Shown: positions 1 to 39,532 of the stretch, piece by piece | How positions within the stretch are numbered: position 1 is the stretch's first letter | How the letters are laid out: each line of letters begins with the position of its first letter | IMG/VR virus record: IMGVR_UViG_3300047175_000039 | Coordinates: 1 to 39,532 of that record | DNA length: 39,532 bases | Source: a virus | Strand: one strand, 5' to 3' | Made by a program: the position numbers and the translations under genes | Notes under the pieces: generated by a model | Told to the model about the DNA's origin: nothing | The model's database searches: none | The model's input: only the letters and a program-made list of their open reading frames with translations

Positions 1-168
1 CTCGCCAAACGATGCGGCACGCACAAGCCGGCGGTCACCCGCGCGGCCGATACGCTGGAGCGCATCGGCTACCTCAAGCGCACGCCGCACGCCGACGACA
101 GGCGGTTGGTGGTGTTGGAGATCACCGCGGCCGGGATGCGGTTTGTGCGCGCGCTGGAGGCGGTGTGA
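1..168 (+). CDS. MarR-type winged-helix regulator, C-terminal fragment
   Basis: This is the end of a frame entering from the left edge; 55 residues are visible. The segment PAVTRAADTLERIGYLKR, followed by a DDRR turn and a strand reading VVLEITAAG, matches the recognition helix and wing of MarR-family DNA-binding proteins. The family binds palindromic operators as dimers and usually represses. The N-terminal dimerisation helices lie outside the window, so ligand type and full length are unknown. The stop overlaps the next start (GTGA at 165-168), so the regulator is translated with the packaging-side genes. MarR-like proteins occur in phage genomes, but a chromosomal gene at a prophage edge cannot be excluded from this fragment. 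Confidence 0.7.
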   Translation, partial: LAKRCGTHKPAVTRAADTLERIGYLKRTPHADDRRLVVLEITAAGMRFVRALEAV

Positions 169-350
169 GCGAGCTGCTCGTCCTGCTTCTGCTCTCCGGC
201 GTCTGCCTCGGCGGTGCCGGCATGTGCGCCGGCCGGCTGTGGGAGCGCCGGCGCTGCCTGCGCCTCATGGCGGCGTCGCTGGACACCTGGCCGGTGCTGG
301 CGCCAGAGCGGGACGCGCGCGGGCGGTTTGTGAGGCGGCATCGTGGCTGA
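165..350 (+). CDS. small single-span membrane protein
   Basis: A 61-residue frame starts with GTG inside the stop of the preceding regulator (GTGA overlap). Residues 3 to about 22 are strongly hydrophobic (LLVLLLLSGVCLGGAGMCAG), followed at once by a basic stretch (RLWERRRCLRL), which predicts an N-out/C-in anchor by the positive-inside rule. The rest is soluble and basic. I do not recognise a family. Position before the terminase genes and small size are compatible with a lysis accessory or an early membrane factor, but nothing shows this. It overlaps the next gene by 8 bases, so it belongs to the same message. Confidence 0.5.
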   Translation: MSELLVLLLLSGVCLGGAGMCAGRLWERRRCLRLMAASLDTWPVLAPERDARGRFVRRHRG

Positions 351-858
351 TGATGCGGCTGATGCGGCAAAGCCGCGGCCCGGCTTGGTGATCGACGGCG
401 TGGTCACGGACGCCAAACCCTACAAACCTCGCGCCGAGGGGCGGCCGCGCGAGGACGGGCTCGTGCCGCAGCCGCATGGTGGAGCGATCCGCCAATGGGA
501 CAGAGACTCGGCGCGCGGGGCATCGCGGAAGGGGGTGTCGCTGCGCCAGACGCGCAAGGACGCGATGGCCCTGCTGGCGGAGGCCACGCCGCAGGCCACT
601 GCGGTGCTGGCGGCGGGCCTGGACAGCGAGGATGAGCGGGTGCGGGTGATCTGCGCGGAGCAAATTCTCAACCGCGTGCTGGGCCGCCCGAGCGATAGCC
701 CACAGGGCGACGAGATACAGGATCAGCACGACATTTCGCACCTCTCGCCGACGCAGCGGGCGCGGGTGCGGGAATTGGTGGCCGAGTTGCGCGGGCTGCT
801 GGCGCGGCCGGCGGGTGGTGGGGTGGCGGCAACAACGATTGATGGGGTGGCAGAGTGA
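343..858 (+). CDS. small-terminase-like protein
   Basis: The predicted protein has 171 residues from a GTG start that overlaps the previous gene by 8 bases. The N-terminal third is basic and polar. The middle holds KDAMALLAEATPQATAVLAA followed by DERVRVICAEQILNRVLGRP, a helical arrangement resembling phage proteins of the 'repeated unit, A-x-x-(I/L)-L-(D/N)-R-x-x-G-(R/K)-P' type often annotated as small terminase subunits or DNA-binding packaging proteins. The tail is Gly/Ala-rich. It sits 1.6 kb upstream of the large terminase in the same transcription direction, as expected of a small subunit, although several small genes intervene. No other small-terminase candidate was seen in this window. 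The function rests on weak motif similarity and position. Confidence 0.45.
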   Translation: MADDAADAAKPRPGLVIDGVVTDAKPYKPRAEGRPREDGLVPQPHGGAIRQWDRDSARGASRKGVSLRQTRKDAMALLAEATPQATAVLAAGLDSEDERVRVICAEQILNRVLGRPSDSPQGDEIQDQHDISHLSPTQRARVRELVAELRGLLARPAGGGVAATTIDGVAE

Positions 859-1196
859 TGGGCGACGATGTAGCGACGACGCCGGCCGAGGGCGCGCAGG
901 CTGGTGTGGATGACAATGTGGCGCATCCGCCGTCCGAGGTATCGGACGCGCCGCCGAGCGTGGCGGGTGGGGCTGGTGAGCCGCAGACTGGTGCTGCTCA
1001 TGACAACCTTCTGGTGAGCGCGACCGAAAAGTATGTGACGTTTGACCGCCAACTTCCGCCGCCGCTCGACCCGGTGAGCTTCGGGCGCGATCACGCGGCG
1101 GTGGTGGATCACCTCAAAGCCTGGGTGCGGCGCGAGATCACGCTTGCGGTGCAGTATGGCATGTTCGACGCCGAGCGCGCGGAGCACAACCCGTGA
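855..1196 (+). CDS. hypothetical protein
   Basis: This is a 113-residue acidic protein. The start is either GTG at 855, overlapping the previous stop, or ATG at 858 immediately after it; the two differ by one residue. The first 55 residues are low-complexity (Ala, Gly, Pro, Asp, Glu) and probably disordered. The C-terminal half is more ordered (VDHLKAWVRREITLAVQYGM), with a likely amphipathic helix. I recognise no family. It overlaps the following gene by 4 bases, so it is part of the continuous upstream operon. Confidence 0.5.
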   Translation: MMGDDVATTPAEGAQAGVDDNVAHPPSEVSDAPPSVAGGAGEPQTGAAHDNLLVSATEKYVTFDRQLPPPLDPVSFGRDHAAVVDHLKAWVRREITLAVQYGMFDAERAEHNP

Positions 1197-1429
1197 CGCG
1201 TGCCATGCAGCCGCCCTGCGGTTTCGCGCACCACGACGAGCCGGCGAGCGACGTGTGCGGGTGGGCGCAGCATTGGGCGGCGCATGGGGCGACGGCGCTG
1301 AGTGCTGAGGATGTGGCGGCCTATAAGCGTAGCTCGCCACCGGATATAGTTAGCCTGCTTCGCGAGCAACAAAAGCTGATTGCGAAATGGGGGTCCGAAT
1401 ATGAGACTGCGTTCGGAAAGAGTTTGTGA
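1193..1429 (+). CDS. hypothetical small protein
   Basis: A 78-residue frame starts at GTG 1193 in a GTGA overlap with the preceding gene; ATG at 1205 is an alternative start five residues shorter. The N-terminal half carries two Cys and several His residues (CGFAHHDE, CGWAQHWAAH), which might bind a metal, but there is no recognised finger pattern. The C-terminal half is a predicted helix (DIVSLLREQQKLIAKWGSEY). The family is unknown. A 56-base gap without a gene follows, one of the few breaks in the coupled series. Confidence 0.45.
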   Translation: MTRAMQPPCGFAHHDEPASDVCGWAQHWAAHGATALSAEDVAAYKRSSPPDIVSLLREQQKLIAKWGSEYETAFGKSL

Positions 1430-1485
1430 GTGCGAGTCCCTTTGGTGTTTCCTTCCGATGTTAAATTGTATGGGAGTGCCGGCCA

Positions 1486-1863
1486 ATGACCACACTCGGC
1501 GAGGCTATGGACCCGGCGCTGGTCGCCTACGTCGATGACAAGTTTCGGCAGTTGCAGGCGGTGCTGACCCAGCGCGGCGATACCGCAGCACTAGATGCCC
1601 TTAAGGAGCGCGTTGACGCCTTGGAATTAGCAATACCCACGGCGCGAAAGTCTCCGGAGGTCTTTGTTCCTTCAAGCATCTTAAAAACGCCGGAAAACGT
1701 GCAAAGCATGGCAGCATGCCTTCTCGCGGCGGTGTTTGGCGTCACCTACGAAGACGCGAAACGCATGATCAGTCGTATGGGCCACTCTCCGCCGTCCTGG
1801 TATGAGGTGGCCGAGACCGCAATCGACCATCTGGATTATCTAAATAAAAATCGGGGGACATGA
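1486..1863 (+). CDS. hypothetical protein, paralogous by halves to two neighbours
   Basis: The product has 125 residues. Its N-terminal part (ALVAYVDDKFRQLQAVLTQR) resembles residues around the middle of the protein at 8547-8924 (TVAYVDYKFRLFTAVQHRR). Its C-terminal part (ENVQSMAACL, then SWYEVAETAIDHLDYLN) resembles the C-terminus of the protein at 2018-2437 (ENLASMAACL, then FWMRMAAAAIGHFDHLK). A heptad-like stretch lies between the two (ALDALKERVDALELAI). The gene thus looks like a mosaic of two small modules reused in this genome. Its DNA has noticeably more A/T codons (ttaaaaacg, aataaaaat) than its neighbours. The function is unknown. Confidence 0.55.
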   Translation: MTTLGEAMDPALVAYVDDKFRQLQAVLTQRGDTAALDALKERVDALELAIPTARKSPEVFVPSSILKTPENVQSMAACLLAAVFGVTYEDAKRMISRMGHSPPSWYEVAETAIDHLDYLNKNRGT

Positions 1864-2021
1864 TGCCTTCTCCCATGCCGCCCATGTCTCACATGCCGCC
1901 GCCAGCCATGCCTCACAGCGGCGCCGCGCCTTTTCTACTGAGCGCATGGACGGTCGCGTTTGTCGTCTGGCTGTTCATCCTGGTGGATGTCTTCGCCAGA
2001 GAGCGCCGGCGCGATAAATGA
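1860..2021 (+). CDS. small membrane protein, Met/Pro-rich N-terminus
   Basis: A 53-residue frame starts at ATG 1860 (ATGA overlap with the previous stop) and ends in an ATGA overlap with the next gene. The first 20 residues are rich in Met, Pro and His (four M-P pairs). Residues about 24-44 form one hydrophobic span (FLLSAWTVAFVVWLFILVDV), followed by FARERRRDK, a basic tail predicted to be cytoplasmic. This is the topology of a small one-span membrane protein; pinholin-like or regulatory roles are possible but unproven. The two 4-base couplings argue that it is really translated. Confidence 0.5.
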   Translation: MMPSPMPPMSHMPPPAMPHSGAAPFLLSAWTVAFVVWLFILVDVFARERRRDK

Positions 2022-2437
2022 CCCTTTGGCCCCTCGCTCGGTCGCTCGAAAGAAAACTCGCGGACGAATACACCGCGCTGATCCGCGAGCAAGCAGTTGC
2101 CCTGCACGAGCAGGAGGTTGCGCTGGAGGCGTCGCGCCAACGTAACCGCGGCCTGATTGCCGAGGTGGCCAGCCTGCGCATGGCGCTGGGCCAGGCCCAA
2201 ACACTGATCGCGTCCGGTCTTCCGGAGCGCAACAAAATGGCGGCCGCGCTGGTGTGTGATCTGGGATGCGCGGAGAACCTCGCCTCGATGGCGGCATGTC
2301 TCAAGTCTGAGGCGGACGGCAGCGAGTTTTCGGAGGCGCTAGCGGAAATCAAGCGGTCGATGACGCCGTTTTGGATGCGGATGGCGGCCGCGGCGATTGG
2401 GCATTTCGATCATTTGAAGTGGGGGCAAGACCATTGA
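2018..2437 (+). CDS. hypothetical coiled-coil protein
   Basis: The product has 139 residues. Residues about 8-70 are continuously helical with heptad character (ADEYTALIREQAVALHEQEV, then LIAEVASLRMALGQAQTLIA). The C-terminal 55 residues match the C-terminus of the protein at 1486-1863, sharing EN.xSMAACL and a final W...A..AI.H.D.L pattern. It begins in an ATGA overlap with the membrane peptide gene, so the two products are made together. The shared C-terminal module suggests a common binding partner, but no known family is recognised. Confidence 0.55.
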   Translation: MTLWPLARSLERKLADEYTALIREQAVALHEQEVALEASRQRNRGLIAEVASLRMALGQAQTLIASGLPERNKMAAALVCDLGCAENLASMAACLKSEADGSEFSEALAEIKRSMTPFWMRMAAAAIGHFDHLKWGQDH

Positions 2438-2505
2438 TCATCGTGCGCACGCAGGGCGATAACGGCGAGCCGCCCAGCGCTGCCATCAACTGACGCGCGG
2501 CGCCG

Positions 2506-4233
2506 GTGTCGCTCGATCTGCTCGACCTCAGTGACCTGGACCTCGATGGGTTAGAGCGCGCGGCCGAGAGCGACGATGAGGTTGAGCGGCTCGCGCGGAT
2601 CAAATGGGAGAGCGAAGCGAGCCTGATGGGGTTCGTGCGCCGGTTTTGGCATGTACTGGAGCCGGCGACGCAATTGGTGGACGGCTGGGCGCTCGATGCC
2701 ATCTGCGAGCACCTGGAAGCCGTGACAGACGGGCGGCTGCTGCGGTTGCTGATCAATGTGCCGCCTGGCTCGTCCAAATCCATCCTGGTGTCCGTCATGT
2801 GGCCGGCCTGGGAGATGGGGCCGCGCGGCATGTCAAGCGAGCGGTATCTGACGTTCAGCTACTCGCCAACCCTGACGGAGCGGGACTTGCGCCGGTGCCG
2901 CGACGTGATCGGCAGTCCTGACTATCAGGCGATCTGGGGCGCGCGCGTCGCCATAGACCGGCGGCAGGATGGCGGCGAGTTCTTTGCCACACTGAGCAAG
3001 GGCTGGCGATTGGCTTCGTCGGTCGGCGGTGTCGGCACCGGTCTGCGCGGTTCTCGCCTGATCTGCGACGACGTGCACAACGTTAAGCAATCGGAGAGCG
3101 AGAAAGTGCGCGACGAGACGATCCGCTGGTGGCGCGAGGTCCTGCCGACCAGGCTCAGCGACCCTACGACCGGCGCTATCGTGGTGGTCATGCAGCGCGT
3201 GCACGAGGGCGACGTGGCCGGCTGGATCATGGGCCACGACACGCGCAGCGACTGGTGCGTGCTGATGATCCCGATGCACTACGACCCGGAGCGGCACTGC
3301 GCTACGTCGATAGGATGGCAAGACCCGCGTGGGCTGGACGACGAGACCGGGGAGCCGCTGGCCGGAGTCGGTGAGCGGCCGCAGGCTTGGTGCGAGGAGT
3401 TGCGCAAGCGGAATGGCGAGTTGTTTTGGCCCGAGCGGTTTCCGGCGTGGACCGTGGACCGCGAAATGGAGACGATGGGGCCGTTCGCGGTCGCCGGCCA
3501 GTATGAGCAGGCGCCAACCCCTCGCGGCGGCGGGCTGATCAAGGCCGAGTGGTGGCAGTTGTGGGAGCGGCCGCGCTTTCCCGATATGGACCTGATCGTG
3601 GCCAGTCTGGACGGCGCGTACACGAAAAAGACGGTCAACGACCCCAGCGCGGCGACCGTGTGGGGGCGGTTCTACCTCGATGGCATCAAGGCCCCGCAGT
3701 TCATGCTGCTGTGGGCTTGGGCCAAACGGCTGCACATCCACGAGCTCGTAGAGCGGACGGCGCGCACCTGCCTGGGCGACTGGCGCGAGGACGATGAGTT
3801 GGCGCGAGACCCGCGGCCGGCGGACGATTTGGGGCGCGTGCTGATGCGTGCCGACATACTGCTGGTCGAGAACAAGGCGTCCGGCGCGTCGGTGGCGCAG
3901 GAGATCGTGCGGCAGCACGGGCGGCAGAAGTGGCGCACGCTGTTGATCACGCCCAAGGGCGACAAGACGGGGCGGCTGCTGTCGGTTGAGCCGTTTTTTG
4001 CGGCCGGTCAGGTGTGGGCTCCTGACAAAACATGGGCGCAGGACACGATAGACGAGGTGTCGTCGTTTCCGCGCGGCGCGCACGATGACCGCGTGGACTC
4101 TCTCGCCCAGGCGCTCGCTTTCATGCGAAACACCGGGGCGGTGCGGACCACGAGAGAGGCGGAAGACGAATGGTTGAGGGCGAACACATATCGCAAGCCG
4201 CGGCGGGCGCTGTATCCGGCGGCGGCGCGGTAG
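2506..4233 (+). CDS. terL: terminase large subunit (packaging ATPase-nuclease)
   Basis: This 575-residue protein is the motor that translocates DNA into the prohead and cuts concatemers. The ATPase domain has a Walker A-like loop NVPPGSSKS (residues 84-92) and a Walker B strand LICDDVH (about 185-191) with DD in place of the common DE. The nuclease domain has the RNase H-fold acidic residues: D369 in VASLDGAYT, E455 in LLVENKASG, and the HDDRVDSLAQAL motif at 526-537. Length is usual for the family. The start taken is GTG 2506; the ribosome site there is poor and the 68 bases before it hold no convincing gene. The portal lies 1.5 kb downstream. Confidence 0.95.
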   Translation: MSLDLLDLSDLDLDGLERAAESDDEVERLARIKWESEASLMGFVRRFWHVLEPATQLVDGWALDAICEHLEAVTDGRLLRLLINVPPGSSKSILVSVMWPAWEMGPRGMSSERYLTFSYSPTLTERDLRRCRDVIGSPDYQAIWGARVAIDRRQDGGEFFATLSKGWRLASSVGGVGTGLRGSRLICDDVHNVKQSESEKVRDETIRWWREVLPTRLSDPTTGAIVVVMQRVHEGDVAGWIMGHDTRSDWCVLMIPMHYDPERHCATSIGWQDPRGLDDETGEPLAGVGERPQAWCEELRKRNGELFWPERFPAWTVDREMETMGPFAVAGQYEQAPTPRGGGLIKAEWWQLWERPRFPDMDLIVASLDGAYTKKTVNDPSAATVWGRFYLDGIKAPQFMLLWAWAKRLHIHELVERTARTCLGDWREDDELARDPRPADDLGRVLMRADILLVENKASGASVAQEIVRQHGRQKWRTLLITPKGDKTGRLLSVEPFFAAGQVWAPDKTWAQDTIDEVSSFPRGAHDDRVDSLAQALAFMRNTGAVRTTREAEDEWLRANTYRKPRRALYPAAAR

Positions 4234-4238
4234 CCGAA

Positions 4239-4403
4239 ATGACGGTGGGCGAGTTGGTGGCCGCGCTGTCAGACATGCGCCAAGACGTGCCTGTGTGCTT
4301 GGACACGGGTCCGCCCCTTGTTCGCGAACTGATCGCGTATGCCATGGACACAGACGGAAGAACCGGCGCATCCAGGGTTATCGTCACTCTGGGGGCGTGG
4401 TGA
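4239..4403 (+). CDS. small conserved-type phage protein, TVGEL family
   Basis: From ATG 4239, five bases after the terminase stop, a 54-residue protein reads MTVGELVAALSDMRQDVPVC, then a strand-rich end RVIVTLGAW. The pattern M-T-V-G-E-L-(I/V)-x-x-L-x-x-(L/M)-x-x-D-x-P-V is one I associate with short proteins common in phages and bacteria, of unknown function. A longer frame opens at ATG 4170 inside the terminase, but its extra 23 residues are Gly/Ala-rich and unlike the family, so the shorter start is preferred. It ends in a GTGA overlap with the adhesin gene. Confidence 0.6.
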   Translation: MTVGELVAALSDMRQDVPVCLDTGPPLVRELIAYAMDTDGRTGASRVIVTLGAW

Positions 4404-5437
4404 CCACCGCCTACACCGCGTCCCTGCGCCTAACTCAGCCAGGCGTCGGTGACGTTGCCACGCAAAATGCGTGGGGCGCCCTGCTCAACACCGATATGGC
4501 GCTGATCGAGGCGGCGATCACAGGCAAATCGCAAATCGACACGGCAGGTGCCTCGACACTGACGCTGACCACGGCCAACGGCGCGACGGACCAAGCGAGG
4601 CCATTTTGCCTGTATTTTATTGATTCGAGCGGCGGCAACATTCCATGCGTGGTTACCGTGCCGGCCGTCGTCAGATTTGGGCTGGTCATCAACACCTGCA
4701 AACATGTCGTTTATCTTACGACAACAGGCAGCGCGCCGTATTTATCGATCCAGCCTGGCACTGCTCCGTTTCTATATTACTGCGACGGGACAAATCTTAG
4801 TTCTTTCGTCAATCCGGGTTTCGTAAACCGTTCTGCTTCGTATTCCGGGACATTCACGATGCCGGCCCCGCTGGTGCGGTTCAAACTGTGGGGCGGTGGC
4901 GGCGGGTCACCTGATGTGCATGCTTTGACTGGCGGTATAGGCGGTGGCGGTGGCGGTGGCGCGTATTGCGAGTTTACATATTACGGCTCGACATCCACAT
5001 CCGTTACCAGCTCAATAGGAACATCAGGTAGTGGAGCGTCGGGCGGAAGCACGATACTGACAATACCGAGTGCCAGCATTACCGCGACGGCCGGCGGCGG
5101 TGCAGTCGGTGGATCGAATAGTGGGTCGGGGGGCGGCGGTTCCGCCAATGGTGGCGCAGGCGGAACCGCCACATTGTCCGGCGTAAGCGGCATACTGTCC
5201 AATGGTTTGCAGGGTGGCACCGGGTTTTCTGGCTCTATAGGCGGAACCATTTTTTCTTTGGGTGGCACCGGAGGCTGCAACACCTATGGCGGCGCACCGG
5301 GCGGTGCAGCCCTGAGCATCAACGGTTTTGGCGGGGCGTTCACAGGCCAAGGAGGCGTTGCCGCAGGTTCATCTGGCGCATCGCAGGGGAGCTATCCGAC
5401 GCAAGCCGGCCCTGGGCAACTGATTTTGGAGTGGTAA
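4400..5437 (+). CDS. tail fibre / glycine-rich adhesin
   Basis: The start chosen is GTG 4400, overlapping the preceding stop (GTGA); an open frame upstream to 4295 is only the shadow of that gene. The 345-residue product begins TTAYTASLRLTQPGVGDVAT, then NAWGALLNTDMALIEAAI, a start I know from short tail-fibre-like proteins, with a beta-rich middle (LTLTTANGATDQAR, FLYYCDGTNLSSF). From about residue 165 it becomes a glycine-rich domain opened by LVRFKLWGGGGG, with long Gly/Ser runs to the end (LILEW). This resembles glycine-rich receptor-binding tips of phage adhesins. Its place between terminase and portal is unusual. Virion location is inferred. Confidence 0.7.
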   Translation: MTTAYTASLRLTQPGVGDVATQNAWGALLNTDMALIEAAITGKSQIDTAGASTLTLTTANGATDQARPFCLYFIDSSGGNIPCVVTVPAVVRFGLVINTCKHVVYLTTTGSAPYLSIQPGTAPFLYYCDGTNLSSFVNPGFVNRSASYSGTFTMPAPLVRFKLWGGGGGSPDVHALTGGIGGGGGGGAYCEFTYYGSTSTSVTSSIGTSGSGASGGSTILTIPSASITATAGGGAVGGSNSGSGGGGSANGGAGGTATLSGVSGILSNGLQGGTGFSGSIGGTIFSLGGTGGCNTYGGAPGGAALSINGFGGAFTGQGGVAAGSSGASQGSYPTQAGPGQLILEW

Positions 5438-5442
5438 AATCC

Positions 5443-5733
5443 ATGCGTTTCGCAAAAGACACATGCGCCACGTGCACGTTCTGGCTTGAGATCAAAACCT
5501 CCCGCGCTGACCAGCGCGTCGGCCACTGCGCCAGGCGCGCGCCAGTGCCGATCCTGGTCGGTCACGTGCAGCATCCCATCAAGCCAGGGGAAAGTTTTCC
5601 CATCGTCAATGGGTTTTTCCCGCAAACGCGGCCGGAGATTTGGTGTGGCGAGCACGAGTCGAAGCCAGTGGCGCAGGGGCAGCCCATTGCGTTGGACTTG
5701 TCGCGTCTGACCATCGACGGCGAGGCGCAATAG
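5443..5733 (+). CDS. small cysteine-rich, probably zinc-binding protein
   Basis: This is a 96-residue protein from ATG 5443 (a GTG at 5431 would add four residues). It has CATC near the N-terminus, GHC about 20 residues later, and WCGEHE near residue 70. The spacing C-x-x-C ... H-C ... W-C-G-E-(H/W) resembles short phage proteins that bind one zinc ion and have no assigned role. The gene ends 4 bases before the portal start. Candidate functions such as a capsid-assembly factor or small regulator cannot be separated from sequence. Confidence 0.55.
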   Translation: MRFAKDTCATCTFWLEIKTSRADQRVGHCARRAPVPILVGHVQHPIKPGESFPIVNGFFPQTRPEIWCGEHESKPVAQGQPIALDLSRLTIDGEAQ

Positions 5734-5737
5734 GAAG

Positions 5738-8062
5738 GTGCTGAACCAGCCCAGCTACGACAACCTGCCAGATGCCAGCCCGGCGGCCACTCGGCATCAG
5801 TCATGGCTGTCGAACGAGCTAGCCGACCCGGACGCGACCACTGTCACCATTGGCTCGGGCGGGATCATGGTGGAGCAGCCCGACGCCGACGAGCAGGATG
5901 AGCGCGAGGCGGCAAAGCCCAATTACCTGCGCCACAACTTTGATGAGAACCTGGCCGAGCATCTGACCGGTCCCGAACTGGCGACGCTTGCGCACCACAT
6001 CCAGATGGGCATCGACGCCGACAAGTCCGACAGGTTCGACTGGGAGGCGGCGGTTGCCGAAAGCATCACGTGGCTCGGCATCCGGGTGGCGACGGAGAGC
6101 GGCGCGGATAGCTCGGGCTCCGGGGCTGACGCCGGCGTGCTGTGTCAGACCTGGGAATCGCTGCTGCTGGAAAGTTGCAATCGGTTTTGGGCCAATGCTG
6201 TCGGAGAGTTCTTGCCGGCATCCGGCCCGGCCAAGGTGCGCGATGATGCGCCGCCGCGGACCAGCGCGCAGCCGCCGCCGCCGCCGATGGGTCACAATGG
6301 CGGGCCGCCGATGCAGCCCGAGCCGCAGCAGGTGTCGCGGAACGAACTCGCCGAGGCGTTCGAGACCGATCTTAACCATTACCTGACCGTCGCGGATCGC
6401 AGCTACTACCGCGACTTCTCGCGCATGCTGTGGAATTTGGCGCGGGAGGGCACCGAGTTCCGCAAGGTGTATTGGAACCCGCTGCGCGGCCGCCCGGTCA
6501 GCGAGTGGGTCAAAGCATCTGCGCTCATCGTGTCGAGCGACGCCACGGATTTGAGCACCGCGGCGCGCATCACGCAGATCATCATGACCAGCCAGTCCGA
6601 CGCCAAGCGCCTTCAGCGCAGCGGATGGTGGCGCGAGTGCGTGCTGATGCAGCCGTTCGAACAGCCTGGCGAGGTGGAGCAGGCCGAGGGCGATGCCGAT
6701 GGGGTGCGGCGCCGGCCGACGCTGCCGGAGGACCACCGGCATACCATCGAGGAGTGCTATCTCGAACTGGACTTGCCGGGCTTCGAGCACACGGATGAGG
6801 ACGACGAGCAAACGGCCATGCCGTTGCCCTATCGCGTGACGCTGGACAAGGACAGCCGCCAGATTTTGGAGGTGCGCCGCAACTGGCGCGAGGACGATCC
6901 GCTGTTTCAGCCGCGCCTCCGCTACGTCATGTTCGGCCTGATCCCTGGCCTCAATTTCTACTACAACGGGTTCGCCCACATCCTCGGCAACCAGCAGCTT
7001 CTGCTGACCTCGCTGACCCGGCAGCTCGTCGATGCCGGTCAGTTCGGCAACTTCCCTGGGTTCCTCGCCGCCAAAGGCATGACGCGGCAGATCGACACCG
7101 ACATCATGGTCGAGCCGGGCCAAGTGAAAGAAATCGACACGATGGGGCAGCCCATCGGCAACATGGTCATGCCGCTTCCCTACAAGGGCGCCGACCAGAC
7201 GCTGATGGCGCTGGCGTCGTCGCTGCGGGATGCGGCTTTCCGGCTAGCGGGCGTGGCCGATGCGCCGGTCGGCGAGGGCACGGCAGACATTCCTGTCGGC
7301 ACGATGATTGCCATGATCGAGCAATCGACCAAAGTCATGTCGGCGGTTCACAAGAGCCTGCACGCGAGCCGCGCCGAGGAATTGGAAATGCTCCGCGAGT
7401 TGATCGCGGAAGACCCGTCCGTGCTCAACCGGTTCGCCAAGAAAACGCTGGCGCGGCAGTGGATGGAAGCCAAGGAGTTCATCGACCTCGATCTGGTGCC
7501 ATCGAGCGACCCGAACGTGCCATCACAACTGCACCGGATCATGCAGGCTTGGTCATTGGTGCAAATGGCGATCCAGGCGCCGGGGATACTGGACCCGAAA
7601 TGGGTTATCGAAAACGCGATGCGCACCATCAACTTCGAGCTTCCGCCCGAGGCTTTTGCGCAGCAGCCCAACGGCCCGCCGCCAGGGCCGCCGCCCGATC
7701 CGGCCAAGATGGCGCTGGCGCAGGCGATGCAGCAGAGGGCTGCAATCCTTGCCCAGGACACGCAGCGCAAGGCGGCGGCGGACGCGGTGCAGGCCGAGAA
7801 TGATCGGCAAGAGGCGGCTCTTGATATGCAGGACGCTGCGGCCGAGCGCGCGAGCAAGGAGAGGATCGCGCAAATCAACCAGGAGACGGAAAGATTGCGA
7901 CTGGCCGCCGAGTTGGCAAAACAACACGTTGCCCAGAAACACGCTTCTGTGGAAAATGCGCTTGACCGGGCGCATGACCACGCAAAGATTATTGGCAGCG
8001 GCATCGTTTCTGCTGCAACACGTCCACCGCCAGCGGCGCAAAACCAGGGAATTACACAATGA
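5738..8062 (+). CDS. portal protein (head-tail connector ring)
   Basis: The product has 774 residues, in the size range of P22-type portals. It follows terminase and precedes scaffold and capsid, as portals do. Diagnostic stretches are RDFSRMLWNLAREGTEFRKV (about 226-245), GLIPGLNFYYNGFAHILGNQ (about 404-423) and PVGTMIAMIEQSTKVMSAVH. The last 130 residues are a long Gln/Ala/Glu-rich helix (AAADAVQAENDRQEAALDMQ), like the barrel extension of large podovirus portals. Residues about 170-195 form a proline-rich insert. The start is GTG 5738 directly behind an AGGAAG run. The portal ring nucleates the prohead and is the DNA channel for terminase and tail. Confidence 0.85.
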   Translation: MLNQPSYDNLPDASPAATRHQSWLSNELADPDATTVTIGSGGIMVEQPDADEQDEREAAKPNYLRHNFDENLAEHLTGPELATLAHHIQMGIDADKSDRFDWEAAVAESITWLGIRVATESGADSSGSGADAGVLCQTWESLLLESCNRFWANAVGEFLPASGPAKVRDDAPPRTSAQPPPPPMGHNGGPPMQPEPQQVSRNELAEAFETDLNHYLTVADRSYYRDFSRMLWNLAREGTEFRKVYWNPLRGRPVSEWVKASALIVSSDATDLSTAARITQIIMTSQSDAKRLQRSGWWRECVLMQPFEQPGEVEQAEGDADGVRRRPTLPEDHRHTIEECYLELDLPGFEHTDEDDEQTAMPLPYRVTLDKDSRQILEVRRNWREDDPLFQPRLRYVMFGLIPGLNFYYNGFAHILGNQQLLLTSLTRQLVDAGQFGNFPGFLAAKGMTRQIDTDIMVEPGQVKEIDTMGQPIGNMVMPLPYKGADQTLMALASSLRDAAFRLAGVADAPVGEGTADIPVGTMIAMIEQSTKVMSAVHKSLHASRAEELEMLRELIAEDPSVLNRFAKKTLARQWMEAKEFIDLDLVPSSDPNVPSQLHRIMQAWSLVQMAIQAPGILDPKWVIENAMRTINFELPPEAFAQQPNGPPPGPPPDPAKMALAQAMQQRAAILAQDTQRKAAADAVQAENDRQEAALDMQDAAAERASKERIAQINQETERLRLAAELAKQHVAQKHASVENALDRAHDHAKIIGSGIVSAATRPPPAAQNQGITQ

Positions 8063-8547
8063 CCACGACGACGATGCGTCCGCAGACCGACGCCCAACGC
8101 AAAGCCGCCGCCGCCGCCGCCATCAAGCGCTCCGGCTACAATTCCGGAGGCCGGCTGAAGCAGGAGGAATGCAACCCCGCCGCCAAGGACACACGGATGG
8201 CGAAACGCCGCGGCGGCGAGGTCGGCGGCGAGCAGCCCAAGGGGCGGCCGGACAAGAAGTCGCGCGGCAAGGCGGCGGTGAACATCAACATCGTGAGCCC
8301 CGAGGCAGCGCAGGGCGAAAAGCAGCAGGCCGCCGCCGCAGGGTTGCAGGCCGGCGCCAAACTCGGCGCGGCCAAGGCGATGCAGGCGATGGGCGCGGGT
8401 GGCGGCAAAGGTCCGCCGCCCCCGCCGCCGGCGCGTGGTGGGCCGCCGGCCGTTGGTGGTGCGGGTGGTCCGCCGATGGGTGGGGCACCGCCAGCGGCGA
8501 TGTCGCCGGATGAGCCGCCGATGAAGCGCGGGGGAAGGGCACGGTAA
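8059..8547 (+). CDS. basic low-complexity phage protein with KRGG motifs
   Basis: The product has 162 residues, starting in an ATGA overlap with the portal gene. Composition is extreme: Ala, Gly, Pro, Lys, Arg and Gln dominate and no hydrophobic core is visible. It contains MAKRRGGEVGGEQ in the first third, a polyproline/glycine tract near residues 115-145, and ends MKRGGRAR. The KRGG signature recurs in the proteins at 15673, 20163 and 21712, suggesting a shared short motif among structural or capsid-associated proteins. Position between portal and scaffold suggests a minor head component, but this is inference. Confidence 0.55.
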   Translation: MTTTTMRPQTDAQRKAAAAAAIKRSGYNSGGRLKQEECNPAAKDTRMAKRRGGEVGGEQPKGRPDKKSRGKAAVNINIVSPEAAQGEKQQAAAAGLQAGAKLGAAKAMQAMGAGGGKGPPPPPPARGGPPAVGGAGGPPMGGAPPAAMSPDEPPMKRGGRAR

Positions 8548-8924
8548 TGCAGAAGGAAATCACGGTAATGGACAAAGAAGCGGTAATGGACAAGGAAATT
8601 AAACCGAAGGGCAAATGGCCCGAGCCATGGCGTCCAGAAGGTCCGGAAGGAGAAGGGTTCACCAGCGATGGCCAAGCCCGGCCGGTGACCATGCTCGGGA
8701 CTCAGCAAGCTGCGCCGCCATTGATTGGCGATGCGCCGACCGAACTGCCGGATGCTGTCACAGTTGCATACGTGGACTACAAATTTCGCCTTTTCACAGC
8801 AGTGCAACACCGCCGGAACGACCGCATGGTTCAAGAACTGAGCAAAGCCCTGGAACTTGAGCGCTCGGAAAACAACCGGCTGCGTCGCCAGTTGAACGAA
8901 GCAAGGGCGGCGCGAGCGCAGTAA
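8547..8924 (+). CDS. hypothetical protein with C-terminal coiled coil
   Basis: The product has 125 residues, starting at ATG 8547 in a TAATG overlap. Two further in-frame ATG codons lie in near-repeated contexts (ggtaatggacaa), so the exact start is open. The middle (TVAYVDYKFRLFTAVQHRR) matches the N-terminal module of the protein at 1486-1863. Residues about 93-125 form a leucine-zipper-like helix (LSKALELERSENNRLRRQLN). The function is unknown. It overlaps the next gene by one base. Confidence 0.5.
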   Translation: MQKEITVMDKEAVMDKEIKPKGKWPEPWRPEGPEGEGFTSDGQARPVTMLGTQQAAPPLIGDAPTELPDAVTVAYVDYKFRLFTAVQHRRNDRMVQELSKALELERSENNRLRRQLNEARAARAQ

Positions 8925-9160
8925 TGGAAATGGGCCACTTTATTGAAAAGACCGGACGCGAAAACCGCACCATCACGTTCTGCCCAGGCTGCGACTGGCA
9001 AACGGAAAGGAGCGTGGCGGCAGCGGCATGCTGCGCTCCGCTTTTGTATGTCAGTTACGAACTGGGCGTCGAGGATGATGCGGCAGTCGAGCACATCAAC
9101 AACGAGCGGCGCGCGTTCCAGAACAAACTGCGGCGCGGGCGTCCGGCCCCCGCCGCATGA
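8924..9160 (+). CDS. hypothetical small protein with a CPGC pair
   Basis: The product has 78 residues, starting in a TAATG overlap. FCPGCDWQTE supplies one Cys pair at about residues 20-23; a second pair (AACCAP) follows 16 residues later, so a zinc or redox site is possible. The C-terminal half is helical and ends RRAFQNKLRRGRPAPAA, which is basic. I recognise no family. It overlaps the next gene by 4 bases (ATGA). Confidence 0.45.
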   Translation: MEMGHFIEKTGRENRTITFCPGCDWQTERSVAAAACCAPLLYVSYELGVEDDAAVEHINNERRAFQNKLRRGRPAPAA

Positions 9161-9360
9161 TCATTGCCGCCAGCGATCTCGCCATGGTCATCCAGCGCCG
9201 CATCGCCGAAGAGCGCAGCGGACGCCTGACGCGGATCACGCACGGTATGCCGGCGGACTTTGCGAGCTACAAAGAAGATGTGGGGTTTATTAAAGCCCTG
9301 CAAGTAATAGATGACTATATAAACGAATTGAGAAAGCATAAAGGAGAGATAGGTGAGTAG
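9157..9360 (+). CDS. hypothetical small helical protein
   Basis: A 67-residue frame starts in an ATGA overlap. It reads as two helices, AMVIQRRIAEERSGRLTRI and KALQVIDDYINELRKHKG, joined by a loop with ADFASYKEDVGF. Small proteins with this Y-K-x-x-(V/I)-G-x-(I/F)-x-(A/G)-L-x-x-(I/A) pattern are common between portal and capsid genes of podoviruses; the role is unknown to me. The final codons contain the ribosome site (AAGGAG) of the next gene, which starts inside this one. Confidence 0.5.
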   Translation: MIIAASDLAMVIQRRIAEERSGRLTRITHGMPADFASYKEDVGFIKALQVIDDYINELRKHKGEIGE

Positions 9361-9874
9361 TCCGTATAACGCCAACGTTGCTGCCTTGCATCACGTTGAC
9401 CTGACCGAGTTCGATGTCTGCGCCGAAATGGACAAGGTGGTCGGCAACCTCGATGACTTCGAGATCACCGGCCAGCAAATTCTGGTCGGCGCGTTCGTGC
9501 GCCCAGTGTCCGACAAACTCGTGACGCGATCCGGCGTGGTGCTGTTGAAAGCCACGACAGAGGTCGGCCGCGACGCATCCGAGGATGCGGTGCAGGGCAA
9601 GGTGGTGCGCGTGCTCAAGATCGGCCCACAGGCCTTCCCACCCGAGTTTGCCAGCGAGTGGGGCGACCGCGGGCCGCCCAAGGTGGGCGACTGGTTGCTG
9701 ACGGAGCCGCAGACGGGTGTGCAGTTGTCGGTCAAGTGCTCCGGGTCGGTGGGCACCGAAATGTTCAAAGGCGCGGACAGCAAGCGCCTTGCCGGACACG
9801 GTGGCTGGCCGTGCCGGCTGATGTTCGCAAAGGACATTCTCGGGCGGCTGCGCGAGCCGCATCTCGTGGTTTAG
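9353..9874 (+). CDS. GroES-like co-chaperonin
   Basis: The product has 173 residues from GTG 9353, six bases behind a clear AAGGAG. Features in order match the Cpn10 fold: ILVGAFVRPVSDK (first strand), SGVVLLKATTEV (with the mobile loop expected nearby), AVQGKVVRVLKIGP, PKVGDWLL, and a final FAKDILGRL, like the terminal (E/D)-(S/D)-I-L-A of GroES. It is longer than bacterial GroES (about 95 residues) because of N-terminal and C-terminal insertions. Phage co-chaperonins such as T4 gp31 replace GroES so that GroEL can fold the large capsid protein; the location 3 kb upstream of the capsid gene fits. The assignment rests on pattern only. Confidence 0.6.
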   Translation: MSSPYNANVAALHHVDLTEFDVCAEMDKVVGNLDDFEITGQQILVGAFVRPVSDKLVTRSGVVLLKATTEVGRDASEDAVQGKVVRVLKIGPQAFPPEFASEWGDRGPPKVGDWLLTEPQTGVQLSVKCSGSVGTEMFKGADSKRLAGHGGWPCRLMFAKDILGRLREPHLVV

Positions 9875-9876
9875 CC

Positions 9877-9966
9877 GTGGTCGCCATGTTCGTCGCCGGC
9901 GGATTTCTCGGCATCGCCGCGGGTTTCGTGATCGGCGCGGTCGTGTTTGCGTTTGACGAAGAGTGA
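9877..9966 (+). CDS. 29-residue membrane peptide
   Basis: A GTG start at 9877 gives a 29-residue peptide that is almost entirely a membrane span (MFVAGGFLGIAAGFVIGAVV) with an acidic end FAFDEE; ATG 9886 is an alternative start. The Gly spacing (GGFLG, AAGF, IGAV) resembles small phage membrane peptides of the DUF3789 type. Its last four bases overlap the next start (GTGA), which supports real translation. The function is unknown. Confidence 0.45.
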   Translation: MVAMFVAGGFLGIAAGFVIGAVVFAFDEE

Positions 9967-10145
9967 CCGCATTGACCGCCCCGCACTTCCTCATCGGCGA
10001 CCAGGTGCGCCACGTCTCCGGCGGCGTTACGATGACGGTGACGCACATCGACGGCGATTGGGTAACCGTCATGTGGTTTGAGCGCCGTCAGAGAACGGCG
10101 GTGTTCAAGGCCACGATGCTTCGTCCGGCAAAGGCAGCCGCATGA
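9963..10145 (+). CDS. DUF2158-like small protein
   Basis: The product has 60 residues from GTG 9963 in a GTGA overlap. The sequence FLIGDQVRHVSGGVTMTVTH, then DGDWVTVMWFE and TAVFKATMLRP, matches the DUF2158 layout: F-x-x-G-D-x-V-x-x-x-S-G-G-x-x-M-T-V, then W-x-x-x-x-W-F. The family includes E. coli YodC, folds as a small SH3-like barrel and has no established function. It is a full-length member. Nearby genes are equally short accessory genes, so it may be a host-directed factor rather than a virion part. Confidence 0.7.
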   Translation: MTALTAPHFLIGDQVRHVSGGVTMTVTHIDGDWVTVMWFERRQRTAVFKATMLRPAKAAA

Positions 10146-10357
10146 GCTTGGACGAGCACCTTGCCGCGTGCACGCGCGAGGCGGCCGGCGTGAGCCGCAT
10201 ACGCACTGCGCATACTGCTTTCCGCGCCGGGGTGCAGTCCGACCCCGTGCTACGGCGTGATGCGGAGCAGCGCCTCATCGAACTGCGTGGCGTGGCGGAT
10301 AAATGTTTTATTGCGCGGTGCGGTATCGCCGCCATCGAGGAGGCCATTCGTGACTGA
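10142..10357 (+). CDS. hypothetical small protein
   Basis: The product has 71 residues from ATG 10142 in an ATGA overlap. It is predicted to be helical throughout (DEHLAACTREAAGVSRIRTA; EQRLIELRGVADKCFIARCG). Its 3' end carries GAGGAGG at 10337-10343, the ribosome site of the scaffold gene, which starts 8 bases before this stop. No family is recognised. Confidence 0.45.
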   Translation: MSLDEHLAACTREAAGVSRIRTAHTAFRAGVQSDPVLRRDAEQRLIELRGVADKCFIARCGIAAIEEAIRD

Positions 10358-11249
10358 AAGAAACCCGGCGGACTTGGATGGCGACGTGCTGGATCGCCAC
10401 GACAACATCAGCCCCGAGGACGCGCTGGCCGATGTGCGCGAGCAGCTTGCCGCCAGCCAGGCCGCCGCTGAGCGTGAGCGGGTGGCGCGGTTGGCGGCAG
10501 AGCAGCAGGCCCAGCAGGCGGCGGGCGCCACGGCGGGGGCGCATGAGGCGGCGCTCGCGGCCAGGCTCGCGGCCGAGGATCAGAAGATCGGCACAGCGAA
10601 AGCAGCGCTTCGTGCCGCTCGCGAGTCCGGCGACCTGGATGCTGAGACGGATGCCATGCAGCATTTGGCCAGCGCCACGCAGATGAAAGCAGCGTTCCAA
10701 GCCGAACAGGCGCGTATCCGTAGCCAGCCGGCGGCGCGGCACCAAGCGCAACCCCAGCAGCAGGGCGGCCAGTCGGAGGCAGCACAGCGGTGGATCAGCG
10801 AGCACCCGCGCTTCAACACCGACCGCTATTACCGCGCTACCGCCGAGGCCGCGCACTTCGAGGCGGTGGAAAGCGGCATTCAGACCGACACGCCGGCCTA
10901 CTTCGCCCACATCAACCGCGTAATCGCCGAGAAATACGGCCAGGAAGGGAGGCAAGACGTGCCAGATACCCGCCAGACGCCGCCGCGGCAGCGCGCACCA
11001 GCGTCGAGCTACGGTACACCGCCAGCGCGCGGCGCCAATGGCCCGGCCCGCGACGGCACCGACATCAACCGGATCGCCGCGGAGATCAGCGCGCTGGGTG
11101 ATGGGCAGGTGACACCGGAAGCCATCCGGCACCATGCCGACATCGCCGGCATGAAGCTGGAAGACTATCTCAAATCCCAGGCCCAAATTCTGGCCGAGCG
11201 GCGTGGACGCGGGTTCGCCAACGCCGGCGGGAATTTGGTCTTTAAGTAA
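10350..11249 (+). CDS. capsid scaffolding protein
   Basis: The start is GTG 10350, six bases behind GAGGAGG; the frame is open further upstream, but that part shadows the previous gene. The 299-residue product is acidic at the start and then a long Ala/Glu/Gln-rich coiled coil (residues about 25-130, for example REQLAASQAAAERERVARLA). A middle domain (WISEHPRFNTDRYYRATAEA) and a basic end (AERRGRGFANAGGNLVFK) follow. High helix content, a small basic C-terminus and position just before the head genes are the usual signs of a scaffold, which guides capsid assembly and then leaves. No protease gene is evident beside it. Confidence 0.65.
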   Translation: MTERNPADLDGDVLDRHDNISPEDALADVREQLAASQAAAERERVARLAAEQQAQQAAGATAGAHEAALAARLAAEDQKIGTAKAALRAARESGDLDAETDAMQHLASATQMKAAFQAEQARIRSQPAARHQAQPQQQGGQSEAAQRWISEHPRFNTDRYYRATAEAAHFEAVESGIQTDTPAYFAHINRVIAEKYGQEGRQDVPDTRQTPPRQRAPASSYGTPPARGANGPARDGTDINRIAAEISALGDGQVTPEAIRHHADIAGMKLEDYLKSQAQILAERRGRGFANAGGNLVFK

Positions 11250-11260
11250 GGAGCGGATAA

Positions 11261-11812
11261 ATGTCCGACACCGAAACAATGCTGCCCGCCCGCCGGACGC
11301 GCTCGCCGCGTGCTAGGGTTGAGGTTGATCCCCAGGAGTTCATCGACCCGGAAACCGGCGCTCCGATCAAGCGGCGGTCGCGGCGAGATACCGGCAATTC
11401 CGAGTGGGATGTGCCGGAGAAATACCGCAAGCCGCGCTGGGATTATCAGTGGTTCACCATGAAAGTGCTTGGCGTCGAGGAAGACCCCGAGACGTTGGTG
11501 TCGATTGCCGATGGCGGTTGGCGCGCGGTGCGTCCGGACGAAATGCCAAACATGGTGCCGTCCGGCTACAGCCTCAAAACCATCGACCGGCGCGGCATGC
11601 GCTTGTTTACCCGGCCGCTGCACATCAGCGAGGAAGCGCGCGCGGAAGATGCCGAGTTCGCCCGCGAAGTGCGCCGGCAGAAGTTTGCCCAAGCACAAAT
11701 GGGCGACCCGGCCAATCGGGATCTGGCACCGCGCGCTGCCGTGGCGCAACGGTTCGCGAGCCAGTACGAGCCGCTTCCGGTGGATGCTCGGGCGGACGTC
11801 CAAGAGGTTTAG
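11261..11812 (+). CDS. putative minor virion protein
   Basis: The product has 183 residues from ATG 11261, behind a good AAGGAG. The N-terminus is basic (LPARRTRSPRARV). The core has DYQWFTMKVLGVEEDPETLV, then GGWRAVRPDEMPNM and GMRLFTRPLHISEEARAEDA. I associate this arrangement (W-x-x-x-x-V-L-G near a G-W-x-x-V element and R-P-x-x-(L/I)) with unassigned proteins lying between scaffold and capsid genes in podovirus-like genomes. A virion or head-maturation role is therefore likely from context, without direct proof. A 278-base stretch without a convincing gene follows. Confidence 0.5.
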   Translation: MSDTETMLPARRTRSPRARVEVDPQEFIDPETGAPIKRRSRRDTGNSEWDVPEKYRKPRWDYQWFTMKVLGVEEDPETLVSIADGGWRAVRPDEMPNMVPSGYSLKTIDRRGMRLFTRPLHISEEARAEDAEFAREVRRQKFAQAQMGDPANRDLAPRAAVAQRFASQYEPLPVDARADVQEV

Positions 11813-12077
11813 CGAGACAGGTTGCCGACATCCAACACCGCTCGCACGGCGGTGCGAAGGCAGTCCTCCTTACCGCCTGCGGCCTGAACGGACGCGTACG
11901 CAGGCGCATAGGCAAGCCCGGTCGGCGTGAAATTGAACGGGAAAGGGCTGTCGGTGCGCTAGAAAAAACACTGTTGCCCAGGCTGGGCGCGTCGCTCTAA
12001 TTCTGCATCCGACCGCAGCGCCGCCCCGGCGTTGCTCTCCCCGCGATCTTCCCTGCGCGCCCCGCCAGGTCAGAGCG
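11813..12077 (+). other. non-coding interval before the head genes
   Basis: This is the longest gap in the window. One frame stays open from the upstream gene's shadow to 12000, but has no ribosome site and an Arg-rich, gene-unlike composition. There is a short palindrome at 11976-11988 with no T tract, and a pyrimidine-rich stretch near 12030-12060. I see no convincing promoter. The gap separates scaffold-side genes from the abundant head proteins, so a promoter or processing site would be expected here. Confidence 0.5.
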
Positions 12078-12099
12078 CATAGACAGGTTTGTGTCTATG
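12078..12099 (+). promoter_or_regulatory. hairpin covering the start codon
   Basis: CATAGACA (12078-12085), loop GGTTTG, TGTCTATG (12092-12099) is a perfect 8-bp inverted repeat. The ATG of the following gene (12097-12099) lies in the 3' arm, and the only Shine-Dalgarno-like bases (AGG, 12085-12087) lie at the arm-loop junction. In RNA this would hide the start and could limit or time translation. The structure is seen in sequence; the effect is inferred. Confidence 0.5.
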
Positions 12100-12720
12100 A
12101 CGACTTTGACGCTTGGCCCGACCGGGCTGTCCTATATCCGCAACCGTCGGTCGCTGTCGCCGAACTATCAGCCGAACACCTACTACATCAAGCAGGGCTA
12201 TGCGTCGGCCATCGGTTTCGGCGATGCGGTCAGCACGTTGACGGGCGGCAATGTCGGCTACATCGGGCCTTACCTATCCGGTCTCGGAAACCCAGTGCTC
12301 GGCGTGTTCATCGGCGTTCAGCCCTACTACGACACGGTGTTGCAACAGACCGTCAACAAGCGCTGGTGGGCCGGCACCGAGTCCCCATCGGCGGACGTGG
12401 CGTGCTGGGTGATTGACGATCCGGACGCGATCTTCCTCGCGCAGATCAGCGGCGGCCCGCTTACGCTGGCCAACTCGCGGCAAAACATCGACCTGACCGG
12501 GAACGGCGCGCCGAACACCTACGGCGTCAGCACGGCCGCGCTCAACTATTCTACGTTGGCAACGACTTCGACGCTGCCGTTCCGGATCATCGGGCCGAGC
12601 ACGATGGGCGCGCCCGGCTACGACCCGACCCAGCAGTTCAACAGCCAGCCGACGAACGGATACGCCGAGGTCATCATGAACCCCGGCGCCTCTGAGTTCA
12701 ACATCGGCACCGGCATTTAA
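12097..12720 (+). CDS. putative head decoration / structural protein
   Basis: The start taken is ATG 12097; GTG 12091 is possible and adds two residues. The product (207 residues) is beta-rich, with few charged residues and many Gly, Thr and Ser. Markers are NPVLGVFIGVQPYYDTVLQQ, then a WWAG turn, ACWVIDDPDAIFLAQI, and the end ASEFNIGTGI. Proteins of this type, with a V-I-D-D-P-x-A-(I/L)-F motif, stand directly before the major capsid gene in several podovirus-like genomes and are taken as head-decoration or capsid-associated proteins. Its stop is 15 bases from the capsid start, so the two should be co-expressed. A hairpin overlaps its start codon. Confidence 0.55.
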   Translation: MTTLTLGPTGLSYIRNRRSLSPNYQPNTYYIKQGYASAIGFGDAVSTLTGGNVGYIGPYLSGLGNPVLGVFIGVQPYYDTVLQQTVNKRWWAGTESPSADVACWVIDDPDAIFLAQISGGPLTLANSRQNIDLTGNGAPNTYGVSTAALNYSTLATTSTLPFRIIGPSTMGAPGYDPTQQFNSQPTNGYAEVIMNPGASEFNIGTGI

Positions 12721-12735
12721 GGGGAGGGCTGACAC

Positions 12736-13644
12736 ATGTCGATTTCAACCGCACAGATCGCCCAGCTTCTCCAGCCCGGCATCCGCAAAATCCGTGGTGA
12801 CTACCCGGAAATTCCGGCGCAATGGTCGCTCATCTTCGCTAGGGGCAAGTCCGACCTTCAGGTCGAAAAGACGCAGAGCGTTCGCCTGCTTGGGCTGCCC
12901 GGTCTCAAAGGTCAGGGCCAAGCCACCAACTTCGACAACAACGCCGGCACGCGCTGGACCTACAACCATCTGCACCAGGCGGTCGGCCTCGGCTACTCGT
13001 TCACCCGCGAGGCGATGGACGATAATCTCTACAAGAGCCAGTTTACGCCGACCAACTTGGGGTTGATGAAGTCCTTTCGCCAGTTCAAGGAAATCCTGGC
13101 GGCCGACGTGTTCAATCTGGGCAACGTCTATAACCCAGCCGTCGGCGGCGATGGCTACGCGCTATTCAGCACGTCGCACCCCGTCGATGGTTACACGGTC
13201 CCCAACACCCCGAGCGTGGCCGTTGGCCTTAACGAGGCGACGCTCGAAATGGCGTCGAACCAAGTCCGCGCGTTCCGCGACAACGCCGGCCTGCTAATCT
13301 CCGCGCAGTCGCGCAAGCTGTTCGTGCCAAAGGAACTGCGCCGCGTCGCCAAGCGCCTACTCGAAACCCAACTGCGGCCGGGAACCGCGAACAACGATCT
13401 GAACGCGGCCAAGGAAAACGGCGACTTCGATGAAGGCTACATCGTCGGCGACTTCCTGACCTCGCCCTATTCGTGGTTCGTCATCACCGACAACGGCGGC
13501 TTCATCTACTTGGAGCGCGTCCCGTTCGAGACCGACATGCAGGTCGATTTCACGACCGACAACCTGCTGGTCAAGGCCTACGAACGGTATTTCATCGGCT
13601 ACGATGACTGGCGCGCGGGCTGGGGCAGCTTCCCGACCAACTGA
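12736..13644 (+). CDS. major capsid protein
   Basis: The product has 302 residues from ATG 12736, with a strong ribosome site (GGGGAGG, seven bases before). Features expected of an HK97-fold shell protein of the Mu gpT-like kind are present: an N-terminal helix, LGYSFTREAMDDNLY (about 94-108), FSTSHPVDGY, a long backbone helix LNEATLEMASNQVRAFRDNA (about 165-184), LFVPKELRRVAKRLLETQ, and a late domain ending VKAYERYFIGYDDWRAGWG. No N-terminal propeptide or protease is obvious, so maturation may be without cleavage. It would form the icosahedral shell around scaffold and portal. Confidence 0.8.
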   Translation: MSISTAQIAQLLQPGIRKIRGDYPEIPAQWSLIFARGKSDLQVEKTQSVRLLGLPGLKGQGQATNFDNNAGTRWTYNHLHQAVGLGYSFTREAMDDNLYKSQFTPTNLGLMKSFRQFKEILAADVFNLGNVYNPAVGGDGYALFSTSHPVDGYTVPNTPSVAVGLNEATLEMASNQVRAFRDNAGLLISAQSRKLFVPKELRRVAKRLLETQLRPGTANNDLNAAKENGDFDEGYIVGDFLTSPYSWFVITDNGGFIYLERVPFETDMQVDFTTDNLLVKAYERYFIGYDDWRAGWGSFPTN

Positions 13645-13668
13645 GCGGCCGGGCAACAGGAGCGCCAC

Positions 13669-14928
13669 ATGGGCACCACATCATTCTCCGGTCCGGTCGC
13701 GTCCACCGGCCTGATGGATTACCTGGGGACCGGGTTCAGCACGGAACCGAACCCCGATTATAACCCCGACGCCGCGCCGTCCTGGTTCTATCAGGGCGTC
13801 GCCACGCCGGACCCGCGGTTCTTTCTGCAAAGCGCCAAGCTGAACGGCTACACCGGCGTGCAGCCGATGTTAATGAACTCGCTTGGCGCCGAAATGGTGG
13901 ATGCGGTGCCGTCGGCTTACGGTGCCGCCAAGATCGCCGCGCTACAGCACACCACCAGCGGCACCGCCATGACGCTGGTGTCGGCCCAGGCGGCCGGCAT
14001 CACGCCGAAGGTGCCCATCATTCCATTCACCGGCGCGGTCAATGGCGGATCGGTTGTCACGGCTGCGCTGGCGCTCGACTTCGGCTTTGCGTTCGGCACC
14101 ACGACGGCGGGGAGCAAGACGGTCGCGGTGGCCGACAGCACTCAGTTCTTTGTCGGCATGCCGCTTGTCCTGCCAAGCGCGCTGACCTCGACCACGCCGC
14201 TGCTGACGTATGTCACGGGGCTGCCGAGTTCGACCGCGATCACGCTCAACGATGCGCCAGGCGTGTCGATCAGCGGCACCTGCCCCATCGGCATGGGCAA
14301 TGTGTGGCTGAGCCCGCCGAACGGGGTGCAATATCCGACCGCGCACATGCCCTACATAGCTGGTGGCCCTGGGCTGTTCCTCGACCCGCGGCAGGCGCTG
14401 GCGCGCGGCGTGTCGATCACGTGCAGCAGTGCGTCCGGCACCGGCGGCAACGTGGTGGTGTCCGGCTGGGATGTGTATGGCCAGGCCATGAACGAGACCA
14501 TTGCCATTGCGCCCGGCACCGCCCTGACCGCGTATGGCAAGAAGGCGTTCAAGTTCATCAAGAGCGTAACGCCGGCCTTCACCGATGCCACCTACAATTA
14601 TTCGGTCGGCACCAGCGACGTGTTCGGTTTCAACCTCTTTGCGCGCCGTTGGGAATTGACCAGCACAGCCTGGGCGTCGGGCTTCGTCACCGGCGGCACG
14701 GGTTTTCTGGCGGGCACCGCCCCGGCGTCCGGCGACGTGCGCGGCACGTTCCAGGCCAGCGCGCAGGGCGGTGGGACCGGCTTCGGCTCGACCGCATCCA
14801 GCGGCTCGATCAGCAGCTTGGTGATGACCGGCAACCGGCTGGCGATTTTTCAGAGCCTGGCCGTCTCCGACATGCTCGTGGCGACGCCATTTGCGCCGCA
14901 GACCATGTTCGGCGCGACGCAAACCTGA
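13669..14928 (+). CDS. putative virion structural protein
   Basis: The product has 419 residues from ATG 13669, behind CAGGAG. It is beta-rich with long Gly/Ser/Thr/Ala stretches. Residues about 155-190 form a short beta domain (VAVADSTQFFVGMPLVLPSA) as seen in head fibres or decoration proteins. A later part, VVVSGWDVYGQAMNETIAIA followed by KKAFKFIKSVTP, has the same layout as the next gene's TWTITGTNRYGVVHSETLTG, suggesting a shared beta-sandwich domain. The N-terminal 60 residues are specific to it. Position right after the capsid gene suggests a head-surface protein, for example a decoration or head fibre, but no known family is recognised. Confidence 0.55.
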   Translation: MGTTSFSGPVASTGLMDYLGTGFSTEPNPDYNPDAAPSWFYQGVATPDPRFFLQSAKLNGYTGVQPMLMNSLGAEMVDAVPSAYGAAKIAALQHTTSGTAMTLVSAQAAGITPKVPIIPFTGAVNGGSVVTAALALDFGFAFGTTTAGSKTVAVADSTQFFVGMPLVLPSALTSTTPLLTYVTGLPSSTAITLNDAPGVSISGTCPIGMGNVWLSPPNGVQYPTAHMPYIAGGPGLFLDPRQALARGVSITCSSASGTGGNVVVSGWDVYGQAMNETIAIAPGTALTAYGKKAFKFIKSVTPAFTDATYNYSVGTSDVFGFNLFARRWELTSTAWASGFVTGGTGFLAGTAPASGDVRGTFQASAQGGGTGFGSTASSGSISSLVMTGNRLAIFQSLAVSDMLVATPFAPQTMFGATQT

Positions 14929-14940
14929 TCGGGGCCGTGG

Positions 14941-15612
14941 GTGGCAAACCCATATCGCACGTCCATTGCGCTTACGGCAGCCGTCACCAATGGCATCTGC
15001 CTTTCGCAGACGCTTGGCGCGGCCGGCAAGCTCACGATCAACGGGTCGCTTGCCAGCGGTGGCGTGGCTACGCTTACCAGCACCAACTGCGTCGCGCGTC
15101 GCGTGGGAATCACCAGCGCCGGCAATGACAGCGGCATCACCTGGACGATCACCGGCACGAACCGGTATGGCGTGGTGCACAGCGAGACGCTGACCGGCGC
15201 CAATGCGGGCACCGCAAACTCGGTCAAAGATTACGCCACCGTCACCAGCATCGCCGGATCGGCCGCTTCGGCATCGACGGTGACCGCCGGGACCAACACC
15301 ATCGCCAGCACGGAATGGCGGGTGCTCGACATCTACCGCGAGTTTTTCAGCGTCGGGCTTGGTTTCACCGCCTCGGGCACTATCAACGCGACGGTGGAGA
15401 TCACGTTCGATGATCCGAATGCGGCGCAGCTTGGTTCGCTCGAACCGAACAGCGCTCAGCCACCAACGGCCATCGCATACGCCACACTGGCTGCGATGAC
15501 CGGAACGACGGTAGGCAGTATAAATTTCCCGGTGTTCGCGTGTCGGCTGACCGTGAACAGCGGCACAGGAATCGGTGCGTTGCAGGTCATCCAGTCGGGC
15601 ACCTGCAACTAG
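14941..15612 (+). CDS. putative virion structural protein, beta-sandwich
   Basis: The product has 223 residues from GTG 14941. It is strongly beta-rich (Thr, Ser, Gly, Ala, Val), with no predicted helix of length. The central part (TWTITGTNRYGVVHSETLTG; VKDYATVTSIAGS) parallels a domain in the preceding larger protein, so the pair probably arose by duplication. The end, IGALQVIQSGTCN, closes with a Cys. Proteins of this composition beside capsid genes are usually decoration or head-surface proteins. The exact role is unknown. Confidence 0.5.
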   Translation: MANPYRTSIALTAAVTNGICLSQTLGAAGKLTINGSLASGGVATLTSTNCVARRVGITSAGNDSGITWTITGTNRYGVVHSETLTGANAGTANSVKDYATVTSIAGSAASASTVTAGTNTIASTEWRVLDIYREFFSVGLGFTASGTINATVEITFDDPNAAQLGSLEPNSAQPPTAIAYATLAAMTGTTVGSINFPVFACRLTVNSGTGIGALQVIQSGTCN

Positions 15613-15672
15613 CCGAACGACACGGCGAGCTTCCCCGCCGGCTTCGGGAGCGTTGTTTCAGGAGGCGGTGCG

Positions 15673-16137
15673 GTGAAAGACAAAATGGGCTACGAGCACG
15701 AAGGCGGCATGGGCGATAAGAAGGGCGCCATGAAGCGCGGCGGCCGGATGGCGAAGAAGGCCGGCGGCGGCGTGATGGGTTGCGCGCCCAAGAAGCGCGC
15801 CGACAAGCGGGCGCGCGGTGGGCGCATGACCCCGAGCGAGCCGTTCTCCGGCGCCGGCAAGATGACCGGCGGCGAGCGCGGCAGCGACGAAGAAAAGGAC
15901 AGCGAGCGAGCCAGCGGGGGGCGGCTGTCGGCTGCAAGCCGAAACGCGCTCCCCGCTTCCGATTTCGCGCTGCCGGGCCGCGGCGCCGGCAAGAACGGGA
16001 AAGGCCACGGGGCCTATCCCATCGACACTCCTGGCCGCGCCCGCGCTGCACTGTCGCGCGGCGCGGCCAACGCTTCGCCGGCAGAGCAAGCGACGATCCG
16101 GCGCAAAGTTCACGAGAAATACCCCAACATCGAATAG
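15673..16137 (+). CDS. DUF6582-like basic phage protein with KRGG motifs
   Basis: The product has 154 residues from GTG 15673, behind AGGAGG. The N-terminal half is Lys/Arg/Gly-rich, with MKRGGRMAKKAGGG and RARGGRMTP. The C-terminal 62 residues are a recognisable module: RNALPASDFALPGRG, then GAYPIDTPGRARAALSRGA and IRRKVHEKYPNIE. The sequence L-P-(A/S)-x-x-F-A-x-P ... Y-P-I ... A-R-x-A-L-x-R ... (R/K)-A-V-x-x-(R/K)-(Y/F)-P is known from phage head-gene regions (DUF6582-type), often fused to head proteases or minor head proteins; here no protease is attached. Function is unknown; a structural association is likely. Confidence 0.6.
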   Translation: MKDKMGYEHEGGMGDKKGAMKRGGRMAKKAGGGVMGCAPKKRADKRARGGRMTPSEPFSGAGKMTGGERGSDEEKDSERASGGRLSAASRNALPASDFALPGRGAGKNGKGHGAYPIDTPGRARAALSRGAANASPAEQATIRRKVHEKYPNIE

Positions 16138-16146
16138 GGGCGCGGC

Positions 16147-16863
16147 ATGACAGCCCTATCTTCGAGCGGCACCTACAATTTCCAACTCGCCAACTCCGAC
16201 GTGGTGCTCGAAGCCTACGAGCGCATCCAGATCAGACCGGCCGAGATCACCGCCGAGCACATGCATTCGGCTAACCGATCCGCCAACCTTGAATTGCAAA
16301 CCTGGGCCAACCGCGGCGTCACGCTCTATGCCGTCGAGCAGGCTACGCCAATCGCGTTGGTTGAGGGACAAGCCACATACAACCTGCCCACCAATTGCAT
16401 CCAGATGCTCGACACCTACTACTCGGTGTTGAACAGCGACGGCGTGACCTATACCGACCGGATCATGCTGCCGATGAGCCGGACCGAGTATGCGGAGATA
16501 CCGCAGAAATCCATCCAGGCGCCGCCGAACCGCTACTGGTTTGATCGCGCGCAGGCGCCGACCGTCACCACATGGCAGGTCTATGATGGAAGCTCGCCCG
16601 GCGCGCTGATGAATTATTTCTACCTGCGCCAGTTGCAGGACGTGAACCTGCTCGGCACCGAAGCGCCGGACATGCTGAACCGGTTCCTCGAAGCGTTCAT
16701 TGCCGGGATCACGGCGCGATTGGCTGAGAAGTGGCTTCCGGCCGTGTGGGCTGACAAGAAGGCGGCAGCAGCAGCGGCGTGGGCCGAAGCGTCGAAAGAA
16801 GACCGTGAGCAGGGTGGCATGACGATCCGGCCCAACTTCGCCCGCTACATGAGACGGCGCTGA
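16147..16863 (+). CDS. head-tail connector / tail accessory protein (gp4-like)
   Basis: The product has 238 residues from ATG 16147. The N-terminal half has helices typical of podovirus connector proteins (VVLEAYERIQIRPAEITAEH; RSANLELQTWANRGVTLYAV). A strand-turn segment LVEGQATYNLPTNCIQMLDT comes next, with a helical C-terminal half (FLEAFIAGITARLAEKWLPA). The 'E-G-Q-x-x-Y-x-L-P' turn is characteristic of adaptor proteins that stack under the portal, like P22 gp4 or T7 gp11. It comes first in a cluster with a second adaptor (17189) and the nozzle (17939), so it probably forms one ring of the neck. The assignment is by pattern and order. Confidence 0.55.
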   Translation: MTALSSSGTYNFQLANSDVVLEAYERIQIRPAEITAEHMHSANRSANLELQTWANRGVTLYAVEQATPIALVEGQATYNLPTNCIQMLDTYYSVLNSDGVTYTDRIMLPMSRTEYAEIPQKSIQAPPNRYWFDRAQAPTVTTWQVYDGSSPGALMNYFYLRQLQDVNLLGTEAPDMLNRFLEAFIAGITARLAEKWLPAVWADKKAAAAAAWAEASKEDREQGGMTIRPNFARYMRRR

Positions 16864-17189
16864 TGCGCGCGACCGGTAGAGCCCGCGTCAATCCCCGCGC
16901 GCCCAGCGCGTTCGGCGTGTGCGACAACTGCGGCATGTGGTACAACCGCGCCGCGCTGGTGGACGAAATGCAATACCAGGGCAATGCCGTGCGCCCGACT
17001 GGGTTCAAGGTGTGCACGCGCACTTGCATGGATGTGCCGCAGCCGCAACTTGCCAGCCCGATCCTGCCAGGCGATCCAAAACCCGTGTTGCAGCCGCGGC
17101 CCGAGCTTTACACCGGAGACAATGGCTTTGGGCTGGCGTCCTCCGGCAGTGCATCAAGCTCGGCCAACCCGGTCTCGGAGCTGCCCTAA
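16863..17189 (+). CDS. small zinc-binding phage protein
   Basis: The product has 108 residues from ATG 16863, overlapping the previous stop (TGATG). Residues about 18-60 contain FGVCDNCGMWYNRAAL, then FKVCTRTCMDVPQPQL, giving a C-x-x-C and a C-x-x-x-C that could hold one zinc ion. The combination C-D-x-C-G-x-W-Y-x-x-x-x-L ... C-x-x-x-C-x-D-x-P-Q-P-Q ... P-x-D-P is one I recognise from podovirus genomes at this same place between connector genes. The C-terminal 30 residues are Ser/Gly-rich and look disordered. The family is of unknown function; virion association is likely. Confidence 0.65.
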   Translation: MRATGRARVNPRAPSAFGVCDNCGMWYNRAALVDEMQYQGNAVRPTGFKVCTRTCMDVPQPQLASPILPGDPKPVLQPRPELYTGDNGFGLASSGSASSSANPVSELP

Positions 17190-17935
17190 TGGCGATGTAT
17201 TATGCCGATTGGGTGAACGCGCTCGGCGGCTACCTGCCGGAGAACGTGGCCAACACTAATACCGAAGCGCCGTTCACGTCCGGCAGCCGCTACAATGCGG
17301 TCATTGACCGGTGCATCGAATATGCCGAGTTGCGCATGTATCGCGACCCGGACCTGGATTTCTTGGCCACGCGCGAGTTCGCTACCTCGACCTGCACGGC
17401 CGGCACGCGCTCCGTCACCCTTCCAACCGGCATGGTCGTGGTGGAGGAAGCCAACCTGGTCATCCCCGCCGGTCAGGCGCCAAACAGCGCCGGCTCATCG
17501 TTTGTGCCTCTCGAAATCACATCGGTTGCGTTTCTCAACCGCGCGTGGGGTGTGGAAAACACCCAGCAGCAGCCCTCCAAGTTCGCCCGCGCCAATGACA
17601 CCCAGATCATCCTCGGCGCCAATCCCGACCAGGCATACGTGATCAGCTTCTACGGCACGATGCGGCCCACGGCGCTATCCTCAAGCAACACCAGCACGTT
17701 TCTGACGCTCAACCTTCCGGACCTATTTCTTGCCGCCAGCATGATCTGGATGTCGATGTACCAGAAGAGCCTTGGCGCGGTGCAGTCGGTCGGTCCGCTC
17801 GAAGGCGTGACCTGGGAAGAGCAGTACCAAAACATGAAGAAGGGCGCCGCCGTCGAGGAAGCGCGCAAGAAGAGCCAGAGCTCAGCTTGGTCGCCGATGG
17901 CGCCGACGGCTGCCGCCACACCGCCGCGGGCCTGA
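17189..17935 (+). CDS. head-to-tail adaptor protein (SU10-adaptor-like)
   Basis: The start is ATG 17189 in a TAATG overlap, giving 248 residues; the upstream open frame is a shadow. Features are SRYNAVIDRCIEYAELRMYR near the N-terminus, DLDFLATREFATSTCTAGTR, a turn LPTGMVVVEEANLVIPAG, a strand pair ANDTQIILGANPDQAYVISF, and helices LPDLFLAASMIWMSMYQK and WEEQYQNMKKGAAVEEARKK. This order matches adaptor proteins that form the ring under the portal in SU10-like podoviruses. The preceding gene at 16147 is similar in kind, so the neck likely has two adaptor rings before the nozzle. Confidence 0.65.
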   Translation: MAMYYADWVNALGGYLPENVANTNTEAPFTSGSRYNAVIDRCIEYAELRMYRDPDLDFLATREFATSTCTAGTRSVTLPTGMVVVEEANLVIPAGQAPNSAGSSFVPLEITSVAFLNRAWGVENTQQQPSKFARANDTQIILGANPDQAYVISFYGTMRPTALSSSNTSTFLTLNLPDLFLAASMIWMSMYQKSLGAVQSVGPLEGVTWEEQYQNMKKGAAVEEARKKSQSSAWSPMAPTAAATPPRA

Positions 17936-17938
17936 TCC

Positions 17939-19945
17939 GTGCCCAAACAAAAATTGAAGCTCATGCCGGGCGTGGACCTGCAAAGCACGCCCACGCTCAA
18001 CCAGACGATGTGGGCGGCATCGCAACTCATTCGGTTCTACAAAGGGCTGCTGCAAAAAATCGGCGGCTGGTCGCATTTTTCCAGCACGCCGGTGATCGGC
18101 ACATGCCGGGCGCTTCTCGGATGGGCTGATCTGTCCGGCATACCCTACGTCGCGACCGGCACAGAACAACGGTTGCAGGTGATCATCGGCGGCTCGACCA
18201 TCGACATCACGCCGATCCAGCAGACGACGAACCCCGCGTTGTCGTTCTCAACCACATCCACGTCGGCCACGGTTTCAATCACCGATTCCTACGCCCCAAG
18301 CGCCGGCGATTGGATCAACCTGATCACGCCGGTGGCCGTCGGCGGCATCGTGCTCAGCGGCTTCTACCAAGTGGCGGTGGGCGGAACGACATACACCATC
18401 GTCGCCGCTGCTGCCGCCACCAGCACGGTCAGCAATGGTGGAGCGGTTCCCGTTTTCGCCACCACGGCGTCCTCTCAGACCGTGACGGTGACCTTGGCCA
18501 ATCACGGCCTAACCGCGTCCACCAGCTCGTTCAACGTGCCGCTGTCGGTGTCCGTCGGGGGCGTGACGCTGCTGGGCACCTATGTGGTTGCTTCAGTGGT
18601 GGACAGCAGCCATTTCACCATTACGGCCAGAACCGCGGCCGCATCGACGGCCTCGGCCTCTCTCAACTCCGGCAACGCGCAAATCCAGTATCTCCTGCCG
18701 AGCGGCAACGCCGTGAACGAGGCGCTGGTCGGTTATGGCATTGGCAATTACGGGGCCGGCTACTATGGCGAGCCCAATTCTTCCTCTAGCGTGTCGCTGA
18801 TGCGCATTTGGTCGCTGGATCATTTTGGCCAGGATCTGGTGGCGTCGCCCAGTGGCGGGAATATTTATTACTGGTCGCCGCTGACGCCGACGGCGCCGGC
18901 AGTCGTGGTCTCAAACACAGCACCAACTGAAAATAATTGGATATTCGTAGTTCCAGCCGTGCAAATACTCATGGCGCTCGGAACAAAGGATCAATACGGG
19001 AACTATTCTCCGCTGCTTACCCGCTGGTGCGACGCGTCGGATTTCACTGACTGGACGCCGACGGTATCAAACCAGGCCGGCAGCTTCCAACTAAGCAGCG
19101 GTTCAAAGTTGGTGTTCGGGGCGGCCAACGGCCTGACGCTGTATCTCTGGACCGACCTGGGCGTGTGGACGGTGACGTATCAGGGGTTGCCCTACATCTT
19201 CTCATTCCAGGAAATGGCGCGCGAGTGCGGGGCGATCTCGCCCAACGCGGTCGCCATCTTCTCGCAAGGCGCGGCCTGGCTCTCGGTGCAGGGGTTCTTC
19301 CAGCTTGGCAGCAGCGGCATCGTGCCTATGGAATGCCCGGTGTGGGATTTCTACACGAACAATGTGCTGACGTTCCAAAACACCGCCATCACGTCGGCGC
19401 TCAACACTGAGTTCCACGAGATTTCATGGTTTTTCCCGACCGCGACCGGCACCTCCTACGTCAAATGGAATTGGATTGAGAACGTCTGGGATTATGGGAC
19501 GTTGACGCGCTCCGCCTGGATTGATGCGTCTCCGGCCGGCGGCCCTTTGGGCGTGGATGCGAATGGGCTGATCCAACAGCACGAGGTCGGCAACGACGCG
19601 GACGGCACGCCCATCGTGGCATCGGCGACCACGGGTTATTTCGACGTGGCCGACGGCGACGATTTTGTGTTCGTGGACATGATCATTCCAGATTTCGTGG
19701 CCAGCCAGGGTGCAACGGTCGCCCTGACGGTGCTCAGCCAGGACTATCCTGATGCCCAGGTGACCCAGGATGGGGCATATCTCATGCAGCCCAACCCTTC
19801 GACAGGGAATACGCTGCCGGTGAACTTCACGACCACAAACACCAGGGGGCGCCAGGTTGCGCTTCAGATCTCTTCCAGCGACGCGGGAAGCGCGTGGCGG
19901 CTCGGCGCGCTGCGCTACCAGTTCCGACCGGACGGCAAGCTGTGA
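17939..19945 (+). CDS. tail nozzle / DNA-stabilisation protein
   Basis: The product has 668 residues from GTG 17939, three bases after the previous stop. It opens MPKQKLKLMPGVDLQSTPTL and then GGWSHFSSTPVIGTCRALLG, followed by a beta-rich body with repeated strand-turn units (TYTIVAAAAATSTVS; LTRWCDASDFTDWTP; KLVFGAANGLTLYLWTDLGV). The body resembles the beta-propeller of P22 gp10-type and T7 gp12-type nozzle proteins. 'R-W-C-D-x-S-D-x-x-D-W-T-P' is a marker I associate with these proteins. Such proteins form the hexameric tube at the tail end that keeps packaged DNA in and contacts the fibres. Confidence 0.7.
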   Translation: MPKQKLKLMPGVDLQSTPTLNQTMWAASQLIRFYKGLLQKIGGWSHFSSTPVIGTCRALLGWADLSGIPYVATGTEQRLQVIIGGSTIDITPIQQTTNPALSFSTTSTSATVSITDSYAPSAGDWINLITPVAVGGIVLSGFYQVAVGGTTYTIVAAAAATSTVSNGGAVPVFATTASSQTVTVTLANHGLTASTSSFNVPLSVSVGGVTLLGTYVVASVVDSSHFTITARTAAASTASASLNSGNAQIQYLLPSGNAVNEALVGYGIGNYGAGYYGEPNSSSSVSLMRIWSLDHFGQDLVASPSGGNIYYWSPLTPTAPAVVVSNTAPTENNWIFVVPAVQILMALGTKDQYGNYSPLLTRWCDASDFTDWTPTVSNQAGSFQLSSGSKLVFGAANGLTLYLWTDLGVWTVTYQGLPYIFSFQEMARECGAISPNAVAIFSQGAAWLSVQGFFQLGSSGIVPMECPVWDFYTNNVLTFQNTAITSALNTEFHEISWFFPTATGTSYVKWNWIENVWDYGTLTRSAWIDASPAGGPLGVDANGLIQQHEVGNDADGTPIVASATTGYFDVADGDDFVFVDMIIPDFVASQGATVALTVLSQDYPDAQVTQDGAYLMQPNPSTGNTLPVNFTTTNTRGRQVALQISSSDAGSAWRLGALRYQFRPDGKL

Positions 19946-20163
19946 GCGGCTCGTCGGGATCGCAAGAGATCGCTGCCCAGCTTTCGCGCAACACGCTGCT
20001 GTCGGCAATCCTGGTGGCGCTGAAGGGGCTCGGCATCCAGATCGGCGCCAAATCGACCACGGCGACCGCAGGCAGTGCGTCGCTTCCCAGCGCGCCGGCC
20101 GGGTTTGTGACGCTCACGTTCAGCGATGGGAGTAGCGGCAAAGTGCCCTATTACAACACGTAA
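19942..20163 (+). CDS. small phage protein, GFVTLTF...VPYYN type
   Basis: The start is GTG 19942 in a GTGA overlap with the nozzle gene, giving 73 residues; the upstream frame to 19894 shadows it. A helix (LLSAILVALKGLGIQI) is followed by a Gly/Ser/Ala linker and a strand pair ending GFVTLTFSDGSSGKVPYYNT. The C-terminal G-(F/Y)-(V/I)-x-(V/L) ... (K/R)-(V/I)-P-Y-(Y/F) is common in short proteins next to phage nozzle and fibre genes. The function is unknown; a minor tail component is plausible. Confidence 0.5.
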   Translation: MSGSSGSQEIAAQLSRNTLLSAILVALKGLGIQIGAKSTTATAGSASLPSAPAGFVTLTFSDGSSGKVPYYNT

Positions 20164-21053
20164 TGAGCGGCACCCTGTCCCAAGGCCCAGGCGGCGGCAT
20201 CATCCCGCCCGGCCAGGCTGGCGTCGGCAACCCGTTCCTGCAGCGCCAAGTCGAGCAGATGGCGCAGGTGCCAACCGAGCAATTGCAGCAGATGGCTGCG
20301 CGCGGTGGCAATTCGCCCCAAGGCCAGATGGCGCAGCGGCTTTTGCAGCAGCGGCACTTCATGCCCAACGCCCAGCCACAGGCCTCGTCCGGCGGCATCA
20401 CCGCGCAGCAGCCAGGCACATCCAGCCAGCCGGGCACTGGCATTGCGCAGACCCAACAGGCAACCGCCGCCGGCGTGGCGCTGCCTCCAACCACGAACGC
20501 GATGCGACGCGGCGGCGGCATTGTCCGGCGCCAGCACTTCGACATGGGTGGCATGCCCAGCAGCCAGGAAGACCCATGGTGGACGCGATCCGAAGCGCAT
20601 GGCGAGTCGGGGCTGATCCACGCCTACACCCCCGGCCGCACCGACACTATCAACATGGAGCCGCTGGCGGAAAGCCACATCATTCCCGCCGACGTGATCT
20701 CCGGACTCGGCGAAGGCAACACCTTGGCGGGCGCGGCGGTCATGGACCGCATCGTCAACAGCGCGCCGTTCGGCACCCAGATGCCCCGCGGGTCGCATGG
20801 CCGCGGGCCGCCAGCGCCGCCGCATGTAAGCAGCCGGCAATTCGAGTCGCGAGGCGGCCAGCCCGTCGGCAAGTTGGGCCAGCGCGTGCCCATCATCGCG
20901 GCCGGCGGCGAGTATAAGGTGTCGCCCGAGCAAGTGCTGCGCCTCGGGCGTGGGAGCTACAAGCGTGGGCATGACCTGCTTGATGCGTTCATCCTGGAGG
21001 TCCGCAAGCGCACGATCAAGGATATGAAAAACCTGCCGGGGCCGAAGAAGTAA
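20163..21053 (+). CDS. putative virion protein with GG motifs
   Basis: The product has 296 residues from ATG 20163 in a TAATG overlap. The N-terminal third is Gln/Gly-rich, with a low-complexity run QATAAGVALPPTTNAM and then MRRGGGIVRRQHFDMGGMP. The central part has TPGRTDTINMEPLAESHIIP and GLGEGNTLAGAAVMDRIV. The end has VPIIAAGGEYKVSPEQVLRL and RGHDLLDAFILEVRKR. This order (P-G-R-T-D ... (I/V)-(I/L)-P-A-D ... G-x-G-x-T-x-A-G ... P-I-I-A-A-G-G-E-(Y/F)) is found in phage proteins near tail genes whose role is unknown. A structural or ejected role is inferred from the gene block. Confidence 0.55.
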   Translation: MSGTLSQGPGGGIIPPGQAGVGNPFLQRQVEQMAQVPTEQLQQMAARGGNSPQGQMAQRLLQQRHFMPNAQPQASSGGITAQQPGTSSQPGTGIAQTQQATAAGVALPPTTNAMRRGGGIVRRQHFDMGGMPSSQEDPWWTRSEAHGESGLIHAYTPGRTDTINMEPLAESHIIPADVISGLGEGNTLAGAAVMDRIVNSAPFGTQMPRGSHGRGPPAPPHVSSRQFESRGGQPVGKLGQRVPIIAAGGEYKVSPEQVLRLGRGSYKRGHDLLDAFILEVRKRTIKDMKNLPGPKK

Positions 21054-21715
21054 TGCCAGACGGTTTCTCCGCTCCCGATGTCGTCGCCGCCACCGATGGC
21101 GGCATGATCATCAGCGCCGAGACGCTCGGCAAACTTGGCCGCGGAAGGCGCAATGATGGGCGGCGCTGGCTCAAGACGTGGATCGACAACGAGATTAACG
21201 CCAAGCCGATCAATGGACCGACCGAAAAGCCGGCGAACGTGCGCATCGGCACCATCGCGGACGAGCCCGGCTTGTACCGCCTCATGATGCTCGACGTGGA
21301 GGAGAATGCCCGCGCCATCGCAGAGCCGTGCCCGGACAAAGTGATGGAGCACATCCAGGCGGGTACCAGGCGGCGCGGCGCCATCATCGCCATGATCGAC
21401 GGGCCGAAAGGCGAGCCGGTGGCGTGCATGAACCTTCAACCGTTTCAATGGTGGTGGAGTAAGGCCTACTTCCTCCAAGAGGTGTGGAATTACGTGCACC
21501 CGGATCACCGGGCATCGAAGCACGCGGACAGCCTAATGAAGTTCGCGCGGTGGGCGAGCGACAACATGACGGCGCAGTATGGAAACCGCGTTTACTTGCT
21601 GCAAGGCGTGACTTCTAAAGACAATGTTCAAAAGAAGGTAGCCTTTTACTCGCGATACGGGAACTATATTGGCGCGTTCTTTATCTACCCTGACGCACCA
21701 GGAGGCGTGCCATGA
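21053..21715 (+). CDS. GNAT-family N-acetyltransferase
   Basis: The product has 220 residues from ATG 21053 in a TAATG overlap. Residues about 60-215 read as a GNAT fold: VRIGTIADEPGLYRLMMLDV (strand 1, helix 1), AIIAMIDGPKGEPVACMNLQ (strands 3-4), then FLQEVWNYVHPDHRASKHAD, where V-x-P-x-x-R-x-x-x-x-x-x-x-L is the acetyl-CoA loop and helix 3, and a last strand pair KKVAFYSRYGNYIGAFFIY. The canonical loop (R/Q)-x-x-G-x-(G/A) is altered to RASKHA, so activity is not certain. The family transfers acetyl groups to amines. The substrate is unknown; its place among virion genes suggests an injected or capsid-linked enzyme. Confidence 0.7.
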   Translation: MPDGFSAPDVVAATDGGMIISAETLGKLGRGRRNDGRRWLKTWIDNEINAKPINGPTEKPANVRIGTIADEPGLYRLMMLDVEENARAIAEPCPDKVMEHIQAGTRRRGAIIAMIDGPKGEPVACMNLQPFQWWWSKAYFLQEVWNYVHPDHRASKHADSLMKFARWASDNMTAQYGNRVYLLQGVTSKDNVQKKVAFYSRYGNYIGAFFIYPDAPGGVP

Positions 21716-24700
21716 GCGGCGGCGGATCGAGCACAACCACCAGCAGCACCACGGTCCCGCAGACCTTCCTGGATGCCTACAACAGCACGGTCAACCGCGC
21801 GTCGAGCGTGGCCAATAAGCCATACCAAGCGTACACCGGCAATCTGGTGGCCGGGTTTTCACCGGACCAGACGATGGCGCAGGGTGAGGTAGAGCAGGCG
21901 CAGGGGGCGTATCAGCCGGAACTGAATGCGGCGAACTCGGCGGTGGGCGCTTCGACTGCGCCGTTATGGTCGAACACGATGCAAACTGGCGTCAGCCCTT
22001 CGTCAGGCATTGCCGGATACACGCCTAATTTCTACGGTTCGTCGCCGCAGGTGAACGCCGGCACGATCTCGCAATACGAAGACCCGTATGAGTCGCAGGT
22101 CATCGGCGCGACCGAAGCGCAGATCGCCAACACCGATGCCCAGCAAATGGCGCAGCTTGGTGGCAATGCGGCGTCCGCTGGTGCGTTTGGCGGCGACCGG
22201 ATGGGCGTCGCGCAAGGCATCCTTGGCGGGCAGCAGGACATTGCCAACAACAGCACGCTGGCCGGGCTGAACCAGTCGAACTACGCGCAGGCTTTGGCCG
22301 AGGCGAACCAGCAGCAGCAGACCGGCATCGCGGCCAACGAGGCCAGTCTGGCGTCGGGCGAGAGCGAGTTCAACAACCAGCAGCAGGCGCAACTGAGCGC
22401 GAACGAGGCCAACGCCTGGCTGAACTCGCAGGCCGGCTACGCCTATGGCAACCTCGCCCAGGAAAGCAACAACCTGGCGCTCGGCGATGCATCGGCGCTT
22501 GCTTCGTCGGGTTTGACGCAGCAGCAGCAGGCGCAGGCCGGGCTGAACACCGCCTACGAGCAATGGCAGGCGCAGCAGGCGTTTCCGTATCAGCAGACTG
22601 GGTGGCTGGCCAACATCACCGAGGGCATCGGCTCGAACGTGGGCGGGTCGAGCACCACGACGCAGACCAACAACGCGGCGGGCGGCCGCGTGCCGCGGGC
22701 GGTGGGCGGCCGCACCGGCTACGACAACGGCGGCGGCATCCTATCCGAGATACCGGACGTAGCGACCAGCTACATCCCCACGTCCGGGTCGGGCGGCTCG
22801 GGTGGCGGCGGCATAGGTCGCGGGCCGCCGGCACCGCCATCGGCGCAAGTGCAGCCCGGCATGTCGCCCAGCAGCATGATTGGCGCGGTCAGCGGCGCCA
22901 CGTCGCTCTACAACGACCTCGGCGGCCCGCAGTTGATCGGGACGAACGGCATTATTTCCGGGCCGCTGTTCGGTGGATCGTCGGCGCCGTCGATCATCGG
23001 CAATAGCGGTATGGGCATCGCCAGCGACGGCGAGAGTGTGCCGCTGACCAATATGGGGTCGAGCGCGTTTGGGCCTGGCCTGGACACGCTAAGCATGCCA
23101 TCGCCGGCGACAGTTGGCGCCTCCAACCCGAGCTTGTTCGGATCGCTGTTCGGGTCCGGATCCGCTGCTGCTTCGGTGCCGAGCACAGAGATTGCGTCGA
23201 GTGCGATTCCGGCGAGCACGGAAATCGGATCGGCGTCGTTCATACCCACAATCGGCACTGACACCGCCGCTCTCGACGGCACCATTCCCACACTGACCGC
23301 AGATGCTGCCAGCGGTGCCGGTTCCGGCGGAATCGGGTTTCTGGGTTCGCTGGGCAGCGCAGTCGATGCGGGTGCCAGCGCCGTAGGTGATGGACTGGCA
23401 ACTGGCGCCGGAGCAATCGCTTCCGGTGTCGGCGCGGCAGCGGACGCCGTTGCGTCAGGGGCATCGGCAGTGGCTTCTTGGCTGCTGCCTCTGTTTGCTT
23501 TCCTCAAACATGGCGGGCGCGTTGGAACGGAGCCGCAGCACCATGCACACGGTGGCATTGTGGTGCCGTTTCCGCAACGCGAGGCGCGCGCGCACGGCGG
23601 GATCATCGGCAACAATGGCGAGATGCCGTATTCGATGGCGCCTCCCGTTCTGGCCACGGGCACCACAGGGATGCCGGTGATGGGCATCTTCGGCACCAGC
23701 TCGCAGCCAGGTCCGGCCAATCTTTCGCCAAGCGGCGGCGCGCTGGCAGATGGCGGCATCGTGACCCGCGCGTTCGGCGGCGGCATGGGTTCCGGCCGCG
23801 GCAACAGCGCGCCTACCACCGGCTTCGGAAATTTCGCCGCCCCGTCCTACACCGTGTCCGGCACCCCTGGCGCCGGCAACACCAACCCGATGGGCATCCT
23901 GTCGCCGTCCGGCTACAACTCGGCCGCCAGCATGGGCGCGCATCCGTTTGGCCTGAAAACCGGCGGCATCGTGGTGCCATTCCGGCGCCATTTTGATGAT
24001 GGCGGTTCGACAGACCCGCAGCCGACCGACGCGATGGTTGACCAGCTACGCGCAGATGAAACGGCCGGCGCGCAGTCGGATGCTGCGGCGGCAGCAGCGC
24101 CGGCGACCGGGGCCGCGCCGCAACCCAACGCCGCCGCTTCCTCGACACCGGGCGTCGGGGCGACGCAGACCTACCAGCCGGAGAAGCCCAACCTTTGGAT
24201 ACCCGCGCTGGCCGGCCTGGCGACCGCAGCGCTCGGGCGGCATCATGAGGTCGGCCACAACATCGCCGAGGGCGTGCTGGCCGGGCTGGGCACGTATTCC
24301 AAGGAGGACGAGGAGTATCAGGGGCAGCAGGAGAAGGCTGCGACGATCCAGCAGGAAGCGAAGCGGCTAGCGGATCAAGCCGAGCAGCACCGGGCGGATT
24401 TGGCTGAGACATCGCGGCACGACACGGCGACCGAAAGCACGGCGGCGCTGAACGCGGCGAGCGATGCGGCTTATCGTGCTGCGTCTGGACGCGCCGATTT
24501 GGAAAATGCCAATTCTAATGCCGTTCGTGCCGCCGCCGATGTTTCCTCGTCAGTTGCCATGCAAAACCTGCGTGATGTAGAGGCTGCGCGCGGCGATTGG
24601 TTTAACTCCGGTACGACGCCAGACGGGAAAAATTCCGTGATGATCAACCGGTTTACCGGGGAACAAAAACCCGTTCCGCTCATCAACCCGACCGTGGCTC

Positions 24701-25092
24701 AACAGGGTCGGATCGACAACGCTTCAGATGCCAACGATATCCGGCGCGATGCTTTGGTGCAGCGGGCGACATTGGCCGCGGCTGCTCAAACGGAGGCTGA
24801 AAAAAAGGCCGTTGCATCAGCAACGGACGTTGATCTAGGGATCGCAAAATCCCTCATGGTTTCAAATGCCCAAATCGGCAAAACTTTGAGCGTCGGCGAC
24901 GCAGTGGCGCAGGCACAGCAAATGCGGTCGCTTATGGCTGGCCCGGCCGGCAAACCAACCCAGCCGACCGCCGGCGCCGCACCGCAGCAGCAGCCGCAGC
25001 AGCAGCCCACCTACCAGGAAGGGATGACTGCGACCAATCCATCTACCGGCGCCAAAATGGTATTTAGGAATGGTCAGTGGACGCCGCTGTAG
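21712..25092 (+). CDS. internal virion / ejection protein with repeated GG motifs
   Basis: The product has 1,126 residues from ATG 21712 in an ATGA overlap. The first 320 residues are Gln/Ala/Asn-rich and helical, with the telltale SAGAFGGDRMGVAQGILGGQ (about 156-175) and many QQQ runs. Proteins with an A-G-A-F-G-G-x-R near YxxQV...Q are the usual internal virion proteins of podoviruses. Residues about 320-780 are Gly/Ser-rich and carry at least seven copies of a (H/A/T)-G-G-(R/I)-(V/I) motif, for example AAGGRVPRAVGGR, HGGIVVPFPQ and TGGIVVPFRRHFDDGGS. A coiled coil follows, and the end is AKMVFRNGQWTPL. It probably leaves the capsid with DNA. Confidence 0.6.
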   Translation: MSGGGSSTTTSSTTVPQTFLDAYNSTVNRASSVANKPYQAYTGNLVAGFSPDQTMAQGEVEQAQGAYQPELNAANSAVGASTAPLWSNTMQTGVSPSSGIAGYTPNFYGSSPQVNAGTISQYEDPYESQVIGATEAQIANTDAQQMAQLGGNAASAGAFGGDRMGVAQGILGGQQDIANNSTLAGLNQSNYAQALAEANQQQQTGIAANEASLASGESEFNNQQQAQLSANEANAWLNSQAGYAYGNLAQESNNLALGDASALASSGLTQQQQAQAGLNTAYEQWQAQQAFPYQQTGWLANITEGIGSNVGGSSTTTQTNNAAGGRVPRAVGGRTGYDNGGGILSEIPDVATSYIPTSGSGGSGGGGIGRGPPAPPSAQVQPGMSPSSMIGAVSGATSLYNDLGGPQLIGTNGIISGPLFGGSSAPSIIGNSGMGIASDGESVPLTNMGSSAFGPGLDTLSMPSPATVGASNPSLFGSLFGSGSAAASVPSTEIASSAIPASTEIGSASFIPTIGTDTAALDGTIPTLTADAASGAGSGGIGFLGSLGSAVDAGASAVGDGLATGAGAIASGVGAAADAVASGASAVASWLLPLFAFLKHGGRVGTEPQHHAHGGIVVPFPQREARAHGGIIGNNGEMPYSMAPPVLATGTTGMPVMGIFGTSSQPGPANLSPSGGALADGGIVTRAFGGGMGSGRGNSAPTTGFGNFAAPSYTVSGTPGAGNTNPMGILSPSGYNSAASMGAHPFGLKTGGIVVPFRRHFDDGGSTDPQPTDAMVDQLRADETAGAQSDAAAAAAPATGAAPQPNAAASSTPGVGATQTYQPEKPNLWIPALAGLATAALGRHHEVGHNIAEGVLAGLGTYSKEDEEYQGQQEKAATIQQEAKRLADQAEQHRADLAETSRHDTATESTAALNAASDAAYRAASGRADLENANSNAVRAAADVSSSVAMQNLRDVEAARGDWFNSGTTPDGKNSVMINRFTGEQKPVPLINPTVAQQGRIDNASDANDIRRDALVQRATLAAAAQTEAEKKAVASATDVDLGIAKSLMVSNAQIGKTLSVGDAVAQAQQMRSLMAGPAGKPTQPTAGAAPQQQPQQQPTYQEGMTATNPSTGAKMVFRNGQWTPL

Positions 25093-28000
25093 GGACGCTG
25101 CCACCAGGCTTTGTTGTCGATACCCCGCCCGCCGGCGCATTGCCGCCGGGTTTTGTGCTTGATGCACCCGCGCCACACCGCTCTCGCACAGGCGGCCTGC
25201 CGCCTGCCGCGCTCGACACCGACGACAACATATCCGACCTCGCGCGCGCCGATGACGCGCAGCGCAATGCGCCTGGCTTTGAGGATATGGCGCCGGATGC
25301 GGATGCCAAAGGACCGTCGAACAGCCCCCTTACCGGCACGACTTATGCCAGGGCACTGATCAACTCCGGCAACCAAGCGATGATTGGCGCTGTCGGCAGC
25401 GGTATCCGCGGCGCTTCCAATGCCTATCAGCGCGCCGGCGTTGAAGGCGCAGAGGCCGATATTGCCGCACGGACAAACCCCGACTCGATTGTGAGCCCGG
25501 AAACAAACCCCCGCGCGCTGACGGCTCAAATGGGGCGTGCCGCCTATCTGCGTTCACAAAGCCCGGCCGACAATGCGGCAGCCGTGACGGCGGACAAGGC
25601 CATGATAGCGGCCGGTGCCGGCCCTGCTCCTGGTGCGCAGACCGGCCAGGATATCATCGACTATGCTCAGAAGAATTACCCCGTTGATCCGAGAGCCGTA
25701 GGTTTTGGCACCAAAATTACCGGCGCGCTGGGCGGCTTTATCCCTATCGCTGCGGCGGGCGCAGCCGGAACCGCCGTTGCCGGGCCGTTGGGTGGCGCAG
25801 CGGCGATGACAGCCGTTGCGGCGCCACAGACCTATGACGGCCACTACCAAGCAGCCATTGCCAAGGGCGCCACGCCAGACCAAGCAAACGATGCGGCGAC
25901 CAAGGCGGTGGAACTGACCACGCCGCTGATGTTCGCCCCCTACGGCGCGCTGTTCAACAAGATACCTGGGCTGCGCGATGGGCTTGCATCGACGCTGGTG
26001 AACCTCGGCAGGCAGGGCTTGACGTTTGGTTCGGCCAGCGCCGCACAGCAGTTCGCCAACAACTATGTGGCGAAGAACACCTACGACCCCGACCGAAATT
26101 ACACGGATGGCGTGGCTGATGCGGCGATGGAAGGCACAATTCTCGGCATTGCAGTGCCCACCGCCATGGGTGTTGCCAAAGGGATCGGTGCCGCAATCCG
26201 CAATCGCATGCCGCCCGCGCCGAGCGCCGGTTACCAAGCAGCGGTGGGCACGCTCAAGCGCATCGCTGGGGCGCCACCCGACGCATCAGCGCCCCCACCG
26301 CCGCCGCCAGATGCCTCAGCGCCAACGGCGCCGCCGCCAGAGCCGTCCCCTCGGCCGCCAACGCCGGCGCCTCAAGATATGGCGACGCCGAAACCCGAGC
26401 AGCCCACCACATCGCCAAACCAGCCTATCTCCGCTCAGCCGGAGCAACGGCCTGCCCAACCGACCCCAGCGCAGGCCGCAGCAGGCAATGACCGGAAGGT
26501 GCAGACCAAAGTTGGCGGCCTCAACATCGCCATTGAGACGGCGGCCGGCCAAATACGCCAAGGCGTGGGCGCCGACGGTCAGCCCTGGTCTGTGCAAATG
26601 CCGGCCGATTACGGCTACGTGAAGGGCACCGAGGGCGCCGACAGCGACCCGGTGGACGTGTTCCTGCGGCCGGGTGCCAAGGCTGCCGCACCGATGAAGC
26701 CGGTTTTCGTCATCGACCAGAAAGACCCTGAGACGGGTCAGTTCGATGAGCACAAAGCCATGATCGGCTACGACACGCCGCAGCAGGCTATCGCTGACTA
26801 CCTCGCCTCGTTTTCCGATGGGTCCGGCACCAAGCGTTACGACAACGTGACCTCGATGACGTTTCCCGAGTTCAAGGAATGGGTGAAGAACGGCGACACC
26901 ACTTCGCCGATTGCCGGGCAGATTGGTGCGCCTGCATCATCGGCGCCTGTCCCATCAACGCCGCCGTCGGCATCGGCGCCTGTCCCATCAACGCCGCCAT
27001 CGGCATCGGCGCCCGAGCCGCAAGGCGCGACCGCCCAAATTGCGCAACCTAATCAATCTCCAACAGCGGGGCCTTCTGCGCCTACAGCCTTGGATAACGC
27101 TTTGGATGCCCAAGGCCATTTTATAGATGTTAAAGATCTATACCTTGAGGGCAAAGCCACAAAAGAAGATGTGTCCGCGGCTAAAGAAAAAGCAGAAGAT
27201 GCTTTCTCTAAGCTTTCTGCCAATTCGTCATCCGCTCCGGCGTCGAACGCACCCACGCCTCAAAGCCCGAGCGCGTCTCAAACGACACCCCAAAATTCTA
27301 CACCCCCCACCCAGGATGCCTCCGGCCGCACCATGGTCGGCACCAACCGCGATGGCCGCCCGGTGTGGCAGGACCCCAACGGCGTGCGCTCCATCATGGA
27401 TGCCGGCATTCGTCAGACCGAACCCGTGCAGATGGTGCCGACCCCACAGGGGCTACACCCGGTTGTTGACACGCGACACCGGCCGCCTGATTTCAAAACC
27501 ACCGAAGAACTCGCCCAGGAGGGCGTACCCCATGATGTTCGGCAGCCTGATAGCGAACCTGTTGCGCCAACGGGACCCAAAAGCGTTCAACTTCCTGGCA
27601 CGGTCGGGACAGCTTCCGACGTGGATGCAGGCCAGGGCCAGGGAGGCGGAGGCGCGGGTGGCGGAGATAATGGCACAGCACCCGCACCACCAGCCAGAAA
27701 ACCCCGAGCCAAACGCGCTACGGTCAGCGCAGGAGACGGTGCTGGCGGATCTGACGGACTTCCTGGTGGACCTGCACCCGGAACCGCCCAACGACCTGCC
27801 GACACCGAAGCGCCGGCGGTCGGATCAAACCTCGTCCTCGCTCCCGGCGAGATAGAGGAAAACCGCAGCCTAGGGCAAAAGGCGCGTGACAACCTCGCCG
27901 CCATTGAACTTTCCAAGCAGATCGTCGCCGACGGCCGGCTGCCGACCCGCGATGAGCAGGTAGCGCTGGCCAAATACGTTGGCTGGGGCGGCCTGTCCAA

Positions 28001-31000
28001 AGTGTTTGAGGCGCCAGACCCCGCACTCGCCAACAGCGGCTTGGCCCAGATCGGTGCGCGCTTGCGCGAAGTGCTGACGAAGCAAGAATACGAGCAGGCC
28101 CGAAGCAGCACGCAATATGCCCACTACACTGCGGAGGTTGTGGTGCGCGGCATGTGGGACACCGTGGCCGCAATGGGATTTACCGGCGGCATGGTGTTTG
28201 AACCCGGCATGGGCGTGGGTGGGTTTGTCGGCATGATGCCGTCCGACCTGGCGCCCAAAGTGGCCTACCAAGGCATCGAGCTAGACCCGATCACCGCGTC
28301 AATCGCCAAACTCATCTATCCTCAGGCCGGCATTCGGAACTCCGACCTGTTCAAAACGCCAATCCCCGAAGAAGCGTTCGACGTGGCTATCGGCAACCCG
28401 CCGTTCGCCGCATGGACCGTGAAACAAGACCCCAAATACGCCGCCCGCGGCTTTCTGCTGCACGACTACTTTTTCGCGAAAAGCATAGACAGCGTGCGGC
28501 CGGGCGGGCTGTTGGCCTTCGTGACCAGCGCGGGCAGCATGAACAAGCTCGACCCTGACGCACGCCGGTATATGGCCGAACGCGCTGAGTTTTTGGGCGG
28601 CGTGCGGCTGCCGAGTAATGCGTTCAAGCAGAACGCCGGCACCGAAGTGACGACCGACATTCTGTTCTTTAGGCGGCGGCCAGAAGGCCGCGTGCCGCTG
28701 AATCAGGCCGGCGACATAACATGGACTGAGGTTGTCCCACGCACCCTCCCGAGTGCCCAAGGCGGGACAAGGCAGGGCAATGTCAGCCGGTATTTCAGCG
28801 ATCACCCCGAGCAGGTGCTTGGTCGGGAAGGGTTCTTCGACAAGCTGTACCAGGACCGCTACGCCGTTCACGCGCCGCCGGGCCAGGATTTTGCGGCCGA
28901 ACTACGCGCCGCTTTGGGCCGTCTGCCGAAAGATGTGATGACCGCGCCGCTGTCACCCGAGCAGCGCGCCGCCATCGACTTCGATTCCGCGCAGAAAAAA
29001 GACGGCAGTTTTTACGTCGATCCCAAGCAAGGGCTGATGCAATATCGGCAAGGGGCCGGACGCCCGGTGCAGCGGCGCGGGAAGGGCGTCGAGGGCGGAT
29101 TTACCGCGCCCGAGTTGGAACGCATCACCGCTTTGATCCCGGTGCGCGATGCGCTGCGCGATGTGTTCCGCGCCGACCTCGCCGGCGATGACAAGGCCGC
29201 GACTGAGGCGCGTAAACGGCTGAACAAAACCTACGATGGGTTCGTTGCCAAGTTCGGACCGATCAACAAATCCATCGTCACCACGCGCCGGCCGAGCAGT
29301 GTGCAGGAGGAGACGGCCAGGCGCGAGGCACGCGAGGAAGCCCGCGAGTTAGGCCAGCCATGGGACGATGGCACGTTCGACCCCGATCCATTCTACGAGA
29401 AGGGCGCCAAAGCCCATGAGATCGCCAAAGCTCGGCAGGCGACCCGCGACGCATTCAAGGCCGCTGGCAAGCCCTACGATGAGGGCACGTTTGATGCGAG
29501 CGACCTGCCCGACATTAAGATCGAGAAACTGCCGAACATCGACCCGTTCCTGTCAGACCCGGAGAGCTACCGGCTGCGCTCCATCGAAGATTACAGCGAC
29601 GCCACCGGTGCGGGCACGAAAAAGGACATCTTTACCCGCAGCGTCATCACGCGCGAGAAACCGCCGCAGATCAACTCGGTCAACGACGGCATTCTGTGGT
29701 CGCTCAACAAGTTCGGGCGCCTCGACATCGACGCCATCGCCGGGCAGATGGGTAAGACGCCGCAGGCCATCATCGCCGCTCTGGGCGACCGGGTGTTTCG
29801 CGTGCCCGGCAGCGACACGTATCAGGTGGCCGACGAGTATCTGTCGGGCGACGTGAAAACCAAACTCGCCGAGGCGCGACAGGCCGCTGACCGCGACCCG
29901 TCATTCGAGCGCAACGTGGCAGCTTTGGAGGGCGCGCAGCCGACGCCCATCGCGCCGACTGAGATCAACATGGCGCCAGGGATGCCTTGGATGCCAACCC
30001 ACTACATCGAACAGTTCGCCAAGGAGGAACTGAAATTCGGTCGCACGCACGTGGTGCACATTCCCGTGCTCGGCATGTGGAAAGCCGAAGACGCGGCCAG
30101 AGGCTATATCAGCGTCACCGACGATCAATCTGGTTTGGAAAAATATCGGGTAGCCGAGAACGACAACCTGTATCTTGATGCTCATGGCGTTCTCGAAGCG
30201 GCGATGAACCGCACATGGCCGAAATGCTACGACACCGTTCTGGTGTTTGGAAAAGAAAAGCGCGTCCTCAATCCAGCCATGACAGAGCGCGCCCAGGACA
30301 TGGTGGCCGAGGTCAAACAGCGGTTTACCGACTGGGTAGAACGCGACCCGGCCCGACACGAAGCGCTGACCGACCTTTACAACGAGAAAATGAACCGCGT
30401 GGTTCACCGCACATATGACGGAAGCTATCTGACCACGCCGGGCATCTCCGGGCACTGGCGCTGGCGTCCGCACCAGACCCGCGTGGTGTCGCGCATCATT
30501 CTGACCGGCAACACGTACATGGCGCACGCCGTTGGTGCTGGCAAGACGAGTGCCATGATTGGGTCCGCTATGGAAATGCGGCGCCTCGGTCTCGTGCGCA
30601 AGCCGATGTTTGTTGTTCCGAACCACATGCTCGGCCAGTTTACCAAAGAGTTCTACGAGCAATATCCGACTGCACGGATCATGGTGGCCGACGAAGAGCG
30701 GTTTCACACGCACAACCGGCGCCAATTTGTTGCCAACGTGGCGCAAGACGATCTTGATGCCGTGATCATCACGCACTCGGGATTTGGTCATATTCCGATC
30801 AGCGATGAGTTTTCGCGAAGCCTCGTGCAGGAACAGATTGACCAACTTACCGATGCGTTGGCAAGCCTCGACAAAAAAGGCGGCGACCGCATCACAGTCA
30901 AAAAAATCGAGGCGATGAAGAAGAAGCTTGAGCAAAAGTTATTAAAAGCGACTGACCACAAAGACCAGACATTGACGTTCGAAGAAATGGGCGTCGATTT

Positions 31001-34000
31001 CCTGTTTGTGGACGAGGCGCATTTGTTTCGAAAACTGTCATTCTCGACGGTGCTGGGCCAGTTGAAAGGCATCACCGCTGAGGGCTCGGAACAATCATGG
31101 GACCTTTACACCAAGGTCCGATACCTTGAGAGCAAGAACCCCGGCCGGTCACTGGTCATGGCATCCGGCACTCCGATCACCAACACCATGGGCGAGCTGT
31201 ACTCGATCACGCGCTACATAGACCCAGGCGCTCTGGCGGCCCGCGGCATATCGCATTTCGACTCTTGGGCGCAGGCTTTTGGTGACACCGGCTCCGAAAT
31301 GGAGCCGCAACCAGATGGCTCTTACAAACAGGTTACCCGGTTCAATCGCTTCGTGAACGTGCCAGAACTATATAAAATGGTCGGCGCCACGATGGACATT
31401 GTGACCCCGCACGAGTTGAGCAAATACGTGGTGCGGCCGGCACTTAAGGGCGGCTCCAGGTCACTGCAAAAAGCCCCTTTGACGAAAGAGTTGGCGAAAT
31501 ATAGGGACGAGCTAGGCGCGCGGATGAAAGCCATTTCGGAGCGCACTGGGCCACCGAAGAAGGGCGATGACATCCTTCTGTCCGTGATCAACGACGGCCG
31601 GCATGCAGCTATCGACCCGCGTTTTGTCATGGCTGTAGGTGGCGTTCCGCCCAGCAAGCTGAATGCGGCGCTCGATAACGTATTCAGGATTTGGCGCGAC
31701 GGCAAAAACACGCAATTCTACTCGCCCGCCAGCGCTTACAAAGAGAAGTCCTTTCGTGGGCCGTCCACCCAGATGATCTTCTGCAACATGGGCGTGAACG
31801 GTCGCGGGCCGAACGGGTTTTCAGCTTATGCTTGGATCAGGCGCTCGCTCGAAGCGCGTGGCGTGCCATCCAGCGACATTGCGTTCATCGGTGATTATAG
31901 CAATCCGCTACAGCGCCAGGGCCTGTTCAACGACATGAACGACGGCAAGGTGCGCATCCTGGTCGGGTCGGTGCAGAAGATGGGCACCGGCGTCAACGCG
32001 CAACGGCGGCTGGCGGCGCTGCACAACCTCGACCCACTTTGGTTTCCGGCTGATGATGAGCAGCGCGTGGGGCGTATCCTGCGGCAAGGCAACCATAACC
32101 CGGAGATCGAAGTCCACGACTACACGACGGAGGATACCTACGACGCGACCATGTGGGGGATGATGGGCCGCAAGGGGCGGTTCATCGAACAATTCTTCCG
32201 CGGCGACCCCGAATTGCGCGACATGGAGGACTTGGGCGAGGCCAGCATGTACGAGCAGGCCGCGGCCATGACCATGACCGATCCGCGCGCCATGCACCTA
32301 ACGCAGTTCAAGCAGGACCTCCAAAAAGCAGAGCGGCGCCTCTCGGCACATGAGCGAAGCCAAGCTGAAGCTAAAAACCGCATGCGTTCGTTCTTGGACG
32401 CGGCGCGGCGCAACGAAGCTAAGATACCGCTGATCGAGGCCGATATAGCCCAGCGGCAAGATACTCGCGGCGATGCGTTCCGAATGACCGTTGCGCGCCA
32501 AGATTTTGACAACAGAAAGGATGCGGCCGAGGCGCTGGCAGCACTGATCAACGACCGGTCGGCTGGCTGGCCGGTGGCGCAAGATGTGGAAGTGGGCAGC
32601 ATCGGCAGTTTTTCTCTTGTGGCCCAGAAACGCATGGTGACGACGAAAGCTGGAACCAAGCAGCCTACGTTTGATTATGCGCTGAAACTGAACGGCGGGC
32701 GCGAGATAGAAGTCCGCAGCGATAGCGGATCGGCTACGGGGCTCATCCAATCAGCCGAAACTGCGCTACGCCGGTTCGAGACGGACCTGAAAAATGCGCA
32801 GCAGGCCGCGGAAGCATATCACAAACAAGCGGCAGACATCGCGCCGCTGCTGGGGCAGCCGTTCAAAGGATCGGAGCAGATCGCAGAGTTGCGCGCAAAA
32901 GTGCGCGCGCTCACTGCCGAGTTGAGCGGCGAGGTCACTCATGCGCCGATGACCGCTGGCAATGGCGACGAAGTTCCGCGCGTGCAGGGCGCCCATGATG
33001 CCGTGGCCGACGTGCTGGATTTTGGGCGCCGCACCGGCAATGAGAAACTGATTCTCCTCGACCCGGACGCTGGCACGATCGGGCTCAAGAGCGAGGGGAT
33101 CGAGGATTCCTGCGGGTTTACGCCTGAGATGCTGGCCGCGATGGCGGACCCGGCGAGCCGCTTTGTGGCGATCCACAATCACCCCGGCAACCGCGCTTTG
33201 TCTCTGTCTGATCTGACGGTGCTGTTCGACTTCCCGGCGATTGCCGCCGTGATCGCCGCCGCCCACGACGGCAACGTATCGTCGGCAGCGCTTACCGGCG
33301 CACGGACGGGCAAAGCGCGAGACACCTTTGCAAACGCTTACGACAAAGCGGCAGAGCGGGTCGCGAATGCTTTCGTCAACGCCGCGCTGGCCAGCAAGAT
33401 CGACCTTGGCGTGTATGAGGCTTTCTACCACGATGGGATGAACCGCATTCTCGATGCGATGGGGCTTATCCACTATACGTCATCGTTCGCGCAGCCTCCG
33501 GCATTCCATGCCGCGCTGGAAAAGATCGCCGCCGATCTGGCGCCAGGAGAACCCAATGGACGAAATGCTCGACTTGCCGCTGTGGTCCGACCCGATACCG
33601 CAGTTGATCGGTGCGTTGCAGAGGCTCAAGGCGAAGCCGGCCAGCGATCGGGTGACGCAGGTGGCGCTGCGCCTCGTGCGCAAGGAGATAGCGCGCCGCA
33701 AGGCAAACCCCCAGCCGGGGGACATCTGGCCGAAGTAACGCCATCGCTGCGGGATCAACTCCTCTACAGCACCGCGTCTCGCGCACCGCCGGCGTTCGAC
33801 CCAGACCCTAAATTCGTCGCCGGCCTGCGCGAAATGCCGGCGCCGTTCGGCGAGCCGCTGCGCGCCGTGTTCAGGGACATGAAAGACCGCGCGCTGAATG
33901 GCCTGCGCGATCAGGTTGAGTTCTTCTACCCGATGCGCGGCGGCACCCCTCATGCGCAAAAGGTGGCATTCGACCTCGCCAACCGAGAACGGCGCATCGC

Positions 34001-36707
34001 CTACGAGTGCTCAAAACTCGACACGATGCTGGCGGCCAAGTTCACCCCGTCGCGTCGGGCGGCTATGGGCAGGGCGCTGGACGCGCAGAGCGTGTTCGAG
34101 CGCATGCTGGAGGATAATCTGGCGCAACTTCCCGAGGAAGATCGTGCCGCACATGCCATCGACGCCCGCGCTCAATTCGATGACGAGCGCACCGGTTTGG
34201 CTGGGTTGCCGACGCACGAGCGCGATGTGGTTGAAATGATTAACGGCTTGTTGGCCGAGAATTGGGCACAGATGCAGGCCAGCGGCGTGGTCAAGCCAAA
34301 CGCGCGCGGCATCAAATACTATATGCCGCGCCAGGCCGTGAACGTGCTGGGAGGCAACGTTAGCCGAGTTGTTGGGCGGCCGGGATCGGGTGGCGCGCGC
34401 AAAGCGTCGCCCTCGGTAAGGGGGCTGCATCCCATCGGCACGCGGGTTACCACCAGCGCGGTCAAGCACCGGAAATATCTTACGCCCGAGGAGAGTGAGG
34501 CGGCGATGAAAGCCCGGTTTGGCGACAATGCCGAGCTGGTCACAGACATCCGTGCCACTGTGATTGCCCTAGCAAAAGGGCAGCGCGCCATCGCCGGCAA
34601 GGACATGATCAGCGCCATCAAAGCGTATGGTGTGACAGCGCATGAGTCGTTGGTTATGGTCGGAGGTGGCCTCGAACAAAACCCGCAGCACTTCACGATT
34701 GCCGATCACCCAGCGTTCTGGGAATGGCGGCCTCGGATCGGGCCGACCAGCGATGGAGGCCCGGCGCTCGAACCCGAAGACGAACAGACCTATGGCGTGA
34801 TGAAAGACGAGCACGGCAACCCGATCTTTGACCGCGTTCCCATCTACATCAGCAACGATTTCAAAGGGCCGCTGTCGGCCGTGTTGACCGCGCCGTCACC
34901 GCCGCCGGTTCGCGTGTATATGCGCCTCAAGGGCTTGGTCATGCGGTCCGTTCTTTGGTCTCCGTTCATGCACCTGGACACCGAAATCGGGCGAGCCCTT
35001 CCGACCTTTCCAGGCAAAATTCTGACCGGTCGGATATTTGTGGATGGGCATCGCATGCTTGCCAATGACGATGCGATGAACGAGGCAATCTCTGGCGGCC
35101 TCACGCCAGCGGTGCAAAGGTGGTCGCAGGACAACGTGACGATCATGGACCAGGCCATCAACCCCTATGGCCGCACGCCCATCGTTCGCCACATCAACGA
35201 AGCGCGTGACAAGGTGGCTCACGGCATTGAGCGGTGGATTTCCAAGCTCAGCAAGGCCAAAGGCGAGTTCGCCGGCACTGTGATCCGCGATTACGAGCAG
35301 GCGCTCCTGTGGCGAAACGTGCTCAAACTTCAATGCGGCATTTACAAGAACGCACTGGACAAATTCCTGTCTAAAAACCTGCCGCGACGGGCAGCCGTGA
35401 TCATGGCGTCGCATGTCGCCAACCGCTACGCCGGATCGCTGCCGACCGAGAACATGGCGCGCTGGCTGAATATCCTGACGAATATCGTGGCGTTCTCGCG
35501 GTCCTTTACCGGCGGCAACCTCGGCGTGATGAAAGATGCCGTCAAAGGGCCACCCAAGCACATCCTGAACGCCATTACCGAAGCAACCTACCCGTTCGCC
35601 GTGGTTCATAGAGCTGCGGCGCGGGTTGAAGCAGCGCGACGGAAATGTGAGCGGACCGAAGCCGCGCTCCCAGGCAGCGAGGCGGCAGAAAGAGCGCGGA
35701 GAAAGCTAGAGGATGCCGAGCAACGCCTGGCTACCATTGTCGAGCGTCACGAGCAGCAGACAGCGGCGCTTCGCAAATCGGCGAAGTCCGCAATCCGCGG
35801 CCAAGCTGCCAAGGCCGTCGCTCTCGACATTGGCCTGGCTGTGGTTGGTCGCTCAATCTTAGGCGTTGCGTTTCGCGTTGCGCTGCTGGCGCATCATTTC
35901 GGTTTCGTTGGCGCGGCTGCGGAGGCTTACAACGAATGGGTTCACGATACGCAGGCCGCGCTTCACGACACGGTGCGGGACAAGAACCCGCTCGAACTCG
36001 GCGGCATATTCCCGCAAAACCACAACGAGCCGGGCGAGCACAGCAAGGTATTTATTGGCACCGACCAGGACGGGCGCGGCATCTATCTGCGCCCCATGGT
36101 TGGTAAAGTCGGCGACCTCATGCTCGATGTGATGACATCCCCCAATCAATTTTTGGCATCACGCGAGAACCCGATGCTTTCCGGCCTACTGGAACTGCTG
36201 CCTAACGTGCATGACCGGTTCGGCCGCGCCTTGACCAACCAAGACCCCAAAACGATTGGCGATGATCTCCGCAACATCGGGATCGCGATTGAGCATGTGA
36301 CCGGATCGCTGCTTCCGCTCGACAGCCTGCACACGGCCGGCGAGCTATTCTCGGGCGATCACAAGATGGCAGCACTTGGAAAACTGGCTTTCGAAGCGAC
36401 TGGCGCCGGCACGTTGTCGCGCGGGTTCCCTGGCGGTCCCCAGGCCGGCGTCGAATATGCCGCCAAGAAGCGCGACCAATACATTTACGAGCAGATCGCC
36501 CTCGATGTACGGGAGAAAATGGCTGCGGGCGATATGTCGGGAGCCGTGGACGACATCCAGGAATCGGGCATGTCCGACTATGGCAAGCAGCAGGCCATTC
36601 ACGACCTCCGCTACGCCAGCCGTCCCGTTCGACAGAAGCGATCCACCGACGAAGATTGGAACAGCGTTAACGTGGCGCCGTCCCTGGTTGGAGGCGCACC
36701 TAAATGA
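25077..36707 (+). CDS. giant polyvalent protein: pyrophosphatase-like, adenine methylase, SNF2 helicase, JAB peptidase, phage C-module
   Basis: One frame of 3,876 codons from GTG 25077, overlapping the previous gene by 16 bases. In order: LPPGFV repeats (residues 8-30); Gly-rich hydrophobic segments (about 216-245, 353-375); an inorganic-pyrophosphatase-like domain (about 473-612; MPADYGYVKGTEGADSDPVD); 11-residue repeats; an N6-adenine methylase (about 932-1200; GNPPF at 1106-1110); an SF2/SNF2 helicase (about 1800-2370; GAGKT near 1822, VDEAH at 1978-1982, ASGTPITNT, GRILRQGN near 2331); a RadC/JAB domain (HNHPGNRALSLSD, about 2700-2712); and a C-terminal module with coiled coil (about 3511-3572) and hydrophobic stretch. 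DarB of phage P1 (methylase-helicase antirestriction) is the closest known analogue. Delivery with the DNA is inferred. Two intact small genes overlap its linkers. Confidence 0.8.
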   Translation: MDAAVGTLPPGFVVDTPPAGALPPGFVLDAPAPHRSRTGGLPPAALDTDDNISDLARADDAQRNAPGFEDMAPDADAKGPSNSPLTGTTYARALINSGNQAMIGAVGSGIRGASNAYQRAGVEGAEADIAARTNPDSIVSPETNPRALTAQMGRAAYLRSQSPADNAAAVTADKAMIAAGAGPAPGAQTGQDIIDYAQKNYPVDPRAVGFGTKITGALGGFIPIAAAGAAGTAVAGPLGGAAAMTAVAAPQTYDGHYQAAIAKGATPDQANDAATKAVELTTPLMFAPYGALFNKIPGLRDGLASTLVNLGRQGLTFGSASAAQQFANNYVAKNTYDPDRNYTDGVADAAMEGTILGIAVPTAMGVAKGIGAAIRNRMPPAPSAGYQAAVGTLKRIAGAPPDASAPPPPPPDASAPTAPPPEPSPRPPTPAPQDMATPKPEQPTTSPNQPISAQPEQRPAQPTPAQAAAGNDRKVQTKVGGLNIAIETAAGQIRQGVGADGQPWSVQMPADYGYVKGTEGADSDPVDVFLRPGAKAAAPMKPVFVIDQKDPETGQFDEHKAMIGYDTPQQAIADYLASFSDGSGTKRYDNVTSMTFPEFKEWVKNGDTTSPIAGQIGAPASSAPVPSTPPSASAPVPSTPPSASAPEPQGATAQIAQPNQSPTAGPSAPTALDNALDAQGHFIDVKDLYLEGKATKEDVSAAKEKAEDAFSKLSANSSSAPASNAPTPQSPSASQTTPQNSTPPTQDASGRTMVGTNRDGRPVWQDPNGVRSIMDAGIRQTEPVQMVPTPQGLHPVVDTRHRPPDFKTTEELAQEGVPHDVRQPDSEPVAPTGPKSVQLPGTVGTASDVDAGQGQGGGGAGGGDNGTAPAPPARKPRAKRATVSAGDGAGGSDGLPGGPAPGTAQRPADTEAPAVGSNLVLAPGEIEENRSLGQKARDNLAAIELSKQIVADGRLPTRDEQVALAKYVGWGGLSKVFEAPDPALANSGLAQIGARLREVLTKQEYEQARSSTQYAHYTAEVVVRGMWDTVAAMGFTGGMVFEPGMGVGGFVGMMPSDLAPKVAYQGIELDPITASIAKLIYPQAGIRNSDLFKTPIPEEAFDVAIGNPPFAAWTVKQDPKYAARGFLLHDYFFAKSIDSVRPGGLLAFVTSAGSMNKLDPDARRYMAERAEFLGGVRLPSNAFKQNAGTEVTTDILFFRRRPEGRVPLNQAGDITWTEVVPRTLPSAQGGTRQGNVSRYFSDHPEQVLGREGFFDKLYQDRYAVHAPPGQDFAAELRAALGRLPKDVMTAPLSPEQRAAIDFDSAQKKDGSFYVDPKQGLMQYRQGAGRPVQRRGKGVEGGFTAPELERITALIPVRDALRDVFRADLAGDDKAATEARKRLNKTYDGFVAKFGPINKSIVTTRRPSSVQEETARREAREEARELGQPWDDGTFDPDPFYEKGAKAHEIAKARQATRDAFKAAGKPYDEGTFDASDLPDIKIEKLPNIDPFLSDPESYRLRSIEDYSDATGAGTKKDIFTRSVITREKPPQINSVNDGILWSLNKFGRLDIDAIAGQMGKTPQAIIAALGDRVFRVPGSDTYQVADEYLSGDVKTKLAEARQAADRDPSFERNVAALEGAQPTPIAPTEINMAPGMPWMPTHYIEQFAKEELKFGRTHVVHIPVLGMWKAEDAARGYISVTDDQSGLEKYRVAENDNLYLDAHGVLEAAMNRTWPKCYDTVLVFGKEKRVLNPAMTERAQDMVAEVKQRFTDWVERDPARHEALTDLYNEKMNRVVHRTYDGSYLTTPGISGHWRWRPHQTRVVSRIILTGNTYMAHAVGAGKTSAMIGSAMEMRRLGLVRKPMFVVPNHMLGQFTKEFYEQYPTARIMVADEERFHTHNRRQFVANVAQDDLDAVIITHSGFGHIPISDEFSRSLVQEQIDQLTDALASLDKKGGDRITVKKIEAMKKKLEQKLLKATDHKDQTLTFEEMGVDFLFVDEAHLFRKLSFSTVLGQLKGITAEGSEQSWDLYTKVRYLESKNPGRSLVMASGTPITNTMGELYSITRYIDPGALAARGISHFDSWAQAFGDTGSEMEPQPDGSYKQVTRFNRFVNVPELYKMVGATMDIVTPHELSKYVVRPALKGGSRSLQKAPLTKELAKYRDELGARMKAISERTGPPKKGDDILLSVINDGRHAAIDPRFVMAVGGVPPSKLNAALDNVFRIWRDGKNTQFYSPASAYKEKSFRGPSTQMIFCNMGVNGRGPNGFSAYAWIRRSLEARGVPSSDIAFIGDYSNPLQRQGLFNDMNDGKVRILVGSVQKMGTGVNAQRRLAALHNLDPLWFPADDEQRVGRILRQGNHNPEIEVHDYTTEDTYDATMWGMMGRKGRFIEQFFRGDPELRDMEDLGEASMYEQAAAMTMTDPRAMHLTQFKQDLQKAERRLSAHERSQAEAKNRMRSFLDAARRNEAKIPLIEADIAQRQDTRGDAFRMTVARQDFDNRKDAAEALAALINDRSAGWPVAQDVEVGSIGSFSLVAQKRMVTTKAGTKQPTFDYALKLNGGREIEVRSDSGSATGLIQSAETALRRFETDLKNAQQAAEAYHKQAADIAPLLGQPFKGSEQIAELRAKVRALTAELSGEVTHAPMTAGNGDEVPRVQGAHDAVADVLDFGRRTGNEKLILLDPDAGTIGLKSEGIEDSCGFTPEMLAAMADPASRFVAIHNHPGNRALSLSDLTVLFDFPAIAAVIAAAHDGNVSSAALTGARTGKARDTFANAYDKAAERVANAFVNAALASKIDLGVYEAFYHDGMNRILDAMGLIHYTSSFAQPPAFHAALEKIAADLAPGEPNGRNARLAAVVRPDTAVDRCVAEAQGEAGQRSGDAGGAAPRAQGDSAPQGKPPAGGHLAEVTPSLRDQLLYSTASRAPPAFDPDPKFVAGLREMPAPFGEPLRAVFRDMKDRALNGLRDQVEFFYPMRGGTPHAQKVAFDLANRERRIAYECSKLDTMLAAKFTPSRRAAMGRALDAQSVFERMLEDNLAQLPEEDRAAHAIDARAQFDDERTGLAGLPTHERDVVEMINGLLAENWAQMQASGVVKPNARGIKYYMPRQAVNVLGGNVSRVVGRPGSGGARKASPSVRGLHPIGTRVTTSAVKHRKYLTPEESEAAMKARFGDNAELVTDIRATVIALAKGQRAIAGKDMISAIKAYGVTAHESLVMVGGGLEQNPQHFTIADHPAFWEWRPRIGPTSDGGPALEPEDEQTYGVMKDEHGNPIFDRVPIYISNDFKGPLSAVLTAPSPPPVRVYMRLKGLVMRSVLWSPFMHLDTEIGRALPTFPGKILTGRIFVDGHRMLANDDAMNEAISGGLTPAVQRWSQDNVTIMDQAINPYGRTPIVRHINEARDKVAHGIERWISKLSKAKGEFAGTVIRDYEQALLWRNVLKLQCGIYKNALDKFLSKNLPRRAAVIMASHVANRYAGSLPTENMARWLNILTNIVAFSRSFTGGNLGVMKDAVKGPPKHILNAITEATYPFAVVHRAAARVEAARRKCERTEAALPGSEAAERARRKLEDAEQRLATIVERHEQQTAALRKSAKSAIRGQAAKAVALDIGLAVVGRSILGVAFRVALLAHHFGFVGAAAEAYNEWVHDTQAALHDTVRDKNPLELGGIFPQNHNEPGEHSKVFIGTDQDGRGIYLRPMVGKVGDLMLDVMTSPNQFLASRENPMLSGLLELLPNVHDRFGRALTNQDPKTIGDDLRNIGIAIEHVTGSLLPLDSLHTAGELFSGDHKMAALGKLAFEATGAGTLSRGFPGGPQAGVEYAAKKRDQYIYEQIALDVREKMAAGDMSGAVDDIQESGMSDYGKQQAIHDLRYASRPVRQKRSTDEDWNSVNVAPSLVGGAPK
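26940..27014 (+). repeat. 33-bp tandem repeat in the giant gene
   Basis: Two copies of a 33-bp unit (26940-26972 and 26973-27005, one mismatch) plus nine bases of a third encode the 11-residue unit SAPVPSTPPSA in tandem. The unit preserves the frame and extends a Pro/Ser/Ala linker after the pyrophosphatase-like domain. It probably arose by slippage; copy number may vary between relatives. Confidence 0.85.
27517..27523 (+). promoter_or_regulatory. ribosome binding site of nested gene 1
   Basis: AGGAGGG lies inside the giant gene, nine bases before the ATG at 27532 (counting from AGGAGG). In the long frame it encodes only Gln-Glu-Gly. It decides the start of the +1-frame gene. Confidence 0.6.
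27532..27855 (+). CDS. nested small gene 1 in the +1 frame of the giant gene
   Basis: A 107-residue frame (ATG 27532, second ATG 27535) behind AGGAGGG. The product is protein-like: MMFGSLIANLLRQRDPKAFN, then FLARSGQLPTWMQARAREAE and TVLADLTDFLVDLHPEPPND, with amphipathic helices and an acidic, Pro-rich end. By hand count only about 20 of its 107 codons end in A or T (about 81% GC3). The giant frame over the same bases has about 56 of 108 (about 48% GC3) and reads as a Gly/Ala/Pro linker (QGQGGGGAGGGDNGT). Nearby domains of the giant show about 77%. The coding signature is thus in this frame. I do not know the family. Its stop is just before the methylase domain. Confidence 0.65.
   Translation: MMFGSLIANLLRQRDPKAFNFLARSGQLPTWMQARAREAEARVAEIMAQHPHHQPENPEPNALRSAQETVLADLTDFLVDLHPEPPNDLPTPKRRRSDQTSSSLPAR
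33545..33550 (+). promoter_or_regulatory. ribosome binding site of nested gene 2
   Basis: AGGAGA lies inside the giant gene, five bases before the ATG at 33556. It coincides with the end of the JAB-bearing module of the giant protein. Confidence 0.6.
33556..33738 (+). CDS. nested small gene 2 in the +1 frame of the giant gene
   Basis: A 60-residue frame behind AGGAGA. The product reads MDEMLDLPLWSDPIPQLIGA, then LQRLKAKPASDRVTQVALRL and VRKEIARRKANPQPGDIWPK: an acidic start, two helices and a basic end, with no low complexity. By hand count about 6 of 60 codons end in A or T (about 90% GC3). The giant frame over the same bases has about 35 of 61 (about 43% GC3) and encodes a linker-like AQGEAGQRSGDAGGAAPRAQ. 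The helical basic end could bind nucleic acid, but I recognise no family. It lies between the JAB domain and the C-terminal module. Confidence 0.65.
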   Translation: MDEMLDLPLWSDPIPQLIGALQRLKAKPASDRVTQVALRLVRKEIARRKANPQPGDIWPK

Positions 36708-36749
36708 ATGGTGAGCGGTATGCACGAAAGACAACAGCAGCGCGGCTGG
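36674..36749 (+). repeat. direct repeat, copy 1 (left flank of cassette)
   Basis: This segment matches 38299-38374 at about 69 of 76 positions (60 of 64 from 36686). It spans the last codons of the giant gene (APSLVGGAPK), the overlapping ATG 36704 and the first 15 codons of the next gene (NGERYARKTTAARL). The second copy lies 1,625 bases downstream in the same orientation. Confidence 0.9.
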
Positions 36750-38203
36750 TGGCCGGCCTGGATGGCTTCTATTCCGGCGTGGCGCGCGCCGCTCTGGACA
36801 TGAAGCAGGGTAAAGGCACAGGCGAGCAGATGCTTGCCATGTTGCAAAAAGCGCCTGGCGTGAAACCGGAAGAAATGAAGTGGCTTGGGCTGCCTGAATG
36901 GCTACGCGGGCAGAAGTCCGTCACGCGCGATGACATTGTGAATTATGTGCGCGCCAATTCGCTGGTTGCAAAAGAAACGGTTCTTGGTTATCCGGACCGA
37001 GAGCCGGTTTATAGCAGTTACAAAACAGATGGCGGAGAAGACTACAAAGAACTTCTTATCTCTCTACCTTATGGTAACGACACAGGCCAATCCACTTACA
37101 ATTCGGGTCATTGGGACGAGCCCAACGTCATCGCCCATACTCGCTTCGATGAGCGCACCGGCGCGGATGGTAAGCGCACACTGCTGGTGCATGAAATTCA
37201 AAGTGATTGGCACCAAGAAGGGCGTCGTAAAGGTTATCAGCCGTCAGCCGATGAGCGAAAAGCACTTGAAAAACGCCTTGAAGAAATAGAAGACGAAGAC
37301 AACGCAGCAAGGGAAGTCGGTCGGGAAATTTCATCCGAAAAGAGACTGGAATGGGCAAGAATTAAGGATCGCCTGACAAATCCGGAGAGAGTTCCAGACG
37401 CGCCTTTCAAAACATCATGGCCCATGCTGATCATGAAGCGGCTGATCAAATGGGCTGTGGACAATAATTTTGACCGCGTGGCGTGGGAGCCGGGGCAGGT
37501 GCACGTCGATCGATATGACCTTTCCAAACAAGTTAACCAATTGGACTACATCCCAACCACAAACAAACTTCATGCTTTTGACAATAAAGGTCAGTTTATA
37601 CTGACTTTTTTCGATGCGACACCGGATCGCCTGCCCAAACTTATCGGAAAGGAAACCGCGCAAAAACTGCTTGCTCAGCAGGAGCGACCCTTACCAGGCG
37701 GCAGATCACACTGGAAGCGATTAACTGGTATAGACATTAAGCTCGGCGGCGAGGGCATGAAGGGGTTTTACGACCAGATTTTGCCGACGAATACTCAAAA
37801 ATTAATCGGAAAGTATGGGGCGAAAGTAAAGCGTTCCGATGTTTCAAAAGGATGGTATCACGACCCAGCCGGCTACTTTCACCCGTTTGCAACAGGCGAA
37901 GATGGATCGTATCGAGTTGTTGATGGGCGAGGCGATGATTACAATGGGACGAGCAGGTATTCACACGACGATGCCTACGCGCTTGCGGATCGTGTGAATC
38001 AGGAAATGCGAGGTCTTGAGGTATTTGAAACTCATTCATTCGACATAACCCCAGCCATGCGCGCCGCGGTGACGCAAGACGGTTTGCCACTTTTCTCGCT
38101 TCGTGACGACGGCCGGGACCCTGCGGTGCGCGAGCGGGACCGGATCAACAACGTGGCGCCGCCCCCGCGAACGTTGCCCAGGCGCCCCCTAGACCGCTAT
38201 TGA
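36704..38203 (+). CDS. large-polyvalent-protein-associated domain protein
   Basis: The product has 499 residues from ATG 36704 (ATGA overlap with the giant gene). After a short basic start it has SGVARAALDMKQGKGTGEQM, then KPEEMKWLGLPEWLRGQKSV and TRDDIVNYVRANSLVAKETV. A core follows with SGHWDEPNVIAHTRFDERT, LLVHEIQSDWHQEGRRKGY and KTSWPMLIMKRLIKWAVDNN, then FDRVAWEPGQVHVDRYDLSK. I recognise this series from proteins beside, or fused to, phage polyvalent giants; the biochemical role is unknown. Codon use is less GC-rich than around it (about 48% GC3 over 42 codons at 37022-37147). The flanking direct repeats and this composition suggest it was acquired as a unit. Confidence 0.7.
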   Translation: MNGERYARKTTAARLVAGLDGFYSGVARAALDMKQGKGTGEQMLAMLQKAPGVKPEEMKWLGLPEWLRGQKSVTRDDIVNYVRANSLVAKETVLGYPDREPVYSSYKTDGGEDYKELLISLPYGNDTGQSTYNSGHWDEPNVIAHTRFDERTGADGKRTLLVHEIQSDWHQEGRRKGYQPSADERKALEKRLEEIEDEDNAAREVGREISSEKRLEWARIKDRLTNPERVPDAPFKTSWPMLIMKRLIKWAVDNNFDRVAWEPGQVHVDRYDLSKQVNQLDYIPTTNKLHAFDNKGQFILTFFDATPDRLPKLIGKETAQKLLAQQERPLPGGRSHWKRLTGIDIKLGGEGMKGFYDQILPTNTQKLIGKYGAKVKRSDVSKGWYHDPAGYFHPFATGEDGSYRVVDGRGDDYNGTSRYSHDDAYALADRVNQEMRGLEVFETHSFDITPAMRAAVTQDGLPLFSLRDDGRDPAVRERDRINNVAPPPRTLPRRPLDRY

Positions 38204-38298
38204 GACACGCATGCGCCGAGCCGCCCCGGATCGCGCGTCCATCCACTCGCTGACCCGCGCGCCCCGCCGGTGAAAGCGGCCCTTAGCCCCAGGTAGAG
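38204..38298 (+). other. short non-coding gap
   Basis: This GC-rich gap follows the cassette gene and holds no accepted gene and no terminator with a T tract. The motif gccgcccccg occurs just before it, at the end of the cassette gene, and nearly recurs after it (accgcccccg, 38302-38311), as if a gene end had been interrupted here. Confidence 0.45.
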
Positions 38299-38374
38299 GG
38301 CACCGCCCCCGGTTGGAGGCGCTCCTGAATGAGTGGTGAGCGGTATGCACGAAAGACAACAGCGGCGCGGCTGG
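38299..38374 (+). repeat. direct repeat, copy 2 (right flank of cassette)
   Basis: This is the second copy of the 76-base repeat. In the frame equivalent to the giant gene's end it reads APPPVGGAPE then stop, a close copy of that protein's C-terminus, followed by the start of the next gene (MSGERYARKTTAARL). Differences from copy 1 are seven substitutions and no gaps. Confidence 0.9.
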
Positions 38375-38529
38375 CAGCTATTGAACGGCGTTTGGCCCGG
38401 CGCGATCATGCGCATTTCAGTCTTCGTGCAGGAGGCACCGTATGTCTGACCTTGATTTCGGCGGTGGCTGGGACCGTGGCGAAAGCGCTGATGGACTGGA
38501 TCGCGGCTGGCTGGAACACCCGGCAGTGA
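38329..38529 (+). CDS. small membrane protein, lysis candidate
   Basis: The product has 66 residues from ATG 38329. The first 15 residues (MSGERYARKTTAARL) copy the start of the gene at 36704. A basic helix (AAIERRLARRDHAHF) and one hydrophobic segment (VCLTLISAVAGTVAKALM) follow. The frame keeps high third-position GC through the overlap with the next small gene (about 82% by hand count), so it is the better supported of the two. A short protein with one span, lying just before the tail fibre gene and with no other lysis gene in view, could be a holin or pinholin, but this is inference from size and topology. Confidence 0.5.
   Translation: MSGERYARKTTAARLAAIERRLARRDHAHFSLRAGGTVCLTLISAVAGTVAKALMDWIAAGWNTRQ
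38430..38435 (+). promoter_or_regulatory. ribosome binding site for overlapping peptide
   Basis: AGGAGG lies six bases before ATG 38442, inside the gene at 38329-38529. It is the best ribosome site in this part of the window and the main reason for accepting the overlapping frame. Confidence 0.55.
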
Positions 38530-38615
38530 TCGCCTTGATGTGCGCCGCAATGCAGGTGCCTACGCAAGTCATCTGCTTGGTCGCGTTCAGCATCGCCTTT
38601 CTTCTCACGCCCTGA
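38442..38615 (+). CDS. overlapping small membrane peptide
   Basis: A 57-residue frame starts at ATG 38442, six bases behind AGGAGG, and overlaps the previous gene by 88 bases in another frame. The N-terminal half is acidic and Gly-rich (MSDLDFGGGWDRGESADGLD). The C-terminal half is a hydrophobic segment (VPTQVICLVAFSIAFLLTP), giving a probable N-in anchor. Codons in the overlap are poorer in third-position GC than in the other frame. The strong ribosome site supports it; composition argues mildly against it. With its neighbour it could form a holin-antiholin or spanin-like pair, but no lipobox is visible. Confidence 0.4.
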   Translation: MSDLDFGGGWDRGESADGLDRGWLEHPAVIALMCAAMQVPTQVICLVAFSIAFLLTP

Positions 38616-38624
38616 CCGCGCGCC

Positions 38625-39532
38625 GTGGCGCAACTCAATATTAACTTCGGGGCGTTCGTCGGTGATCCGTCGGCCGACTCGACGTATATTGCGTTCCAGA
38701 AAACCCAATCCAATTTCACCCAACTGTTCCTGGAGGGGCCTGGCGGCGCGGTGCCCAACACGCCGCTGCTGGGCGGCTCGGCCGGCGGCACGTTCTCGTC
38801 GGTATCCGTCGGCGCTGCGCTGACGCTGAACGCCTACGGCACGCTGACAGCCACGTTCGGCACGATCACCGGCACCGTGGCGGATGGCGGCGCGTTGGCG
38901 GCAGAGATAGCCCGCGCCGAGGCGGCTGAGGGCACGCTCACCACGTCGGTGTCCGCCGCGTCGTCTGCTGCGGGGTCAGCCTCGGCATCCGCCTCCACGG
39001 CGCTCACGCTGGCCCAGGGCGCCCTACCGCTCAGTGGCGGCACTCTGACCGGCGCAGTGGCGTTCTCGGGCTCCGGCACCCTATCGGCTGGCAGCAACCT
39101 GTACTTGCAGCCGACCAACCAACTCTGGCTGGGATCGGCCAGCGGCACCGGCGCGGTGTATTCGGCCACCATCGCCAACACCACCAGCAACCCAGGCTCC
39201 GCGGCGGTGGGCAAGGTCTGGAACAACGGCGCAGTGCTCAGCCTGGCGGGCGCGTCGGCGCCCAGCCCGAGCTTCGCCGGCACTTTTGTCGCCAGCCAGT
39301 CTTTCGCCGACGTGGTGGGCACCAGCGGCATTTTCCCGCACGCGACCTACCCCACGCCGCCATCACCGCGCAGCGGGCTGTTGCAGGGCGACCGGTGGAA
39401 GGCTCAGGGCATCTTCTCCGCGGCCGACTTCGTGGCCCCGAGCGGCAGCACGTCCATCAGCGGGACGAGCTACGACAACGACGTGTGGCCGGCGTTGCAG
39501 GCGCTCCTGCTCTACGTGCAGGGCGCCTATCT
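38625..39532 (+). CDS. tail fibre protein, N-terminal part (runs off the window)
   Basis: The frame is open from GTG 38625 to the right edge (302 codons seen). It begins AQLNINFGAFVGDPSADSTY, then IAFQKTQSNFTQLF, the N-terminal anchor I associate with fibres that attach to the podovirus tail. A beta-rich shaft with Gly/Ser/Thr/Ala repeats follows: LPLSGGTLTGAVAF (the L-S-G-G-T-(L/M)-T-G element of many tail fibres), YLQPTNQLWLGSASG, and later FVAPSGSTSISGTS. A short Ala/Ser-rich helix (AEIARAEAAEGTLTTSVSAA) interrupts the shaft and may trimerise it. The receptor-binding end is outside the window. With the glycine-rich adhesin at 4400-5437 this phage has at least two fibre genes. Confidence 0.8.
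   Translation, partial: MAQLNINFGAFVGDPSADSTYIAFQKTQSNFTQLFLEGPGGAVPNTPLLGGSAGGTFSSVSVGAALTLNAYGTLTATFGTITGTVADGGALAAEIARAEAAEGTLTTSVSAASSAAGSASASASTALTLAQGALPLSGGTLTGAVAFSGSGTLSAGSNLYLQPTNQLWLGSASGTGAVYSATIANTTSNPGSAAVGKVWNNGAVLSLAGASAPSPSFAGTFVASQSFADVVGTSGIFPHATYPTPPSPRSGLLQGDRWKAQGIFSAADFVAPSGSTSISGTSYDNDVWPALQALLLYVQGAY

Follow-up and report, generated by a model that had tools for sequence, protein, structure and literature searches.

A candidate leader RNA and a start-codon hairpin ahead of the decoration-capsid genes of a gpT-type phage

The stretch of DNA analyzed here, the window, is the 39.5-kb virus record IMGVR_UViG_3300047175_000039 of IMG/VR (positions 1–39,532), and coordinates refer to it unless a relative is named. 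A gene at 12097–12720 (+), supported by homologue alignments, encodes 207 aa from its ATG, with a possible alternative start in the same frame at GTG 12091. It is followed at 12736–13644 (+) by the gene of the major capsid protein, which is Mu gpT-like (PF10124 above the cut-off; PHROG 371, major head protein), and homologues of the 207-aa protein also sit ahead of the capsid gene in related phages. This protein had no match in Pfam or PHROG. Its fold was predicted with a mean pLDDT of 84.6 and had no solved-structure match at E ≤ 0.001; the best matches were weak and of capsid or head-fibre types, i.e., the phage T1 capsid (E 0.007), the phi29 prohead, and FCWL1 capsid chains. When compared with BFVD, uncharacterised phage proteins matched down to E 1e-12. 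We infer that this head protein is probably decoration-like. The gap ahead of its gene measures 278 nt (11813–12090). In another part of the window, a 3876-aa open frame (25077–36707) encodes a very large multidomain protein, with InPase and ResIII above the cut-off and a match to Eco57I methylase below it.

The first-pass annotation had reported, at the start of the head-protein gene, a perfect 8-bp inverted repeat with a six-base loop that encloses the ATG and the only ribosome-site-like bases. The repeat scan and folding found this hairpin, named P3 here, at exactly 12078–12099 (+), as CATAGACA-GGTTTG-TGTCTATG, with the start codon (12097–12099) in its 3' arm, and AGGT at 12085–12088 was, by eye, the sole Shine-Dalgarno-like tetramer at a usable distance. 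The predicted stem exceeds the reported one, as folding extended it to 17 pairs with two bulges at 12069–12110 (+). A 91-nt fold around the start had a z of -3.3, and none of 200 shuffles was equally stable. As an inverted repeat, the hairpin is unremarkable and not beyond chance: perfect 8-bp repeats with loops of 3–10 nt were rarer in the window than by chance, two being present compared with 11.25 on average in 20 Markov sequences, and the 44-nt fold of the hairpin ranked 49th in energy among the non-overlapping local folds of the window.

The accessibility of this start was compared with that of others, giving a set of 32 starts chosen from the ORF list of the window. The start codon of the head gene was the most firmly paired of them (mean pairing 0.999; next 0.904), and opening the region from -18 to the start codon took 12.2 kcal/mol, the 13th value of the 32. 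The description of this start as hidden therefore held for the pairing of the codon, but not for the opening cost. Across 52 relatives, the starts of this gene were no harder to open than those of the capsid gene (means of 12.4 vs 13.2 kcal/mol, P = 0.10), and this comparison thus gave no support for a function of start closure. The proposal of a translational thermosensor did not survive the calculation. The start codon does lie within a hairpin, as in an RNA thermometer, but its predicted pairing was 99% or more at all the temperatures computed between 10 and 60 °C, both in the extended and in the 100-nt context; with the start closed throughout this range, we rejected the thermosensor, whose probability we take to be practically nil.

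Related phages carry a leader RNA of about 95 nt before the gene that precedes the Mu gpT-like capsid gene. This leader consists of two tandem hairpins, P1 and P2, with similar C[5-nt]G loops and strong covariation. Distant relatives were drawn from the best 80 of each of two search lists. In class A, with 119 distinct leaders, P1 and P2 have the loop C[YCGKY]G, mostly with a bulged base on the 3' side; an outer helix, P2b, closes P2, and CTCCT...AGGAG comes next. The P1 or P2 motif was missing, by regex, in four of the 119, two of them truncated by the contig end. In the alignment A4, made of 25 class A leaders chosen by eye for their loops, 89.6% of the cells pair, and 43 cells had changed on both sides, compared with 14.2 after shuffling and at most 21 in slid registers. 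The helix P2b was first spotted by eye and afterwards tested by partner swapping, omitting solely the class A leaders without the P2 motif: 67 of 71 cluster representatives had a P2b of 4 bp or more, vs 66% with swapped partners, and 0 of 2000 swaps reached the observed mean score. At the place that P3 takes in the window, class A has a Shine-Dalgarno hairpin, whose stem reached 4 bp or more for 67 of the 71 representatives vs 53% when the upstream segment was shuffled. Even with swapped partners, 94% had at least 4 bp at this position, so pairing there was not partner-specific; this hairpin shows no covariation because the Shine-Dalgarno sequence is constant. By eye, the loop motif often recurs in the P1–P2 linker (columns 60–72 of A4) as an additional CCCGG-like copy, part of which forms P2b.

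The class B loop, C[RNGCY]G, was defined after viewing 24 non-A leaders; these contained 27 class B hairpins in 18 leaders, with 0.47 expected, and the other six leaders of this nearer clade (window aside) had no class B hairpin by the rule. A fresh scan of the close relatives of a class B locus, in which a gene start was assigned for 60 of 80 loci, found the leader in 20 of 21 leader clusters and two class B hairpins in 19 of the 21, or in 16 of 18 when contigs already seen were removed (L353, L359, and L408, equal to L014, L012, and L013; the L-numbers are working labels of the relatives' loci). The C[5]G hairpins are 33–42 nt apart, and the second lies about 40 nt ahead of the start. The alignment A7 comprised 24 class B loci, i.e., 18 of the 21 clusters (without L411, L426, and L429) and six further loci, leaving out L012 and L013 as duplicates and L094 and L098 by choice; in it, 92 cells had changed on both sides, compared with 33.7 after shuffling and at most 28 in slid registers. 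A search of 394 genomes with the capsid protein of L093 matched just the genome of L093 itself.

The position of these elements was specific. Among the matches listed, all 121 of the P2 pattern had this gene after them (104 by script and 17 by eye, one at a contig end), as had 40 of 46 matches of the P1 pattern; the other six P1 matches are not before this gene, and look GC-rich or repetitive. The class A covariance model, R1, gave 27 matches at E ≤ 1 over 167 sources, all of them ending on the start codon of this gene; 24 came from the training set and three were new (L017, L100, and L009). R1 also matched 59 of 65 and 100 of 100 loci, which had been fetched mostly by pattern. For 102 leaders of remoter capsid relatives, taken with a crude start rule, we found one class B hairpin vs 0.64 expected and no class A hairpin vs 0.44 expected, and the family is therefore confined to the nearer clade. 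Rfam 15 at its gathering cut-offs returned only a tRNA, in L003, for the window, L001, and L003, and nothing for 11 relatives; at relaxed E-values, nothing was found in the window at 11780–12150 or in the L093 leader, and the L099 leader gave six sub-threshold matches, to unrelated families only. We found no description of this leader family in the open-access literature.

Leader hairpins of this kind could act in transcription or mRNA stability, as a pair of hairpins at the 5' terminus that shields the mRNA or alters RNA polymerase in the manner of put and nut RNAs. The put RNAs of HK022 resemble the leader in having two hairpins in tandem close to the 5' end of an operon, and differ from it in acting in antitermination. 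In favor of such a role, promoter-like scores before P1 were higher in class A than in shuffled sequences (mean of 8.58 vs 7.08, 24 loci; P < 0.05 individually in 8 of 24), 11 of 15 records had an R1 match, always a single one (for bacterial genomes, among 150 candidates scored; the four records without a match are those of L001, L091, L033, and L093), and in A4, P1 and P2 paired in 93 and 95% of the cells, compared with 78% for the Shine-Dalgarno hairpin. However, the distance from P1 to the ATG was nearly constant (86–93 nt in 40 loci), a constraint not called for in an element of mRNA stability or antitermination, and class B showed no promoter enrichment (7.1 vs 6.9 shuffled, 20 loci). We consider a role in transcription or stability unlikely, at perhaps the level of an outside candidate. 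Directly before P1 of class B loci such as L353, L358, and L359, a recurring TTGC(A/G), 17 nt, TATRNA was noticed by eye, and was not significant by the TTGACA/TATAAT score.

The window itself was searched with the class B covariance model, R2, trained without the window. It matched 12008–12099 (+) over its full length, with 15.7 bits and E 0.0048, and the match ended exactly on the ATG. This match is weak when taken alone because one other place in the window scored 16.2 bits (39116–39215, minus strand, presumably by chance) and the E-values are rough. Over 99 sources, five of the ten R2 matches below 17 bits ended within 6 nt of the start of this gene, or four of eight without duplicates. 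R1 had no match at the window leader, with filters on or off. In the R2 alignment, P1 is GCAGCGCC-[GCCCC]-GGCGTTGC at 12015–12035 (+), with 8 bp, and was also obtained in unconstrained folds. P2 spans 12043–12078 (+) and is composed of the outer helix P2b, GCGATCT (12043–12049) with AGAGCGC (12072–12078), containing one A-G mismatch, and the inner hairpin P2a, CCTGcGC-[GCCCC]-GCCAGG (12052–12069), with a bulged C and the same loop as P1. An unconstrained fold of the RNA 12008–12080 contained P1, P2b, and P2a. The minimum-energy folds of longer RNA were without P2, as the segment paired with 11986 onward or was rearranged by 12125.

The C[5]G loops of the window are at 12022 and 12058, i.e., -75 and -39 from the start and 36 nt apart, a spacing that fits class B when one bulge is allowed. 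Both loops are GCCCC and depart from RNGCY at position 3, which is C and not G; the class B regex misses P1 and P2, which were found by the covariance model. A count under rules set with the window candidate in view showed that, across both strands, this twin is the sole pair of identical C[5]G loops 33–44 nt apart (also 20–60 nt apart) with stems of at least 5 bp, the random expectation being means of 0.017 and 0 per strand. The twin was not found when no bulge was allowed, as P2a needs its bulged C, and a second twin appeared on the minus strand when 4-bp stems were allowed. The end points of the low-scoring R2 matches, the twin loops, and the fold of 12008–12080 strengthen the weak window match, and the loss of P2 in longer RNA counts against it; we regard the window leader as a likely member of the family.

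Ahead of P1 by 13 nt, there is a weak promoter-like pair at 11974–12001 (+), TTGCCC (11974–11979) and TCTAAT (11996–12001) separated by 16 nt. Its score of 8 had a P of 0.075 in the window and of 0.055 in L001 against shuffles, and a stricter promoter scan of the window found none. A hairpin in the spacer of this region, GCCC[AGGCT]GGGC, fits the class B regex; it is broken in L001 and was dropped.

IMG/VR searches with the head and capsid proteins retrieved two close contigs, one with L001/L007 and the other with L008, which starts inside the capsid gene and so has no leader. L001 is the one close relative with the leader stretch; it is 97% identical overall and identical at 11986–12171, a run of 186 nt that is the 11th longest of this pair, in which such runs are common. 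Because both are identical here, there is no covariation of P1, P2, or P3 that includes the window sequence. Next in closeness comes L091, with 55% protein identity; it is without the arms of the window hairpin and has an 11-pair hairpin over its Shine-Dalgarno sequence, directly before the start; 397 genomes of the family of the L091 genome had no capsid protein nearer to that of the window than 55%. The hairpin scan of the relatives found no hairpin of at least 8 bp over the start codon beyond the window lineage, and only a few of 4–6 bp (L023, L090, L093, L098, L100, and L106). The first-pass annotation had made conservation and covariation of the arms the measure of its proposal: the leader as a whole covaries among relatives, but the arms of the reported hairpin have no such support and are not kept beyond the 97% relative.

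These data bear on whether the start-codon hairpin is a functionless chance fold in a GC-rich phage, a reading compatible with the others and indifferent to P1 and P2 being functional. The scarcity of 8-bp repeats, the average opening cost, the energy rank, and arms that are not kept outside the 97% relative agree with it. Against this, none of the other 31 start codons is as firmly paired, the fold around this one has the z reported above, and P3 abuts P2b, beginning where P2b ends (12078), at the position taken by the Shine-Dalgarno hairpin in class A and by the 11-pair hairpin in L091. We give the chance fold a substantial probability, somewhat short of even. Closure of the initiation region beside P2 appears to recur by different means, the Shine-Dalgarno hairpin in class A and P3 in the window, and may be functional.

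The loops of P1 and P2 are linked to each other. Of 70 class A leaders, 66 had G,G at loop position 5, four had T,T, and none was mixed (probably one lineage), and GGGCC occupied both loop positions in L090, L092, L093, and L168, the P1 stem being short in L092 and L168. Other loop positions differ between P1 and P2, and most class B leaders have GCGCC in P1 and GCGCT or similar in P2. This joint change of the loops suggests that a single partner reads P1 and P2, and a covarying leader with such paired, co-changing loops at a head operon points to an RNA-binding partner; none was identified. The inverted repeats could also be a DNA operator bound by a DNA-binding dimer, and they do lie close to the promoter-like site. 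However, relatives keep the loops while the arms change in compensating pairs, G-U included. At a DNA site it is the arms that would be conserved, which makes a site in double-stranded DNA very improbable.

Operators that control the translation of head genes are a classical feature of RNA phages, but our search of the open-access literature revealed no account of one in this group of tailed DNA phages. The conserved, covarying leader of the relatives, together with the weak window match, makes control of decoration and capsid expression by a leader RNA a reasonable reading, and a protein operator is its likeliest form. An operator for these genes was among the earlier proposals; it is favored by the covarying leader and the weak match before this ATG, but not by any unusual closure energy or by conservation of P3. 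We consider it slightly better than an even bet that the decoration-capsid operon has its 5' leader RNA at 12008–12099, and that this leader is a structured operator and a divergent member of the family found in phages with related gpT-type capsid proteins. The family and its covariation were established in the relatives, the position and a possible fold in the window, and from these we infer a function for the window copy. P1 and P2, with the same loop 75 and 39 nt ahead of the start codon, would be read by a phage-encoded RNA-binding protein; P3, the third stem, closes the start itself and would be what prevents the start codon from opening. The protein would either hold the P2/P3 region or let it go, and would in this way set the translation of the head-protein genes.

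Folding suggested how the two states could be arranged. Extended P3 uses 12069–12077 and therefore excludes P2b. RNA ending at 12100 or 12106 was computed to fold with a form of P2b plus the 8-bp P3, and in the RNA 12008–12112, P2b was lost to extended P3. A bolder reading, to which we attach only a low probability, is a bistable switch of the head operon, in which 12069–12078 pairs upstream, as P2b, or downstream, as extended P3, and a phage protein clamping P1 and P2 decides whether the start is closed; the family would then be a class of tailed-phage leader RNAs coupling head-protein synthesis to a co-evolving RNA-binding protein.

Among known systems, the closest in layout to the structured operator proposed here is the translational operator of T4 gene 43. 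As described in PMC3014915, its hairpin lies some 40 nt before the initiation codon, the operator sequence extends as far as the ribosome site, and the loop is kept while the hairpin length differs between T4 and RB69. The window leader likewise has a hairpin about 40 nt before the start and, if our interpretation is right, would work like this type of operator. The likeness is one of layout: as far as that description goes, gene 43 has one hairpin and not a same-loop pair, and it encodes a polymerase and not head proteins. A hairpin that sequesters the ribosome site of the phage gene mobE, according to a title cited in PMC3014915, also closes an initiation region; in the window, the start codon is within the stem and two hairpins lie upstream. 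The name of the Rfam family RF03012 (Mu-gpT-DE) refers to Mu gpT, the protein family to which the capsid protein of this locus belongs, but RF03012 is a 53-position model and was above the cut-off in none of 20 records searched, the window included. With the leader in view, control of the amount of head protein in a large, mostly uncultivated phage group becomes open to direct reporter tests.

The rest of the gap, upstream of the leader, had features of its own. A stable fold was predicted at 11850–11963; between the window and L001, two compensatory changes were counted on the L001 fold (P 0.006–0.013) and none or one on the window fold. The 15 substitutions between both sequences at 11813–11985 had a spacing that was not codon-like by eye. 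The matching gap in L003 (MW202675.1) is about 1.1 kb long (4267–5407 of L003), with only short annotated ORFs and a tRNA-Met gene at 5153–5229, and that in L009 contains a 305-aa ORF (2342–3259), HNH-like by eye. The site ahead of the leader thus seems to accept insertions, as seen in the L003 and L009 gaps.
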